The position numbers and the translations under genes were made by a program. DNA of 64,000 nucleotides. Origin: Nevskiaceae bacterium. Its GTDB lineage: Bacteria; Pseudomonadota; Gammaproteobacteria; Steroidobacterales; Steroidobacteraceae. This document shows, one piece after another, positions 1 through 64,000 of the stretch (the first letter of the stretch is position 1; every line of letters begins with the position of its first letter). The notes under the pieces were generated by a model, which saw only the letters and a list, made by a program, of their open reading frames with translations, searched no databases and had not been told where the DNA came from. The DNA is taken from contig VEQP01000009.1 in NCBI GenBank assembly GCA_018883185.1, positions 32,329 through 96,328 on the forward strand, in the 5' to 3' direction.

Positions 1-114
1 TACCGCAAGGCGGATGCCTCGCGTCCGGCGGTGGAGCACGTGCTCAAGGAATTTCGCCGCGTAGCACGCAGCATGTCGAGTGATCAGGCGAGCGCTTCGC
101 TCACCGGGTCATAA
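1..114 (+). CDS. C-terminal fragment of a probable LysR-family transcriptional regulator (truncated by window start)
   Basis: Frame 1 reads YRKADASRPAVEHVLKEFRRVARSMSSDQASASLTGS*; the 'W/YRK-DASRPAV..L...F' tail is typical of LysR C-termini. Confidence 0.45.
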   Translation, partial: YRKADASRPAVEHVLKEFRRVARSMSSDQASASLTGS

Positions 115-1295
115 GAAAACAACCCTAGCGAATCTTCATTGCGCACCGGCTGATCCCTTAGGCGCTCTGGCTGCATCCCGGCGAGTCGCTCGCCGCCAGC
201 GGCCGATTCGTGATGGATCAGCGTAACGCGGGCATGCCGTGTGAGCTCGTAGCGGCGAAACGCCGTGATGAGCTGCGTCGGGAGTGACTGCGCGTGTGTC
301 TCGGTGGTGCTTGCAATGACGCAGCGACCGAGAACGACCGCATCCTCGAGCGCCGAAGCCGCGCCTTGCCCGAACCACGGCATCATCGGATGCGCCGCAT
401 CGCCGAGCAGTGCGACGCGGCCTCGCGTCCATTGCGGCAGTGGCTCTCGTGCGAACAGTCCCCACTTGTGACAGCGACCTTCCGGTGTTGCGGCAAGGAT
501 CGCGTGAACCTCAGGATGAAAGCCTTGCAGCAGCGCGGCAGCTTCGGCAACGGTGCCGGTTTGCGACCAGCCCTCTGGTTGCCACTCATCGACGCGTGCG
601 AACGCCACGTAGTTCATCAGGCCGCCGCGGCGAACGGGGTAGCGGACGAAAAGCCGACCCGGCCCTGCGAATACTTTGGAGCCGGCGCTCAGGGGTACAT
701 CGGCGAGTGCTGCGAGTGGCACGAGTCCGCGCCAGGCCACGAAGCCGCCGAATCGGGGTGCGGTGGCGCCGAAGACCTGGGTGCGAACCAAGGACTTCAA
801 GCCATCGGCCGCGATCACGGCCGTCGCGTCAACCGCATGGCGATGTGCCGTTGCATCCTCGAAGACGAGGCGCGGCGTAGCGTCTGCTGAATCGTTGGCT
901 TCGAGCGCGATCAGACGACGATCGGTGTGCAAGCCATCCGGCGACTGCTTGAGCCATTCATCGAGCAGCACTCGGTGCAGATCGGCGCGATGCATCTGCA
1001 GGTAGGGCGCGCCATAGCGCTGCACGGTGTCACTGCGATCAAAGGCGACCAGAGTTTCGCCGCTGGCGTAGTGACAGGTCAGCATCTGCGGTGGCTCATC
1101 GGCGAGCGCACGAATGCGCTCACCGACTCCCAACCAATCGAGCGCTTTCACGGCATTCGGTGTGAGCGAAAGGCCGGCACCGACCTCGCCAACTGCACTG
1201 GCCTGCTCGTAGACCACAGCGGTTACGCCCGCTTTGCGCAGCGCCAGCGCCGTGGCCAGGCCCCCGATACCTGCACCAATGATGGCCGTCGTCAT
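84..1295 (-). CDS. FAD-dependent monooxygenase (salicylate hydroxylase/UbiH-like)
   Basis: N-terminal GAGIGGLATALALRKAG Rossmann motif; GDAAHPMMPWFGQGAASALEDA motif. Confidence 0.9.
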   Translation of the reverse strand: MTTAIIGAGIGGLATALALRKAGVTAVVYEQASAVGEVGAGLSLTPNAVKALDWLGVGERIRALADEPPQMLTCHYASGETLVAFDRSDTVQRYGAPYLQMHRADLHRVLLDEWLKQSPDGLHTDRRLIALEANDSADATPRLVFEDATAHRHAVDATAVIAADGLKSLVRTQVFGATAPRFGGFVAWRGLVPLAALADVPLSAGSKVFAGPGRLFVRYPVRRGGLMNYVAFARVDEWQPEGWSQTGTVAEAAALLQGFHPEVHAILAATPEGRCHKWGLFAREPLPQWTRGRVALLGDAAHPMMPWFGQGAASALEDAVVLGRCVIASTTETHAQSLPTQLITAFRRYELTRHARVTLIHHESAAGGERLAGMQPERLRDQPVRNEDSLGLFSYDPVSEALA

Positions 1296-2863
1296 GGCGG
1301 CAAACCGAGCGCGCCGGGGTTGATGAGATTCAGCGGGTCCACTTCGTTCTTGAGTTGGCGCAGCAACGATCGGAATGCCGGCGAGCGATCCTGTAAATAC
1401 GGATAGGCGCGGCCGATCTGCAGGTGAGCGCCTGCATGCTGGCGCATCAACTCGACGATTGTGAGCCGTAAGCGCTCAACGTATTCACGACCTTCCGGGT
1501 TGGCGACTCCGGGTTTGAGCACGCTCTGCAATTCCGTGGGCAGCGTTGCCGCGTGCAGTGGCAGCCATTCGTCTTCCCAGTAGATCACCGGTTCGTACAG
1601 CAATGCCGATGGGCCAACGGCCGCGAACACGACGAAGACGCACACACGGTGCGCGGCGCAGTGCGCGGCCTCGCGATCGCGCAGGGCAATGAAATCGGCA
1701 TGAAAGGCCGCGGCGGCCGAGTGCGGCAGGATCACGTGTAGCGGCAGCAGTCGACGACCCGCCGGGCCAACGACCATGGGTGCGGGAAAAGGCTGCGCCT
1801 GTACGACGGCCGCCATGCTATTGGCGACTTCGCGGCCATGCTCGGCTGCCATCGTACGCAGCTCCTGCAGATCGAGCGCCAAACGTCGCGAGTCGTGAGC
1901 CTCGCAGAGAAAATGACCGATGTAGGTTGACCCTGACAGAAATCTTCGGCCACCGCGGGCCATGCGCAGCAACTGCTTCAGCGCTGCACCAATCCCGTGC
2001 TGTGCCCGAACCACTTGCCACAGCATGCCGAGATCCTGAGCGAGCGCCGCATCGCCTGCCGCCAAGCGCGCGAGCGCCGTTTCAAGCCCAAACATTTCGG
2101 TGGCCAGACCTCGCCGTGCGACCGCCGCCGCCGTTGTGGCGAGCGCCTCGAAGCTGTCGAAAGCGAAAGACACGCTGTCGCGCACCGCGGGTCGCGGTTC
2201 AAGCTGCAAGGTCACCGCCGTCTTGATGCCGAGAGCCCCCGCATCACCGGTGAATAAACCGGTCAGGTCCGGGCCATAAGGTCGAAAAAAAGCTTCTCGC
2301 TCGCTGTGACCGAGGCGCGCGGTGTCTAGCGTTTCGCCCGTGCCGAGCACAACTTCAAAGCCGAGCGCAGCTGAGGCCGAGGTGCCGTGTCGCGCTGAAC
2401 CGAAGGTGGCGGCCCCTTGCGACATGCCGCCGCCGAGTGTGGCTCGGGCACCGGACATCGGGCCCCAAAACTTCGCGCGTAAACCATGCGGGGCGAGTGC
2501 CGTATCAAGTTCGGCCCAAGTGCAGCCGCTTTCCGCTGTGACCGTCAGGTCGAGTGTCGAGAGGGAGCGGATGCGTTTGAGGCCCGTCAGATCCACGATG
2601 GCCGAGTGCCCGTCGATCGGCAGGTACGCGTCGGTGTAGGACATGCCGCCGCCACGCACGTGCAACGCCGTGCGCGAAGCACGCGCGGACTGAACGATGG
2701 CGATCACCTCGGAGCGATCCTGCGGCTGAAGCACGGCGAGGGCAGGCGTGCCGCGCCGATAGACATCCTGCGAGTAGAGCGCGCAGGTTGCTGCATCGGT
2801 GATGACGCGGTCCGCGCCTATGCTTGCGCGAAAGCCCGCCAAGGCTTCAATCGCCGCCGTCAT
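1292..2863 (-). CDS. FAD-binding (PCMH/VAO-type) oxidoreductase
   Basis: FAD_binding_4-type N-terminus (HVRGGGMSYTDAYLP..., GATLGGGMSQGAATFGSARHG...); 4-bp overlap with downstream monooxygenase. Confidence 0.8.
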   Translation of the reverse strand: MTAAIEALAGFRASIGADRVITDAATCALYSQDVYRRGTPALAVLQPQDRSEVIAIVQSARASRTALHVRGGGMSYTDAYLPIDGHSAIVDLTGLKRIRSLSTLDLTVTAESGCTWAELDTALAPHGLRAKFWGPMSGARATLGGGMSQGAATFGSARHGTSASAALGFEVVLGTGETLDTARLGHSEREAFFRPYGPDLTGLFTGDAGALGIKTAVTLQLEPRPAVRDSVSFAFDSFEALATTAAAVARRGLATEMFGLETALARLAAGDAALAQDLGMLWQVVRAQHGIGAALKQLLRMARGGRRFLSGSTYIGHFLCEAHDSRRLALDLQELRTMAAEHGREVANSMAAVVQAQPFPAPMVVGPAGRRLLPLHVILPHSAAAAFHADFIALRDREAAHCAAHRVCVFVVFAAVGPSALLYEPVIYWEDEWLPLHAATLPTELQSVLKPGVANPEGREYVERLRLTIVELMRQHAGAHLQIGRAYPYLQDRSPAFRSLLRQLKNEVDPLNLINPGALGLPP

Positions 2864-2871
2864 GCGAGTGG

Positions 2872-3873
2872 TCAGTCCTTGACTGCCGTGGTGCAGTGCA
2901 GGAATGTCGGCGTGGGTCCGCTGTGCGTGACGCGCAAGCCTGCATCCGTCATCAACTGACCGAAATCACTCGCCACGAAAGCCGGTGAATAGGGCTCGCA
3001 GTTGTAGAGCGCATCAAATTTCAGCCAAAGTTTATTCGCCGCCGGCAGGTTGGGGTTGTTCGGCGCATCGATCACCGTGAACCGGCCGCCCGGACGCAGC
3101 AGGCGATGGACTTCGCCAAGGATTTGGGTAAACAGCCGTTCCGGAACCTCGTGGAAGAGAATATAGGCAAGGATCACGTCGTACTGCCCGGACGGCAGTC
3201 GAGTGTCCTCTGCGAGACCTTGCTGAAAGTGCACGTCGATGCCGAGATCCGTGGCGCGCTTGTGCGCGTAGCGCAGCAGCGGCAAGCCCACGTCAAGCCC
3301 GCGCACTTCGGCCTGCGTGAATCTTTGCTTGAGAGCGGTGGTGCACTGGCCGATCGAGCAGCCGAGGTCCAGCACGCGGTGGACTTTGCCATCATCGGGT
3401 GCTGCGACCAGATCGACCACTTGCTGATGCAGTTCATCCTGGTCGTTATCGCCCTGATAAAAGACCTTGGTGCCGTGGTGGAACACGTACCCAGCGAGTG
3501 AGTCGCCGCAGTAGCCGCCGGGCTGCAGGTGGATATCGAGCGTCGCGTATTTCGGTACTTCAAAGTTCGGATCGTAGTGCAGGCGGCCCGGATGGCTGCG
3601 CTCGGCCGCATCGAGTTCCGCCTCGTAATGCGCACGCCTTTGCGCAAAACTATCGTGGAGTTTGTGCCAAGTCTGCTGCTGCTGGCTGCGCATCAGGCGC
3701 TTCCACAGCCGGGTGTAGGGTCGCGCGTCGGCATCGGGTGCTTCCGCAAAGCCCATGATGCGCGGAAACATGGCGCGGATGTTGTGGTTGCGCAGGCTCT
3801 CCATGAACGCCAGATAACTCTCGTCTTCGAGCGTGGGCGTGCGGGGCAGCAGTCCGGTCGTTCCGCGGTTCAT
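2872..3873 (-). CDS. Class I SAM-dependent methyltransferase
   Basis: Motif I VLDLGCSIGQCT; LLRPGGRFTVID motif. Confidence 0.85.
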   Translation of the reverse strand: MNRGTTGLLPRTPTLEDESYLAFMESLRNHNIRAMFPRIMGFAEAPDADARPYTRLWKRLMRSQQQQTWHKLHDSFAQRRAHYEAELDAAERSHPGRLHYDPNFEVPKYATLDIHLQPGGYCGDSLAGYVFHHGTKVFYQGDNDQDELHQQVVDLVAAPDDGKVHRVLDLGCSIGQCTTALKQRFTQAEVRGLDVGLPLLRYAHKRATDLGIDVHFQQGLAEDTRLPSGQYDVILAYILFHEVPERLFTQILGEVHRLLRPGGRFTVIDAPNNPNLPAANKLWLKFDALYNCEPYSPAFVASDFGQLMTDAGLRVTHSGPTPTFLHCTTAVKD

Positions 3874-4844
3874 GCCTGTTTCGCGTCCTGTCTGGCGGCC
3901 TCTAGGCTCTTGGCGAAGACATCATACTCATTGATGTCGCTCTTGCGTTCGCGGGCCCAGCGGGTCGCAAAGCCACGCGGGTACTCGGCATCGCCGTCGC
4001 GCCGTCCGTCTTCAGACCAGACGAGCGGGCATAGCGGTCCCATCGGCCGTTCGCCTGCGACCATCTCGTCAAAGCTGATGCCGGCGAGGTTGACGCAGTC
4101 CGGCCGCGGATCCCAACGAATGTCGTCACCGAAGATGCGTACGGAGACTGCGATACGCCAGATGTCCTCCGGGTTGCCGCCGGAGTAATGCAGGGTCCAC
4201 GGGTGCACGACCAACAGATCGCCAGGCTGCATGTCCCAGGTCAGGAAACGCGCCGAGGGGTCGTTGCGCAGCGGCTCGGGGTTTGGGTGCGGCACGCGGT
4301 CGGGTGGCTTGATCATCTTGCGGGCGTTCGGTGAGAACAGCCAATAGCGCACATCCTGCACGTGCGAACCCGCGAGACATTCGAGCGAGTTGGCCTTGGT
4401 GATCGGCGTGAGCGGCATCCACAGCGATGGCACCATTTTGCCGCTGACCGGCCAACCCATGCGGTCGGTGTGCCAGATGGTCTTCTCTGCTGAGCGCGGC
4501 GCCTTGGCGAACATCTCATCGAAGAAAAAGTGCGCTTCTTTGGACTTCATCACCCGGCAAGCGGCTTCGGCCATCGGCCCGTTGAAGGCGAGCTCGCGAA
4601 ACTCGGCAATTGTGCGGGCCATGTACCGCCCGGGGTAGGTCGGCAGCAGGCCGAAATCCTCCTTGTTGGCGGCGATGCGCGTGGCGATCGGCAGCAGCAT
4701 GTCAATCCAGTCCTGATTACATACGCCGCGCAGCAGCACACACCCGTCGCGTTCATAGGTGTCGATGTCTTCCTGAGTGATCGGATTTTGCGGACTGCGG
4801 TTGAGTGCCATGACGGGACCTTTGGAGTGAATCTCAGACGCCAT
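3870..4844 (-). CDS. Phytanoyl-CoA dioxygenase (PhyH) family protein
   Basis: H-x-D (WHTDRMGWP) and distal His/Arg (LHYSGGNPEDIWRIAVSVR) of Fe(II)/2OG oxygenases. Confidence 0.8.
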   Translation of the reverse strand: MASEIHSKGPVMALNRSPQNPITQEDIDTYERDGCVLLRGVCNQDWIDMLLPIATRIAANKEDFGLLPTYPGRYMARTIAEFRELAFNGPMAEAACRVMKSKEAHFFFDEMFAKAPRSAEKTIWHTDRMGWPVSGKMVPSLWMPLTPITKANSLECLAGSHVQDVRYWLFSPNARKMIKPPDRVPHPNPEPLRNDPSARFLTWDMQPGDLLVVHPWTLHYSGGNPEDIWRIAVSVRIFGDDIRWDPRPDCVNLAGISFDEMVAGERPMGPLCPLVWSEDGRRDGDAEYPRGFATRWARERKSDINEYDVFAKSLEAARQDAKQA

Positions 4845-4965
4845 TCAACAACTGCGGGCCCGGGCGCGACAATCGAATCGGCGTGAGGTGCCATAAGGCA
4901 GGTGCATGGCTGCGGGGCCATAAAGCATTGGCCGGTGCGACGATGGAGTCGCGACAATCGCTCGC

Positions 4966-5856
4966 GTGAACGCACAGCATCTGAATCCGCTTGCAGCCAG
5001 CGAGCCCGTGGGGCGGCGTGTGTCCGTGGGACATGCCGAGTTGTACGTCGAGGAGTACGGCGAGGGCGAGCCCTTGCTGCTGGTGGCGGGTCTCGGCGGC
5101 AGTGGTCGGTTCTGGGCGCAACAAGTGCCGGAGTTCGCAAAGTATTTCCGCGTCATCCTGCACGATCATCGGGGAGTCGGTCGCTCCGGTCCGGGGCCGC
5201 TCATCTCCAATGTGGGCGATATGGCGGGCGATCTGCTGCAGCTCATGGACGCGCTCGGCATCGACAGCGCCCACCTCCTCGGTCACTCGACGGGCGGCGC
5301 CATCGGTCAACATATTGCCTTGCATGCGCCGCAGCGCATTCGCTCCCTGGTACTGAGTGCGAGCTGGGGTGGTCCGACGCCGCTGTTCGTGCAGACCTTC
5401 CATACCCGACGCGACATCCTCATCAACTCAGGGCCGCTCAATTACCTGATGGTGGGCACGCTGCTGGCCACCCCCGCTTGGTACTTGCAGCCGCGTTTCG
5501 GCAGCACGCAGGAGTATTTCCGCACTAGGCTCGCTGAATTCCCGGGGCTCGAGATCGAACTCGGTCGTCTCAACGCCGTGATGCGGCACGATTTGCGGCA
5601 CCGGCTGCAGGAGATCGATAAACCGACGTTCGTGATCGGTGCCAAGGACGATCAGCTCACTCCGCCGGGTCTGTCCGAGGAACTTGCGCAGCGCATCCCC
5701 GGTGCGCGACTCTCTCTGCTCAATGAAGGCGGGCATTTCTGCCCGCACACGGTGACCGCGACCTACAACGCGGCAGTACTCGAGTTTTTGCTCGAGCAAC
5801 AGGGTCGGGAGGGGCAGACATGTCAGCCGAGGATTTCCGTCAACCGAGCGCAGTGA
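4966..5856 (+). CDS. Alpha/beta hydrolase (classical triad)
   Basis: GHSTG nucleophile elbow, KDDQLTP acid, GGHFCPH histidine. Confidence 0.85.
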   Translation: MNAQHLNPLAASEPVGRRVSVGHAELYVEEYGEGEPLLLVAGLGGSGRFWAQQVPEFAKYFRVILHDHRGVGRSGPGPLISNVGDMAGDLLQLMDALGIDSAHLLGHSTGGAIGQHIALHAPQRIRSLVLSASWGGPTPLFVQTFHTRRDILINSGPLNYLMVGTLLATPAWYLQPRFGSTQEYFRTRLAEFPGLEIELGRLNAVMRHDLRHRLQEIDKPTFVIGAKDDQLTPPGLSEELAQRIPGARLSLLNEGGHFCPHTVTATYNAAVLEFLLEQQGREGQTCQPRISVNRAQ

Positions 5857-6317
5857 TCAGCGGGCCCGAAGACGGGCAGTCGCTCTGGCAGCCGTTGCCC
5901 TCGCGCGGCTATGTGACGGTGAAGTTCTCGCCGCAGAACATGCCCTATGACACCTTCTCGTCCGGAATCCAGCTGCTTCCGCCCGGATGTCACATCCGCG
6001 AGCATGGGCACCAGCAAAATCACGAGTTGGTCTTCGTGTACGAGGGTACGGGCAGCGTCACCATCGAAGGCGAGACTACGCAGCTTGAGCCTGGCTCTGC
6101 CGTGCTGTTCGGCCGCTATGCACGCCATCGCATCGACAATACAGGCGAGGTCGACATGAAACTCTTTTGGGTGTTCATGCCACCGGGTCTCGAGGACTGG
6201 TTCAATGCGATCGGTCGACCGCGCGAGCCTGGCGAACCGATGCCCGAGCCGTTCCCGCGTCCCGACAACGTCGCCGAAGTGCAGCAGCGCATGCGTTTCG
6301 TGCCGCCGCGTGGTTGA
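5820..6317 (+). CDS. Cupin-domain protein
   Basis: Cupin motif LLPPGCHIREHGHQQNHELVFVYEGTGSVTIEGE; ATG preceded by GGGAGGGG; overlaps the previous CDS by 37 bp. Confidence 0.8.
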   Translation: MSAEDFRQPSAVISGPEDGQSLWQPLPSRGYVTVKFSPQNMPYDTFSSGIQLLPPGCHIREHGHQQNHELVFVYEGTGSVTIEGETTQLEPGSAVLFGRYARHRIDNTGEVDMKLFWVFMPPGLEDWFNAIGRPREPGEPMPEPFPRPDNVAEVQQRMRFVPPRG

Positions 6318-6321
6318 ACGT

Positions 6322-7338
6322 ATGCGTGTACTTACCCGCAACGATCTCGAGCAGGTGTTGGGTTTCGAGGCCTGCATCGCCGAGATGCGTCGCGCGATGA
6401 TTGCGACGTCGGAGCGGCGTTGCAGTCTGCCGTTGCGCCAGTTCATGCCCGTGCCCGGCCGTGCCGGAAAACTCGGCCTGATGCCGGGGTACATCGGCGC
6501 GGCTGACAGCGGCGAAGGGGAGTGTTTCGGCGTCAAGATTGTCTCGAAGTTCGAGCGACCGGCGGGTGATGCGCATGGCTCGCACGTCGGGGCGGTGATG
6601 TTGTTCGATGCCGATACCGGCTTACCGTTGGCGCTGCTTGAGGGCGGTACGCTGACGGCGATCCGCACCGCATCGATGACGGCACTCGCCACCGATGCGC
6701 TGGCGCGAGCGGATGCGAAACGTTTGCTGATCGTCGGCACGGGCGAGGAGGCGTGGTATCACGCACGAGCCTTGCTGCACGTGCGTCCCTTCGAGGAACT
6801 CGTGGTGTGGGGCCGAACGGCGTCACGGGCCGAGCAGTTGATCGAGCGGCTTGCCGCGCAGCTGCCGCGCGAGCGCTCGGGCGCTGTACCGCGATTGAAT
6901 GTGGCTGCGGAGTTGCCGGCGGCACTGGCACGAGCCGACGTGGCCTGCACCGTGACTTCGGCCAAGGAGCCATTCATCCGGGGCGAGTGGTTGCCGGCCG
7001 GGCTGCATTTGAATCTCGTCGGCTCAGCGATCGCGAGCACCGCCGAGGTCGATGATGAGACCGTGCGTCGCGCGCGGTTTTTCGTCGATTACCGTGATGC
7101 GGCACTGGCCGCTGCCGGTGAGTTGCTCGGGGCGATGCAACGCGGCGTCGTCGATGCGACGCACATCCGAGGCGAGATCGGCGAGGTGCTGGCCGGAACA
7201 GTGACGGGTCGTCAGGCCGTCGATGAACTGACAATCTACAAGTCGCTAGGCGTGACCACCCAGGACCTTGCTGCAGGCTGGCGCGCACTCAAGGAAGCGG
7301 AGTTACGCGGCATCGGCGGCTCTATCCAGTTATCCTGA
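6322..7338 (+). CDS. Ornithine cyclodeaminase/mu-crystallin family protein
   Basis: LTRNDLEQVLGFEACIAEMRRAM; FGVKIVSKF; GTLTAIRTASMTALATDALAR; LLIVGTGEEAWYHARALL. Confidence 0.85.
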   Translation: MRVLTRNDLEQVLGFEACIAEMRRAMIATSERRCSLPLRQFMPVPGRAGKLGLMPGYIGAADSGEGECFGVKIVSKFERPAGDAHGSHVGAVMLFDADTGLPLALLEGGTLTAIRTASMTALATDALARADAKRLLIVGTGEEAWYHARALLHVRPFEELVVWGRTASRAEQLIERLAAQLPRERSGAVPRLNVAAELPAALARADVACTVTSAKEPFIRGEWLPAGLHLNLVGSAIASTAEVDDETVRRARFFVDYRDAALAAAGELLGAMQRGVVDATHIRGEIGEVLAGTVTGRQAVDELTIYKSLGVTTQDLAAGWRALKEAELRGIGGSIQLS

Positions 7339-7399
7339 ACTCGCCAGTTATCCTGCACTCGCGCGCCTGTGGGCGCTTTCGATATCGAGGAGTTTCGAC

Positions 7400-7681
7400 A
7401 TGCAACCTGCCCCCGAGCCCGCGTTCTTTGACAATCCGGCCATCGACAATCTTATCGCCGTCACGATGGAGCTCGGCGCGGAGTTGTGGGTGCAGCGCGA
7501 GCGTATGCGCATCATCGAGAAAATTCTCGCGGAGAAGGGTGTGGTAACGGCCGAGCTCATCGAGCAGTACACGCCTAGCGCCGAGGAGGCCGCCACCGTG
7601 CGCGCCGAGCGGGACGCCTTCGTGCAGCGACTGTTCGGGGCGTTCGCCCGCGAGACCGTCAAGGCGACGCCGGACGCCTGA
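7400..7681 (+). CDS. Small conserved hypothetical protein
   Basis: 93-aa ORF with good codon usage, in line with the upstream operon; start chosen at ATG 7400 after GGAG. Confidence 0.5.
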   Translation: MQPAPEPAFFDNPAIDNLIAVTMELGAELWVQRERMRIIEKILAEKGVVTAELIEQYTPSAEEAATVRAERDAFVQRLFGAFARETVKATPDA

Positions 7682-7691
7682 TCGGCGCCAG

Positions 7692-8996
7692 TTACGGCGC
7701 AGGTCGCGGCGCAGGTTGCGGCGTTGGGCGTCGTTCGCCCGCCCGATACGGGATGCCGCGCAGCAGCACATTCGGCAACACCGCATTGTCCCATTCGGCG
7801 TTGGGCGAGCGCGGCGGCTGCGCCCCGAGCCGCAGCACCACAAGGCGCGCTGAGGGGACGATGTAGAGCACCTGATTCGAGTTGCCATCGAACAGGAAGA
7901 GGTCACCGGCGAGATACGGCTCGCCATGGAGGACGCGTCTCGCGTCGGGTTCGCGTGCAGGATTGAGGAAGCCGCGCCGCGGGGTGTAGTCCCCGGCCAC
8001 GTACACGCCGAGTCCGTAATAAGGGTTCTCGGCTGTGCCACGCGTCATCTCGCGCACGTAACCCCGAGGCAGTAGACGTCGACCCTGCCAGCGGCCGTCA
8101 TTCATCAGCAACACGCCGAGCCTGACCCAACTTTCTGCCGTGAGCATCAGACAGCAACCCGAATGCGCGAGGCCGCCCGGGCGGTTTACCCAGATCGTGC
8201 CGCCGTTCGCGCCGATGGGCTGCAGAACGTGTTGCGACAAAAACTGCGCATAGCGCATGCCCGAGGCGCGTTCGATGAGCAGCGCCACGAGCTCCGAGGT
8301 CGCATTGCTGTACTCGTAGCGGCTGCCCGGTTCATCGACGAACGGATATTCGTTGATGAGGATGTCGTCGTGGCGGGGGTGCAGGTACGCGCGATTGAGG
8401 ATGTGTTCGACGCTCGTCTCCGGCGACTGCGGCAACATCCCGGAACGCATGTCGAGCAGATGGCGCACGCGTAGCGTCGACTTGCGCGGCACACCTCGCC
8501 ATTCGGTGATGAAGTCGGCAACGGGCTGATCGAGTGAGCGGATCTTGCCGAGCGCGATGGCGCGACCGATGGCAATCGCCGTCATCGGTTTGGCCAGCGA
8601 GCGCGAGGCCTGCAGCTGATCCGCTGTGGTCGTACCGAAGTGGCTGACCTGCTCCAGGCCATCACCGCGCCAGATCAACAGGCTGGTCGAGCGGTTGCTG
8701 GCAGCGTAATCACGCGCTCGATTCAGCGCCTCCTCATCGATGCTGCGCGACTGCGACGGCTTGAGCGGCAGGGGTCGGTAGGCGGGGTCACCGGGCACTT
8801 GCTCGAGCGGGTCGTATTCCTCGAGACCGAGGCCCGTGACGAACGAGTCCTGCAATTTTTGGAAGCGCTCTCGATACAGCGCCTCGTCCTCTGCGGAGTA
8901 CGGCGCGGCAGCATTTGCCCCGCCGCCAATCGCCCCGCTGCCGATCATAAAGACGAGCAACGCGATGGGGGCGAGTGGCTTGAGGAGTCGTTGCAT
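7692..8996 (-). CDS. Serine hydrolase, class C beta-lactamase/esterase family
   Basis: SLAK (SxxK) motif in SRSLAKPMTAIAIG; YSN motif in YEYSNATSELVALL; N-terminal signal peptide. Confidence 0.85.
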   Translation of the reverse strand: MQRLLKPLAPIALLVFMIGSGAIGGGANAAAPYSAEDEALYRERFQKLQDSFVTGLGLEEYDPLEQVPGDPAYRPLPLKPSQSRSIDEEALNRARDYAASNRSTSLLIWRGDGLEQVSHFGTTTADQLQASRSLAKPMTAIAIGRAIALGKIRSLDQPVADFITEWRGVPRKSTLRVRHLLDMRSGMLPQSPETSVEHILNRAYLHPRHDDILINEYPFVDEPGSRYEYSNATSELVALLIERASGMRYAQFLSQHVLQPIGANGGTIWVNRPGGLAHSGCCLMLTAESWVRLGVLLMNDGRWQGRRLLPRGYVREMTRGTAENPYYGLGVYVAGDYTPRRGFLNPAREPDARRVLHGEPYLAGDLFLFDGNSNQVLYIVPSARLVVLRLGAQPPRSPNAEWDNAVLPNVLLRGIPYRAGERRPTPQPAPRPAP

Positions 8997-8999
8997 CAG

Positions 9000-9884
9000 T
9001 CAGTGCTCCATCGAGGCAAAAAAATCGATCAGCCGTTTCGCCTTGGCGGCTGCGCCTTCCGGCGACCAGCCTTCCCCACCCACATGAAGCGTGCTGCTGC
9101 CGACCAAGCTTGCCGCACGTTGCACGGTGGCACGCGTCGGATCGCCCTCGTCGGCCATCAGCATCGTGGGGTGACGCAGCTCGGGCAGGCGCTCGTCGAG
9201 ACGATGCCTGAACACCGCGCGATACGCGAGGTGATAAGTCGAGGCCGCTTTCAGAAGATCGACGGTCAAGCCATGCAGCAAGTCGGGCGGCATGGCGCCG
9301 CCACCGAGGTTATGGGCGGGATCACGCTTGAAGTGCGGAAAGAACCACGCCTGGTCGCGGATGAACTGCAGCGCCTGGAACACTTGTGTCCCCCAGGCGT
9401 CCGCAAGCAGCGGAGGTGCGTAGTGAGCCAGAAATTCTTCGCGCTCCTGCTCCTCCAGCCACAGCAGCCCGTCGAGGGCCACTCGACGAATGCGCTGCGG
9501 GTGCCGAATCGCCATTTCAATGGCGATGTGCGCCCCAGTGTGAAAGCCGTATAGATTGACGCGATCGATGCGCAGCGCATCGAGCATGCGTACGAAAGCG
9601 TCGGCGTAGTCTGCAAGCTCCGGTTGCGCGAGGCGCAGCGCCGCGGAGTCGCCATTGCCTGGCGTATCCGGTGCGATCACGCGGCAGTGGCCGAGGCTAG
9701 CGATCTGACAGGCGAGCGGCTCGACGCTGCGCGACGAGGCGGGCGAGGCGTGCATCATCCATACGGGTTCGGTCGAGCCTGCACCGCCCGCGGCGTGCCG
9801 ATAGTGCATCAGACCTTCATCAAGGCGGACGAAAGCTCGCTCGCAGTCGTTAATCGTGTTGATGCTCGTCTTCATGCCGCGCAT
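9000..9884 (-). CDS. Alpha/beta-hydrolase-fold protein with G-F-H-T-G in place of GxSxG
   Basis: Fold pattern intact (MMHASP..., APDTPGNGDS, VNLYGFHTGAHIAIEMA, DEGDPTRA) but Ser is replaced by His. Confidence 0.8.
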   Translation of the reverse strand: MRGMKTSINTINDCERAFVRLDEGLMHYRHAAGGAGSTEPVWMMHASPASSRSVEPLACQIASLGHCRVIAPDTPGNGDSAALRLAQPELADYADAFVRMLDALRIDRVNLYGFHTGAHIAIEMAIRHPQRIRRVALDGLLWLEEQEREEFLAHYAPPLLADAWGTQVFQALQFIRDQAWFFPHFKRDPAHNLGGGAMPPDLLHGLTVDLLKAASTYHLAYRAVFRHRLDERLPELRHPTMLMADEGDPTRATVQRAASLVGSSTLHVGGEGWSPEGAAAKAKRLIDFFASMEH

Positions 9885-10630
9885 TCACCGCCATCCAGGG
9901 GGATGACGGCACCCGTCAAAAATCCGCAGTTCGGCCCCAGCAACCAAGCGACCGTTTCGGCCACTTCCTGCATGTGTGCAGGCCGCGCCATGGGAATTTC
10001 TTTGATGCGTGACTCTAGCAGCGCACTCTGCTGCGAGCGGATGAGTTCGAAGCGTTCGGTCGCCACGAGCCCGGGGGCGATGACATTGATCCGAATGCCC
10101 TTGTCCGCGACTTCCAGCGCTGCCGCTTTGGTGAGGCCGATGACGCCCCACTTGGCCGCGCAGTAGTCCTGTAGACCCGCAAACCCGCGCGTGCCCCCGA
10201 TGGAACTGTTGTTGACGATGGCGCCGCGGCCGGTCGCGCTCATCAGCCGCAACTCCTGTTGCATGCAGAGGAAGGTGGAGCGCAGGTTGAAGGCGATGGT
10301 TTGCTCAAAACGTTCCAGAGGAGTGTCGATCGTGGGTGAATTCCCGAGCGTACGACCGACGTTATTGAACGCAGCGTCCAGTCGGCCGTGGCGCGACTGC
10401 AACACCTCGAAAAACTGTTCGACGCTGTCGGGCAGTGTCGCATCGAGGCTGATGGCCGACGCCTGTCCCCCCTCACTGCGGATCGTCTCCACAAGTTCTT
10501 CGCAGAGTTCAACCCGACGTGCACCAATAACGACCGTCGCACCCAAGGCGGCGAGATGGCGCGCACTTTGCCGACCCATGCCGCTCGATCCGCCGAGCAC
10601 GGCGACAACCTGTCCCTTCAACGTGTGCAT
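9872..10630 (-). CDS. SDR family oxidoreductase
   Basis: GGSSGMGRQSARHLAALGA; NNVGRT; YCAAKWG; C-terminal GAVIPLDGGE. Confidence 0.9.
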   Translation of the reverse strand: MHTLKGQVVAVLGGSSGMGRQSARHLAALGATVVIGARRVELCEELVETIRSEGGQASAISLDATLPDSVEQFFEVLQSRHGRLDAAFNNVGRTLGNSPTIDTPLERFEQTIAFNLRSTFLCMQQELRLMSATGRGAIVNNSSIGGTRGFAGLQDYCAAKWGVIGLTKAAALEVADKGIRINVIAPGLVATERFELIRSQQSALLESRIKEIPMARPAHMQEVAETVAWLLGPNCGFLTGAVIPLDGGECAA

Positions 10631-10841
10631 CCGAGTTGCCTCCCCCGCGATGTATCGGCGGATTCTAACGCCGCAACATCGAATCGCCTGACAAAGACTG
10701 TTGCGAATATGTCACTATGCGTCGCTTGTATGCCTCGGTGCGTTTAAAGCATGAGTGACCTGTCAATGGTCGCGATAATCGGGGCGAAGTGGGGGACGAG
10801 TTTGTCCCCGAGATCGATAGACGTTCGTTTCATTCGGAGGG

Positions 10842-13244
10842 GTGTCAATGGAAAACGGAGTTTCATCAGGCAAGTCGTTGCGGCTCGCGTTGTTGTCGGC
10901 TGCTGCAGTCGGCACGGCCGTCGGCGGCGTACAGCCGGTATTCGCGCAGGCTTCGGCCGCAGAGCTTGCCGAGATCGTGGTCACGGCGCGTAAGCGCGAA
11001 GAGTCCTTGCAGGAAGTGCCGGTGGCGATCACCGCGTTCTCGTCCGAGCAGCTCACCAAGCGCGGCATCGTCGAGCTTGAGGATCTCGCGCTCAGCACGC
11101 CGGGTCTCGCCTTCGAAGACTACTCATCGAGCTTCTCGGCGGCGCCGGTCATGCGTGGTCTGACCCAGATCAACGTCTCCTCCGAAGTGCAGAACGTCGC
11201 GACCTTCGTGGACGGTGTGTACATCCAGCGTAACTACGCGGTGGACATCAGCCTCGCCGACGTGTCGCGAGTCGAAGTCGTCAAGGGTCCGCAGAGCGCG
11301 CTCTATGGCCAGAACGCCTTTGCCGGCGCCATCAACTACGTTCTCAATCGCCCGGGCGAAGAATTCGCCGGCGATGCGGAAGTGACCGCGGGTTCCGACG
11401 GTCGTCTCGATTACAAGCTCGCTGTCGGTGGTCCGCTGATCGAGGGCAAGCTTGGCTTGCGCGCGTTCTACGGCCACAGCGAGTTCGATGGCACCTGGCG
11501 CAACCAGTTGCCGGGCTTGAGCGGTGATCAGGCACTCACTGGCAATCGCGATGGCGACACCTACAGCCTGCTGGCTGTGATTACGCCGACCGATGCGGTG
11601 AAGGTCGAGCTGTCGTACATGAACGTGCAGCGCGAGATCGGCAACCGCGCCGGTTGGGCGATCAACACCGGCGATGTGCAGAACACGGGTAACTGCGGTA
11701 CCAACGTCGGCACCTCGACGCGTCCGAGCCTCGTCTGCGGTGAGTTGACGTTCTCGCCCCAAACCTACCAGACGGCGGCATCGACTCGTCCGAAGGGTCT
11801 CAACGTGCTCGCCATTCCGACGCCGGGTTTCGTCAACGAGACGGAGTTCTACCGCGGCGACATCACCGTGGACATCAACGACTCGATGTCGGTGGTCTAT
11901 CAGTACGGCAAGGTCAAGTCGGCGGGTCAGGAAATCAGCTCGCCGTCGAACAACCCGGTGTCGCCGACGATCGGTCCGGATTTGGGCGCACTCGCCACAG
12001 GCGTGTTCCGCCCCGGTCCGTACAACTCCTTGCAGAAGGAAGGCAGCACCAACGACTTTGAAAGCCATGAGCTGCGCCTCGACTACGCCCCGGAAGGTGG
12101 AGCCCTCAAGGCTACGCTCGGCGCGTATCGTTCGGAGTTCGATGACGTCTATCGTTTCTACCTGACCTCGATCCTCGCCGGGAACTTCCTGCCGAACGAT
12201 CCGACTTCGGGCTTCCTCGATATGACCGGGTTCCCGTTTGGCCTTACGGACAAGCAGAACCTTGGCAAGACCTCGGCAATCTTCGGTGCGCTCTCGTATG
12301 CGGTCACCGACCAGCTGACGCTCGGTGCGGAACTGCGCTACAGCAAAGAAGAGAAGAAGGTCGTGGACATTCGCGCCAAGGTCACCCTCAGCGACGAGTT
12401 CACCGACACCATTCCGCGCTTTACGGCCGACTACAAGCTGTCTGACAACAACATGCTCTACGCCTCAGCGGGCAAGGGTGTGAAGACCGGCGGTTTCAAC
12501 GGCGTGACGGCGGGTACGGTGACCATCCCTGTGCCTGAGCAGGCCTTCGGTCCGGAAAGCAACTGGACCTACGAGATCGGCTCGAAGAACACGTTGCTCG
12601 ATGGCCGTATGCTGCTGAACGTGGCGTTGTACAACGTCGAGTGGAGCGACATGCAGATCCAGGCGTTGCCCTCGAACGCGCCGGTTAACATCACCAACGT
12701 CCCGGTGATCTACCGCAACCTCGGCAATGCCCGCTCGCGCGGTGTAGAGCTCGAGACGCTGTTCGCGGTCACCGAGAACTTCTCGGTGAACTTCGGCGCC
12801 TCGTTTGCGGATCCGACGTACAAGGACGGCACCACGTCGTTCCGTTTCCGCAATCCGGTGAACCGTTGCAACGGCATCACCTGCCCGGTTGACGCTGCGA
12901 TCGGCGGCAAGACGCTGCCGCGTACGCCGAAGACCCAGTTGATCGCCGGTGCCGAGTGGGCCTCCAAGTTCAGCAACGGTATGGCGTTCTATGCGCGTGG
13001 CGACGTGACCTACCAGTCCGAACTGCAGGTCGAGGAGATGAACCTCGCGCAGATCGAGCCGCGTACGCTGGTGAACGCGCGTGTCGGTTTGTCGAAGGAC
13101 AAGTGGTCTGCAGACCTCTGGGGCAAGAACATCCTCGACAAGGAGTACATTGCCAACTCGTTCTTCATCGTCTCGGGTGTCGGTTACACCGCTTCCTACG
13201 GCGAGAAGGCGACCTACGGTCTGACGGTTCGCTATCAGTTCTGA
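10842..13244 (+). CDS. TonB-dependent receptor
   Basis: Signal peptide; EIVVTARKREESLQEVPVAITAF TonB box/plug; YGQNAFAGAINY; C-terminal ...LTVRYQF. Confidence 0.93.
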   Translation: MSMENGVSSGKSLRLALLSAAAVGTAVGGVQPVFAQASAAELAEIVVTARKREESLQEVPVAITAFSSEQLTKRGIVELEDLALSTPGLAFEDYSSSFSAAPVMRGLTQINVSSEVQNVATFVDGVYIQRNYAVDISLADVSRVEVVKGPQSALYGQNAFAGAINYVLNRPGEEFAGDAEVTAGSDGRLDYKLAVGGPLIEGKLGLRAFYGHSEFDGTWRNQLPGLSGDQALTGNRDGDTYSLLAVITPTDAVKVELSYMNVQREIGNRAGWAINTGDVQNTGNCGTNVGTSTRPSLVCGELTFSPQTYQTAASTRPKGLNVLAIPTPGFVNETEFYRGDITVDINDSMSVVYQYGKVKSAGQEISSPSNNPVSPTIGPDLGALATGVFRPGPYNSLQKEGSTNDFESHELRLDYAPEGGALKATLGAYRSEFDDVYRFYLTSILAGNFLPNDPTSGFLDMTGFPFGLTDKQNLGKTSAIFGALSYAVTDQLTLGAELRYSKEEKKVVDIRAKVTLSDEFTDTIPRFTADYKLSDNNMLYASAGKGVKTGGFNGVTAGTVTIPVPEQAFGPESNWTYEIGSKNTLLDGRMLLNVALYNVEWSDMQIQALPSNAPVNITNVPVIYRNLGNARSRGVELETLFAVTENFSVNFGASFADPTYKDGTTSFRFRNPVNRCNGITCPVDAAIGGKTLPRTPKTQLIAGAEWASKFSNGMAFYARGDVTYQSELQVEEMNLAQIEPRTLVNARVGLSKDKWSADLWGKNILDKEYIANSFFIVSGVGYTASYGEKATYGLTVRYQF

Positions 13245-13267
13245 TCGCGACCTGATCTGTTGACGTC

Positions 13268-13306
13268 AAAGGGGCGAAGCACCATGTGCTTCGCCCCTTT
13301 TTCTTT
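13268..13306 (+). terminator. Rho-independent terminator downstream of the TonB receptor
   Basis: Perfect 15-bp stem AAAGGGGCGAAGCAC-CAT-GTGCTTCGCCCCTTT followed by TTCTTT. Confidence 0.9.
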
Positions 13307-13350
13307 GACTCAGACGTCCACGTCGAGTCGATGTCAACTCCGGGGCGAGG

Positions 13351-15540
13351 TCAAACCGTCTCGGCAGATACCCAAACATCGACGCCGTTCAGTGCGGCAT
13401 TGCCACTGAGCTCGTCGATATAACGCTCGTCTGTGAGATCGTTGGCACTGACGCCCGCATGCGCACGCGCGATGCGCAGTTGCACGCCCGGCAGCCCGTG
13501 CCCCCAGCCATGCGGCAGGCTGACAACCCCTGGCATCAAAGCATCGGTCACTTCGACCTGGACCCGCAGGCTGCCGGTACGCGAGCGCACGAGGGCGACG
13601 GCGCCATCTGCCAAAGCACGCGTTGCCGCATCCGCGGGATGTATCTGCAGCGTGCAGCGCTGCGGGCCTTTGACCATGCGCTGGCTGTTGTGCAGCCAAG
13701 AGTTGTTGGTGCGCAGGTCGCGCCTGCCGATGAGACGCATCCGATCCGACCCCGGTGTGGCGTCGGCCGGCACATCGCCCTGCACATCGGCGAACGTGTG
13801 AGCGAGCCGACTTAAATCCTGACGCAGCAGCGCGGGCACGAGATCGATGCGTTTATTCGAGGTCCAGAGCCGCTGCGGCAACGAGGGTTGCAGCGGTCCA
13901 AGATCGATGCCGTGCGGTTTGCGGGCGATGCGGCTGAGCGTGAGCCCGCTCGAGAGAGGGTTCCAGCCAGCGCCACGTTCGCCGGTGCGTATGCCCAGAG
14001 CGATGCTGCGTTTGGGTGTCAGCCATCGCGTCGCCAGCCGCGTCAGAGCCGGTGGGCGGCGCGCCGGATCGAGCGATTCAAGCCGCGAGGCGATTGCTTC
14101 GCAGATCTCCCAGTCGTGGCGTTGGTCTGCCTGCCGCGGGAACAAGGGTTCGCAATATTTGACCGTGTTGCGGATCGCAAGCATGTGGAACACGAGATCG
14201 AAATGGTCCCGCTCGAGCGCGAAGGTGGGCGGGAGAATGAGGTGCGCATGGCGCGTGGTTTCGTTGATGTAGAAGTCGATCGACAGCATGAACTCGAGTT
14301 TCGGCAGCGCCGTGGCCAACTGCTTGCCGTTGGGTGTCGAGAGCACCGGGTTGCCTGCGGCGGTCACGAGGCCACGGATTTGACCTCGACCTTCCGTGAG
14401 GATTTCTTCGGCGAGTGCGGCGACGGGATACTCGCCGCTGAACTCCGGTAAACCGCGAACGCGGGTGCGACGCTTGGCGAAAGACCCGGGGGTGCCGAAA
14501 CCGACGCCGCTACGCCGCGTATCGAGCGCTGGGGAGGTGAACAAGGCACCCCCTTCGCGATCAAGATTGCCCGTGACGATATTGAGTGCCTGGATCAGCC
14601 ATTGCGCCAGTGCGCCAAAGGCTTGCGTCGAGACTCCCATGCGGCCGTAACACACCGCGGCCGGCGAGGCGACGAAGTCGCGCGCAAGTTGACGAATCGT
14701 CGCCGCATCGACCCCCGTGGGCTCTGCCACCCGCTCAGGCGGCCATTGCGCGCAGAGGGTACGCAAGTCCTCGAGGCCCTCGAGCGAGTCGGCCAGTCTC
14801 CCCGGGGCCGCGAGGCCTTCGGCGAAAATGACCTGCAGCAAGGCGAGCAGTAGCAGCGCGTCGGTACCCGGCGTGATGAATACGTGGGTGTCGGCAACAT
14901 CCGCCGTTTCCGAGCGCCGCGGATCGACGACCACCAGTCTGCCGCCGCGCGCGCGCAACGCCTTCAGTCGTCGCGCAACGTCCGGTGCGGTCATCAAACT
15001 GCCGTTGGAGACGACGGGATTGGCACCGAGCACCAGCAGGAATTGCGTGCGATCGAGATCCGGGATCGGGATCATCAGCTGGTGGCCGTACATCAACCAG
15101 GACACCAGGTGATGCGGCAACTGATCGACCGAGGTGGCTGAGTAGCGATTGCGGCTGCGCAGTGCGCGCAATAGTCGCGCGCCGCCCATTAAGCCGCCGT
15201 AACTGTGAACCTGCGGATTGCCGAAGTAACTGGCAACCGCTTCAGAGCCGTGCTCGCGCTGAATGGCAAGCAGCCGCTTCGCGGCTTCGTCGAACGCTTC
15301 ATCCCAAGAGATTTCATGCCACGCGTCACCCTCGCGACGCATCGGTCGACGCAGTCGGTCAGGGTCTTCGTGCACGTCCTTCAGCGCCAACGCTTTCGGG
15401 CAAATGTGTCCGCGACTGAATGGATCCGCCTCATCGCCGCGGATCGATATGATCTCGCGACCGCGGTGGCGGATTTCCACCCCGCACATCGCTTCGCATA
15501 GATGACAGGTTCGATGATGGACCGCGACGGTGTCTGACAT
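13351..15540 (-). CDS. Molybdopterin-dependent oxidoreductase (formate dehydrogenase/nitrate reductase superfamily)
   Basis: CHLCEAMCG...GHICPKA [4Fe-4S] motif, LLVLGANPVVS, VVVDPRRSETADVAD, C-terminal molydopterin dinucleotide-binding domain; start set at MSDTVAVHH. Confidence 0.88.
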   Translation of the reverse strand: MSDTVAVHHRTCHLCEAMCGVEIRHRGREIISIRGDEADPFSRGHICPKALALKDVHEDPDRLRRPMRREGDAWHEISWDEAFDEAAKRLLAIQREHGSEAVASYFGNPQVHSYGGLMGGARLLRALRSRNRYSATSVDQLPHHLVSWLMYGHQLMIPIPDLDRTQFLLVLGANPVVSNGSLMTAPDVARRLKALRARGGRLVVVDPRRSETADVADTHVFITPGTDALLLLALLQVIFAEGLAAPGRLADSLEGLEDLRTLCAQWPPERVAEPTGVDAATIRQLARDFVASPAAVCYGRMGVSTQAFGALAQWLIQALNIVTGNLDREGGALFTSPALDTRRSGVGFGTPGSFAKRRTRVRGLPEFSGEYPVAALAEEILTEGRGQIRGLVTAAGNPVLSTPNGKQLATALPKLEFMLSIDFYINETTRHAHLILPPTFALERDHFDLVFHMLAIRNTVKYCEPLFPRQADQRHDWEICEAIASRLESLDPARRPPALTRLATRWLTPKRSIALGIRTGERGAGWNPLSSGLTLSRIARKPHGIDLGPLQPSLPQRLWTSNKRIDLVPALLRQDLSRLAHTFADVQGDVPADATPGSDRMRLIGRRDLRTNNSWLHNSQRMVKGPQRCTLQIHPADAATRALADGAVALVRSRTGSLRVQVEVTDALMPGVVSLPHGWGHGLPGVQLRIARAHAGVSANDLTDERYIDELSGNAALNGVDVWVSAETV

Positions 15541-15603
15541 CGGCCGATTATTGATCATTTGCTTGGTAACATCACCCCGCGGTTGATTACGGGGATATTG
15601 CGC

Positions 15604-16377
15604 ATGAGCAAACAACGAACCGAGGGGCGTTTTGCCGGGCAGGTCGTGTTGGTAACGGGGGGCGCCGGCGGGCTAGGTTCGGCCATTGCGGCCCATTTCT
15701 TCGACGAGGCAGCGTGTGTCGTCGTCGCGGATTGCGATGTCGAGCGCGCGAGTGTCGTGGCCGAGCAGCTTGGATCTGCCGCTTATCCGATGAAGCTAGA
15801 GGTCAGCGACGAATCTTCGTGGGTCAGCGTGTTCGATGAGATCGAGCGCCTGCGGGGGACACCTGATGTGCTCGTCAACAACGCCGGTGTGTTTGTGCCT
15901 AACGTGCCCTTTGAGCAAATGTCGGTTGAGCTGTGGCGACGGCATTTCGCGGTCAATGCAGAGGGCACCTTTCTGGGTTGTAAGCATGCACTGCTGCGAA
16001 TGAAAGCACGTGGCTCCGGCGCTATCGTCAACATGGCTTCGGGTTTCGCGCTGCGGCCGCAGGCCACGGCGAGTGCGTACTGCGCGTCCAAGGCGGCCGT
16101 TTGGATGACCACGCGCACGGCCGCCGCTGCGGCAGGACCGTATGGAATTCGGGTCAATGCCGTGCTCCCTGGTGCCGTGCCGACCGATATGCTGCGCGGA
16201 AACCTGGCCGCCGGGGACGATGAGCAAGCGTACTTCGCCCTGCTCGCACAGCATGCGGCGCTAGGCAAACTCGCGAGCGCCGCGGACATTGCCCGAGCCG
16301 TGGCGTTCCTTGCCGATCCGGCGAACAACGCCATCACCGGTGTCGCACTGCCTGTGGATGCCGGCAACCTGCTTTGA
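15604..16377 (+). CDS. SDR family oxidoreductase
   Basis: VTGGAGGLGSAIAAHF; NNAGVF; YCASKAA; start set at ATG 15604. Confidence 0.9.
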   Translation: MSKQRTEGRFAGQVVLVTGGAGGLGSAIAAHFFDEAACVVVADCDVERASVVAEQLGSAAYPMKLEVSDESSWVSVFDEIERLRGTPDVLVNNAGVFVPNVPFEQMSVELWRRHFAVNAEGTFLGCKHALLRMKARGSGAIVNMASGFALRPQATASAYCASKAAVWMTTRTAAAAAGPYGIRVNAVLPGAVPTDMLRGNLAAGDDEQAYFALLAQHAALGKLASAADIARAVAFLADPANNAITGVALPVDAGNLL

Positions 16378-16394
16378 ACGGAGATCTCGAACCT

Positions 16395-17231
16395 ATGAGC
16401 ACCGAATACACGCCGCCCAAAGTTTGGGTCTGGAATCGCAGCAATGGCGGCAAGTTCGCCAACATCAACCGTCCGACCGCAGGCGCCACCCACGACAAGG
16501 AGCTGCCGCGCGGTCGCCATCCGCTGCAACTGTATTCGCTGGGGACGCCCAACGGAGTCAAAGTTACGGTGATGCTCGAGGAGTTGCTCGCTGCGGGACA
16601 CGCGGGTGCGGAGTACGACGCCTGGCTGATCAATATCGGCGAAGGTGATCAATTCGGCAGCGACTTTGTCGCGATCAATCCCAATTCGAAGATCCCGGCG
16701 CTACTCGATGTCAGCACTTCGCCCACCACGCGCGTGTTCGAGTCCGGTTCGATCCTCGTCTACCTCGCCGACAAATTTGCCGCATTCCTGCCACGCGACG
16801 CTGCTGCACGAGCCGAGTGCCTGTCTTGGCTCTTCTGGCAGATGGGCAGCACACCTTACCTCGGCGGCGGCTTCGGGCATTTCTACGCTTACGCGCCGCA
16901 GAAGTGGGAGTACCCGATTGATCGGTTCGCGCTCGAGGTCAAGCGGCAACTCGATGTGCTCGATCGCAACCTGGCAACACGTCGCTACGTGGCGGGTGAC
17001 GAGTACAGCATCGCCGACATGGCGATTTTCCCGTGGTACGGCGGTCTCGTGCTCAACAACCTGTACAACGCGGCGGAGTTTCTCGAGGTCGTGAGCTATC
17101 GCAACGTACTGCGTTGGGCGAGTGAGATTCGCGAGCGTCCGGCTGTGCAGCGCGGCCAGCGGGTCAATCGGACTTGGGGGCCTGAAGACTTGCAGGTGCG
17201 TGAGCGGCACTCGGCGGCGGATATTCGTTGA
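16395..17231 (+). CDS. yghU: Glutathione S-transferase family protein, YghU-like
   Basis: YTPPKVWVWNRSNGGKFANINRPTAGATHDKELPRGRHPLQLYSLGTPNGVKVTVMLEEL is the characteristic YghU N-terminus. Confidence 0.85.
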   Translation: MSTEYTPPKVWVWNRSNGGKFANINRPTAGATHDKELPRGRHPLQLYSLGTPNGVKVTVMLEELLAAGHAGAEYDAWLINIGEGDQFGSDFVAINPNSKIPALLDVSTSPTTRVFESGSILVYLADKFAAFLPRDAAARAECLSWLFWQMGSTPYLGGGFGHFYAYAPQKWEYPIDRFALEVKRQLDVLDRNLATRRYVAGDEYSIADMAIFPWYGGLVLNNLYNAAEFLEVVSYRNVLRWASEIRERPAVQRGQRVNRTWGPEDLQVRERHSAADIR

Positions 17232-17775
17232 CGGTAAACAGGCTGCGGGTGTCGGCGGCCACCGCGCCGTGGCGCAGGAAAATCGCGATGCCCTCGATGA
17301 ATCCCAGCGTGTAGAGCAGGGCGGTCGCGCGCAGCAGCCCGCTGGTGTCGATCACGAATGACGAGAACACCACGAGCACCACGCCTACGGCGGCGGTGCG
17401 GTTCAGATGGGTGTGCAGCAGGATCAGTCGACCGCACTTGAGCCACGACACGGCGAGCATCAGCGCCAACATGCCGATGGCGAGGGCGATGAACGCGAGG
17501 TTGTCGAGCACCACGGCCGGGAACAACTGGTACAGCAGCAACGCGGCGCAGGGATAGAACACGAGATCGGCCACACCATCGAGCAGGGCGCCGCGCTCGC
17601 TCGTCTGTTGCCAGCGTCGGGCCAGCCAGCCGTCGAGAAAGTCGCTAAGCCCGAGCACGGCAAACCACGCGAGCAGCGCGGCGCGGTTCGTTTGCGCATC
17701 GAAGAGGAACAACAGCGGTGAGCCGAAGAAACGAAACACCGACAGGGCGTTGGGCAGGTTCACGGCAGGCATCAT
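17164..17775 (-). CDS. CDP-alcohol phosphatidyltransferase family membrane protein
   Basis: Canonical motif DGWLARRWQQTSERGALLDGVAD (DGxxAR...GxxxDxxxD); start set at MMPAVNLPNALSVFR. Confidence 0.82.
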   Translation of the reverse strand: MMPAVNLPNALSVFRFFGSPLLFLFDAQTNRAALLAWFAVLGLSDFLDGWLARRWQQTSERGALLDGVADLVFYPCAALLLYQLFPAVVLDNLAFIALAIGMLALMLAVSWLKCGRLILLHTHLNRTAAVGVVLVVFSSFVIDTSGLLRATALLYTLGFIEGIAIFLRHGAVAADTRSLFTVNEYPPPSAAHAPASLQAPKSD

Positions 17776-17822
17776 GCCGCCTCGCCCCGGTATTCGGCAA
17801 AGGTCGTAAACTCCAAGATCCA

Positions 17823-18899
17823 ATGACCCGTCGAAACTCAATCATCGCGCTGCTGCTCGCCTTGTGTGCGTTGGCACTGGATGCTGCGCCTGCGCCTCGT
17901 TCGCCAGTGCAGGCCGCCGTCGGTGAGGGTTATGCCGAGGCACTCGATCGAGGTTGGCTTGAGGCCGTCATCACCGTTCGACGTGCTGAACCCGTGTTGC
18001 AATTGGCCGAGCAGGTGGCTGGCTGGCAGATCGTCGCCGTGCCCTCGGCTAACGGCAGTGCAGCGAGCGCCCGCACTGGTTCCGGTGAGCCGCGCGAATG
18101 GCGGGTCGGTGACGCTTCCGGCCAACCGGGAGTGCTGCGGGTGATCGAGGCTCGCCCAGCCAACTCGGGATCGTCGGCGAGGCCCTTACGTGCTTCGGCT
18201 CAACCCTGGGATACAGGCGGGCATTTCAGCGTGATGACGCGATCCAATGACGCCGAGGGACGTTGGCGCGCCGCCGAGGCGCTCGGCTGGGGTGCGTGGA
18301 ATGCGCCGGTCGAGCTCGATTTCGGCGGCGTGCGGCTCGCCAACGTCATCTTGCGCGGTCCTGAGGGCGTCAACCTGTCGATCTACGAACGACGTGAACC
18401 GCGTTTGCCCGATGCACCGGATCTACGTGGCTTGCGTCGTCCGTTCAATGCCATGCAGATCGTGCGCGATCCGCTTGCAGCGCGACGCTTCTATGTGGAC
18501 ATCCTGAAATTCGAAGTGCTCGCCGAGGGGCGGTATCGTGGTGCGCCCGGGGTCGTCAACAATTTCGGCATGCCGGCCAACCTCGCCGGCGATGTGGCGC
18601 TCGATTACATGATCCTCGCGCCGGTCAAGAACGGACCGACGCAAATCGAGGTGGTGCGCTTCAATGGCATCCAAGGTCGTGCCCTGCCAACCGATCCGGC
18701 ACCGACCCTCGGCATCACGGCGTTGCGCTTTCCGGTGAGCCGCCTCGCGCTCATCGAGGAGCGACTGCGCGCGGCTAACTGGCCACTACTGCAGGCGCCG
18801 GCCGAGCGGCAACTGCCGCCGTACGGCCGCGTGCGCTGGCTCGCCGTGAGCTCACCCGAGGGTGCGGTGCTCGAATTTTTCGAACTCAGCGACCCATGA
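17823..18899 (+). CDS. Exported VOC/glyoxalase-like protein
   Basis: Signal peptide MTRRNSIIALLLALCALALDAAPAP; VOC-like segment MQIVRDPLAARRFYVDILKFEVLAEGRY and C-terminal SSPEGAVLEFFEL. Confidence 0.65.
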   Translation: MTRRNSIIALLLALCALALDAAPAPRSPVQAAVGEGYAEALDRGWLEAVITVRRAEPVLQLAEQVAGWQIVAVPSANGSAASARTGSGEPREWRVGDASGQPGVLRVIEARPANSGSSARPLRASAQPWDTGGHFSVMTRSNDAEGRWRAAEALGWGAWNAPVELDFGGVRLANVILRGPEGVNLSIYERREPRLPDAPDLRGLRRPFNAMQIVRDPLAARRFYVDILKFEVLAEGRYRGAPGVVNNFGMPANLAGDVALDYMILAPVKNGPTQIEVVRFNGIQGRALPTDPAPTLGITALRFPVSRLALIEERLRAANWPLLQAPAERQLPPYGRVRWLAVSSPEGAVLEFFELSDP

Positions 18900-19824
18900 T
18901 GGGCTGACCGGGGCCGTACTTGGCCATGTATTCGGCAAAGTCGATGCGCGGCTTGGTCCAGGACTTCAAGTCAAAGATTTCCGGTGTCTTCTTCTCGAGT
19001 GCCAAGCGGGCGCCGCGCGGCAGATCGTCGAGGCTGCGCAGCTTCGTGCCAAGACCCTTGCCCCAGGTACGCCCCGGCGTCTTGCCCATGCCGAGCCAGG
19101 GATGAAAGCTCACGAGGTTCTGGAACTGAACGGTCGAGAGGGCACTGGATTTACCCGGGTCCTGGATGTCGCGTACGTCGGCCGCAAAAAAGTAATGCGA
19201 GTCCCAGTAGAACGTCGGGCCGCCCGCTTCCTTCGGCCATTTGTCTTCCTTGAACGGATTGGGGAATGAGAACGACGACTGGTTGGGCGCGAGCACTTTG
19301 CCGGCGATCACGTCGATGCGCATGTCCTTGGGCTTGAGCGTCGCTTCGGGTCCGGTGACGATACCATCGGGCCCGATTTCCACCGAAAGTGGGCCGCCGG
19401 CGAATTGCCAGATTTCGCGCTTTTCGCCCGTGACCGGATTGACCCAGTGATCGACGAGATCATCGGTGTCGAAGGCCGTGTACGCGCCGACTTCGCGAAC
19501 CATGCACTTGTAGTTGCCGTTGGGCAGCGGGGACCAGGAGCCTGCGGCGAGGTTCTGCATGGTCAGCATGGGCTTCAAATTGCCGTCGTTGAGCCACAGG
19601 TACAGATGCAGCCGGCTGAAGGTGTAGACCGTTTCCTCGGCGATCGACCCCTTGAGCTTGGCGAGCAGGCGCGCGCGCGCCTTGGGATCCTCAAGTTGCA
19701 GTGCAGCGACGCCCCCGGGCGTGGCGGCCACGGCAGGCGAGAGCATCGAGGCGGCCATTGACCCGCCGATGGCCACCGAAGCGCCGAGCATCGAGCGACG
19801 CGAAATACCCATGTCCGACATGTG
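18886..19824 (-). CDS. DUF1838-like protein (paralogue A), twin-arginine-like signal
   Basis: MSDMGISRRSMLGASVAIGGSMAAS leader; body with VDHWVNPVTGEKREIWQF and WYDSHYFFAADVRD-type segments; long N-terminal ORF extension rejected. Confidence 0.65.
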   Translation of the reverse strand, partial: HMSDMGISRRSMLGASVAIGGSMAASMLSPAVAATPGGVAALQLEDPKARARLLAKLKGSIAEETVYTFSRLHLYLWLNDGNLKPMLTMQNLAAGSWSPLPNGNYKCMVREVGAYTAFDTDDLVDHWVNPVTGEKREIWQFAGGPLSVEIGPDGIVTGPEATLKPKDMRIDVIAGKVLAPNQSSFSFPNPFKEDKWPKEAGGPTFYWDSHYFFAADVRDIQDPGKSSALSTVQFQNLVSFHPWLGMGKTPGRTWGKGLGTKLRSLDDLPRGARLALEKKTPEIFDLKSWTKPRIDFAEYMAKYGPGQPIMGR

Positions 19825-19920
19825 AACCCCCTCGAAAAATGAGCTCTGAACATAACGCAAGCCGATGCGTGTTGTGCCTTGCGACGTTACCCTGTCCTCC
19901 TGTTGCTCAAAGGGGGTCAA

Positions 19921-20823
19921 ATGAGCGAAGCCAGTGCATGGTCCAGACGTGAGGCCTTGACGGGCCTCGGGTTGCTCGCGATGGCGGGGGGCAGTCACGC
20001 CGGCGCGACTGGCGCCACCAACGCGGGCCTCGTCAATCCGCCGCGTTCGTCCGCACCAGCGGTACTTTCCGCCGAGGCTTTTGCCGACTTCATGCGATTG
20101 CGGACTGCGCCCGATGGTCGGCCCGTGCTTTGGGTGTATTCCGGCGTGCTGGTCGTGAAGCCCGAGGGCGAGGTGGCCCAGCCGCTCGCACGCATCGAGG
20201 GACTGAGTCGCTCGTTCGCGGTTGCGCAGCCCGATGGTAGTTACCTCTGGACGCTCGATGAGGCCGGTTATTACTGCGATCCGCTGACCGGAGAGGTTGC
20301 CTCGTCGCTGTTCAACCCGTTCATCGGTCAGCACGTGGTGCCGAAGCACTATCGCTCGCCACAGACGCTGCGCTTCAGCCGCAACGGAGTTGCGCCGGTT
20401 CGCGAGCTGCCACCCGGCATCGACTTTCACGGCGAGATTACGCGCCTCGGAGAAGTCGCCGGCACCGCCGCCATGACCGAAGACTTGTATGTGCGGATGG
20501 GCGCCACGGCCGCGACGGCGGATCGCCCGGCCCGTCCGGTACGCTTCGCCAATTCGCTCGCGACCTTCACGACACTGCGACGCAACCTGCAGCGCCCGGC
20601 GAACGAATGGGTCGACTGCCAGTTCAACTACACCACGCTCAATACCTTCGTCGACTGGCTGCAGCTCGGCGGTAGGGCGGGCGTGCAGGACATGCGGATC
20701 GTCGGTATCAAGTGTCGCCTCGAAGACCGCGAGGCCGTACCGAGTGGTTTGCGCGCGCGCATTGAGCGCGAGCATCCGGATTTGCTCAAGGCCGATTTTC
20801 GTACCGGGGGTGCGGGCGCATGA
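19921..20823 (+). CDS. DUF1838-like protein (paralogue B), twin-arginine-like signal
   Basis: WSRREALTGLGLLAM leader; LARIEGLSRSF...YYCDPLTGEVASSLFNPF; preceded by AAAGGGGG. Confidence 0.65.
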   Translation: MSEASAWSRREALTGLGLLAMAGGSHAGATGATNAGLVNPPRSSAPAVLSAEAFADFMRLRTAPDGRPVLWVYSGVLVVKPEGEVAQPLARIEGLSRSFAVAQPDGSYLWTLDEAGYYCDPLTGEVASSLFNPFIGQHVVPKHYRSPQTLRFSRNGVAPVRELPPGIDFHGEITRLGEVAGTAAMTEDLYVRMGATAATADRPARPVRFANSLATFTTLRRNLQRPANEWVDCQFNYTTLNTFVDWLQLGGRAGVQDMRIVGIKCRLEDREAVPSGLRARIEREHPDLLKADFRTGGAGA

Positions 20824-21767
20824 TTGATCGACGAAGTCTCTTGCAGGGTGTGGGCTTCGCGGCGGTGCTGCAAGCCCCGGTGCTGGTTGAAGCTGGCGCT
20901 ACCGTTGCCACCGCTGCTCGGGGCAGCGCCCCGGGTGCGCTCGATCTGCGCACTGCGGAGGGCAATGTGAAGGCGATGGCGAAGATGTCGGCCACGCTCG
21001 CGCCCGATGGCCACAAGCACGGCTGGTACAGCGGCGTGTTGATGGGTGTGGTGCCGGGACAGGCGGTACGCGAACTCGTAGGCATCATCGGTATGAGCAC
21101 GCAGCGGCTGCGCGCTGTGCCGGAGCAGGGTGGCTATCAGTTGTTGCAGAAGGAGTGCGGCTTCTTCACAGATCTTGCGACCGGTGCCGTGCTCGATCGC
21201 TGGCTCAACCCTTACCTCAACGAGTTCGTCGAGCCGTTCCATATTGCGAACCCGGCGGTGAATCGCTGGATCCTGCCGGTGGTGAAGGAAGAGCGATTCT
21301 ATGATCGCGTGCAGAACGACGCGCCGATGGAACGACCGTTCGTGCTGCCTTGGCAGCGTGCCGGCGATCGCGTGATGCTGGAACAGCGCACCCATTTTTG
21401 GGCTAACAATCCGCTCGATCCCGCTATCTGGAAGCGCGAAAGCGGCGGGCCGCGCATCCAGGTCTCCGATTGCATGAGTTACAACGCGCGCTATGAAGAT
21501 CTCGTCGATCCGCGACGCGACAGCGTCGAGTATTCCGGGCATTGGGTGCACGTGCGCCCCTGGCAGCCGTGGATGCTGATGGGAGCGCACCCCGGACATT
21601 GCCTCTACAGCGCGATGACAGGCAGTGCGCTGCGTGCCGAGAACGTGCCGGCACACATTCTCGGCATCGTGCGCGAGCGTCTGCCAGAGTTTTTGCAGCC
21701 GCCCACCGAAGTGCGCAAGAGCGAACCCAGCATGATTCGCTTCATGCGTGAGCGCAAACCGTCGTGA
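20820..21767 (+). CDS. DUF1838-like protein (paralogue C), twin-arginine-like signal
   Basis: MIDRRSLLQGVGFAAVL leader; CGFFTDLATGAVLDRWLNPYLNEFVEP; ATGA overlap with upstream gene. Confidence 0.65.
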   Translation: MIDRRSLLQGVGFAAVLQAPVLVEAGATVATAARGSAPGALDLRTAEGNVKAMAKMSATLAPDGHKHGWYSGVLMGVVPGQAVRELVGIIGMSTQRLRAVPEQGGYQLLQKECGFFTDLATGAVLDRWLNPYLNEFVEPFHIANPAVNRWILPVVKEERFYDRVQNDAPMERPFVLPWQRAGDRVMLEQRTHFWANNPLDPAIWKRESGGPRIQVSDCMSYNARYEDLVDPRRDSVEYSGHWVHVRPWQPWMLMGAHPGHCLYSAMTGSALRAENVPAHILGIVRERLPEFLQPPTEVRKSEPSMIRFMRERKPS

Positions 21768-22465
21768 CGGGTCCGTTGCACCGGCATTACCGCGGCAAGA
21801 TGCTATATCTCACCGATGGCATCGGTGAGATGGGCCGCGAGTTCTTCAGCGTTACCGTACAGCCTAACGGCGAGCGCACGCTGCGCGCGCAGTGCGAGAT
21901 GGACGACGATCGACTACTGCGCGACGTGGTGCTCACCGTCGATGCCGAGTGGCGACCGAAGGACGCCTTCATGCGCTTGACGGTTGATGGCCAGTTGCTC
22001 GGGACCTCGTGGTTCAACTTCACTACGCGTACCGCGCACTGCGAGGGGCTCACCTCGCGCGAGGGGCGGGTTTCGCAGCGCTTCGAACTCGATGAGGATA
22101 TCGAGTCGTTCGGTACCCACGCTCTGCATGGCGATGCTTGGGTGGTGGCCCGGTTGCGTCGACATGCCGGACCGATGGAGCGCTTTGCGCTCGCGACCTT
22201 CACCAATTCGACGCAGGCTAACGGCGCCTCGGGGCCGACGCTGATTCGTCTCGGCGAGGGTTATTCGCGGATCCACGACCTTGGCGAAAAGACGCTCTCG
22301 GTGCCGGCCGGGCAGTTCGCCACCCGACACATCCGCATCGATGTGCCCGGCGTAGATGATTTCGAGGTCTGGGCCGGCGGCGAGGATTGCTTGCCCGTCC
22401 AGCTACGGTCAAAGAATTTACGTCAGACCTATGTGCTGGTGGATGTGCAGGGGGAGTGGCGATGA
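21764..22465 (+). CDS. Hypothetical protein, operon-embedded
   Basis: GTGA overlap upstream and ATGA overlap downstream; no family recognised. Confidence 0.7.
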   Translation: MTGPLHRHYRGKMLYLTDGIGEMGREFFSVTVQPNGERTLRAQCEMDDDRLLRDVVLTVDAEWRPKDAFMRLTVDGQLLGTSWFNFTTRTAHCEGLTSREGRVSQRFELDEDIESFGTHALHGDAWVVARLRRHAGPMERFALATFTNSTQANGASGPTLIRLGEGYSRIHDLGEKTLSVPAGQFATRHIRIDVPGVDDFEVWAGGEDCLPVQLRSKNLRQTYVLVDVQGEWR

Positions 22466-23352
22466 CGATGCGTATCAATCGACGCGAGGTGGTGGGCGGT
22501 GCAATCGGTGCGGTGGCCACTAGCGCCGTGGCCTCAGCGACTGCAGCGCCGTCGACCAAGGCCGCCACCGCGGCGCGCGCGGCGGCACCGTCGCCAGCAC
22601 CGCCCGATGCGCTCACGCTCTATCGGAAAATGCATCTTCGAACTGACGATGGCTTGCTGTTCTGGTGGCTGCAGGGGCCGAAAATCGGCCAGGTGGGCAC
22701 CACGTTGACACCGCTCTACACGAGTAGCATCGGTACGTTGCAACGCGTGCGGCACCGCGAGGATGGCGGGTTCGACGTCACGCAGCTCGAGCTCATCATC
22801 CTCTGCGACTTGAGCAGCGGGGAGCCGCTGAGTCAGTGGCAAAACCCCTATACGAACGAGATGATCCCTATCCGATTTTCACCCGTCGGGCCGACGGTGG
22901 TGCGCTATCGAGCCGACAACTCACGCGTGCTGCCGACCGAGATCGGAGGAACGCCGCTGCAGGCCACCGCCACCATGCATGCCCCGGTGATCGTCGGTGA
23001 CGATGTGTTCCAGCGCGACGAGTCCGTGGCCCGGGTGTTTACCCCCGGTCGTACGACGCCCTTCGAGGTCAACGACATCGCGGTCTATCACGGCAGTCTC
23101 GCCAATCTCGCCGATCCCGCGGTGACCGTGGGCGAGGCGACGGTATTCTTTGCCGAGGTCACGGGCTGGCAACGGTGGATGAACATGGGCGAGCGCCCTG
23201 GCAATCTGACCTCTCGTCTGACGGGTCGTAAGGTGAGGCGCTACGAGGACTTGCCGCAGAGGTGGCGCGATCAACTAACGGTTGTGGCGCCGAAGATTGC
23301 TGCCGACCCCATTGCAGCCCTTGATGGTGCCGCCGCGCGTTTCGATCGATGA
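22462..23352 (+). CDS. DUF1838-like protein (paralogue E), twin-arginine-like signal
   Basis: MRINRREVVGGAIGAVATSAVASA leader; CDLSSGEPLSQWQNPYTNEMIPI; ATGA overlap. Confidence 0.65.
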   Translation: MTMRINRREVVGGAIGAVATSAVASATAAPSTKAATAARAAAPSPAPPDALTLYRKMHLRTDDGLLFWWLQGPKIGQVGTTLTPLYTSSIGTLQRVRHREDGGFDVTQLELIILCDLSSGEPLSQWQNPYTNEMIPIRFSPVGPTVVRYRADNSRVLPTEIGGTPLQATATMHAPVIVGDDVFQRDESVARVFTPGRTTPFEVNDIAVYHGSLANLADPAVTVGEATVFFAEVTGWQRWMNMGERPGNLTSRLTGRKVRRYEDLPQRWRDQLTVVAPKIAADPIAALDGAAARFDR

Positions 23353-23359
23353 GGTGACC

Positions 23360-24277
23360 ATGTTGCGTAAACGATTATTTTCTTTGTTGCTCCTCGGACT
23401 GAGCCCGTTTGCCTCGTTGGCGGCGGAACCCGAGGCTCCGGGCACGCCCGCAGGGTTCACCTTCCGCTACCTGACGGCGACCGATGGCGTGCCGCTCAAC
23501 GTGGTCGAGACGGGCAACCCGCAAGGGCCGGCCATCATTTTTTTACATGGGTATACGCAAAGCTATCTCAGCTGGCACCCGCAGCTAGACGATGCGGTGC
23601 TGCGCGCCAAGTACCGGTTGATCGCCGTCGATCTGCGCGGACACGGCGCTTCGGGCAAGCCCTGGGACAAGGCGGCCTACGCGGGTCATCTACCCTGGGC
23701 GCGCGACGTACGCAGTGTCGTCGAGCAACTCGGCGTGAGCCGTCCGTGGCTCGTCGGTTGGTCGTTCGGCGGTTTCGTTGCCATGGATTACGTGCGCGAG
23801 TACGGCGAGGCCGCGGTTGCCGGCGTGATGATGACCGGCAGCCATGGCGGACTGTTGTCGCGTCCCATGGGGCCACCGCCGGCATTCACCGGTGATCTGG
23901 ACCTCGCCATCGAGGGCGCGCGGACATTTATGAAAATGATGTCGGTGCAGCCGCCCGCCGCCGCTACGATTGATCGTGGTACCTATGCCAATGTCATGAT
24001 GCCGCCGTACGTGCGTAATGCCATGTGGGGTAAGCGACTCGACAACACCGATCTCACGCCGCGCTTAAAGTTGCCGGTACTTATGATCCTAGGTCGGCAG
24101 GATCTGAGCCTGCCCGCCGATACGATAGCGACGGCGCTGGCATCACGATCCAACATCACGGTGCGGATATTCGAGCAGACGGGGCACTCGGCGTTCATCG
24201 AGCACCCCGCGCAATTCAATCAGGAACTCGCGGCTTTCGTGGCCAAGGCCGGCGTGGCCAAAGGGAGTGCGCAATGA
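23360..24277 (+). CDS. Exported alpha/beta hydrolase (classical triad)
   Basis: Signal peptide; IIFLHGYTQSYLSW; GWSFGG elbow; GRQDLSLP; TGHSAFIEHP. Confidence 0.85.
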   Translation: MLRKRLFSLLLLGLSPFASLAAEPEAPGTPAGFTFRYLTATDGVPLNVVETGNPQGPAIIFLHGYTQSYLSWHPQLDDAVLRAKYRLIAVDLRGHGASGKPWDKAAYAGHLPWARDVRSVVEQLGVSRPWLVGWSFGGFVAMDYVREYGEAAVAGVMMTGSHGGLLSRPMGPPPAFTGDLDLAIEGARTFMKMMSVQPPAAATIDRGTYANVMMPPYVRNAMWGKRLDNTDLTPRLKLPVLMILGRQDLSLPADTIATALASRSNITVRIFEQTGHSAFIEHPAQFNQELAAFVAKAGVAKGSAQ

Positions 24278-25305
24278 TCGCGTTTCGATTGGGGATGTTG
24301 TTTCGCTCGGCAGTGCCGGTGCGTTGGGGCCGGTTCGTGGGGATGGCGGCGTGGGCGTTGCTGCTCGGCACCCCAGCCGGCACCACGTGGGCGCTCGGGA
24401 CACCGTCGGTGCCGCTCGCCACGCTTGAATCCCGATACGTGACACCCACCTCGCGGTTCGTCGATATCGACGGCGTGCGTATGCACTACAAGGACGAGGG
24501 TGCGGGGCCTGCGGTGGTGATGCTGCATGCTTCCTTCATGAGCCTGCACAGTTGGGATGGTCTCGCCGCGGATCTGGCTCGGGATCACCGCGTGATCCGT
24601 TTCGATTTTCCGCTCGCCGGGCTGACTGGCCCGGATCCGCAGGGCCGCTACTCGATGGAGCGCAGCACCGAGCTCATGAATGGGCTGCTTGCCAAACTCG
24701 GCGTGAGCACCTATTCGATCATCGCGACCTCCTCGGGCGCCATCGTCGGCTTTCGTCAGGCGGCAGCCAAGCCTGAGGCGGTGACGCGGCTCATCCTCAT
24801 CAATGCGGCGGGCATGCCGCGCACTGCAGTGACCGACCCGAACCGGGAGCGGGGTTCGGCGTTCAGTCGCTGGCTGCAAGGCAAGTACAAGTCGCGTGGC
24901 TACTGGGAACAGTCGCTGACCGCGCAGTTCACCGGCGGCCAGCCGCCGCCCGCCGACATCGTCGAGCGTGTGTTCGATCTCAATCGACGCTCCGGGCTTG
25001 TCGAGGAGTCGGCGATCTACATGCGCAATTTCCGCACGGGTGATCCGGAGACCGTGCTCGGGCAGATTCGAGCGCCCACGCTGGTTCTTTGGGGTATGGG
25101 CAACATCACCGTCGCGCATCTCGAGGCCGATGTGTTCCAGCTTTGGTTGACACAGGCACCCTCGATCAAGAAAAAATATCCTCGCTATGGCCACTACGTC
25201 TACATGGAGAACCCCGGCATCGTGATTCCCGACGTCCGGAACTTTCTCGAAGGTCGGATGGATGCCGAGTTGCGCGTGACGCGGCGGATGCCGCCTGCTC
25301 CATGA
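24274..25305 (+). CDS. Alpha/beta hydrolase with A-T-S-S-G elbow
   Basis: VVMLHASFMSLHSW; SIIATSSGAIVGF; YGHYVYMENP; ATGA overlap with upstream gene. Confidence 0.78.
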   Translation: MIAFRLGMLFRSAVPVRWGRFVGMAAWALLLGTPAGTTWALGTPSVPLATLESRYVTPTSRFVDIDGVRMHYKDEGAGPAVVMLHASFMSLHSWDGLAADLARDHRVIRFDFPLAGLTGPDPQGRYSMERSTELMNGLLAKLGVSTYSIIATSSGAIVGFRQAAAKPEAVTRLILINAAGMPRTAVTDPNRERGSAFSRWLQGKYKSRGYWEQSLTAQFTGGQPPPADIVERVFDLNRRSGLVEESAIYMRNFRTGDPETVLGQIRAPTLVLWGMGNITVAHLEADVFQLWLTQAPSIKKKYPRYGHYVYMENPGIVIPDVRNFLEGRMDAELRVTRRMPPAP

Positions 25306-25306
25306 C

Positions 25307-26158
25307 ATGACGCCGCTACAGTTCCAAAGCCTGGTGGTCGTCGGCATCCTGCTGTTCTACGCGCTGCTGGAGCTCGTACGCGGACGGTTCTTCACCGCGG
25401 CGGCCGACCGTGAAGACAATCGGCTCGATGTGGCGGTGATGGTCATGTTCCCGCTGGTATCGGGCGGCGTGTCGATCGTTGCAGTGGCGCTGTGCCAGGC
25501 CTTCATGCCGGCGCAGGCCGGCGCGCTCGCACACTGGCCATGGTGGGCCATGGTGCTGACCTTGCTCCTCGTCGACGATCTGACGCAGTACTTCTGGCAT
25601 CGACTGTCGCATACGAGCGTGCTCTGGCCGTTGCATCGGGCGCATCACAGCGCCTCGTACATGAGCGTGCGTGTGGTTTACCGCAACAACGCCTTGTACT
25701 ACGCGATGATGCCTGGACTATGGCTGAGCGCGATGTTCAGCTTCTTGGGTTTCAGTTGGGTGTATGTCGGCTACATCATGGTGAAGCTGGCCGTCATCGC
25801 CGGCGCGCACTGCAGCCTGCCCTGGGATGCGCCGCTTTATCGCATCGCGGCACTTCGACCGGTGATGTGGGTGCTCGAGCGCACCATTTCTACGCCCGCC
25901 ACGCACTGGGCGCATCACGCCTTGTCACAGGATGACGGCGTCGGTCACTACTCGGGCAATTTCGGCAATCTGCTCTTTCTGTGGGACGTGCTTTTCGGCA
26001 CGGCGCGCATCACTCGGCGCTATCCGCCGGCTTTTGGGCTGGCCGATGATCGCGCGCATGGTCACGAGAAGTGGTACACGCAAATGTTGTTCCCGTTCCT
26101 GCGTTCGCGCCGTGCCGAGTCGACCTTGGTCTGGCCGCCCGGGCGACCGCCGGCGTGA
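25307..26158 (+). CDS. Sterol desaturase/fatty acid hydroxylase family protein
   Basis: Histidine boxes HRLSH, HRAHH, HWAHH with multiple TM segments. Confidence 0.85.
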   Translation: MTPLQFQSLVVVGILLFYALLELVRGRFFTAAADREDNRLDVAVMVMFPLVSGGVSIVAVALCQAFMPAQAGALAHWPWWAMVLTLLLVDDLTQYFWHRLSHTSVLWPLHRAHHSASYMSVRVVYRNNALYYAMMPGLWLSAMFSFLGFSWVYVGYIMVKLAVIAGAHCSLPWDAPLYRIAALRPVMWVLERTISTPATHWAHHALSQDDGVGHYSGNFGNLLFLWDVLFGTARITRRYPPAFGLADDRAHGHEKWYTQMLFPFLRSRRAESTLVWPPGRPPA

Positions 26159-27663
26159 GTCGGCCGCCGGCGACGGATCGACGAGGCCTGTTGCAGGGCC
26201 TGCTCGCCGGTTCGTTGTTGGGCGCTTCCGCGCCGACGCGCAGCGAACCACAGGCTACCCCGCCTGCTGCAGTGCCGGATCGGCGCTGCATCATCGATGC
26301 CGGCTGGGCGCTGCTGCATGACGGGCAGGGCTTTGCGCTGCAGCGTGACGTGTCGATCGTGGTCGACGGCGATCGCATTGCGGCCGTGCATGCCGGCGCG
26401 CTGCGCTCGATGTTGCCGCGGGTGGATGCACGCAATCATCTGGTTCTTCCGGGGTTCATCTCAGGGCACACCCACGTCGCAGGCGGCACGGTCACGCGCG
26501 GCATTTTCGAAGGTCGTCGCTCCTATGCGCGGGCGTTGGAACTCGCCGAGCAGCTGGATGATGAAGCCCTCGATGCCTTGACGGCACTGAATTTGGCGGA
26601 GTTGCTACGCTCTGGTTGCACCACGCAACTCGACATGGCGCTCTCTTTGCGACAGATGCAAAGTTACGTGCGCGTGGCGCGGCGCTGGGGGGTACGTGCT
26701 TATCCCTCTGCCATGGTGCCGGGTGTCGGACGACTCTTTCCGATCTGGCAACGCGACAACGATGCGGTGTTACGCGAGTCGGTGCCGGGCACTTTGGCAG
26801 AGATCGAAGCCGCCATCACTTACGCACGACAAATAAACGGCGCTGATGAGGGTTTGATCCGGCCGCAAATGGCGATGCATGCGAGCGACACGCACACGCC
26901 CGAGACGATCGCGGCCACGCTCGCTGCAGCCACTGAACTCGGTAACGGCTTGCACCTGCACCTTTGTCAGGGCGCTCGCGAGGTGGAGGCCGTGCAGCGC
27001 CTGTGGCAACAGCGACCGGTGCAATGGTTGGAGTCCCTCGGGGTTTTCGGGCAGCGCGTGTTCGCAGCGCACATGTCGAGTGCCGATCCCGCCGTGGATG
27101 CACCGCTGCTGCGGCGCAGCACGTTTACCTATTGCACCTGCCCCTCCGCCGGTGGTGCCAGCGGGTTCACCCAGCCGTGGCCGGAAATGCTGGCGGCGGG
27201 CGTGAACACGAATATCGGTATCGATACGCACTCCAACGACTATGTCGAGAATCTCAAACTCGCGGTGCTCAAGGGCGAGGCGCGCTGGTCGTTGTTGCGT
27301 CGCAACTCGCCGGTACCGATGCAACGGCCGAGCATCCAGCGTGCTGTCGAAGCGGCGACGGTCGATGCGGCGCGTGGCCTCGGCCGCGAGGACATCGGAC
27401 GCATTGCGGTTGGTGCGAAAGCGGATCTGGTCTCGATCGATGTGTCGGGGCTACTGGCGGGTACGGGCGCGTTGCCGCCGGAGCCGCTCTATCATCTGCT
27501 TTATGCCAACGGGCTTATGGTTCGGCACGTGTTGATCGGCGGCGCTTTCAAAGTGTTCGACGGCGTGTTACGGGTCGATGACGAGACCGCATTGCTAGCG
27601 CGCGGCGGCGCAGTGGTACGGAAAATTTGGGCGCAACTCGAAGATGAGGGTTTCTTCAAATGA
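26155..27663 (+). CDS. Amidohydrolase family protein with twin-arginine-like leader
   Basis: HLVLPGFISGHTHVAGG (HxH), MHASDTHTPE, GIDTHSNDYVENLK metal-ligand motifs; GTG start overlapping upstream TGA (GTGA). Confidence 0.82.
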   Translation: MSRPPATDRRGLLQGLLAGSLLGASAPTRSEPQATPPAAVPDRRCIIDAGWALLHDGQGFALQRDVSIVVDGDRIAAVHAGALRSMLPRVDARNHLVLPGFISGHTHVAGGTVTRGIFEGRRSYARALELAEQLDDEALDALTALNLAELLRSGCTTQLDMALSLRQMQSYVRVARRWGVRAYPSAMVPGVGRLFPIWQRDNDAVLRESVPGTLAEIEAAITYARQINGADEGLIRPQMAMHASDTHTPETIAATLAAATELGNGLHLHLCQGAREVEAVQRLWQQRPVQWLESLGVFGQRVFAAHMSSADPAVDAPLLRRSTFTYCTCPSAGGASGFTQPWPEMLAAGVNTNIGIDTHSNDYVENLKLAVLKGEARWSLLRRNSPVPMQRPSIQRAVEAATVDAARGLGREDIGRIAVGAKADLVSIDVSGLLAGTGALPPEPLYHLLYANGLMVRHVLIGGAFKVFDGVLRVDDETALLARGGAVVRKIWAQLEDEGFFK

Positions 27664-28307
27664 CTTTGTTCAAATTGAGTGTGGTGGCCATGATGGGTGT
27701 GCTGCTCGGCACGTTGTCGCCTGGCGCGCAGGCAATCGAGTGGCAGACCTTCGACCCATCACCCTATTCGCAAAGTGTGACCGACTGCGATCGCGAGGCG
27801 GCACACCCCGACGATCCGAACAAGGTGGTGCCGGGTCGCACCTCACGCGAGATGAATCTCGACACCGCCATCGGGGTTTGCCGGGCTGATCTGGCCAAAG
27901 ACCCGAAAAATCCGCGCATCAGTTATCAGCTCGCGCGCTCGCTGACCTACGCGGGCAAGGTGACCGAGGCGCTGCCCTTCATTGAGAAGGCCGCGGCACA
28001 GAAGTATCCGCAGGCCATGTTTGTCGTCGGGTACCTCTATCTCGAAGGCTCTTATGCCTCCCCAAAGAATCCCTGCCGCGCCGCGCAACTCATCCGCGAA
28101 TCGGCAATCTACGGGCGACTGGCTGGGCTACTCGGTTACCCCTCGTACGTGTTGAACGGACGTTTCGCCGGATGCGGGTTGCAGATCGACGCGAAGGAGC
28201 TGCGCGAATTTCTCAGCAAAGCTAAAAAGTCGAAGCTCGAGTACTACCCCTCTGTGCTGGCTGAGTCGCTGGACGTGCGGTTACTTCAGTTGGAGCAGCA
28301 GAAATGA
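27660..28307 (+). CDS. Exported Sel1/TPR-like repeat protein
   Basis: Signal peptide; AAAQKYPQAMFVVGYLYLEGSYASPKNPCRAAQLIRESA Sel1-like; ATGA overlap. Confidence 0.55.
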   Translation: MTLFKLSVVAMMGVLLGTLSPGAQAIEWQTFDPSPYSQSVTDCDREAAHPDDPNKVVPGRTSREMNLDTAIGVCRADLAKDPKNPRISYQLARSLTYAGKVTEALPFIEKAAAQKYPQAMFVVGYLYLEGSYASPKNPCRAAQLIRESAIYGRLAGLLGYPSYVLNGRFAGCGLQIDAKELREFLSKAKKSKLEYYPSVLAESLDVRLLQLEQQK

Positions 28308-29209
28308 ACGACAAGCCTGTATCACGGCGTGAGGTGCTGCAGACGGCGGCCATTGCGGGGCTTGCGCCGCTGATCGCAGCGGCTCCCGTCGAGGCCAATC
28401 AACCGCGTCCCAGTGGCGAGCGCGGGTACGCCCGCGGTCCGCATGGCCAAGTGCACTACCACGACAACCAGGGCGCGAGTGCGGTGCCGTTGCTGTTACT
28501 GCATCAGGCGCCGATGTCACATCGGCAATTCGATGCGGTGTACGGTCCTTTGAAACAGCGTGGGGTTCGCGCCATCGGCATCGACATGCCGGGCTTTGGC
28601 ATGTCGGATCCGACCCCATTCGTGCCCACGGTGGCTGACTGGGCGAGTTCCGTTGCCGCGGTGCTCGATCATCTGCGCATCCGTCAAGCTGATGTGCTCG
28701 GTCATCACACCGGTGCGTTGCTCGCCACCGAGGTTGCGCTGCAGTATCCCAAGCGTGTGCGACGGGTGATTTTGAACGGGCCTTTCCCGATCAACGAATC
28801 CGAGCGGGCGATGTTTCTCGCCGACTTGCAGAAGACGGAAATCGACTTTGAATATCGCGCCGATGGCACTCACCTGTCGGAGAGTTTCGTCAAGCGCTCG
28901 AAGTTCTATGGGCCAGACGCCGACCCGCGACACATCACGCGCATCCAGGTGGAAAAGTTCATGGGTTACGGACCGTTTTGGTACGGCCACAATGCCGCCT
29001 ATCGCTACGATCACGCCAGCACGCTGCCCTTGCTGAAGCACCCGACGCTGATACTCACCAACACCGGCGACATGGCGTACCCGATGGCGCAGCGCGCGCG
29101 GCAGATGCGCCCGGACATGGCCTATGTGGAGCTGCAGGGCGGCAACGTCGACATCGTCGATCAGGCGACCGAGGCCTGGAGCGACGCTGTGAAGGCTTTC
29201 GTAGCGTAA
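28304..29209 (+). CDS. Alpha/beta-hydrolase-fold protein with G-H-H-T-G elbow and twin-arginine-like signal
   Basis: VSRREVLQTAAIAGLAPLIAAA leader; LLLLHQAPMSHRQF; ADVLGHHTGALLATEVAL; NTGDMAYP; ATGA overlap. Confidence 0.8.
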   Translation: MNDKPVSRREVLQTAAIAGLAPLIAAAPVEANQPRPSGERGYARGPHGQVHYHDNQGASAVPLLLLHQAPMSHRQFDAVYGPLKQRGVRAIGIDMPGFGMSDPTPFVPTVADWASSVAAVLDHLRIRQADVLGHHTGALLATEVALQYPKRVRRVILNGPFPINESERAMFLADLQKTEIDFEYRADGTHLSESFVKRSKFYGPDADPRHITRIQVEKFMGYGPFWYGHNAAYRYDHASTLPLLKHPTLILTNTGDMAYPMAQRARQMRPDMAYVELQGGNVDIVDQATEAWSDAVKAFVA

Positions 29210-29212
29210 CGC

Positions 29213-29938
29213 TTAGGAGGCGAGCGCCACCGTCACCTTGTTGTCGGCACCGATATCCGACACGCTGATGGGCACCCCCATGGCAGCGGCGTAACCCAGC
29301 AGTCGTGGCTTCAGCCAGCTCTCGTGCATCTCGGCATCGCTGAGGTCGAACTGGCCCGAGCGCCGCGCTTCGGCGAGCACATAAGAATAGGGGAAGGTGA
29401 AGGTCCGCTTGCCGGGCTCCACCTTGAGATCGAGACAGAGCTGGTAGAGGCACGCGGTGCGATCGAAAATGCCGGCCAGCGCGATTTCTTTCTCGCCGGT
29501 TTTTTCGATCATGCCTTTGAGGCGCTCGAGCATCGGCTGCATGGTGCGGATGTCGTGCTCGACGTAATCCTCGAGCACGCCGTTGTTCTTGGCGAACTGC
29601 ACCGAGGTCAGGTGCATGTTGACCAGTGCGTCGTTCATTTCGTGTGGATAGGCCGCGGTGTCTTTGAGGGTGCGAATGGCCATGGCCACCGCTTCGCCGA
29701 GCACCTTTTCGCGCCCTTCGAAGCCGCTCGAGGTGGCGAGCATCGCGGCCATGCTCTGCGGAGCGCCGCCGCCTGCCATCATGGCCTTGACCCAGGGCGG
29801 CGGACCGCCGCCTGAGCCGGGTGCGCCGCCGCCGGCGCTCGCCATCATTTTTTTCATGGCCCAGGAAATGAGCTTTGCCTTGAGGCCCTTCTTGGTCGGG
29901 GCAGGCGGTGTGGCCGCGCGTTCTGCAGTGACAGACAT
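29213..29938 (-). CDS. Hypothetical protein with Gly/Pro/Met-rich N-terminal segment
   Basis: Codon-consistent ORF; MMASAGGGAPGSGGGPPPWVKAMMAGGGAP low-complexity N-terminus. Confidence 0.55.
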   Translation of the reverse strand: MSVTAERAATPPAPTKKGLKAKLISWAMKKMMASAGGGAPGSGGGPPPWVKAMMAGGGAPQSMAAMLATSSGFEGREKVLGEAVAMAIRTLKDTAAYPHEMNDALVNMHLTSVQFAKNNGVLEDYVEHDIRTMQPMLERLKGMIEKTGEKEIALAGIFDRTACLYQLCLDLKVEPGKRTFTFPYSYVLAEARRSGQFDLSDAEMHESWLKPRLLGYAAAMGVPISVSDIGADNKVTVALAS

Positions 29939-29967
29939 GGTGACTCCTCCTGGCGCTGGTTATACCC

Positions 29968-30546
29968 CTAGTTGCCGCCGTCGTACACGAGTTCGAACTC
30001 TTCGATCCAGAATGGCATCTCCGCCGACACCTCAAGGCCGAAGGGTTGCAGGTGATTGTTCCAATAGAACGTGTGCAAGGGGACCCAGGTTGCTGGATCC
30101 CGCACCGGCGATCCGTCGATGACCGTATGTTCGGCGCGGACGGCGCCAAAGATCGCGCTGTCGACGCGTACCACACGAGTGAGCAGCACAGGCTTGCCCC
30201 CCATGTCGATGAGCACGAGCAAGCGGCCGACGGCCGGTGTGGGTGAGCCCGTGCGTTCGACGATCCAAGGGAGGGTGAAGGTGCCGCGTTTGTCGCCGGA
30301 GCGAATCAGTTCGAAGATCTGCAAGGTGCTGTCGGCGTCGAGTCCGATCCAGCGGACCTCGACGTTGTCGGCGGTCGGTACTAGGGCCGGGTTGGCCTGC
30401 TGCGCGCGGGCGCAAAAGGCTTGAATGCTCTCGGCAGAGGGCACGATGGCGGGTGCTGGCAAATACACGGACCAACCTCCAAAGGGTGAACGACGGGTGA
30501 TGAAGCCTGCCGAATGTAGCAAGTCCGGCTGGTATCCCGCAGCCAT
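29968..30546 (-). CDS. ASCH-like domain protein
   Basis: RWIGLDADSTLQIFELIRSGDKRGTFTLPW ... VRAEHTVIDGSPVRDPATWVPLHTFYWNNH resembles the ASCH fold pattern; start uncertain. Confidence 0.45.
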   Translation of the reverse strand: MAAGYQPDLLHSAGFITRRSPFGGWSVYLPAPAIVPSAESIQAFCARAQQANPALVPTADNVEVRWIGLDADSTLQIFELIRSGDKRGTFTLPWIVERTGSPTPAVGRLLVLIDMGGKPVLLTRVVRVDSAIFGAVRAEHTVIDGSPVRDPATWVPLHTFYWNNHLQPFGLEVSAEMPFWIEEFELVYDGGN

Positions 30547-30609
30547 CGTCCGCAGAATTCCTCACGGTCTCGAAAAGCCTAGGCCGAAATCTCAAATGGG
30601 GGCGGGTCA

Positions 30610-31662
30610 ATGAAACGATGGCAGCAGGTGGTAACAACCGCGTTGGTCGGTGCAGTGATAAGCGGGTTTGGTGTGCGCGCTGCGGCCGGGCCCGCCCACG
30701 ATCCGTCGCGGCAGGAGCTCGAGTCGATTCTCGCCGATCTCATCGCCTGGTTGCCGGGAGGTTGGGATTCCTACCCTCAAGTGCACTTCGAGCGCCGCTA
30801 TCGCATGCCTGCCGAGGGCGAGCATGAGCACTGGCACCATATCTTCGAACGTATTGACGCGCCGCAGATTGGTGAAGTGGTGTTCTACGGTCAAATAAAT
30901 CCGGGCGGGCGCGATGCGCCGATGATGCATCGCTCGCAAATTATCTACAAAGTCTGGATCGACGAGCAGCGTGGTGTGGTGGTCGTCAACGGGCAGGGCC
31001 CGGCCGATCCGGACAAGTACATCGATCTGCACGAGCGTCCGGAGTTGTGGAAAGAAGTCCGCATGCGTGATCCGGCCAAGATCAACTGCGATTTCATCTG
31101 GCGCCGCGATGGCGAGCAAATCGTCGGGGTGCTCGACGGCAAGGCGCCGGCCGGTCGCACGCAAGGGCCGGGCACCTGCACCTACATGGTCAACAATACC
31201 GATGTGCGTTTCATCGCCGATGCGGAGTGGGTGCTATCGCCTGAGGTGTTCTGGGACTACGACCTGAACGAAATGGCTGGTCACCAATTCATTGGTCGAA
31301 AGGACAAAACCCATATCAAGATGTACCGGGCGCGCGGCTATGACTGTCGTGTGCGCGACGCCGCAGGCGAGCGTCGCTGGCAGGCCTACGATCGCGGCGC
31401 GAAACTCGCTGTACGAACCTCGGCCGGTGAGCGCCAGCTGATGCTATTGCGCGCGCCGATGCCCGATGCGTCCGGGCGAGGCATGCACGATAAGTTGCGC
31501 TTGCTGCTGCAGAAGTCCGGTGAAGAGGCGCCGCTGCAGCAAACCGAGTCCGAGCCGCGTGCGACCTCGATTGCGCTCGAGCACGAAGGCGTGAGCGTGC
31601 AGTGTTCGCTCGCACCGTCACTGCCGCGCATGCACAAGGCGGATGCCTCAGCCGCGCGGTGA
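30610..31662 (+). CDS. Exported CpcT/CpeT-like family protein
   Basis: Signal peptide; NCDFIWRRDGEQIVGVLDGKAPAGRTQGPGTCTYMVNNTDVRFIADAEWVLSP resembles the CpcT/CpeT core. Confidence 0.55.
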   Translation: MKRWQQVVTTALVGAVISGFGVRAAAGPAHDPSRQELESILADLIAWLPGGWDSYPQVHFERRYRMPAEGEHEHWHHIFERIDAPQIGEVVFYGQINPGGRDAPMMHRSQIIYKVWIDEQRGVVVVNGQGPADPDKYIDLHERPELWKEVRMRDPAKINCDFIWRRDGEQIVGVLDGKAPAGRTQGPGTCTYMVNNTDVRFIADAEWVLSPEVFWDYDLNEMAGHQFIGRKDKTHIKMYRARGYDCRVRDAAGERRWQAYDRGAKLAVRTSAGERQLMLLRAPMPDASGRGMHDKLRLLLQKSGEEAPLQQTESEPRATSIALEHEGVSVQCSLAPSLPRMHKADASAAR

Positions 31663-32568
31663 ATCGGCCGTGGTGTGGCGTAGTCGCCGTTGCAGGTAGG
31701 GCTGCGCAAACACCACGCCGAGAATCAACGCCACGCCAAGGTAAAACCGCGGGGTGAGTTCCGCGTACTCCCGAAAGAGCAGGGCGGCGATGACGATGGC
31801 GTAAACAGGCTCCAGATTGAGCGCCAGCTGCGTTGTGAACGCAGTGATGTGGCGCAGCGCACGTAGAAAGAGCAGGAAGGGCAGCAGCGTGCACAGCAGC
31901 GAGAGCAGCAGGAGCCAGCCGAAATCACTCAGGCTTGGTGGCTGTAACGTAGCGTCGACGCCGAGCGTCATTGACCCCACGAGTGCGAGGAACAGCCCGC
32001 TGCTCGTCATCTGTACGAAGGTGATGGCTGCAGGGTCGCCGCGGGTGACGTAGCGTTTGTTGAGGGTGGCAAAGAGTGCCGTCAGGAAGGCGGCCACCGT
32101 GCCGATGAGCACGCCCGTCTGCATGGCGATGGGCACGCCGCCGACCAGCAGCCATACACCCGGCAGTGCCAGCACTCCGAGTAGCAGTTCATCGGTTTGG
32201 TGGCGGCGGCCTGTCAGTGCGGGCTCGATGATGGCGGCGAAAATAGTGCTCAGCGCTAGACAGGCGACCGCGACCGACGCGTTGGCGATCTTGATGGCAG
32301 CAAAGAAAGCGAGCCAGTGGAGGGCAATGACGCAGCTGATGGCGGCGAACAGGGCGACGTTGCGTGCCCCCAGCGCGCGCAGCTCGCGCCACACTCGCGG
32401 GACGATAGCGAGCGTAGCGGCCACGATACCTACGCGCCAGATGACGAGTGCCATCGCCGGGAGCGCAATCAGTTTGCCGAGAATCGCCGTGAAGCCCCAC
32501 AGCAGCACGCAGGCGTGGATCTGCCATAGCGCCTTGCGCTCGGCTGAGCGGCTCTGGAGCATCGGCAC
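31648..32568 (-). CDS. DMT superfamily (EamA) transporter
   Basis: Two EamA-like repeats, ~10 hydrophobic segments, GALSLNLEPVYAIVIAALLFRE-type motif. Confidence 0.85.
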   Translation of the reverse strand: MPMLQSRSAERKALWQIHACVLLWGFTAILGKLIALPAMALVIWRVGIVAATLAIVPRVWRELRALGARNVALFAAISCVIALHWLAFFAAIKIANASVAVACLALSTIFAAIIEPALTGRRHQTDELLLGVLALPGVWLLVGGVPIAMQTGVLIGTVAAFLTALFATLNKRYVTRGDPAAITFVQMTSSGLFLALVGSMTLGVDATLQPPSLSDFGWLLLLSLLCTLLPFLLFLRALRHITAFTTQLALNLEPVYAIVIAALLFREYAELTPRFYLGVALILGVVFAQPYLQRRLRHTTADSPRG

Positions 32569-32595
32569 GGGAAAAGCGGTGCGCTGTTGGGTTCG

Positions 32596-33423
32596 TCAGG
32601 GGCCGCTGGGTTGCTGAAGAGCGCGAATTTCGGCCATGTCACGCGGCGGCTCGCGCCACAGCGCCGCCTCGCTTTGCACGTATTCGCGGATGCTTTGCGG
32701 CAAGTCCTCGAAGCGATCGACCCGCCACGACACCATGTGCATCACGCCCTTGCCTAGGCCGGCGGGCAAATCGCCGAAGCGCAACCAGCTGATCTGATAC
32801 GGATGCTTGAGTCCCTTCGCGGCTGACTGATCGAAGAAATCGTAATGCTCGAACGACTGACTGCGGGTTCCATCACGCAGTGGAAAGTCGAGAAACAGTG
32901 GTGCCGAAAAGGCGAGTGTTCCGCCGAGACGGCGCGCCATGATGTCCGTGCCGGGGCCGATGCGTTGTATCCGCGCGCCTGCGCCTTGCTCGACCCAGCT
33001 CTCGACGCCGCTGCCGCGCAACTCGTAGGTGATGTACTGGTAGGGGTAGCTGATCGGCGGGAGCGGTTTGCCCTGCCACTCGCGCAGGATCGCGTTGCTC
33101 TGCAAGTCCCGGTACACGAAAGTCTTGCGCGACAGCTGATGCGCCTTGCTCTTCGTGGACTGGGTGGTATCGAGCCGGGCTGCGTCGATGCCTTCCATGC
33201 GCATCAGCGGTTGGCCGCTCGGCGAGCTGTAGACCGTGCCGACGGCATACCAGTACACCGGCTTGCCGGAGCCAACGCGCATCTGCACCCACTGGCGAAA
33301 CACCTCGGGGTCGAAGCCGCGATCGGGACTGGCTGGCTGCGCGGCACCTACGCCGCTGAAGCTCAGGCCGAGACAGAGAACAACGACACCAAAAATGGCT
33401 GCGGGCAGGGGGGATCGGGACAT
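32596..33423 (-). CDS. DUF1838-like protein (paralogue F), exported
   Basis: Signal peptide MSRSPLPAAIFGVVVLCLGLSFSG; FVYRDLQSNAILREWQGKPLPPISYPYQYITYELRG; start set at MSRSPLP; upstream ORF extension not used. Confidence 0.6.
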   Translation of the reverse strand: MSRSPLPAAIFGVVVLCLGLSFSGVGAAQPASPDRGFDPEVFRQWVQMRVGSGKPVYWYAVGTVYSSPSGQPLMRMEGIDAARLDTTQSTKSKAHQLSRKTFVYRDLQSNAILREWQGKPLPPISYPYQYITYELRGSGVESWVEQGAGARIQRIGPGTDIMARRLGGTLAFSAPLFLDFPLRDGTRSQSFEHYDFFDQSAAKGLKHPYQISWLRFGDLPAGLGKGVMHMVSWRVDRFEDLPQSIREYVQSEAALWREPPRDMAEIRALQQPSGP

Positions 33424-33504
33424 GCGAATCTCCTCTTCTGGGAGGGTGTACGAACCGGTGGGGGCGAGGCTACACTGCGCGCCCGAGAACATTGCCGAGT
33501 GTAG

Positions 33505-34083
33505 TTGACCCGAATCATGCGACCCGTATTCCTGCAACGCCCTGCCCGAGCCTTGGTGGTCGGTCTCATTGCCCTCATGGGGCTGGGGACCGCTCGACCC
33601 GTGGTGGCCGATACGCCGGAAGAGCAGGGCGTGGTGCAGGGGCTGCAGCTGGCCCTGTCGGCGCAGGCGGTCGTCATGCAGGGCGTCGTCGATCGTGCTC
33701 TCGGCTACATTGGCATCCCGTACCGCTTCGGGGGCAGCCACCCCGACAAGGGCTTCGATTGCAGCGGGCTCGTCAATCACGTGTTTCGGGAGACGCTAGG
33801 GGTCAGTTTGCCGCGCACATCGCGGCAGTTGGCGACGGTGGGCATTGAAGTGGCGCGCGAGGATCTTCGCGCCGGTGATCTCGTGTTCTTCAATACGCGT
33901 GGTTCGCCAAACTCGCACGTCGGCATCTACCTCGGTGACGGGCGTTTCGTACACGCTCCCCGAGCCCGTACCTTGGTACGGATCGACCAACTCGACGACG
34001 TCGGCTACCGCGGCCGCTTCAATGGGGCTCGGCGGATTGACCCGCTGACCTTCGTCGTCGCAACCGTCGACCCGGCGAGCTGA
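33505..34083 (+). CDS. C40 family (NlpC/P60) peptidase
   Basis: GGSHPDKGFDCSGLVNHVF (catalytic Cys), NSHVGIYLGDGRFVHAP (His). Confidence 0.9.
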   Translation: MTRIMRPVFLQRPARALVVGLIALMGLGTARPVVADTPEEQGVVQGLQLALSAQAVVMQGVVDRALGYIGIPYRFGGSHPDKGFDCSGLVNHVFRETLGVSLPRTSRQLATVGIEVAREDLRAGDLVFFNTRGSPNSHVGIYLGDGRFVHAPRARTLVRIDQLDDVGYRGRFNGARRIDPLTFVVATVDPAS

Positions 34084-34106
34084 TCGCTCGACTCGTTCGC
34101 GAGCAC

Positions 34107-35681
34107 CTAGCCCGACAGCGACAAGTACCGCGATGGATGAGCGTGGCCCGGGTGGTCCATCCAGCCCCGCACGCGTCGTGAGATCAGCCGATGCGAGTTG
34201 CCCGCCCACAGCGGAATCAGCGGCACATCGCGCAACAACAAGTTCTCCGCTTCTCCATATCCGGCGTAACGGGCGGCCAAGGTCAGCTGACGCTCTGCAG
34301 CCGTGACCACCCGGTCGAAGGCCGCATTGCGATAGCGGGTCACGTTCTCGGCCGAGTCGGAGACGAAGCGCAGCAGGAAGTTGGATGCCGAGGGCACGAC
34401 GGCGAAGGCGGCATAGCTGAAAAGATCGTAGTCGCCGCGCTGCAGGGCTGCGCTGTAAGCGCGGCCATCGAGGGGCAGCAGCTCCAGATCCACGCCGATG
34501 GGCTTCCACATCGCAGCCACTGCCAGATACATCTTGCGGCCCGTCGGGCTCGTTGGAAAACCGATGCCTAGACGCAGCCGTCCGGCGCCGACGCTTTGGC
34601 GTACCAAGGCGCGCGCCGTGTCGAGTCGCTGCGCCATGGCGGCGGCGCTGTCGGCGGGTTTACGCAAGGCCGGATAGCCCGGGATCCCGGGCGGCAGCAC
34701 GCTGTTCCACGGCTGCTCGCCGAGGCCACGCACCTTGCCAACGAGCACATTGCGGTCGACCGCGAGCGAGAGCGCGCGGCGCAGTTCCGGCTTGTCTAGC
34801 GGCGCGCGGGCGATGTTGATGCCGATGGCGCCGAGCGCGCATTCCGGTGAACTGCGCAGGGCGTTGCCGAGTTCGCGGCGCGCTGCCGCGTAGTTGCCCA
34901 TGTCCTCGATCGAGGCAATGTCCGCCTGTCCAAGTCTGAACAGCCGCAGCCGCGTGCTGTCGTCGTAGCCGGTGAGCCATTCGATGTTCTCGATGGCGAC
35001 TTCGGCTGCCGCATAGAACCGCGGATTGCGCCGCAGCTTCAAATCTTTGGCGCCCGCCGCCCACGACTCGAGCCGATAAGGCCCATTGCTGACGATCAGC
35101 GTAGGCTTTGCCCATTCGCGCCCGTGAACTGCGATCACGTGTTCGGGCACGCAGTAGGCCGTGACGAGATTGACAGGCAATTCCACGTCGGGGTGCTGCA
35201 GGCGGATGACGAGGGTCAACGCATCGGGCGCGCTGACGCCGAGGGTCGAGGGTGGTTTACGGCCGAAGCGCACATCCACCGCGCCCACGATCGAGTCGAG
35301 GCGCGCGGCTTGCGCGGCGCCCGTCTCCGGTTGCAGGTAGCGCCGCAACGTGTAAACGAAATCGCGGGCGGCGAGCGGCTTGCCATCGGACCAACTGAGA
35401 TTGCGTCGCAGGCGGAAGGTCCAGGTGAGTCCATCGGCGCTCGTCGACCACGACTCGGCACACCCTGGCACCACTCGACCTGCGGCATCGGTGACGGCAA
35501 GTCCTGCGAAAAGCTCGGCGGCCATCTCTGCAGTGACCTGACCGGTCGGGCGCTGCGGGTCGAGCGAGGTCAACTCGCTCGAGACCACCCGGCGCAGCAC
35601 GGTGGGAGCCTGCGCGTGAAGCGAAGTGGCCGCACACAGCGAAGCCGCCGAGCCGGCGATGAGAAAGTCCCTGCGTTGCAT
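34107..35681 (-). CDS. ABC-type peptide/solute-binding protein (SBP_bac_5), twin-arginine-like leader
   Basis: MQRRDFLIAGSAASLCAATSLHA leader; ELTSLDPQRPTGQVTAEMAAELFAGL; WTFRLRRNLSWSDGKPLAARDFVYTLRR. Confidence 0.85.
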   Translation of the reverse strand: MQRRDFLIAGSAASLCAATSLHAQAPTVLRRVVSSELTSLDPQRPTGQVTAEMAAELFAGLAVTDAAGRVVPGCAESWSTSADGLTWTFRLRRNLSWSDGKPLAARDFVYTLRRYLQPETGAAQAARLDSIVGAVDVRFGRKPPSTLGVSAPDALTLVIRLQHPDVELPVNLVTAYCVPEHVIAVHGREWAKPTLIVSNGPYRLESWAAGAKDLKLRRNPRFYAAAEVAIENIEWLTGYDDSTRLRLFRLGQADIASIEDMGNYAAARRELGNALRSSPECALGAIGINIARAPLDKPELRRALSLAVDRNVLVGKVRGLGEQPWNSVLPPGIPGYPALRKPADSAAAMAQRLDTARALVRQSVGAGRLRLGIGFPTSPTGRKMYLAVAAMWKPIGVDLELLPLDGRAYSAALQRGDYDLFSYAAFAVVPSASNFLLRFVSDSAENVTRYRNAAFDRVVTAAERQLTLAARYAGYGEAENLLLRDVPLIPLWAGNSHRLISRRVRGWMDHPGHAHPSRYLSLSG

Positions 35682-35686
35682 GGTCC

Positions 35687-36631
35687 TCAGTGCTCGATGA
35701 GCCAGTGGAAAACACCGTGTGGTGCACGGATGATCGCCGTGCGACACACGCTATCACCGATGGACAGTGATTGCGGTGTACTCGCGATCTCGATGCCGGC
35801 GCTGCGGCAGCGCGTCACGAGTGATTCGAGTCCGCTCACCCGCAGGCGCACGCCGATGATACCCCGATTGGGCGCTCGAGCGCGTTCGCGCAAATCGGCG
35901 TAGCTGCCTTCGGGCAGCCCGTAATGAATGATGCCGAGCATCACATCCTCGACCACGCGCCCGTAGTTATTGGCGCGGATATGCAGTGTCTGACTGACGC
36001 CGACCATGCGCGAGAACGATTCGCTCGCGAACTCATAGCGGAAGCCGAGCGGCACGCCGAGCACCTCTTCGTAGAAATGGCGCACCGGCTCGAAATCGCT
36101 CACGGGGCCCGAGCTGCTCTGTACTTCACTGAAGACTCGATCGGTCAGGGTGACGAACTGGGCGGCATCGAGGTTCTGCGGTTCGATGGCCGCGATCATC
36201 ACGCCATCCGGGCCCTTGGCATGGGCTTCGAGAAAGCGCGAACCATCCGGCAGATCGACATGGGCGCCTTCGGAGACCAATTCGAATCCATGGGCTCGCA
36301 GCCGCGCCACGGCGGCGGGGCGGTCCGCAGTGAAGAAGTCGATCATCTTCAACGCATTGCAGGCAACGCCCACGCCGCCCTCGCGGATGATCACGGGCGA
36401 TCCCGGCGAGAACTGCACGAGCCATACGCCGAGTTCCGAGCCCGGCGTGACGAGCCGCATCAGACGTGCGGTCTGACCTGAAACGCCAAACAGCGCGTGA
36501 GTGGCGCCGGCATCGAGTGCAGCGTCACCCACGACCTGCATGCCAATGACATCGACGAACAGTTCCCGTTGGCGGTGCAAGTCCGCCGTGCTGATGATGG
36601 GCCCGTCGATGGATTCGACGCGCCCGCTCAA
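35687..36631 (-). CDS. VOC family protein
   Basis: Two VOC-like modules (STADLHRQRELFVDVIGMQVVGD; VRHFYEEVLGVPLGFRYEF). Confidence 0.75.
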   Translation of the reverse strand: MSGRVESIDGPIISTADLHRQRELFVDVIGMQVVGDAALDAGATHALFGVSGQTARLMRLVTPGSELGVWLVQFSPGSPVIIREGGVGVACNALKMIDFFTADRPAAVARLRAHGFELVSEGAHVDLPDGSRFLEAHAKGPDGVMIAAIEPQNLDAAQFVTLTDRVFSEVQSSSGPVSDFEPVRHFYEEVLGVPLGFRYEFASESFSRMVGVSQTLHIRANNYGRVVEDVMLGIIHYGLPEGSYADLRERARAPNRGIIGVRLRVSGLESLVTRCRSAGIEIASTPQSLSIGDSVCRTAIIRAPHGVFHWLIEH

Positions 36632-37434
36632 GCGAGCGGGGCTCGGGCAAGCCGTTTGCCGGCGAGGTAACTCATCAACACCGTGAGCACCACGGCGGCG
36701 CCAAAGTAGAGCTCCTTGCCCTCCGACCAGGCATCGATATCGGGCAGTGTGAGTTTGGCGAACGCAAATGTGGCGATCAGCAGGCTGACGCCGCCGACCG
36801 CAAGGCTCATGACTCGCGAGGCGATGCGCGCCAACTCATCAGCGCGGGCGATCAGGCGCGAAATCCAAATACCGTTGATGCCGTCGGTGACTAGCATGCC
36901 GGCGGTGAACAACGCGCCCAACATCACGGCGTGACCGAGGCCGCCGAATTGCTGGGCGGTAAGCGAGAACAAGGCCGCTTGGCTGATGGTGTCGAACGAC
37001 AGCGCAAACAGCGAACCGACGAAGGCGATCAACCCGGGCGAGCCCGCTCGTCCCAGTCGGCCTAGCAGGCGTGCTTTCAGACCCACCGGCGCCACGATCT
37101 CATCGGCAGGTGCAGTGACGGCAGCGTGAACGTTGGCGATGCCGAGCGCAGCGAGGAAACTGATCGAGATCCACACCCCGCTCGTCTGCAGCCACGCAGG
37201 CGTTTGCCACTGACCGGCCACCAGGCTGACGAACACCGCGATGGCCATGACCACCACGCCGTGACCTAACGAAAACAGTGCTCCGCAATACGGTGCGAAG
37301 GGCTTGCGACTGCGGGCGTTGACCCGCGTCAGCCCGTCGATGGTTGCGAGGTGATCGGCATCGAAACCGTGTTTCACGCCGAGCAGAAAAACGACTGCGG
37401 CCAGAGCCGTCCAACTGGTGGGTAGTGCGTCCAT
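36628..37434 (-). CDS. Nickel/cobalt transporter family (NiCoT-like)
   Basis: GVKHGFDADHLATIDGLTR (HX4DH signature) and FSLGHGVVVMAIA. Confidence 0.8.
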   Translation of the reverse strand: MDALPTSWTALAAVVFLLGVKHGFDADHLATIDGLTRVNARSRKPFAPYCGALFSLGHGVVVMAIAVFVSLVAGQWQTPAWLQTSGVWISISFLAALGIANVHAAVTAPADEIVAPVGLKARLLGRLGRAGSPGLIAFVGSLFALSFDTISQAALFSLTAQQFGGLGHAVMLGALFTAGMLVTDGINGIWISRLIARADELARIASRVMSLAVGGVSLLIATFAFAKLTLPDIDAWSEGKELYFGAAVVLTVLMSYLAGKRLARAPLA

Positions 37435-37525
37435 GGGTTCGAAGGGTAGGCAGCCCGCAGGGGATCAGACAAGGGGCAGGCAAAGGAGGTGCAGACGATG
37501 CCCGTACCGCGGTAGGCTGCGGTTC

Positions 37526-40306
37526 ATGGGGGGTATGGGCATGCGGCACTCGCACATCAGCGGCGCGCGACGGACCGCGACTAAACGGACGTGGAGCGCC
37601 GGCATCGCGGCAGCATTGCTCGTCGTGTCCTGCGGCGGTGGCGGCGGCTCACCCAGCGGCTCGACCGCACCACCGACTTCGGGTGGCGCGAGCACTCCGG
37701 TGACCGCATCGCCCATTGAGCAATCGCAGGGTGCGTTGCTGCAGCGGCCGGTTTTTCAGTGCGGCACGTCCGCCGACAACGTGACCGCCGACGCAGCGGC
37801 CAACAGCGTGACCCTATTCGAGAGCGGCCCGGTTCGGCCGTTGGCACTCTCCGCCGACGGCCAGCGCCTGTACGTCGCCAACGCGCCCTCACACTGTCTC
37901 GAGATCTATGCGATCGAGGGCGACACGCTGCGCCTTGCGAGCACCGTGGCGGTGGGACTCGAACCGGTGGCGGTGGCCGAGCGCAACTCGACCGAGGTTT
38001 GGGTGGTCAATCACCTCTCTGACTCGGTGAGCGTAGTGCGTCTTGATGGCACGCCGCGGGTGCTGCGCACGCTGCAGGTCGGCGATGAACCGCGGGATGT
38101 GGTGTTCGCCGGGACCAACCGTGATCGCGCGTTCATCACCGCGGCGTTTCGCGGCCAGAACCGCCCGGGCTTCACCTCCTCGTCGCTGACTACGCCCGGC
38201 ACCGGGCGGGCTGACGTGTGGGTGTTCGAGGCATCACAACTCGATGAATCTTTGAACGGTAAGCCGGTGACCACGCTGACGCTGCCAGCTGATGTGCCGC
38301 GCGCGCTTGCCGTCAGTAACGACGGACGCAGTGTTTACGCGGCGGTGTTCATGTCGGGTAATCGCAGCACCGTGCTGCACCGCGATGCTTTGAACACGCC
38401 AAAGCCTGGACTCTCGACGAGCACGGACGGCGTGCAGGCACCCGGCACGGGCTTGATCGTGCGTTACGACGGCACGGCCTGGCGCGACGAGGCGCGCAAC
38501 GACTGGTCCTCACGGGTCAAGTTCACACTGCCGGACGAGGATCTGTTCGTTATCGATGCGGCCGCGGCGACACCTGCCGTCACGCAACGCATCAGCGGCG
38601 TTGGCACGGTGCTGTTCAATATGGCGGTCGCGCCGGACGGGCGGCTCGTGGTGAGCAACACGGAGTCGTTCAACGAGGTGCGCTTCGAGGGTTCGGGGCG
38701 GCGTGGCAACAGCACGGTGCGCGGACGCATCGCGGAGAGTCGCCTGTCGCTGGTGACGCCGGGATCGACCACGGTGTCGGCCGTGCATCTCAACAAGCAC
38801 GTGAATTTCGCTCTGCCGCAGGGCCAGAGCCTGCCCGCGGCCGACAAGGCGCGCAGCCTGTCGCAACCGACCGCGCTCGCGTTCAGTCCCAATGGCGATA
38901 CGCTTTATGTAGCGGCGTTTGGCTCGGCGAAAGTCGCGGCGCTGCCCACGGCGAGCTTGACGGCGAGCGGGTTCGATCCCGATGCGAGTCGCCATATCGC
39001 GGTGCCGGCAGGCCCTTCGGGCCTAGCACTCAATGCTTCGGGCTCACGGCTGTATGTGTATTCGCGCATCGCACATAGCGTGAGCATCGTCGACACCGCC
39101 CAGCGTAGCGTGCTCGCTACGCGTAATCTTTTTTCGCCCGAGAGCACGGCGGTGAAGACTGGCCGGCAGTTCCTGTACGACGCGAATCTGAGCTCGGCCA
39201 ACGGCTCGGTGTCCTGCGCCAGTTGCCACGTGTTCGGCGATCTCGATCATCTATCTTGGGACCTCGGCAATCCTGACGATGCCACGGAGCTCAACCCGAA
39301 CGCCTACGTTGCCAACAGTCCGCGTACGACGCCGCGCTTTCATCCCCTGAAGGGACCCATGACCACGCAAACCTTGCGTGGTATGCGCGGGCACGGACCG
39401 CTGCACTGGCGCGGCGATCGCACGGGCAGTAACCGACAGGTCGTGCGCGGCGCGGTGGAAACGCTCGAAGAGGCTGCGTTCAAAGAATTCAACGGGGCCT
39501 TCGTCGGCTTGCTCGGACGCGAAACAGTGTTGACGCCGGCGCAGATGCAGGCGTTTACCGATTTCGCGCTGCGCCTTGCGATGCCGCCCAACCCGGTCCG
39601 CGCGCTCGATGGGTCGCTGAGCGCAGACGAGGCCGCCGGGCGCAACATCTACATGAACGTGCCCACGACATTGCTCGGCAGTTGCGACAACTGCCATCGG
39701 CTGCGGCCGGCTGAGGGCAAGTTCGGCACTGGTGGGCTGATGTCCTTCGAAGGCGGGCGGATCAGCGAAAACTTCAAGGTTCCGCAACTGCGCAACGTCT
39801 ACACCAAGGCCGGAATGTTCGGTTTCAGTGCCGACAGCGGAGGCAGCACCGGGGCGCAGATTCGTGGTTTCGGATTCAGCAACGACGGGGCGATCGACAC
39901 CCTGGATAATTTTTTCCGTGACCCGGTGTTTTTCTTTCCGGCCCCCGCGGACCAGAGTCGGCGGCAGGTCATCGCCTTCGTGCTGGCCTTCGACAGTGAC
40001 CTTGCGCCGGTGGTGGGGCAGCAGGTGACTTGGCGCCCGGGCTCACCCGAGGCGGTGGAGTCGCGGCTTGCATTGCTGCGTGGTCAGGCGACAGCACCGG
40101 GCGGTGCGGCTTGCGATCTGATGGCGCGCGGCAACATCAACGGCGTGGCCTACAGCGCTTTGCTGCAAGCCGATGGCACGTGGTCGATGCGGGGCGGCGG
40201 TACGCGCAGCGACTCTGCGCTCAAAGAATTGGCGAGTGCGGCACAGCCCCTTACGTTCACGTGCATGCCGCCCGGCAACGGCCGTCGCGCGGCGCTCGAT
40301 CTTTAG
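37526..40306 (+). CDS. Lipoprotein: YVTN-type beta-propeller fused to di-heme (CCP/MauG-like) cytochrome c domain
   Basis: Lipobox-like LLVVSCGGGGG; repeated RLYVANAPSHCLEIY-type propeller strands; CASCH and CDNCH heme motifs. Confidence 0.82.
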   Translation: MGGMGMRHSHISGARRTATKRTWSAGIAAALLVVSCGGGGGSPSGSTAPPTSGGASTPVTASPIEQSQGALLQRPVFQCGTSADNVTADAAANSVTLFESGPVRPLALSADGQRLYVANAPSHCLEIYAIEGDTLRLASTVAVGLEPVAVAERNSTEVWVVNHLSDSVSVVRLDGTPRVLRTLQVGDEPRDVVFAGTNRDRAFITAAFRGQNRPGFTSSSLTTPGTGRADVWVFEASQLDESLNGKPVTTLTLPADVPRALAVSNDGRSVYAAVFMSGNRSTVLHRDALNTPKPGLSTSTDGVQAPGTGLIVRYDGTAWRDEARNDWSSRVKFTLPDEDLFVIDAAAATPAVTQRISGVGTVLFNMAVAPDGRLVVSNTESFNEVRFEGSGRRGNSTVRGRIAESRLSLVTPGSTTVSAVHLNKHVNFALPQGQSLPAADKARSLSQPTALAFSPNGDTLYVAAFGSAKVAALPTASLTASGFDPDASRHIAVPAGPSGLALNASGSRLYVYSRIAHSVSIVDTAQRSVLATRNLFSPESTAVKTGRQFLYDANLSSANGSVSCASCHVFGDLDHLSWDLGNPDDATELNPNAYVANSPRTTPRFHPLKGPMTTQTLRGMRGHGPLHWRGDRTGSNRQVVRGAVETLEEAAFKEFNGAFVGLLGRETVLTPAQMQAFTDFALRLAMPPNPVRALDGSLSADEAAGRNIYMNVPTTLLGSCDNCHRLRPAEGKFGTGGLMSFEGGRISENFKVPQLRNVYTKAGMFGFSADSGGSTGAQIRGFGFSNDGAIDTLDNFFRDPVFFFPAPADQSRRQVIAFVLAFDSDLAPVVGQQVTWRPGSPEAVESRLALLRGQATAPGGAACDLMARGNINGVAYSALLQADGTWSMRGGGTRSDSALKELASAAQPLTFTCMPPGNGRRAALDL

Positions 40307-40331
40307 GCGGACCTGTGGCCTCGCGGTGCCG

Positions 40332-40892
40332 CTACGGCGCTGCGGGCCGCGGCGCCTCGAGCAGCTCGAGCAAATACCCGTCCGGGTCCCGCACGTGGAA
40401 CACCTTGCCCCGCATCGGCGAGCCATCGGGTGCTGTTTTCTTTGATGTATAGACCTGCGGTGGTTCGAGAATCCGCACGCCGGCCCGCTGCATCGTCGCA
40501 TGGATCGCATCGGCATCGGCTACGTCGAACACCAGCACTGCATCGCCGCGGCCGGTGCGGTCCGGATCGCGGCGTGCTTCATCGGGCGTCGGCTTGGAGA
40601 ATTCCACGAGGCCGATGCGGCCGCCCGAGCCTGCGGCGCTTTGCATGATGACGAGACGCACGGCGGTGGAAGGGGCATTCAGCGGGAACGGATTGCCCTC
40701 CGGTTTGCGCGGGTTTGCTTGATCCATTTCAACGCGAAAGCCGAGTAGTTCGTAGAAGGCCATTGCGCGTGGTGCACTCTCAACGATCAGAGCGGTGCGC
40801 AGCAACGTCGGTGACTCCGCTGCGGCTGGCCGCAGGGCAGCGGTGAGCAGCAGCACACAACACAATATGAGGCGACAAAGTTTAGAGTTCAT
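40332..40892 (-). CDS. Exported VOC/glyoxalase family protein
   Basis: Signal peptide MNSKLCRLILCCVLLLTAALRPAAA; LIVESAPRAMAFYELLGFRVE; VFHVRDPDGYLLELLE. Confidence 0.8.
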   Translation of the reverse strand: MNSKLCRLILCCVLLLTAALRPAAAESPTLLRTALIVESAPRAMAFYELLGFRVEMDQANPRKPEGNPFPLNAPSTAVRLVIMQSAAGSGGRIGLVEFSKPTPDEARRDPDRTGRGDAVLVFDVADADAIHATMQRAGVRILEPPQVYTSKKTAPDGSPMRGKVFHVRDPDGYLLELLEAPRPAAP

Positions 40893-40921
40893 GGGTTCAG
40901 GATAGCGCCGACGGAGGTCGC

Positions 40922-41596
40922 ATGACATACAGCCTGCTGCTCTGGGCGCACGTTCTGGTGATGGGTTACTGGCTCGGCAGCGAACTTGTCATCAATGCGC
41001 TGACACATTACATCGCGCGAACCACCAGTTTGTCGGGCGCCGAGCGCATGCGGCTGTGGGATTTTCTGCTCGATGTCGACCAGCATGTGCGCAATGCCAT
41101 GATCATGTCGGTGCCGCTCGGCTTCTCGCTGGCGGGCATCCTCGGGCTCGCCCCCATCGAGGGCGGGACGATGATCGCGGTGTGGGTGCTGTCGGCCCTC
41201 TGGTTCTGGTTCATGTGGTTGGTCCACTGGCGGCGCAAGACACCCGAGGGCTTGACCCTTGCGCGCTGGGATTGGCGCCTGCGCTACGTGCTGATGGCGC
41301 TGTTCTTCGGCAGTGCCGTGTGGTCGCTGGTGACGGGCTGGCCGTTTGCCGCACCGTGGCTCGCGTGGAAAGTATTGCTGTTCGTCGGCTGTATGGCCTG
41401 CGGCATCGCCGTCCGGTACTACATCCGCGCCGCTTACCGCAGCGCAATACCGGCAATCGCAGCCGATCGGGCGACTTCCGCGGACAATGCCGAGTTCGCA
41501 TTGCTGATGCGGCGCGCGACTTGGGCGCTCGTGGTCCTGTGGGTGCTGTTGTTCACCATCGGCGCCTTGGGGGCTCTCAAGCCGTACTTCGGCTAG
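40922..41596 (+). CDS. Integral membrane protein, CopD-like
   Basis: Six or so hydrophobic segments; LLLWAHVLVMGYWLGSEL start. Confidence 0.6.
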   Translation: MTYSLLLWAHVLVMGYWLGSELVINALTHYIARTTSLSGAERMRLWDFLLDVDQHVRNAMIMSVPLGFSLAGILGLAPIEGGTMIAVWVLSALWFWFMWLVHWRRKTPEGLTLARWDWRLRYVLMALFFGSAVWSLVTGWPFAAPWLAWKVLLFVGCMACGIAVRYYIRAAYRSAIPAIAADRATSADNAEFALLMRRATWALVVLWVLLFTIGALGALKPYFG

Positions 41597-41605
41597 AATC
41601 GCGGG

Positions 41606-43585
41606 ATGAACCTGTTTACCGCGTTGCGTCGTGCCCGGCTCGTGCTCGGGTGTTTGGTTACGGCTCTGCTGCTGACGGCGTGTCTGTCGAGTGCGGGCCC
41701 GGAGGCGCCGACGCTCACCGAGCAGCCCAAGGATCGCGTCGCGTTCGTCGGGCAGACTGCGAAGTTCGACTTCGGTGGCTCAGGCAAGCCGCCGTTCACA
41801 TTCCAATGGTTCCGCAACGGCTCGGCCATTGCCGGGGCAACGTCGTCCACCTACACCACCGCGGTGCTGACAGCCGCAGACGACGGTGCAAAGTTCTCCG
41901 TGACCATCACCAATGCCGCGGGTTCAGTGACGAGCTCGCAGGCCACTCTCACCGTCAAGCCCGGCCCGTCGATCACCACGCAGCCGGTGTCGACCAGCGT
42001 CACGGTCGGGACGGCCGCAAGCTTCACAGTTGTCGGCGGCGGTGAACAACTGGCGTATCAGTGGTTTCGTGACGAAGTGGCGATCTCTGGCGCCACTACG
42101 GCGACCTACAGCGTGAGTTCACCGACGGCCGCCGACGATGGGGCCGTGTTCGTGGTGTACGTGGTTAATCCGGGCGGTTTCGTGGCGTCGAATCCCGTGA
42201 CGCTGACGGTCTCGGCCGCGCCGGTCATTACTGTGCAGCCCGTCAGCCAAACCGTCGTGGCGGGCGACTCTCTCTCGCTCGCCGTCAACGCGACGGGCGG
42301 CAACCTCAAGTACCAATGGAAGCGCAACGGCGTCGACATCGAAGGCGCGACCTCTAGCGTGTATCGCCTCGCTGCTGCGGCCGCGGGCGATGACAACGCC
42401 TCGTTTACCGTCGCCGTCAACAACAGCCTCGGTGCCGTGACGAGCAGCGCGGCCGTGGTGCGTGTGGTGGCGGGCACAGTGTCGGCTTTGCCGGTGGCTG
42501 CGGCGCAAGTCGCGGTCTCGAAGCCGGGCTCTGCATCGGGCAGCTTCACCCTTATTCGCCGCTCCAACGGCACGCTCGCCAGCTGGGGCTACAACACCGA
42601 CGGCCAGCGCGGCGACGGCACGGTGACCTTGCCGAGCGACACCATCGGGACAGTTACCTTGCCCGCCGGGCGCACGGCGCGGCAAATCGCGGTCGGTGGC
42701 TCGCACGCCCTCGTGCTGCTCGATAACGGCGATGTGTATGCCTGGGGCCTTAACGATGCCGGGCAGCTGGGGCAGGGTGATGTGGCGACGCGAGCCATTC
42801 CGGTCAAAGTGACTTTGCCGGCCGCGGCCATCGCTATTGCTGCAGGGCGCGTGCATTCGGTCGCGGTATTGAGCGGCGGGGCCGTCTATACCTGGGGCGC
42901 CAACACCTTCGGGCAGCTGGGTGATGGTGGCCGCGAAGCGAAGGCTTCGCCGGTCGCAGTCACGGGTCTCGACGGCGTTGTCGGCGTGGCCGCAGGCAAA
43001 GATCACACGCTGGCCCTGCGCAGCGATGGAACGGTGCGCGCTTGGGGTGCCAATGCCTCGGGTCAGCTCGGTGACGGCAGTTTCAAGCCGAGTCGGGTGC
43101 CGGTGACCACGGCGCTGTCGGGGATCGCCCGGGTGCGTGCGGGCGGCGATCAATCGTTCGCGATCTCAACGCGTCGCTCGCTTTACGCCTGGGGCGAGAA
43201 CGGCGATGGTCAATTGGGTTTGGGTTCTGCCCTCGACGCCGGGGTGCCTGCCGGCGTGCTACGCGAAGTGGTCGATGCGGCCACGGCGGATCGCACCTCG
43301 ATTGCGCTAGGTGGCGACGGCCTCGCTCGCTCGGCGGGCGCGAATGAAGCCGGCTCGCTGGGTGATGGCGGTAGCACGGCACGCAATACCTTCGGTGCGG
43401 TCGCTGTGTTGAGCACCGGGATCGCCATCGATACGGGCGGCCGCTCGTTCTCTGCCGCGATCGCGGCTGACGGCACGACCTACACCTGGGGCGATAACAC
43501 CAGCAAGCAGTTGGGCAACACCACCCTCTCTGCCGTGGGTACTGCGACGCCGACGGCCGTGCCGTCCTTCGACGCGATTCCCTGA
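41606..43585 (+). CDS. Lipoprotein with Ig-like domains and RCC1-type beta-propeller repeats
   Basis: Lipobox LLLTACLSS; three 'ITxQPxS..V..G..xxF.V...G.xLxYQWxRNG..I.GAT.S.Y' units; seven 'YxWGxNxxGQLGxG'-type repeats. Confidence 0.85.
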   Translation: MNLFTALRRARLVLGCLVTALLLTACLSSAGPEAPTLTEQPKDRVAFVGQTAKFDFGGSGKPPFTFQWFRNGSAIAGATSSTYTTAVLTAADDGAKFSVTITNAAGSVTSSQATLTVKPGPSITTQPVSTSVTVGTAASFTVVGGGEQLAYQWFRDEVAISGATTATYSVSSPTAADDGAVFVVYVVNPGGFVASNPVTLTVSAAPVITVQPVSQTVVAGDSLSLAVNATGGNLKYQWKRNGVDIEGATSSVYRLAAAAAGDDNASFTVAVNNSLGAVTSSAAVVRVVAGTVSALPVAAAQVAVSKPGSASGSFTLIRRSNGTLASWGYNTDGQRGDGTVTLPSDTIGTVTLPAGRTARQIAVGGSHALVLLDNGDVYAWGLNDAGQLGQGDVATRAIPVKVTLPAAAIAIAAGRVHSVAVLSGGAVYTWGANTFGQLGDGGREAKASPVAVTGLDGVVGVAAGKDHTLALRSDGTVRAWGANASGQLGDGSFKPSRVPVTTALSGIARVRAGGDQSFAISTRRSLYAWGENGDGQLGLGSALDAGVPAGVLREVVDAATADRTSIALGGDGLARSAGANEAGSLGDGGSTARNTFGAVAVLSTGIAIDTGGRSFSAAIAADGTTYTWGDNTSKQLGNTTLSAVGTATPTAVPSFDAIP

Positions 43586-43752
43586 CCGGACCGGCATAGC
43601 CACGTTGTGGCGAAATTACAACGGATTTGGGTTGGCAAATCCGACATGACGTGGTAACAATTGCCACCTCTGGGTGAGGGGTTCCGGGCGCAAGCCCTGT
43701 TTCCGCTTGTCCAAGCGGTTTTAACGCAAACAACAGGGAAGGAATTAACACC

Positions 43753-46700
43753 ATGACACGCGTCAATCGCGCTGCCTTGATTTCGGCATTTGTTGCCGCT
43801 GCAGTGGCTCAGAGCGCTGCGCTCGCTGCGCCGCAGGCCTCGGGAAGCACCACTCAGGCTAGCTCGTCGTCGGAGTCGGCCATCGAAGAAGTGGTCGTCA
43901 CCGGTTCGCGCATCAAGCGCACGGAGTTCACTTCGAGCTCACCGGTGCTGATCATCACCAGCGAAGAGACTTCGCTCGAAGGTCTGCTCAGCACCTCTGA
44001 GATCCTGCAAACGAACACGCTTGCGGCAGGTTCGCAACAGATCAACGATCAGACCACGGGCTTCGTGACCGAGAATGGTCCGGGCGCGAACACGGTCGCA
44101 TTGCGCGGTATCGGCTCCTCGCGCACCCTGCTGCTGCTCAACGGTCGTCGCCTCTCGCCCGCCGGCGCTCGCGGTCAGCTGGCTTCCGTCGACCTCAACG
44201 TCATCCCGACCTCGATCGTGCAGCGTACCGAGATCCTCAAGGACGGTGCGTCGTCGGTGTACGGTTCGGACGCCATCGCAGGTGTCGTCAACCTCATCAC
44301 CAACAAAAACCTCGACGAGGGGCGCCTGAGCGCCTCGGCCAACTCGGTGTTCGAGGGTGGCGGCGAGACGCAGCTGTTCTCGGCTTCGTGGGGCAAGGTC
44401 TGGGACAACGCCAACTTCTCGGTGTCGTACGAGTACTACAACCGTGAGCCGATGTTGGTCGGTGACCGCGACTTCCTCAGCTGCGCCCAAGACGGGTTGA
44501 CGAACGTCACGCAGAACCCGAACTCGATCTTCTACCCGACGGCGGGTCAGTCGCTCGACATCATCGACCCGGCCACGGGCCAGTCGAAGTGCTTCAACCT
44601 GCTCGATGCGGTCATCGATCGCCTCCAGCGCGGTGGTCGTTTCGTGCCCGACTCGACGGCCGTCGCCGGTGGCGGCGCCTTCGGTCTTGACCTCGCAGGC
44701 TGGAAGCGGGTCGGTCTGACCTACGCTCAAGTGGTTGCCGCCCGTCCGACCCTGACGCCCGCGCAAGCCCTGCAGGCCTGGCGTGATTCGCAGGCGATCG
44801 TGCCGAACGATCCGAAGCGCTTCCTCAGCCGTACCTTCATCTCGCCGGTGGAGCGTAACTCGGTGTTTGCGGAAGGCTCGTACACGTTCAGCGACGCCGC
44901 CAAGGTGTACGGTGAAGCGCTGTACAACAAGCGCGAGTCCGCGCAGAAGAGCTGGCGCCAGATCTTCCCCAACGTCGCAGCAGCGAACCCGTCCAACCCG
45001 TTTGGCGAAATTGCTCGTTCGATCGTCACCGTCCCGACCAACCAGGAGCAGGAGGTGGAGTTCAAGCGTGCGGTCGTGGGTATCACGGGAGAGTGGTCGA
45101 GCGGCTTCCTCGATGGCTGGAGCTACGATGCGTACATCCAGCGTGCCGAGTCGGACGCGACCTACGTCAACGACATCATTTATAACGATCGCGTCAATGC
45201 GACCACGGGCGCCTCAGCCTGTAATGCCGCTGCGATCACCATCTCGGGCCCGGTGACCTGCCAGCCTGTCAACTGGTTCAGCCCCTCGACCATTACCACG
45301 GGCAACTTCTCGGATGCCGAGAAGGCGTTCCTGTTCGCTCGCGACATCGGCAAGACGAGCTACACGCAGAACCTGCTCGGTGCGTCGATCACCGGCAATG
45401 TCTTCGATCTGCCTGCCGGTGCAGTCAGCGCGGTGGTCGGTATCGAGGCCCGTAAGGACTCCATCAATGACCTGCCGGGCTTCAACGCCCGCAACGGCAA
45501 TCTGTGGGGTTCCACTTCGGCCGGCCAGACTAAGGGCGACGACACGGTGAAGGAAGCGTACACGGAGTTTGAAGTTCCGCTGCTGCGTGATATCCCGGGT
45601 ATTAAGCGACTGACCTTCAACGGCTCGTACCGCTGGACGGATTACGAGAGCTACGGTTCGGACAGCACCTACAAGGTGAGCTTGAACTGGCAGTTCATCG
45701 ATTCGCTCCGTCTGCGTGGCGCCTACGGCACCTCGTTCCGTGCCCCGGCGCTCTTCGAACTGTACCTCGCCAACCAGACGGGCTTCATCGGTCAGGGTTC
45801 GGTGGATCCTTGCATCCAGTGGAACCTCAGCTCGAACCAGCAGATCGTCAAGAACTGCGGCCCGAGCGGCATTGGCCTGCCTGAGAACTGGAACAACCTG
45901 AACTCGTCTGCGCTTGCCATCACCGGTGGCGGTAAGGGCATTCTCGACGCCGAGACCTCGGACAACACCACGGTGGGCCTGATCTGGACGCCGGAGTCGC
46001 TGCCTGTCAGTGCAGCCGTCGACTGGTGGCGCATCGAGATCAACAATCAGGTCTCGCAGTTTGGCGCGGGTAATATCGTCGGTTCCTGCTACGGATCGCG
46101 CGACTTCCCGAACGACCCGTTCTGCTCGTTGTTCCAGCGTGACCTGAACAAGGCCTCGCCGAGCTATGGCAAGATCGACAACATCCGCAACTCCTACGTC
46201 AACATTGCCAACCAGACGGTGGAAGGCACCGACTGGACCGTGCGCTTCAACAAGCGCTTCGGCAAGACGCAGGTGCGGATCAGCGCGCTCGTGACCTACT
46301 TCAACGTTGATCAGTCGCAGACCTTCGAGACCTTCCCGGTCGTCGATAGTCGCAGCACTATCTACAACAACCGTTGGGTGTCGAACATCGACTTCAACTT
46401 CGAGCGTGGCCCCTGGACCTTCAACTGGAATATCGATGGTTTCGCCAAGGCGTCCAACGATGATTTCTTTGGGGGTGACACCTTCGGCTGGCGCGGATTC
46501 GCGAGCTGCTTGACTTCGACGGCGACGACCTGCGTGGCCGCGAAGTACGACCAGACCACCGAAATGGCCTTCTACCACGACATGTCGCTGCGCTATCGCG
46601 CGGACAAGTGGGAAGCCATCGTCGGCGTCGTGAACGTGTTCGACAAGGAGCCGCCGGTGCTGTCGACCGGCTCGGGTGCGACCCGCATCGGCAATGCTGT

Positions 46701-46764
46701 GGCGATCAGCAACTACGATGTGCTCGGCCGCCGCGCGTTTGCGACCCTGAACTACCGGTTCTGA
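43753..46764 (+). CDS. TonB-dependent receptor
   Basis: IEEVVVTGSRIKRTEFTSSSPVLIIT; TLLLLNGRRLSPAG; DGASSVYGSDAIAGVVN; C-terminal RRAFATLNYRF. Confidence 0.95.
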   Translation: MTRVNRAALISAFVAAAVAQSAALAAPQASGSTTQASSSSESAIEEVVVTGSRIKRTEFTSSSPVLIITSEETSLEGLLSTSEILQTNTLAAGSQQINDQTTGFVTENGPGANTVALRGIGSSRTLLLLNGRRLSPAGARGQLASVDLNVIPTSIVQRTEILKDGASSVYGSDAIAGVVNLITNKNLDEGRLSASANSVFEGGGETQLFSASWGKVWDNANFSVSYEYYNREPMLVGDRDFLSCAQDGLTNVTQNPNSIFYPTAGQSLDIIDPATGQSKCFNLLDAVIDRLQRGGRFVPDSTAVAGGGAFGLDLAGWKRVGLTYAQVVAARPTLTPAQALQAWRDSQAIVPNDPKRFLSRTFISPVERNSVFAEGSYTFSDAAKVYGEALYNKRESAQKSWRQIFPNVAAANPSNPFGEIARSIVTVPTNQEQEVEFKRAVVGITGEWSSGFLDGWSYDAYIQRAESDATYVNDIIYNDRVNATTGASACNAAAITISGPVTCQPVNWFSPSTITTGNFSDAEKAFLFARDIGKTSYTQNLLGASITGNVFDLPAGAVSAVVGIEARKDSINDLPGFNARNGNLWGSTSAGQTKGDDTVKEAYTEFEVPLLRDIPGIKRLTFNGSYRWTDYESYGSDSTYKVSLNWQFIDSLRLRGAYGTSFRAPALFELYLANQTGFIGQGSVDPCIQWNLSSNQQIVKNCGPSGIGLPENWNNLNSSALAITGGGKGILDAETSDNTTVGLIWTPESLPVSAAVDWWRIEINNQVSQFGAGNIVGSCYGSRDFPNDPFCSLFQRDLNKASPSYGKIDNIRNSYVNIANQTVEGTDWTVRFNKRFGKTQVRISALVTYFNVDQSQTFETFPVVDSRSTIYNNRWVSNIDFNFERGPWTFNWNIDGFAKASNDDFFGGDTFGWRGFASCLTSTATTCVAAKYDQTTEMAFYHDMSLRYRADKWEAIVGVVNVFDKEPPVLSTGSGATRIGNAVAISNYDVLGRRAFATLNYRF

Positions 46765-46791
46765 TCGCAGACCTCGGGTTTCGACCCTACT

Positions 46792-46824
46792 GAAAAGGCC
46801 CGCTTCGGCGGGCCTTTTCTTTTG
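46792..46824 (+). terminator. Rho-independent terminator
   Basis: GAAAAGGCCCGC-TTCG-GCGGGCCTTTTC followed by TTTT. Confidence 0.9.
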
Positions 46825-46837
46825 GTAGTCTCGCAAC

Positions 46838-47665
46838 ATGACCTCACCACTGCGCTCCACGCTGACCACCGCCGATGGCGAGCAGATTGCCTGTTTCGAT
46901 TGGGCCGTCCCTGCAGCGCGCGGTCTTCTGCTCATCGTGCATGGTCTCGGCGAGCACGCCTTGCGCTATGCGCGGCTCGCCGTGTGGTTGAACGCCCGGG
47001 GTTACGCCGTTCGTGCCTACGATCAGTATGGTCACGGAGCCTCGAGCGGCCGGCGCGGGCACCTCGCGCGCGATCTGCAGCTCATTGAGCATCTGGCCGA
47101 GATCGCTACTCGCACTCGCGAGTCGCTACCGGAAGGCCAGCCGCTCGTCGTGTTAGGGCACAGCCTCGGTGGTCTCGTGGTGGCTTCCGCAGCAGAGCGC
47201 GGCCTTTTGCCGGTGCAAGGCCTGGTGCTGTCCTCGCCGGCCCTGGCTGTGGATATGGCGGCTTGGCAGCGCGTCGCGGTGCGATGGCTGCCGCGATATT
47301 GGCCGAATCTCACCCTTGGCAACGGACTGCAGCCGCGTTATCTCTCGCACGATGATGTCGTCGTTTCCGCGTACCAGAACGATCCGCTCGTGCACAATCG
47401 GATCTGCGCTCGTTTGGGTGGCTTCGTGGCGAGCGAAGGCGAGCGGGTCATCGAGGCAGCGCCCGGGTGGACGCTGCGCACGGCGCTGCTCTATGCCGGT
47501 GACGACCGGCTCGTCAGTCCGCGCGGCAGCCGGGCCTTCGCCGCCGCCGCGCCGACTCGCTTCGTCAGTTCACAGTGTTTCGACGGGCTCTACCACGAGA
47601 TCTTCAACGAGCCCGACGAGGCGCCGCTCAAGGCCCTCGAAGCGTGGCTGAACGGCGCGGGTTGA
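46838..47665 (+). CDS. Alpha/beta hydrolase, monoacylglycerol lipase-like
   Basis: LLIVHGLGEHALRYARLA; GHSLGG elbow; YAGDDRLVSPRGS; GLYHEIFNEP. Confidence 0.88.
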   Translation: MTSPLRSTLTTADGEQIACFDWAVPAARGLLLIVHGLGEHALRYARLAVWLNARGYAVRAYDQYGHGASSGRRGHLARDLQLIEHLAEIATRTRESLPEGQPLVVLGHSLGGLVVASAAERGLLPVQGLVLSSPALAVDMAAWQRVAVRWLPRYWPNLTLGNGLQPRYLSHDDVVVSAYQNDPLVHNRICARLGGFVASEGERVIEAAPGWTLRTALLYAGDDRLVSPRGSRAFAAAAPTRFVSSQCFDGLYHEIFNEPDEAPLKALEAWLNGAG

Positions 47666-48389
47666 ACAACGCCCAGAGCATGCAGAGGGCGACCATGGCG
47701 ACACCGGTGATCGCTGCGAGTTTCACGGGTTCGCTGATCGAGGGTCCACCCATGAAGATGCCGGTAGCGGCCCAGAGAAACACCGCGCAATAAACCACAT
47801 CGCGTGTGACGGCACCCATCCACACGTACACGGCGATCGCCGTACACACCGAGATCAGCGCCCAGCCATCCATGGAATTGCCGAAGGGATAGAACCCCCA
47901 GTCGAAAAACAAGGTCGCGAAGTTGACGAGCGTGGCTGTGGTGATCCAGCCGAAATACAGGCTGAAGACGCCGTCGACCACCAGAAATTCGCTCCAGGTG
48001 GGGCGCTGCAGGGTTTTGAGCCGCCAAAAGATCACAATCAGCGTACCGAGGATGAACAGCATCACGATGACGCTGGCGAGCACCATGCGGTAATGCCACA
48101 CGAAGATCCACGCGCTGTTGCCCACCGCGTTGAGCAGGTAAGGACCGATGATCCGCTCGATACGGGCACGAGTGCGCGGCACCGCCCGGAACGCCGCGAT
48201 GCTGAAGGCAATCAGCCCCAAGTAAATGATCGACCAGATGCCGAAGACGTATCCCGGCGGGGTGAAGCCCGTAGGATAGAGGGCTGATAGTTGGCCCGTG
48301 TTGAGGCCCCCAAGCGGCACAATGTTGGCGGCGGCGTTGACCGCCAGTACGATGAGGGTGGCCAGCAAGGCCAGTTTGGTTCGATCCAT
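47628..48389 (-). CDS. TspO/MBR-like tryptophan-rich membrane protein
   Basis: LNTGQLSALYPTGFTPPGYVFGIWSIIYLGLIAF; multiple TM segments. Confidence 0.65.
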   Translation of the reverse strand: MDRTKLALLATLIVLAVNAAANIVPLGGLNTGQLSALYPTGFTPPGYVFGIWSIIYLGLIAFSIAAFRAVPRTRARIERIIGPYLLNAVGNSAWIFVWHYRMVLASVIVMLFILGTLIVIFWRLKTLQRPTWSEFLVVDGVFSLYFGWITTATLVNFATLFFDWGFYPFGNSMDGWALISVCTAIAVYVWMGAVTRDVVYCAVFLWAATGIFMGGPSISEPVKLAAITGVAMVALCMLWALFNPRRSATLRGP

Positions 48390-48390
48390 A

Positions 48391-49254
48391 ATGCCACTCC
48401 CGATACATGACCGACCCGGCTGGGTTCTGCCCATCATACTCATTCCGGCGCTCGTGCTCGCCTCTTGTACCACCATGAAGCCCACCGTCCCCGTCATCGA
48501 CACGAGCCATCGCAGCCGCAACCACGAGAGTCGGGTGCGCTACCTTGTCATTCACTTCACCCAACTGAGTTTCCCGCGATCCCTGCAGGTGCTGACCGAG
48601 GGGAATGTGTCGAGTCACTACCTCGTCGATGTGGAGCCGCCCGTTATCTATCGCCTCGTCGACGAGGATCGCAGGGCATGGCATGCGGGTCGCAGTTACT
48701 GGCAGGGAGACACCAATCTCAACTCCAGTTCGATCGGCATCGAAATCGTTAATCTTGGCGATGACGCGAGCCCCGGTGTGGCCTATCAGCAGTACCCCGC
48801 TGCGCAGATCGATGCCGTCATCGCTTTGGTACGCGATATCGCGCAGCGCCACGAGATTGCGCCGCATCGCATCTTGGGGCACAGCGATATCGCGCCGCAG
48901 CGCAAGACCGATCCCGGCCCGCGGTTTCCCTGGGCGCGGCTTGCGGCAGAGGGGCTGATTCCGTGGCCGCGTGAGGCCGTAGTGCGCGAGGCGATGGGTC
49001 GCTATGTGGCGGCATTACCCGAGGTGAGTTGGTTCCAAGAAAAACTTGCGCAGCACGGCTTTGAGGTCGCACGCCACGGTGATCTGGACGACGCCACCCG
49101 TCGGGTGATGGCGGCATTCCAAATGAAGTACCGGCCAGAGAAATACGACGGTGAGCCGGATGCCGAGACAGCCGCTCTGCTCGACGCGGTGACCCGTCCC
49201 GACGGACTCGAACTCAAGTCGGCCGACGGCGGCACGCAGCCCTATAAACGCTGA
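48391..49254 (+). CDS. N-acetylmuramoyl-L-alanine amidase (Amidase_2, AmiD-like lipoprotein)
   Basis: Lipobox ALVLASC; RYLVIHFTQLSF; VSSHYLVD; RRAWHAGRSYW; SSSIGIEIVN; GHSDIAPQRKTDPGPRFPW. Confidence 0.88.
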   Translation: MPLPIHDRPGWVLPIILIPALVLASCTTMKPTVPVIDTSHRSRNHESRVRYLVIHFTQLSFPRSLQVLTEGNVSSHYLVDVEPPVIYRLVDEDRRAWHAGRSYWQGDTNLNSSSIGIEIVNLGDDASPGVAYQQYPAAQIDAVIALVRDIAQRHEIAPHRILGHSDIAPQRKTDPGPRFPWARLAAEGLIPWPREAVVREAMGRYVAALPEVSWFQEKLAQHGFEVARHGDLDDATRRVMAAFQMKYRPEKYDGEPDAETAALLDAVTRPDGLELKSADGGTQPYKR

Positions 49255-49290
49255 CTCCCTTTCGAGGGGCTAAGGTCGAAGGGCTCAGAA

Positions 49291-49327
49291 AGAAAAAGGG
49301 CGGTTGTGACTGGCACAACCGCCCTTT
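49291..49327 (-). terminator. Rho-independent terminator of the minus-strand TonB receptor
   Basis: 14-bp stem AAAGGGCGGTTGTG/CACAACCGCCCTTT; minus-strand reading continues into a T-rich tail. Confidence 0.85.
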
Positions 49328-49348
49328 GGTTCGCCGGATCCTTAGAAC

Positions 49349-51886
49349 TTAGAAGTTCTTGCGGATCGTCACGCCGTAGGTGCGCGGCTGGTTCGGGTAG
49401 CCGGAGAAGCTGCCCGTCTGAGCCACCGCCGGGAAGGCGCTGAGCAGATAGTTGTCGTCTGTCAGGTTGCGACCCCAGAGCATGAAGTCCCAACCATCAC
49501 GCGCAAAGCCCACGCTCGCATTCAGCGTGTTCACCTGACGCGAGGCGATGCTGGAGGGCATGTTGTCCACCGCCTGCACCTTGCTCTCGTAGAGGTAGTC
49601 GGCTCGGGCAAAGCCATCGACCGCGCCCACACTCCAGTTGTAGGTCAGACCGGTCGACACGCTCCACTCGTGGATGCCTGCCGGACGCGTGCCGCTCAGA
49701 TCCTGCGTGCCGTTCGGACCCTGGGCATTCGGGTACGAGTCGTACTTCGGATCGAGGTAGGTCGTCGAGAAGTCGAGCTGCCAGGCGTTGCTGAGCTTGA
49801 ACTGCGTTTCGAGTTCGAAACCCTGCGTCGTCTGCTTGCCGGCGTTGCCGAGCACGAAGCCCGTGCCGAGGAAGATGTTGGACTGGAAGTCCTTGATCTC
49901 CTGATCGAACAGCGCGAAGTTGATAGCAACTCGTTCCCAGCGACCCTTGATACCGATTTCCTTGACGGTCGACTCTTCCGGGCGCGCGTAGCGCGTGCCG
50001 TAACGCGGGTACCACGGGTTGACCGCGCCACCGAGCGGCGAACGGGCCGGGGTAGCCGGTGCGAACGGCTTGCTGTCACGCGACAGGTTCCAGGAAGTGG
50101 CCTTGAAGCCGGTCGAGATACCACCGTAAACGTTAAGGTTATCGGTGGCTTCGAACGCGAGGCGCACGGTGTAGGTGGTCTTGCTGTCAGCCGAGCTTTC
50201 GGCAAACGGCGTCACCGGTGAGAGGAACTGCAGCGCGTAGAGACCGAGTGCCGAGTTGCAGAGCGGCCCGGCAGGGAACGCCGGCTGCCCTGCCACGCAG
50301 GCGCGGACGCTCGCCGTGTCGGCGAGCGATGCCTGCTGCGGGAAGGCCGCAAAGTTCGCCGGTGTCGGCGCACGACCACCGGTCAGCGCACCGAAAATCT
50401 GCGCGAAACCAAGTTGCACCAGATCCACGCCCGAGAAGGCCTCGGTTTGCTTGGTGGCGAAGTTCACGTCCTTTTTTGTATTGGTGTAGGCGACGCCTGC
50501 GGTCAGCGTGACGCGATCATTGATATCAAAGTCCAGTTGGCCAAAGAGGTTGTAGGCGTCGTTGTCCTGCTTGGTGTTGATCGTTGTGCCGGTATTGTTC
50601 GCGAAGAACGTACCCACAGGAACGCCGATGGCGCGCTCGAGACTCGGGAAAGTCTGTAGACCTGCCGTCGGGTTGGTGGGGTTGGTCAGCACACCCGCGT
50701 AGTTCCGGAAGGCCGAGCCGAGCAGGATGGTGTTGTCGTACTTCACTTTTTCGTCGAAGTAGAACGCGCCCAGCAACCCGCGGATGGCGCCGCCGGCGTC
50801 ATACGAGAGGCGCAGTTCCTGCGTCAGGGTATCGATGTCACCGGTGTTGACGTTGTACTCGCCAAGGCTGCCGCTCGTGAAGTCGAAGTCGTAATCGAAG
50901 CTCGTTTTCTGATTACGCGAAGCCGTGATCGAGGCGAGGTTGAAGTCACCGAGATCCCAGTCGAGATGCAGCGAGAAGCCGCTGTTCTTGACGATATTGC
51001 GCGGGAGTTTATTGAGGTAGGCCGCGCGGTCAAACGGGGCTCCGGCCGCATTAGCGACGCCCGGATAAATCCGACCATTGACGATGGGCGACTGGATCAC
51101 CGCGCCGGTCGGGCCGTTCACCAAGTTCGAGACGCCGCAACACACTTCGTCAATGTTGCTGAGGTCGGCGATCACGCGCACCTCGAGTGCATCGGAGGCC
51201 TTCCACAGCAACTGGCCGCGCACGTCGGAACGATCACGATCGTTGATGTACGTGTTGCTGACGAGCTCGCGGAAGTAGCCATCACGCTTGTTGAGCGTGG
51301 AAGTGAGGCTGAAGGCCAGCGTGTCGCTGATCGGACCCGTGACCTTGCTCTTCAAAATCTGCTGGTTGTAGTTGCCGAGCGTGCCTTCGACCATGCCGCT
51401 CCAAGTGAACTGCGGCTTCTGCGTGACGACGCTGATCACACCGGCTGAGGCATTCTGGCCGAACAGCGTGCTCTGCGGACCGCGCAGTACTTCAACGCGC
51501 GACACGTCGATGAGATCGCCGATGGCGCCCGCTGAGCGCGAGCGATACACGCCATCGATGAACACGCCAACCGAGGGCTCGATGCCCGGGTTGTTGGCGC
51601 CGTTGCCGAAGCCGCGGATCACGAAGTTGGTTTGCGTCGAGGTCTGCAGCGTGGTGACGCGCAGCGAGGTGACGATGCTCGCGAGATCGGTGATGTCTTG
51701 GATCGATGCCTTCTGGATGGTTTCGACCGGCGTGACCGTGACGGCGACCGGCACATCCTGCAAGGTTTGCTCGCGCTTGGTCGCCGTGACGACGATTTCC
51801 TCGAGCGCGGTGACGTCCTGCGCGGTCGCTGAGCCGGCCATAACGGCGACTGCGACTGCGAGGGCGACGGGTGAATATGACTTCAT
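49349..51886 (-). CDS. TonB-dependent receptor
   Basis: MKSYSPVALAVAVAVMAGSATA signal; LEEIVVTATKREQTLQDVPVAVTV; GPQSTLFGQNASAGVISVVT; start set at MKSYSP. Confidence 0.94.
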   Translation of the reverse strand: MKSYSPVALAVAVAVMAGSATAQDVTALEEIVVTATKREQTLQDVPVAVTVTPVETIQKASIQDITDLASIVTSLRVTTLQTSTQTNFVIRGFGNGANNPGIEPSVGVFIDGVYRSRSAGAIGDLIDVSRVEVLRGPQSTLFGQNASAGVISVVTQKPQFTWSGMVEGTLGNYNQQILKSKVTGPISDTLAFSLTSTLNKRDGYFRELVSNTYINDRDRSDVRGQLLWKASDALEVRVIADLSNIDEVCCGVSNLVNGPTGAVIQSPIVNGRIYPGVANAAGAPFDRAAYLNKLPRNIVKNSGFSLHLDWDLGDFNLASITASRNQKTSFDYDFDFTSGSLGEYNVNTGDIDTLTQELRLSYDAGGAIRGLLGAFYFDEKVKYDNTILLGSAFRNYAGVLTNPTNPTAGLQTFPSLERAIGVPVGTFFANNTGTTINTKQDNDAYNLFGQLDFDINDRVTLTAGVAYTNTKKDVNFATKQTEAFSGVDLVQLGFAQIFGALTGGRAPTPANFAAFPQQASLADTASVRACVAGQPAFPAGPLCNSALGLYALQFLSPVTPFAESSADSKTTYTVRLAFEATDNLNVYGGISTGFKATSWNLSRDSKPFAPATPARSPLGGAVNPWYPRYGTRYARPEESTVKEIGIKGRWERVAINFALFDQEIKDFQSNIFLGTGFVLGNAGKQTTQGFELETQFKLSNAWQLDFSTTYLDPKYDSYPNAQGPNGTQDLSGTRPAGIHEWSVSTGLTYNWSVGAVDGFARADYLYESKVQAVDNMPSSIASRQVNTLNASVGFARDGWDFMLWGRNLTDDNYLLSAFPAVAQTGSFSGYPNQPRTYGVTIRKNF

Positions 51887-51979
51887 GTGAAAAGCCCCTC
51901 TGTAAATTGTTCCCGAGATCGGCATCCGGCCGGACGGGCTGACTTATCGTTCAGATTGGATTTTAACCACATTTTAGGC

Positions 51980-51999
51980 AAAAAAGCCGCAATCGCGGC
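51980..51999 (-). terminator. Rho-independent terminator between regulator and TonB receptor (minus strand)
   Basis: Minus strand: GCCGC-GATT-GCGGC-TTTTTT. Confidence 0.7.
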
Positions 52000-52004
52000 C
52001 CCCG

Positions 52005-52877
52005 TCACGGCCCCGGCGACTCGTCCCCCAATCGGCGGGCGACGCCCCGGATGACCTCGGTCACCCGGGCGCTGCCGGCGGCCGTCAGCTCAATGTATTT
52101 GCGACGCCGGTCCTTGGGGTCGAGGTTGAAGCTCACGAGGCCCGCGGCCTGCAGTCGTTCGATACGGCGCAGCGCTGTGGTGACCGGGCTGCGCGAGGCG
52201 AGGCAAAGGCTCGTCACGGAGATCTGCCGACGCAGCAACTGGGCGCGCAGCAGCTCTGACAACATGCTCCAGGTGGCATCGGCCTCGAAAACGTCGCCCA
52301 AGGCGCTACAACGGAATTCGTCGATATCGGCGAGCAACTGCAGGGTACGCAAGTCCGGGCTGATGTCTCGGGCTGGCTGGCGACGTGGCAAGCCAGGCCG
52401 CTCCGGCATGCGGACCACCACCGATTCGCCCTGTCGCTCTCGATTCGAAGCGTGGCGCCGCTGGGCTTCGAATACGGCGCGCAGCAGTGTGCCGCGCGCA
52501 AGGGGCTTCGGCAGCAGGTCGGCCACCTCGAGCACGAGCGTGTCCGTGAAACGCGAGAACTCCGGGGGTTCGGCCACCAGAATGACCTGTAAATCCTGAC
52601 GAACGGCCGCCGCGCGCTGCACGAAGTCCGGGGTTTGCGAACCGCTGTAGCCGACGAGGCTGGTGGGGTCGATCACCAGAACGCCGACTTGGGGTTGGCC
52701 GCGCAGCAGTTCCAGCGTGGCCTCGACGCCACCACCGCCGTCCCCCGTCAGTACGTGGGTGCCGCGTTGCGAGAGCGCACGCGCCATGAATTCGAGCGAG
52801 GCGGCGTTGGCATCGATCAACAACACCATCGCCTCGGCTTCGGTCGCTCGATCGTTGATCAATGGGTTCGATAACAC
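52005..52877 (-). CDS. REC-like receiver domain fused to C-terminal MarR-type winged helix regulator
   Basis: N-term VLLIDANAASLEFMARALSQRG...VLVIDPTS...LLPKPLARGTLL (receiver pattern); C-term ISVTSLCLASRSPVTTALRRIERLQAAGLVSFNLDPKDRRRKYIELTAAG (MarR). Confidence 0.8.
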   Translation of the reverse strand: MLSNPLINDRATEAEAMVLLIDANAASLEFMARALSQRGTHVLTGDGGGGVEATLELLRGQPQVGVLVIDPTSLVGYSGSQTPDFVQRAAAVRQDLQVILVAEPPEFSRFTDTLVLEVADLLPKPLARGTLLRAVFEAQRRHASNRERQGESVVVRMPERPGLPRRQPARDISPDLRTLQLLADIDEFRCSALGDVFEADATWSMLSELLRAQLLRRQISVTSLCLASRSPVTTALRRIERLQAAGLVSFNLDPKDRRRKYIELTAAGSARVTEVIRGVARRLGDESPGP

Positions 52878-53082
52878 GGTTTAATCCGAAATGGCAGGAA
52901 CTATATTAGGTTGGCGGTCAACCTGGCGTCGATTAACTGCCTAATTTTTATTGAATTTTCGCGGCATCGTACCGATTCGGAACAAAGGAACTCATGGTAT
53001 CCGATGTATTGGGTGGAAATTGATTCAATTTAGTGGGCGTTCATGAGTATTTGTTGTGTCGATAAAACAATCAGTATGTTGT

Positions 53083-53137
53083 GGGCGGGCCTTTTTTACG
53101 GTAAAAAGCCCGCAGACCGACGAATTCCGTCGTTTTT
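53083..53137 (+). promoter_or_regulatory. Structured 5' leader with two consecutive hairpins before a TonB receptor
   Basis: GCGGGC-CT-TTTTTAC..GTAAAAA-GCCCGC hairpin, then CGACG-AATTC-CGTCG-TTTTT, followed immediately by AAGGAG and ATG 53151. Confidence 0.5.
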
Positions 53138-53150
53138 CAAGGAGTTGTAC

Positions 53151-55706
53151 ATGCGCAACAATCTGGTTGCTCTGGTCGTCGCTGCCGCCTTGGCCCAGGC
53201 CGCAGTCGCGCAGGAAGCGAATACCTCGGGCGCCGATGCACTCGAGCAAGTGGTCGTCACCGGCACCCGCGTCGCCAATCGGTCAGTGCTCGACACTGCC
53301 GTGCCGGTCGACGTCGTGAGCAATGAAGCGCTGAGCAATCTCGGCGTCACCGAAATCAATCAGGCGCTGTCGGTCGCCTTGCCGTCGTTCAACTTCCCGC
53401 GCCCGGGTCTGGCGGACGGTACGGACACCGTGCGCCCGGCGACGCTGCGTAGTCTCGCTCCGGACCAGACTTTGGTGCTCGTTAACGGTAAGCGCCGGCA
53501 CACGGCGGCTCTCGTCAACGTCAACGGCACCATCGGTCGCGGCGCTGCTGCCACTGACCTCAACACGATTCCTAATGCTGCCGTTCGTGCCATCGAAGTG
53601 CTGCGTGACGGTGCTTCGGCGCAATACGGTTCGGATGCCATCGCCGGCGTGATCAACCTGCGCCTGCGTGAGGATCGCGAGGGCGGTGAAGCGAGCATCA
53701 GCTACGGCTGGCGCGATACGACCTACGAAAATCTCACGGGCACGCCCCCGACAGGCGCGACTTGGTCGGCTCCGGCCGTACTCAAGCGCAGCCGCTCTGA
53801 CGGCGAGACGCTGACGGTGTCGGTGTGGAAGGGCTTCTCGCTGGGCGACAGCGGCTTTTTGACCGTGACGGGCGAGTTCAAGGACCAGGAGCGCACTGAG
53901 CGTGGCGGCTGGGATGCGCGCTCGCAATATGCCCGCACATCGACCGGTGCCTTCGATCCTCGTGAAGCCACATTCAATCGTTTCAGTCAGTGGTATGGCG
54001 AGCCGGAGATTTCACAGAAGACCATCTTCGTCAATGCCGGCAGCGAACTGGCGAGTGGCAACGAGGTTTATGCCAACGCGAGCTGGCAGCAGCGTTCTGC
54101 CCTCTCCGCGGGCTTTTCCCGACTGGCCAACGATCCGTCGGGTCGTAACGTAGCCTCGATCTATCCGGATGGTTTCCTGCCCCTGATTGCTCCGGACGTC
54201 ACGGACTTCGCCGCCTCGACCGGCGTGCGTTGGGATGCCGCGGATTGGGATATGGACTTGTCGCTCGGCTACGGGCGCAACGACATGAAGTTCACCATCA
54301 AGAACACGCTGAACCGCTCGCTCGGCGCGGCAAGCAAGACGGAATTCAACGCGGGTGGGTATGCCTACGACCAGCTCGTGCTGAACGTCGGCGGCGTGCG
54401 CGGCTTCGACGTGGCGGGCTTTGCCTCGCCGCTCAACGTCGCAATGGGTCTCGAGGCGCGTCGTGAGGCCTACTCGATCACGGCCGGTGAGCCTGATTCC
54501 TACCGCAATGGCGGGGCACGCATCCCGCTCAACACGCCGGGCTGCACGGGTGCGAGCGCGACGTTGCCCGCCAACGTCGCGGCGGGCGGTTGCCCGGCGC
54601 CTTCGGGTTCGCAGGTGTTTCCGGGCTTCCGTCCGGCTAACCAGGTCAATGAAAACCGCCGCGCGTTCGGTGTGTACGTCGATCTCGAAGCCAACGTGAC
54701 CGACAAGTTGCTGTACTCGGCGGCGCTGCGTCTTGAGGACTACTCGGACTTCGGCAGCAACGCTTCGGGCAAGGTCGCGCTGCGCTACGACTTCTCGGAT
54801 GCGTTCGCGCTGCGTGCCTCGGTGTCGACGGGCTTCCGCGCTCCTTCGCTGCAGCAGCAGTACTTCGCTACAACCTCAACCAACTTCATCAACGGTGTGC
54901 CGTTCGACATCACCACCTTCCCGGCAACGGACTCGGTGGCTGCAGCACTCGGCGCACAGCCGCTCGATGCAGAAGAGTCCGCTAACTACTCGATCGGTGC
55001 GGTGGTGCAGACGGGCGATTTGTCGCTGACCATTGATGCGTATCGCATCAATATCATCGATCGAATCGTGTTGTCGGAGAACCTGACCTCGGATGCCGTG
55101 CGCAACTTCCTGACCTCGCGAGGTTTCATCGGCATCGGTGGCGGTCGCTTCTTCATCAATGGTGTGGATACCGAGACGACGGGTGTCGATGTTGTGGCGA
55201 GTTACCCCGTGGTCACGGAGTCGCTCGGCAAGTTCGACTTCACGGCCACGGCGAACTTCACTTCCACGGATGTCACGCGGGTTCCGGCTACACCGCAGTT
55301 GTCTGCGCTCAGCCCGGCGCCGATTCTGTTCGATCGCGGCAACCGTCTGACCTTCGAACAAGGCAATCCGGAGAACAAGTTCACGCTCGCGGTGAACTGG
55401 GCCATGAACGGCTTCGGTGCCACGCTGCGTGCCACGCGCTACGGTGACGCGCTCAGCCCGCAGAACGCGCCGACGGCGACGGCACCTGACTTCGTGCTCA
55501 CGGCTAAGACTCTGCTCGATCTGGAAGGCCGTTACGCCTTCAACGACAAGGTCAAGGTCGCGATCGGTGCCGACAACCTGCTCGATGAGTATCCGGATCC
55601 GCTGCCGCCGGGCCTCAACACCACCGGTGCGACGTCGTTCTCGAACTTCTCGCCCTTCGGTCGTTCGGGCCGCTTCATCTACGGGCGGGTGACGGTCGGC
55701 TTCTGA
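53151..55706 (+). CDS. TonB-dependent receptor
   Basis: MRNNLVALVVAAALAQAAVAQEA signal; LEQVVVTGTRVANRSVLDTAVPVDVV; TLVLVNGKRRHTAALVN; DGASAQYGSDAIAGVINLRL. Confidence 0.95.
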   Translation: MRNNLVALVVAAALAQAAVAQEANTSGADALEQVVVTGTRVANRSVLDTAVPVDVVSNEALSNLGVTEINQALSVALPSFNFPRPGLADGTDTVRPATLRSLAPDQTLVLVNGKRRHTAALVNVNGTIGRGAAATDLNTIPNAAVRAIEVLRDGASAQYGSDAIAGVINLRLREDREGGEASISYGWRDTTYENLTGTPPTGATWSAPAVLKRSRSDGETLTVSVWKGFSLGDSGFLTVTGEFKDQERTERGGWDARSQYARTSTGAFDPREATFNRFSQWYGEPEISQKTIFVNAGSELASGNEVYANASWQQRSALSAGFSRLANDPSGRNVASIYPDGFLPLIAPDVTDFAASTGVRWDAADWDMDLSLGYGRNDMKFTIKNTLNRSLGAASKTEFNAGGYAYDQLVLNVGGVRGFDVAGFASPLNVAMGLEARREAYSITAGEPDSYRNGGARIPLNTPGCTGASATLPANVAAGGCPAPSGSQVFPGFRPANQVNENRRAFGVYVDLEANVTDKLLYSAALRLEDYSDFGSNASGKVALRYDFSDAFALRASVSTGFRAPSLQQQYFATTSTNFINGVPFDITTFPATDSVAAALGAQPLDAEESANYSIGAVVQTGDLSLTIDAYRINIIDRIVLSENLTSDAVRNFLTSRGFIGIGGGRFFINGVDTETTGVDVVASYPVVTESLGKFDFTATANFTSTDVTRVPATPQLSALSPAPILFDRGNRLTFEQGNPENKFTLAVNWAMNGFGATLRATRYGDALSPQNAPTATAPDFVLTAKTLLDLEGRYAFNDKVKVAIGADNLLDEYPDPLPPGLNTTGATSFSNFSPFGRSGRFIYGRVTVGF

Positions 55707-55726
55707 TCGAATCAGCGCCACTTGAG

Positions 55727-56320
55727 GTGGCGCCGCAGGTCGTGCTGTTGCATGGCTTTGCGGCGTCCACCGATGATCTCAACGCGGCGGTCGAGCTTGT
55801 CTCGGCCGCCGCGCCGTTTAGGCACCTCAAAACACCCGGCGGTCGGCCGATGTCGGCCGCGATGACGAGTTGCGGCGCCTGCGGCTGGTACAGCGATTCG
55901 AGCGGGTATCGCTACGAACCACTCGACCCGCTCACAGGCCGGCCTTGGCCGTTGATGCCCGATGCATTTGCGGTGTTGGCGCGCCGCTCGGCATCTGCTG
56001 CCGGTTTCGGCGAATTCTTTGCGCCCGACACCTGCCTCGTGAATAGGTACGAGTCAGGCGCGCGCATGGGTGCGCACCGTGACGCCGACGAACGCGACTT
56101 TTCGCAGCCAATCGTGTCCGTGACGCTCGGCGCAGCGGCGACATTTCTTTGGTACGGTACCCGGAGGTCGGGGTCGCCCACCAGGGTCCGCCTCGAGCCA
56201 GGTGATGTGCTGGTGTGGGGTGGCGCTGCGCGAAAGGGCTACCACGCCGTCGGCTCGCCGGAGCAGGATCTCTTCGGCGCTGGCGTCAGAATCAATCTGA
56301 CGTTCCGCAAAGCGCTTTAA
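55727..56320 (+). CDS. alkB: AlkB-type alpha-ketoglutarate-dependent DNA dealkylation dioxygenase
   Basis: MTSCGACGWYSDSSGYRYEPLDPLTGRPWPLMP; NRYESGARMGAHRDADERDFSQPIVSVTLG; GDVLVWGGAARKGYHAV. Confidence 0.9.
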   Translation: MAPQVVLLHGFAASTDDLNAAVELVSAAAPFRHLKTPGGRPMSAAMTSCGACGWYSDSSGYRYEPLDPLTGRPWPLMPDAFAVLARRSASAAGFGEFFAPDTCLVNRYESGARMGAHRDADERDFSQPIVSVTLGAAATFLWYGTRRSGSPTRVRLEPGDVLVWGGAARKGYHAVGSPEQDLFGAGVRINLTFRKAL

Positions 56321-56324
56321 CGGA

Positions 56325-59300
56325 TCAAACCAGTACGCGCTCGATACCGCCGTCGTTGGCACGCGCCACGTAGTCGCGCATCCAATGCTCGCCCAGCAGG
56401 TGCTTGGCGATTTCCACCACGATGTAGTCCGCATCAAGTTCGGTCTCATCTTCGTAGCGCTTGAGACCTTGCAGGCAGGAGGGACAGGAGGTGAGCACCT
56501 TGACCTGCCCCTCGAAACCGTCAGCTCGCGCAGCGGTGGCTCCCTTTTGCATTTCTTGCGCCTTGCGGAACCGCACCTGCGTGGAGACGTCGGGGCGCGA
56601 GATCGCAAAGGTGCCGCTCTCGCCGCAGCAACGGTCGTTCTTGACGATCTTGCCGTTGGCCTCGGCGTTCATGAGTTGATTGACCACCTTCAGCGGCTCG
56701 TGTTGCTTCATCGGCGAGTGGCAGGGGTCGTGGTAGAGATAGCGTACTCCGGTCACGCCATCGAGACGCACGCCTTTCTCCATGAGAAATTCGTGGATGT
56801 CGACGATGCGGCAGCCCGGGAAGATCTTGTCGAATTCGTATCCTTGCAGTTGGTCGTAGCAGGTTCCGCAGCTGACGACGACCGTCTTGATGTCGAGGTA
56901 GTTGAGCGTATTGGCGACGCGATGGAAGAGCACCCTATTGTCGGTTATCATCTTCTCGGCCTTATCGAAATCACCGGAGCCACGCTGGGGATAGCCGCAG
57001 CACAAATAGCCCGGAGGCAGCACCGTCTGTACCCCAACGTGCCAGAGCATCGCCTGAGTGGCGAGGCCCACCTGCGAGAACAGGCGCTCCGAGCCGCAGC
57101 CCGGAAAATAAAACACGGCTTCGGCGTCCACGCTGGTGTGCCGCGGGTCGCGGATGACGGGCACGTAGTTGCGATCTTCAATATCGAGCAGTGCGCGCGC
57201 CGTTTTCTTAGGTAGTCCTGCCGGCATGCGGCGATTGACGAAATGCACCACTTGCTCTCGAACGGGTGCCTTACCCGTGGTGGCCGGGGGTGCCTTGAGC
57301 TGGGGTTTTGCGAAGGCCTTTAAAAACCCATGGGCGAGGCGTTGCGCCTTGAAGCCCCAGTCGATCATGCCCTTGCGCACCAGCTTGATGGTCTCGGGGC
57401 GCGTGGCGTTGAGAAACAGCATCGATGCGGCCGTGCCCGGGTTGAAGCGCTTCTTGCCCATACGCCGCAGCAGATCGCGCATGGCCATGGACACATCGCC
57501 GAAGTCGATGTCGACCGGGCAGGGCGACTCGCACTTGTGGCATACCGTGCAGTGATCGGCGACGTCGCTGAACTCGTCCCAATGGCGCAGCGATACGCCG
57601 CGCCGCGTTTGCTCTTCGTACAGGAAGGCCTCGATCAACAGCGAGGTCGCAAGGATCTTGTTACGCGGGCTGTAGAGCAAATTGGCGCGCGGTACATGGG
57701 TTGCACAGACTGGCTTGCATTTGCCGCAACGCAAACAGTCTTTGATCGCGGTGGAGATCGTACCGATGTCGGACTGCTGCATGATCAGCGATTCGTGGCC
57801 GAGCAGGTTGAAGCTCGGCGTGTACGCGAAGCGCAGATCGCCACCGGGCAGCAGCTTGCCCTTGTTGAATCGCCCCTCCGGATCGATGCGCTGCTTGTAG
57901 GCGCGCAAGTCGGCGGTTTCCTCGGGCGTCAGAAACTCGAGCTTGGTGATGCCGATGCCGTGCTCGCCGGAAATCACGCCGCCGAGATCACGCGCAATCT
58001 GCATGATGCGCGCGACGGCGGCGTTCGCCTCCTGCAGCATGAGGTAATCGTCGGAGTTGACCGGAATGTTGGTGTGCACGTTGCCATCGCCCGCGTGCAT
58101 GTGCAGCGCCACCCAAACGCGGCCCTTGAGCACACGCTGGTGGATGCCCTGCAGTTCGTGGCGGATGGGGGCGTAAGCATCGCCCGCGAAAATCGCCGCG
58201 AGCGGATCGCGCAGTTCCTTTTTCCAGGACACCCGCAGAGTTCGATCTTGCAGCAGCTGGAAGACGTTGCGCCCTAGGATTCGCCCATCGGGCTCGGCCG
58301 CGGGCGCATCAAGCCGATTGAGCAGATCCTTCCACTGGCGGCGCACATCGACGATCAAGGCTCGTGCCCGTGCCGGGCGGTCGCCTAAAATTTCGGCACG
58401 CGAGAGGGCGTCGAGCTCAGCGTCACCTGTTTTGCCGGGCTTCAGTTCCCCGCGTAAGTACTCTTCGAGTGCATCGGCGAGGCGCAATTTATTGGCGATC
58501 GACAACTCGATATTGATGCGTTCGATGGCGTCGGTGTAATCGCCGAGCCGTGGCAAGGGGATGACGACGTCTTCGTTGATCTTAAACGCGTTGGTGTGCT
58601 TGGCGATCGCCGCCGTGCGGGCGCGATCGAGCCAGAACTTCTTGCGTGCCTCGGGCCCGACGGCAATGAAGCCCTCGCCCCCGCGAAGATTGGCCACGCG
58701 CACGGTTTCGGAGGTGGCAAGCGCTACGGCCGACTCGTCATCGCCGACGATGTCGCCGATCAGCACCATCTTCGGTAGCGCCGCTCGCTTGCTCTTGGTG
58801 ACGTAGCCCACAGCCTTGAGGTAGCGCTCATCGAGATGCTCGAGACCGGCCAGCTTCACCCCGCTCGCACGATCGGCCGTCTCGAGCTGGTCGATGATCT
58901 CGACGATCGAGGGGATGGCGTCGCGGGCCTGGCCAAAGTATTCGAGGCAGACTGTGCGCATGTGTTTCGGCATGCGGTGCACGATCCAGCGTGCCGCGGT
59001 GATCAGCCCATCGCAGCCTTCCTTTTGAACGCCCGGCAGACCCCCCAGGAATTTGTCGGTCACGTCCTTGCCAAGGCCCGCCTTGCGGAACAGGGCGCCC
59101 GGCATGCGCAGCGTCTCGGTGCGCAGCACCGTGGCCCGTTCGGCCGGCATCCGACCGTCCTTCCAACTGAGGCGCCATTCCACCTGTGGCGCATCGTGGA
59201 TCTTGCCGAGGTTATGGCCGACGCGTTCGACCTCGAGCCAATTGCCTTCGGGGTCGACCATCCGCCACCAGGCGAGGTTGTCGACGGCGGTGCCCCAGAG

Positions 59301-60248
59301 CACGGCCTTCTTGCCGCCGGCGTTCATGGCCACGTTGCCGCCGATGCAGGAAGCATCGATGGATGTGGGGTCGACCGCAAACACGAAGCCAGCGCGCTCG
59401 GCGGCATCGGCGACACGCTTGGTGACGACACCGGCTTCCGAATAAACGGTGGGCACGGTGCGTTCGGCACCCGGTTCGCCGACCCCGGGTAGGGCCAGGT
59501 GCTCGACCTCCGACACACGCTCGAGCTTTTCTGTGTTGATGACGGCGGACAAGGGCGTGAGCGGAATGGCACCGCCCGTGTAACCGGTGCCACCGCCGCG
59601 CGGAATGATGCTGAGACCGAGATCGATGCAGGCACGCACGAGCCCCGGAATCTCGTCCTCGGCATCGGGGCAAATCACGACGAAGGGATATTCGACGCGC
59701 CAGTCCGTAGCATCGGTAACGTGCGAGACGCGGGCATAGGCATCGAAGCGTATGGCATCGGCCCGCGTATGACGGCCAAGCAGACGCCGCGCACGACGGC
59801 GTAGTCGCGCCGTGCGCTCGAACTCGGCGCCGAATGAGGTGACGGCGCCCCGTGCAGCTTCGAGCAGCAGGCCGACTTTGCGATCACGCTCGGCGTCGGC
59901 GGCGAGCTCGGTAGTCTCGCGGCGCTTGTCGATTTCACCCAGTCGGTGGTCCAGGGCGGCGAGCAACAGTTTGCGGCGACGCGGGTTATCGAGCAGATCG
60001 TCTTGCAGATACGGGTTGCGCTGTACTGCCCAGATATCACCCAATACTTCGTACAGCATGCGCGCCGAGCGCCCCGTTCGGCGCTCCCCGCGCAGCTCAT
60101 CGAGCAGCGCCCAACTCTCCGCACCGAGCAATCGAATGACGATTTCGCGGTCGGAGAACGAGGTGTAGTTGTACGGGATCTCGCGAATACGCGGTTCCGC
60201 GCTCTCGGGCGGAGCGAACAGCGGCAGTTCGGTGGGTACGGCGCTCAT
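56325..60248 (-). CDS. Large multi-domain FAD/Fe-S oxidoreductase (FAD-linked oxidase + Fer4 + CCG domains)
   Basis: FAD site [19 protein letters not shown]-oxidase C region [30 protein letters not shown] and [18 protein letters not shown] motifs (CCGYP, CCGESG). Confidence 0.88.
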
Positions 60249-60294
60249 GGGAGGCCCCAATTGTCCCACCGTTCCCCTATCATTTGCGAGGATC

Positions 60295-61128
60295 ATGAAC
60301 ACTTCCATCGAACGAAATCCCCAAGCGGCGCAGATGGCCGATGAGTCGATGCTGCGGACGCTGCGCTTCCAGATCGAGGCCATCTGGCCGCAGGAGTCAA
60401 AGCTTTTCGCCCGCTACGCCTTGCCAGTCGATGCCTGCATCCTCGACGTAGGCTGCGGCACAGGCGAGGCGACATTGCGCTTGGCTGCAATGTTTCCGGG
60501 CGCGGGGCGGGTCTGCGGTGTCGACGTGATGCCGGAGTTGCTCGCGGTTGCACGGCGTCAGCCGGCACCGCCCTTGGGGCGTATGCCGCAGTTCGAGCAG
60601 GGTGATGGTTTCGCCCTGCAATTCGCCGACGCGAGTTTCGATCTCGTCGTATGTCGGCATGTGACCCAGTTGCTGCCCCAGCCCGAGCGATTGCTGGCCG
60701 AGCTTCGGCGGGTACTCAAGCCGGGCGGCTGGTTGCATGTGCTGTCGGAAGATTACGGCATGCTGCATTTCCCGACGCGTAACGGCATCGACCCCGATCG
60801 ACTGTGGCATGAGGCGGTCGTCCCCTACACGCATAGCACTGGCACGGACGCGCGGATTGGTCGATCGACCTTGCCGATGTTGCGCTCGCTCGGCTTCACG
60901 CACACGAGTGTGCAGTACCTCACCATCGACACCGAGCGGGTGCCGCGCGAATATCTGGTTGGAATTTTCACCGCGTGGCGTGACGGTTACGTCGAGCCGC
61001 TGGCTGCGGCAGGCCAGTTGTCGCAAACGGAGGTTAGGGCGATGTTCGATGCCATCATCGCTGCCGTGAGCGATCCGCAGTGCTACGGCGTGTGGCACGT
61101 GCCGGTGGTGGCGGGGCGATGCCCGTGA
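60295..61128 (+). CDS. Class I SAM-dependent methyltransferase
   Basis: [16 protein letters not shown] motif [15 protein letters not shown]; start set at MNTSIERN. Confidence 0.88.
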
Positions 61129-61832
61129 GCTCGCTGCATGAGAATTCGTCGCCCGGTAGCGGGTCGCACGGGCGGATTCCACGCAAACAGCGATCCCTGC
61201 AGGTGTCGCTGGAGCCGCATCCGCTTACTCATCAGCACGGGGTGGATACGTCGAGTCGCCGCCTCGAAGTCAGCCTGACGCCAAGCGAGCAGGGTGTGCA
61301 ACTGCGTTATCTGTGGCTGGGATCCTCGGCGGAGATCCTCTGGCCTGAGCCCGCCGGTCGCAGCTTGCACGGCGAGCACGGGCGGCCCGGCGAGCACGGG
61401 CTGCGCGGCGAACGGCGCGATTATCTATGGCACCACACTTGCGGCGAGTGGTTCATCGGCGAGACGGGTTCACCCGGTTACATCGAATTCAATTTCTCGC
61501 CCTCCGGACATTGGGCGGCGTATCGATTCGCGGATTACCGCGAGAGTCTTGGCGATCTGACGTGGCAGGGTCCGCCGCCCCAGATCGATTTTTCTCTCGA
61601 AGCAGGGCGCGCCGAACTCTGCGCGGAGGTGCCGTGGGCCGCTTTCGCGGGCTTTGCCACCGAGCCGCTACGCGAATGGCAGCTCGCGTTCACCTGTGTG
61701 GTCGAACGGTGCATGAGTCCCTCGCCCGGCGGCGACACCACGGCTGCCACCGCGCTCGAGTACTGGGCGGTCAGTCATCCTCGCGCGCAACCCGAGTTCC
61801 ACGATCGTAATGGCTTTAGCGTGCTGTGGTGA
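61119..61832 (+). CDS. DOMON-like domain protein
   Basis: DYLWHHTCGEWFIGETGSPGYIEFNFSPSGHWAAYRFADYRE resembles DOMON-like proteins often adjacent to DUF1343 genes; overlaps the upstream CDS. Confidence 0.6.
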   Translation: MPVSSLHENSSPGSGSHGRIPRKQRSLQVSLEPHPLTHQHGVDTSSRRLEVSLTPSEQGVQLRYLWLGSSAEILWPEPAGRSLHGEHGRPGEHGLRGERRDYLWHHTCGEWFIGETGSPGYIEFNFSPSGHWAAYRFADYRESLGDLTWQGPPPQIDFSLEAGRAELCAEVPWAAFAGFATEPLREWQLAFTCVVERCMSPSPGGDTTAATALEYWAVSHPRAQPEFHDRNGFSVLW

Positions 61833-61836
61833 TCGT

Positions 61837-63045
61837 ATGACCCGCGCCCACTTTGGTATCGACGTGCTGCTGGCCGATGCCACTTTGCAGGCACAGTTGC
61901 GGGGGCGGCGGCTCGGCTTGCTCGCCCATCCAGCCTCGATGACGGCGCAGTGGCAACACAGCCTCGATGCGCTCGCGCAGGTGCCGGGCTTGCAGCTGAC
62001 GGCGGCTTTTGGGCCGCAGCATGGTTTGCGCGGCGACAAGCAGGACAACATGGTGGAGTCTGCGGATTTCTATGATCCGCGCCACGGCATTCGGGTGTAC
62101 AGCCTGTACGGGCGGGTGCGTCGACCGACCGACGAGATGCTCGCGCACTGCGATGTGATCCTCGTAGACCTGCAGGATCTCGGCTGTCGGATTTACACAT
62201 TCATCACCACGCTGCTCTACGTACTCGAGGCGGCGGCGAGGCTCGGCAAGGCCGTATGGGTGCTCGACCGGCCGAATCCCGCGGGTCGGCCGATCGAGGG
62301 TTTGTCGCTGCGTAAGGGTCAGGAGAGTTTCGTCGGCGCCGGCGTCATGCCTATGCGTCATGGCCTCACGCTCGGCGAGATGGCAGGCTGGTTCGTTCGT
62401 GAATATTCACTCGCGGTGGAGCTGCAGGTGGTGCGAATGGCGCGCTGGGATGATGCCGCGCCTGACTACGGCTGGCCCGCGGGTGTGCGCAGTTGGGTCA
62501 ATCCGAGTCCCAACGCACCCAACGTGTGGATGGCCCGCGCCTATGCGGGCACTGTGATGCTTGAAGGTACAACGCTCTCCGAGGGGCGCGGCACGACGCG
62601 ACCTCTCGAATTGTTCGGCGCACCCGACATCGACGCGGGGCGGGTGCTGCTCGAGATGCAGCGCCTCGCGCCGGAGTGGTTGATGGGGTGTCGGCTGCGC
62701 GAGTGCTGGTTCGAGCCCACCTTCCACAAGCACGTCGGCAAATTGTGTCACGGCATTCAGATCCACACGGACGATGTCGCCTACGATCACCGACGTTTTC
62801 AGCCGTGGCGCCTGCAGGCGTTGGCCTTCAAGGCGATTCGACGGCTGTGGCCCGAGTATCCACTGTGGCGTGATTTTCCATACGAGTACGAGCTCGATCG
62901 GCTGGCCATCGATGTCATCAATGGCGGTCCGGTGCTACGCGAGTGGGTCGATGATGCCGCAGCCTTGCCGGGCGACCTCCAGCAGCTCGCTGAAGCCGAC
63001 GAGCGGGCATGGCTTGAACAGATTTCCGAATTACTGGTCTACTGA
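61837..63045 (+). CDS. DUF1343 family protein (NamZ-like exo-beta-N-acetylmuramidase)
   Basis: FGIDVLLA...LLAHPASM...FGPQHGLRGDKQDNM...VYSLYGRVRRPTDEML...DLQDLGCRIYTFITTL. Confidence 0.85.
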   Translation: MTRAHFGIDVLLADATLQAQLRGRRLGLLAHPASMTAQWQHSLDALAQVPGLQLTAAFGPQHGLRGDKQDNMVESADFYDPRHGIRVYSLYGRVRRPTDEMLAHCDVILVDLQDLGCRIYTFITTLLYVLEAAARLGKAVWVLDRPNPAGRPIEGLSLRKGQESFVGAGVMPMRHGLTLGEMAGWFVREYSLAVELQVVRMARWDDAAPDYGWPAGVRSWVNPSPNAPNVWMARAYAGTVMLEGTTLSEGRGTTRPLELFGAPDIDAGRVLLEMQRLAPEWLMGCRLRECWFEPTFHKHVGKLCHGIQIHTDDVAYDHRRFQPWRLQALAFKAIRRLWPEYPLWRDFPYEYELDRLAIDVINGGPVLREWVDDAAALPGDLQQLAEADERAWLEQISELLVY

Positions 63046-63074
63046 GTGGGCGAGGCCAACGAAGGGGACGAAGC

Positions 63075-63377
63075 ATGAGCACCGTGCACACTGATCGAGT
63101 CATCGAAGATTTGCGTCGTGTCGTCGAGGACGCCGAAGCATTGCTCCGTGAAACGGCGGATTTGGCCGGCGATCGGGTCAGCGAAGTGCGTGCGCGCGCG
63201 AGCGACTCGCTGCGCTCGGCTCGCGAGCAACTCGGCACACTCGAGGAGGAGGTTTTGACGCGCGCCAAGGAGGCTGCGCGGGATGCGGACGGCTACGTCC
63301 GCGAGCACCCTTGGCAGGCGGTTGGTATCGCGGCAGGGGTCGGCTTGTTGGTCGGCATCCTGATCAGCCGTCGCTGA
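63075..63377 (+). CDS. DUF883 family (ElaB/YqjD-like) membrane-anchored protein
   Basis: LRRVVEDAEALLRETADLAGDRV...YVREHPWQAVGIAAGVGLLVGILISRR. Confidence 0.9.
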   Translation: MSTVHTDRVIEDLRRVVEDAEALLRETADLAGDRVSEVRARASDSLRSAREQLGTLEEEVLTRAKEAARDADGYVREHPWQAVGIAAGVGLLVGILISRR

Positions 63378-63385
63378 GCGCGCCG

Positions 63386-63760
63386 ATGTTCGATTCACTT
63401 CGATCGTTGCTCGCTCACCTGCTGGAGTTGCTGCAGGTCCGTTTGGAGTTGCTGACGACCGAGCTGTCGGGTGAGGTCAAACGGGCCGTACTCATCCTGC
63501 TCTATGCGTTCATCGCCCTTGTTTTCGGTGCGCTCAGTTTGTTGCTGCTCGCCATAACGGTGGTCATCGCCCTGTGGAGCGAGCATCGCTTGTTGGCCGC
63601 GACCATCGTCACAGGCGTGTTTCTCGCCATCACGGCCGTGGCCCTCTGGCAGGTCGTGCGCCGCCTGCGAGGGCAACCGCGACTGCTGGCGGGAACGCTC
63701 GATGAGCTGCGGCGCGATCGCGAGGCGCTGCAGCGCCGTGCCAGCGGTGATGGCGCATGA
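63386..63760 (+). CDS. YqjE-like (phage holin superfamily III) membrane protein
   Basis: Position after yqjD-like gene; RLELLTTELSGEVKRAVLILLYAFIALVFGALSLLLLAITVVI. Confidence 0.8.
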   Translation: MFDSLRSLLAHLLELLQVRLELLTTELSGEVKRAVLILLYAFIALVFGALSLLLLAITVVIALWSEHRLLAATIVTGVFLAITAVALWQVVRRLRGQPRLLAGTLDELRRDREALQRRASGDGA

Positions 63761-64000
63761 GCGGCGAGGATCCGATCGTCATCCGTCGCAGACAACTGCT
63801 CGACCGCAGTGCGGCCCTGCGTGATCAGATCAGCGAGGATGCGGCGTCGGTGGTGAACAGCGCGCCGTGGATCGATCGCGGCCTGCGTGTCGCACGCACG
63901 GCCTCGAGTAACAAGGCCATTATGGCGGTGCTCGCACTACTCACCGTGGTCGCAGGACCAACCCGTGCAGCACGAGCCGCAAGCCGTGGTTGGCTTGCGC
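63757..64000 (+). CDS. YqjK-like protein (truncated by window end)
   Basis: Translation MSGEDPIVIRRRQLLDRSAALRDQISEDAASVVNSAPWIDRGLRVARTASSNKAIMAVLALLTVV; ATGA overlap with YqjE-like gene. Confidence 0.65.
   Translation, partial: MSGEDPIVIRRRQLLDRSAALRDQISEDAASVVNSAPWIDRGLRVARTASSNKAIMAVLALLTVVAGPTRAARAASRGWLA

Follow-up and report, generated by a model that had tools for sequence, protein, structure and literature searches.

The locus raises the question of what could unite, in a single row of genes, three copies of the DUF1838 family, a protein without family, three proteins of the alpha/beta-hydrolase fold, a membrane hydroxylase and an amidohydrolase. The ten genes concerned (g1 to g10) are tightly packed on the plus strand at 19921-29209 of the window, by which we mean the whole stretch of 64,000 nucleotides that was analysed, from a freshwater gammaproteobacterium. 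The whole set is present, in the same gene order as in the window, at the locus L044 of the MAG Gammaproteobacteria bacterium WB9_1A_092, which serves as reference below. The features are as follows (Pfam cut-offs: 25 bits for DUF1838, 31 bits for FA_hydroxylase).

16395-17231, plus strand: u3, glutathione S-transferase flanking the syntenic site (family and synteny)
18886-19821, minus strand: m0, DUF1838 protein with Tat-like signal, divergent from g1, start at 19821 (Pfam 59 bits)
19822-19920, no strand: m0-g1 divergent intergenic region of 99 bp, presumed promoter region, near-identical in L044; consensus promoter not found
19921-20823, plus strand: g1, DUF1838, Tat-like signal (Pfam 44 bits)
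20820-21767, plus strand: g2, DUF1838, Tat-like signal (Pfam 117 bits; model with pLDDT 87)
21764-22465, plus strand: g3, DUF3108-like all-beta barrel, no export signal (no Pfam match; model)
22462-23352, plus strand: g4, DUF1838, Tat-like signal (Pfam 63 bits)
23354-24277, plus strand: g5, alpha/beta hydrolase, nucleophile motif GWSFGG, Sec-like signal (Pfam Abhydrolase)
24274-25305, plus strand: g6, alpha/beta-hydrolase fold, motif ATSSGA, Sec-like signal (Pfam Abhydrolase)
25307-26158, plus strand: g7, membrane FA_hydroxylase/sterol-desaturase family, boxes HRLSH, HRAHH, THWAHH (Pfam 71 bits)
26155-27663, plus strand: g8, metal-dependent amidohydrolase, Tat-like signal (Pfam Amidohydro_1 104 bits)
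27660-28307, plus strand: g9, weak TPR/Sel1-type protein, Sec-like signal (sub-cut-off Pfam)
28304-29209, plus strand: g10, alpha/beta-hydrolase fold, GHHTG, His at nucleophile position, Tat-like signal (Pfam Abhydrolase)
29213-29938, minus strand: d1, flanking protein without named family, convergent, marking the site across the genus (synteny)

Read again from the sequence, the same-strand layout and all the junctions are as first described. Seven of the nine junctions are 4-bp stop/start overlaps (ATGA at 20820, GTGA at 21764, ATGA at 22462, ATGA at 24274, GTGA at 26155, ATGA at 27660 and ATGA at 28304); a 1-bp gap (25305/25307) separates g6 from g7, and the gap between g4 and g5 is 1 bp if g5 starts at the GTG at 23354, a start kept in L044 too, or 7 bp if it starts at the ATG at 23360. 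Among adjacent co-directional genes from other parts of this genome, 4-bp overlaps join 70 of 207 pairs, and 70 of 148 close pairs (gene ends taken from a simple script), so that 7/9 is mildly unusual (Fisher p = 0.011 and p = 0.09, respectively). Since such overlaps are common in the genome, they mark an operon, yet they are not special: of the "translationally coupled operon" of the preliminary description the layout stands, while coupling is putative. A consensus scan for promoter- and terminator-like sites gave none above shuffles. We infer that g1-g10 are co-transcribed as one transcription unit. That they are real genes is indicated by purifying selection on all ten, with dN/dS of 0.03-0.12 versus the L044 orthologs (g3, g4 and g9 aligned in part only). 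In L044 itself g3 (5777-6341) is short by about 42 residues with a frame change, and g9 (11506-12090) runs into the g10 frame; both may be assembly errors.

Pfam agrees with the preliminary description on the three DUF1838 proteins, the three alpha/beta hydrolases, the hydroxylase, the amidohydrolase and the absence of a family for g3. The label "Sel1-like" for g9 could not be kept, as its matches are all below cut-off (TPR_19, 20.1 against 25 bits; Sel1, PF08238, 16.4 against 30.7 bits). Two things had been missed: the fourth, divergent DUF1838 gene m0, and export signals on nearly all the products. Twin-arginine (Tat-like) signals were recognized by inspection and a simple filter in g1, g2, g4, g8, g10 and m0, and Sec-like signals in g5, g6 and g9; g7 is a membrane protein, and g3 alone has no signal and looks cytoplasmic. 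With a crude filter, 5 of 10 operon genes are Tat-like, compared with 14 of 111 control genes (p = 0.009). The signal of g2 passed the first filter and failed a stricter one, which is itself crude, since 14/111 genes elsewhere are marked; it was passed by 41 of 63 DUF1838 proteins, and those inspected among the failures carry mostly Sec-like or missed Tat signals. Judging from signals read by eye and with these filters, nearly all operon products appear to be exported to the cell envelope.

All four DUF1838 proteins (g1, g2, g4, m0) pass the curated cut-off of PF08894; m0 has a 97% identical ortholog in L044, and g2 has 73% orthologs in the genomes G089 and G064. The family is abundant here: 24 match rows, corresponding to about twenty genes, in a small genome, 27 in G089, 21 in G064 and 2-7 in five other congeners of the family sample, while 76 of the 100 genomes of that sample have none. 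A further weak match (27.5 bits against 25) lies in the window at 32596-33780 on the minus strand, next to an SBP_bac_5 gene (34107-35747) whose product has a Tat-like signal, and in a relative from another genus five DUF1838 genes share a 7-kb contig (L051, G064:C162). In the sources searched no function is assigned to DUF1838, and the literature searched names the family just once, in a single paper; by tying three of its genes to named enzyme classes, the operon offers a first handle on what the family does.

The AlphaFold2 model of g2 (pLDDT 87) is beta-rich, and its best fold matches are LmcA, MTP and lipovitellin, with E = 1.4e-5 and a weak superposition (TM 0.29-0.33) on the LmcA-like lipid-binding fold. 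Neither DUF1838 nor g7 matched any solved structure in sequence searches. Conservation in DUF1838 falls mostly on W, G, P and N and seldom on acidic residues, which would suit binding better than catalysis. In the genome of the window, TonB receptors account for 5/96 neighbours of DUF1838 genes versus 2/96 in the control, which is not significant, and TonB adjacency was dropped as a rule for the family. Alpha/beta hydrolases make up 6/96 of these neighbours, a suggestive figure only, as the 25 listed families of the control tally omit them. At some loci of sister species g2 or g10 comes after a TonB receptor.

The g3 protein does not match the DUF3108 profile (PF11306), which 12 of 32 g3 relatives match weakly (best 1.6e-6). 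Its AlphaFold2 model (pLDDT 92) is all-beta; the fold search gave the DUF1849 barrel 6ntr as the best match (TM up to 0.57), followed by RseB, LolA and VioE. The 25-phosphosteroid lyase 9g4c was rejected as a relative (TM 0.20, rmsd 16-18 A). The g3 family is found in 89 of 296 genomes of the order, and in several clusters its members adjoin genes for GST, SDR, GxHTG proteins, and SBP_bac_5 accompanied by Opp-type ABC genes. The GST, SDR, SBP_bac_5 and GxHTG families flank the present operon too.

Among the enzymes, g5 has a normal nucleophile motif, and g7 both scores above the cut-off of the FA_hydroxylase profile (PF04116) and has the three histidine boxes. Alignment to amidohydrolases shows that g8 keeps the metal ligands HxH, H, H and D, and that it reads HLCQG rather than HLAEN, with Gln where the deaminase Glu stands; NCBIfam gives it no named activity (best 170 bits against a cut-off of 416). 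In the GxHTG clade to which g10 belongs the nucleophile position is His in 42/42 aligned relatives, the acid position carries D or E wherever it aligns, and the place of the catalytic His near the C-terminus is taken by N in g10 and mostly by T, G or S in relatives, depending on the alignment. Of the features of serine alpha/beta hydrolases, g10 thus has neither a Ser/Cys/Asp nucleophile at the elbow nor the catalytic His, and a hydrolase role is unsupported; with dN/dS = 0.033 it is not decaying. The GxHTG family is found in 56/196 genomes of the order, and a second member (GFHTG) lies outside the operon at 9003-9884 on the minus strand of the window. This clade, which is common in the order, represents a testable departure from serine-hydrolase chemistry.

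In line with the preliminary description, no described pathway of this composition could be found in the sources searched, and none of the ten genes reaches any NCBIfam cut-off. The explanation that we prefer, with a probability of roughly 0.4, is that g1-g10 encode a catabolic route of the periplasm and inner membrane for a hydrophobic substrate bearing ester or amide bonds. It starts from the gene content and close packing, the purifying selection, the synteny across three species, and the families and motifs; the order of its steps, the TonB step, the class of substrate and the part given to DUF1838 and g3 in binding are putative, as are export and co-transcription. The compound would enter the periplasm, probably via a TonB receptor, and exported DUF1838 beta-barrels (g1, g2, g4 and the divergent m0) would bind and present it. 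The di-iron hydroxylase g7 would oxidise it in the membrane, and the exported hydrolases g5 and g6, together with the amidohydrolase g8, would cleave it. The g10 protein, whose nucleophile is replaced by His, might carry out a non-serine step or bind an intermediate, and the cytoplasmic barrel g3 might handle the product inside, with GST/SDR-type enzymes.

This catabolic route is favoured because all ten genes are under selection, syntenic and nearly all endowed with export signals or placed in the membrane, because the metal ligands of g8 are kept and the models of g2 and g3 weakly recall lipid-binding folds, and because relatives of g1, g2, g4 and g5 share genomes, g3-neighbour families flank the operon and there is some TonB adjacency. 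It is weakened by the low TM of DUF1838 (0.33 at most), the TonB enrichment that is not significant, the separation of the genes in relatives and the missing triad of g10. Upstream, the window contains at 84-13244 a cluster of FAD monooxygenase, FAD oxidase, methyltransferase, PhyH, alpha/beta hydrolases, OCD, beta-lactamase family, SDR and TonB receptor genes; these genes possibly belong to the same catabolic island. The SDR, GST and hydroxylase neighbours could bring to mind a steroid or lignin route; no diagnostic gene was seen, and we do not claim one. Elsewhere the window encodes a protein combining RCC1 repeats with immunoglobulin-like domains (41606-43585, plus strand) and a NamZ-type exo-beta-N-acetylmuramidase (61810-63045, plus strand). 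That the locus represents an undescribed, largely Tat-exported oxidative-hydrolytic pathway, with DUF1838 barrels as dedicated carriers and GxHTG as a new His-elbow catalytic class, seems to us improbable. Nothing on exported catabolic routes or on His-elbow hydrolases was found in the literature searched.

The same folds could also be read in terms of envelope biosynthesis or remodelling, with g7 hydroxylating a membrane lipid or pigment, DUF1838 carrying it across the periplasm much as LolA or LmcA would, and the hydrolases trimming it. Such a role would agree with the weak likeness of the g2 fold to lipid carriers and of the g3 fold to LolA/RseB, and with g7, which belongs to a lipid-type hydroxylase family, is the most conserved member of the operon (dN/dS = 0.029 versus L044) and has orthologs in most congeners without the rest of the set. 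Three hydrolases and an amidohydrolase, however, better suit breakdown; g8 is patchy, unlike a core lipid gene (5/296 genomes of the order, with a 65% relative in G343, and in no other genome among the 100 of the family sample); and the upstream genes belong to TonB, SDR, PhyH and FAD-monooxygenase families. On balance we find remodelling somewhat unlikely.

The distribution of the genes bears on a different explanation, namely that functionally separate genes have piled up under a shared promoter at a variable chromosomal site. The preliminary description had named a neighbourhood search among the tests that could refute its own reading. In that search the full set was found in three species only (that of the window, G337 and G344, the last with the set split over two or three contigs), all sister species of one genus, and parts of it are dispersed in other congeners. 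Here L044 and G337:C224 (both 32149 bp, with near-identical matches) were counted once, as were L045 and G344:C33 (4897 bp). In other genomes the chromosomal site can be recognised by d1-ASCH and, on contigs that extend far enough, by molybdopterin oxidoreductase and GST. In four of them (G012, G078, G342, G345) it holds g10 but no other member of the set, and in six (G065, G306, G338, G340, G309, G334) only g7; as several of these contigs end just past the gene, the absence is firm only for G012, G078, G342 and G065. A second g9-g10 piece, 92% identical, lies on a 1593-bp contig of G345 (contamination 6%). Relatives of g1, g2, g4, g5 and others occur at scattered loci in G317, G336 and G089, G338 retains g1-g2, and the relatives in G343 are more distant.

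These variants of the site and such scatter speak for a pile-up, as does the commonness of 4-bp overlaps in the genome. Against it, relatives of g1, g2, g4 and g5 are concentrated in six of the 24 congeners, the same ones for all four genes, the groupings m0-g1 (L261, L262) and g1-g4-g2 (L052) recur at other loci of G317, G336 and G089, 54 of the 56 GxHTG genomes are also in the g3 list (phylogeny not corrected for), and the operon products are biased towards export; we hold a pile-up to be unlikely. Homologs of the upstream window genes beside dispersed orthologs exceed the control weakly. One operon in three species, with its parts standing apart in relatives, makes it possible to study how an operon comes together or falls apart. 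Detoxification, in which periplasmic hydrolases, amidohydrolase and hydroxylase would inactivate an incoming natural product or antibiotic sequestered by DUF1838 barrels, fits the exported hydrolytic enzymes, the nearby beta-lactamase-family and GST genes and the patchy distribution, but is very doubtful given that no NCBIfam resistance model reaches its cut-off for the ten genes and that ten genes with three paralogs are a large set for this task.

The catabolic route that we prefer can be compared with known systems part by part. The metal ligands of g8 align with those of ATZ/TRZ-type amidohydrolases (8-oxoguanine deaminase 7ww2, atrazine chlorohydrolase), from which it departs by its Tat-like signal, its HLCQG motif and scores far below all NCBIfam cut-offs. 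With serine alpha/beta and epoxide hydrolases g5 and g6 align over the domain and g10 over the core, whereas in g10 and 41 relatives His occupies the nucleophile position, and most of these proteins have lost the catalytic His. Lipid-binding barrels of the LmcA/LolA/RseB type resemble DUF1838 in being all-beta and exported (both as predicted for DUF1838), and the best fold-search matches are of this kind; on the other side, DUF1838 superposes with TM of at most 0.33 and g3 with 0.57 at best, and there is no sequence relation to solved chains. As a whole, the locus is closest to the TonB-linked catabolic gene clusters of Proteobacteria, a general known kind. It differs from these in that most of its enzymes seem to be exported, in its three to four DUF1838 copies and in having no gene diagnostic of a known pathway, and it resembles them in that hydrolases, an oxygenase, a TonB receptor and SDR genes lie close together on one replicon.
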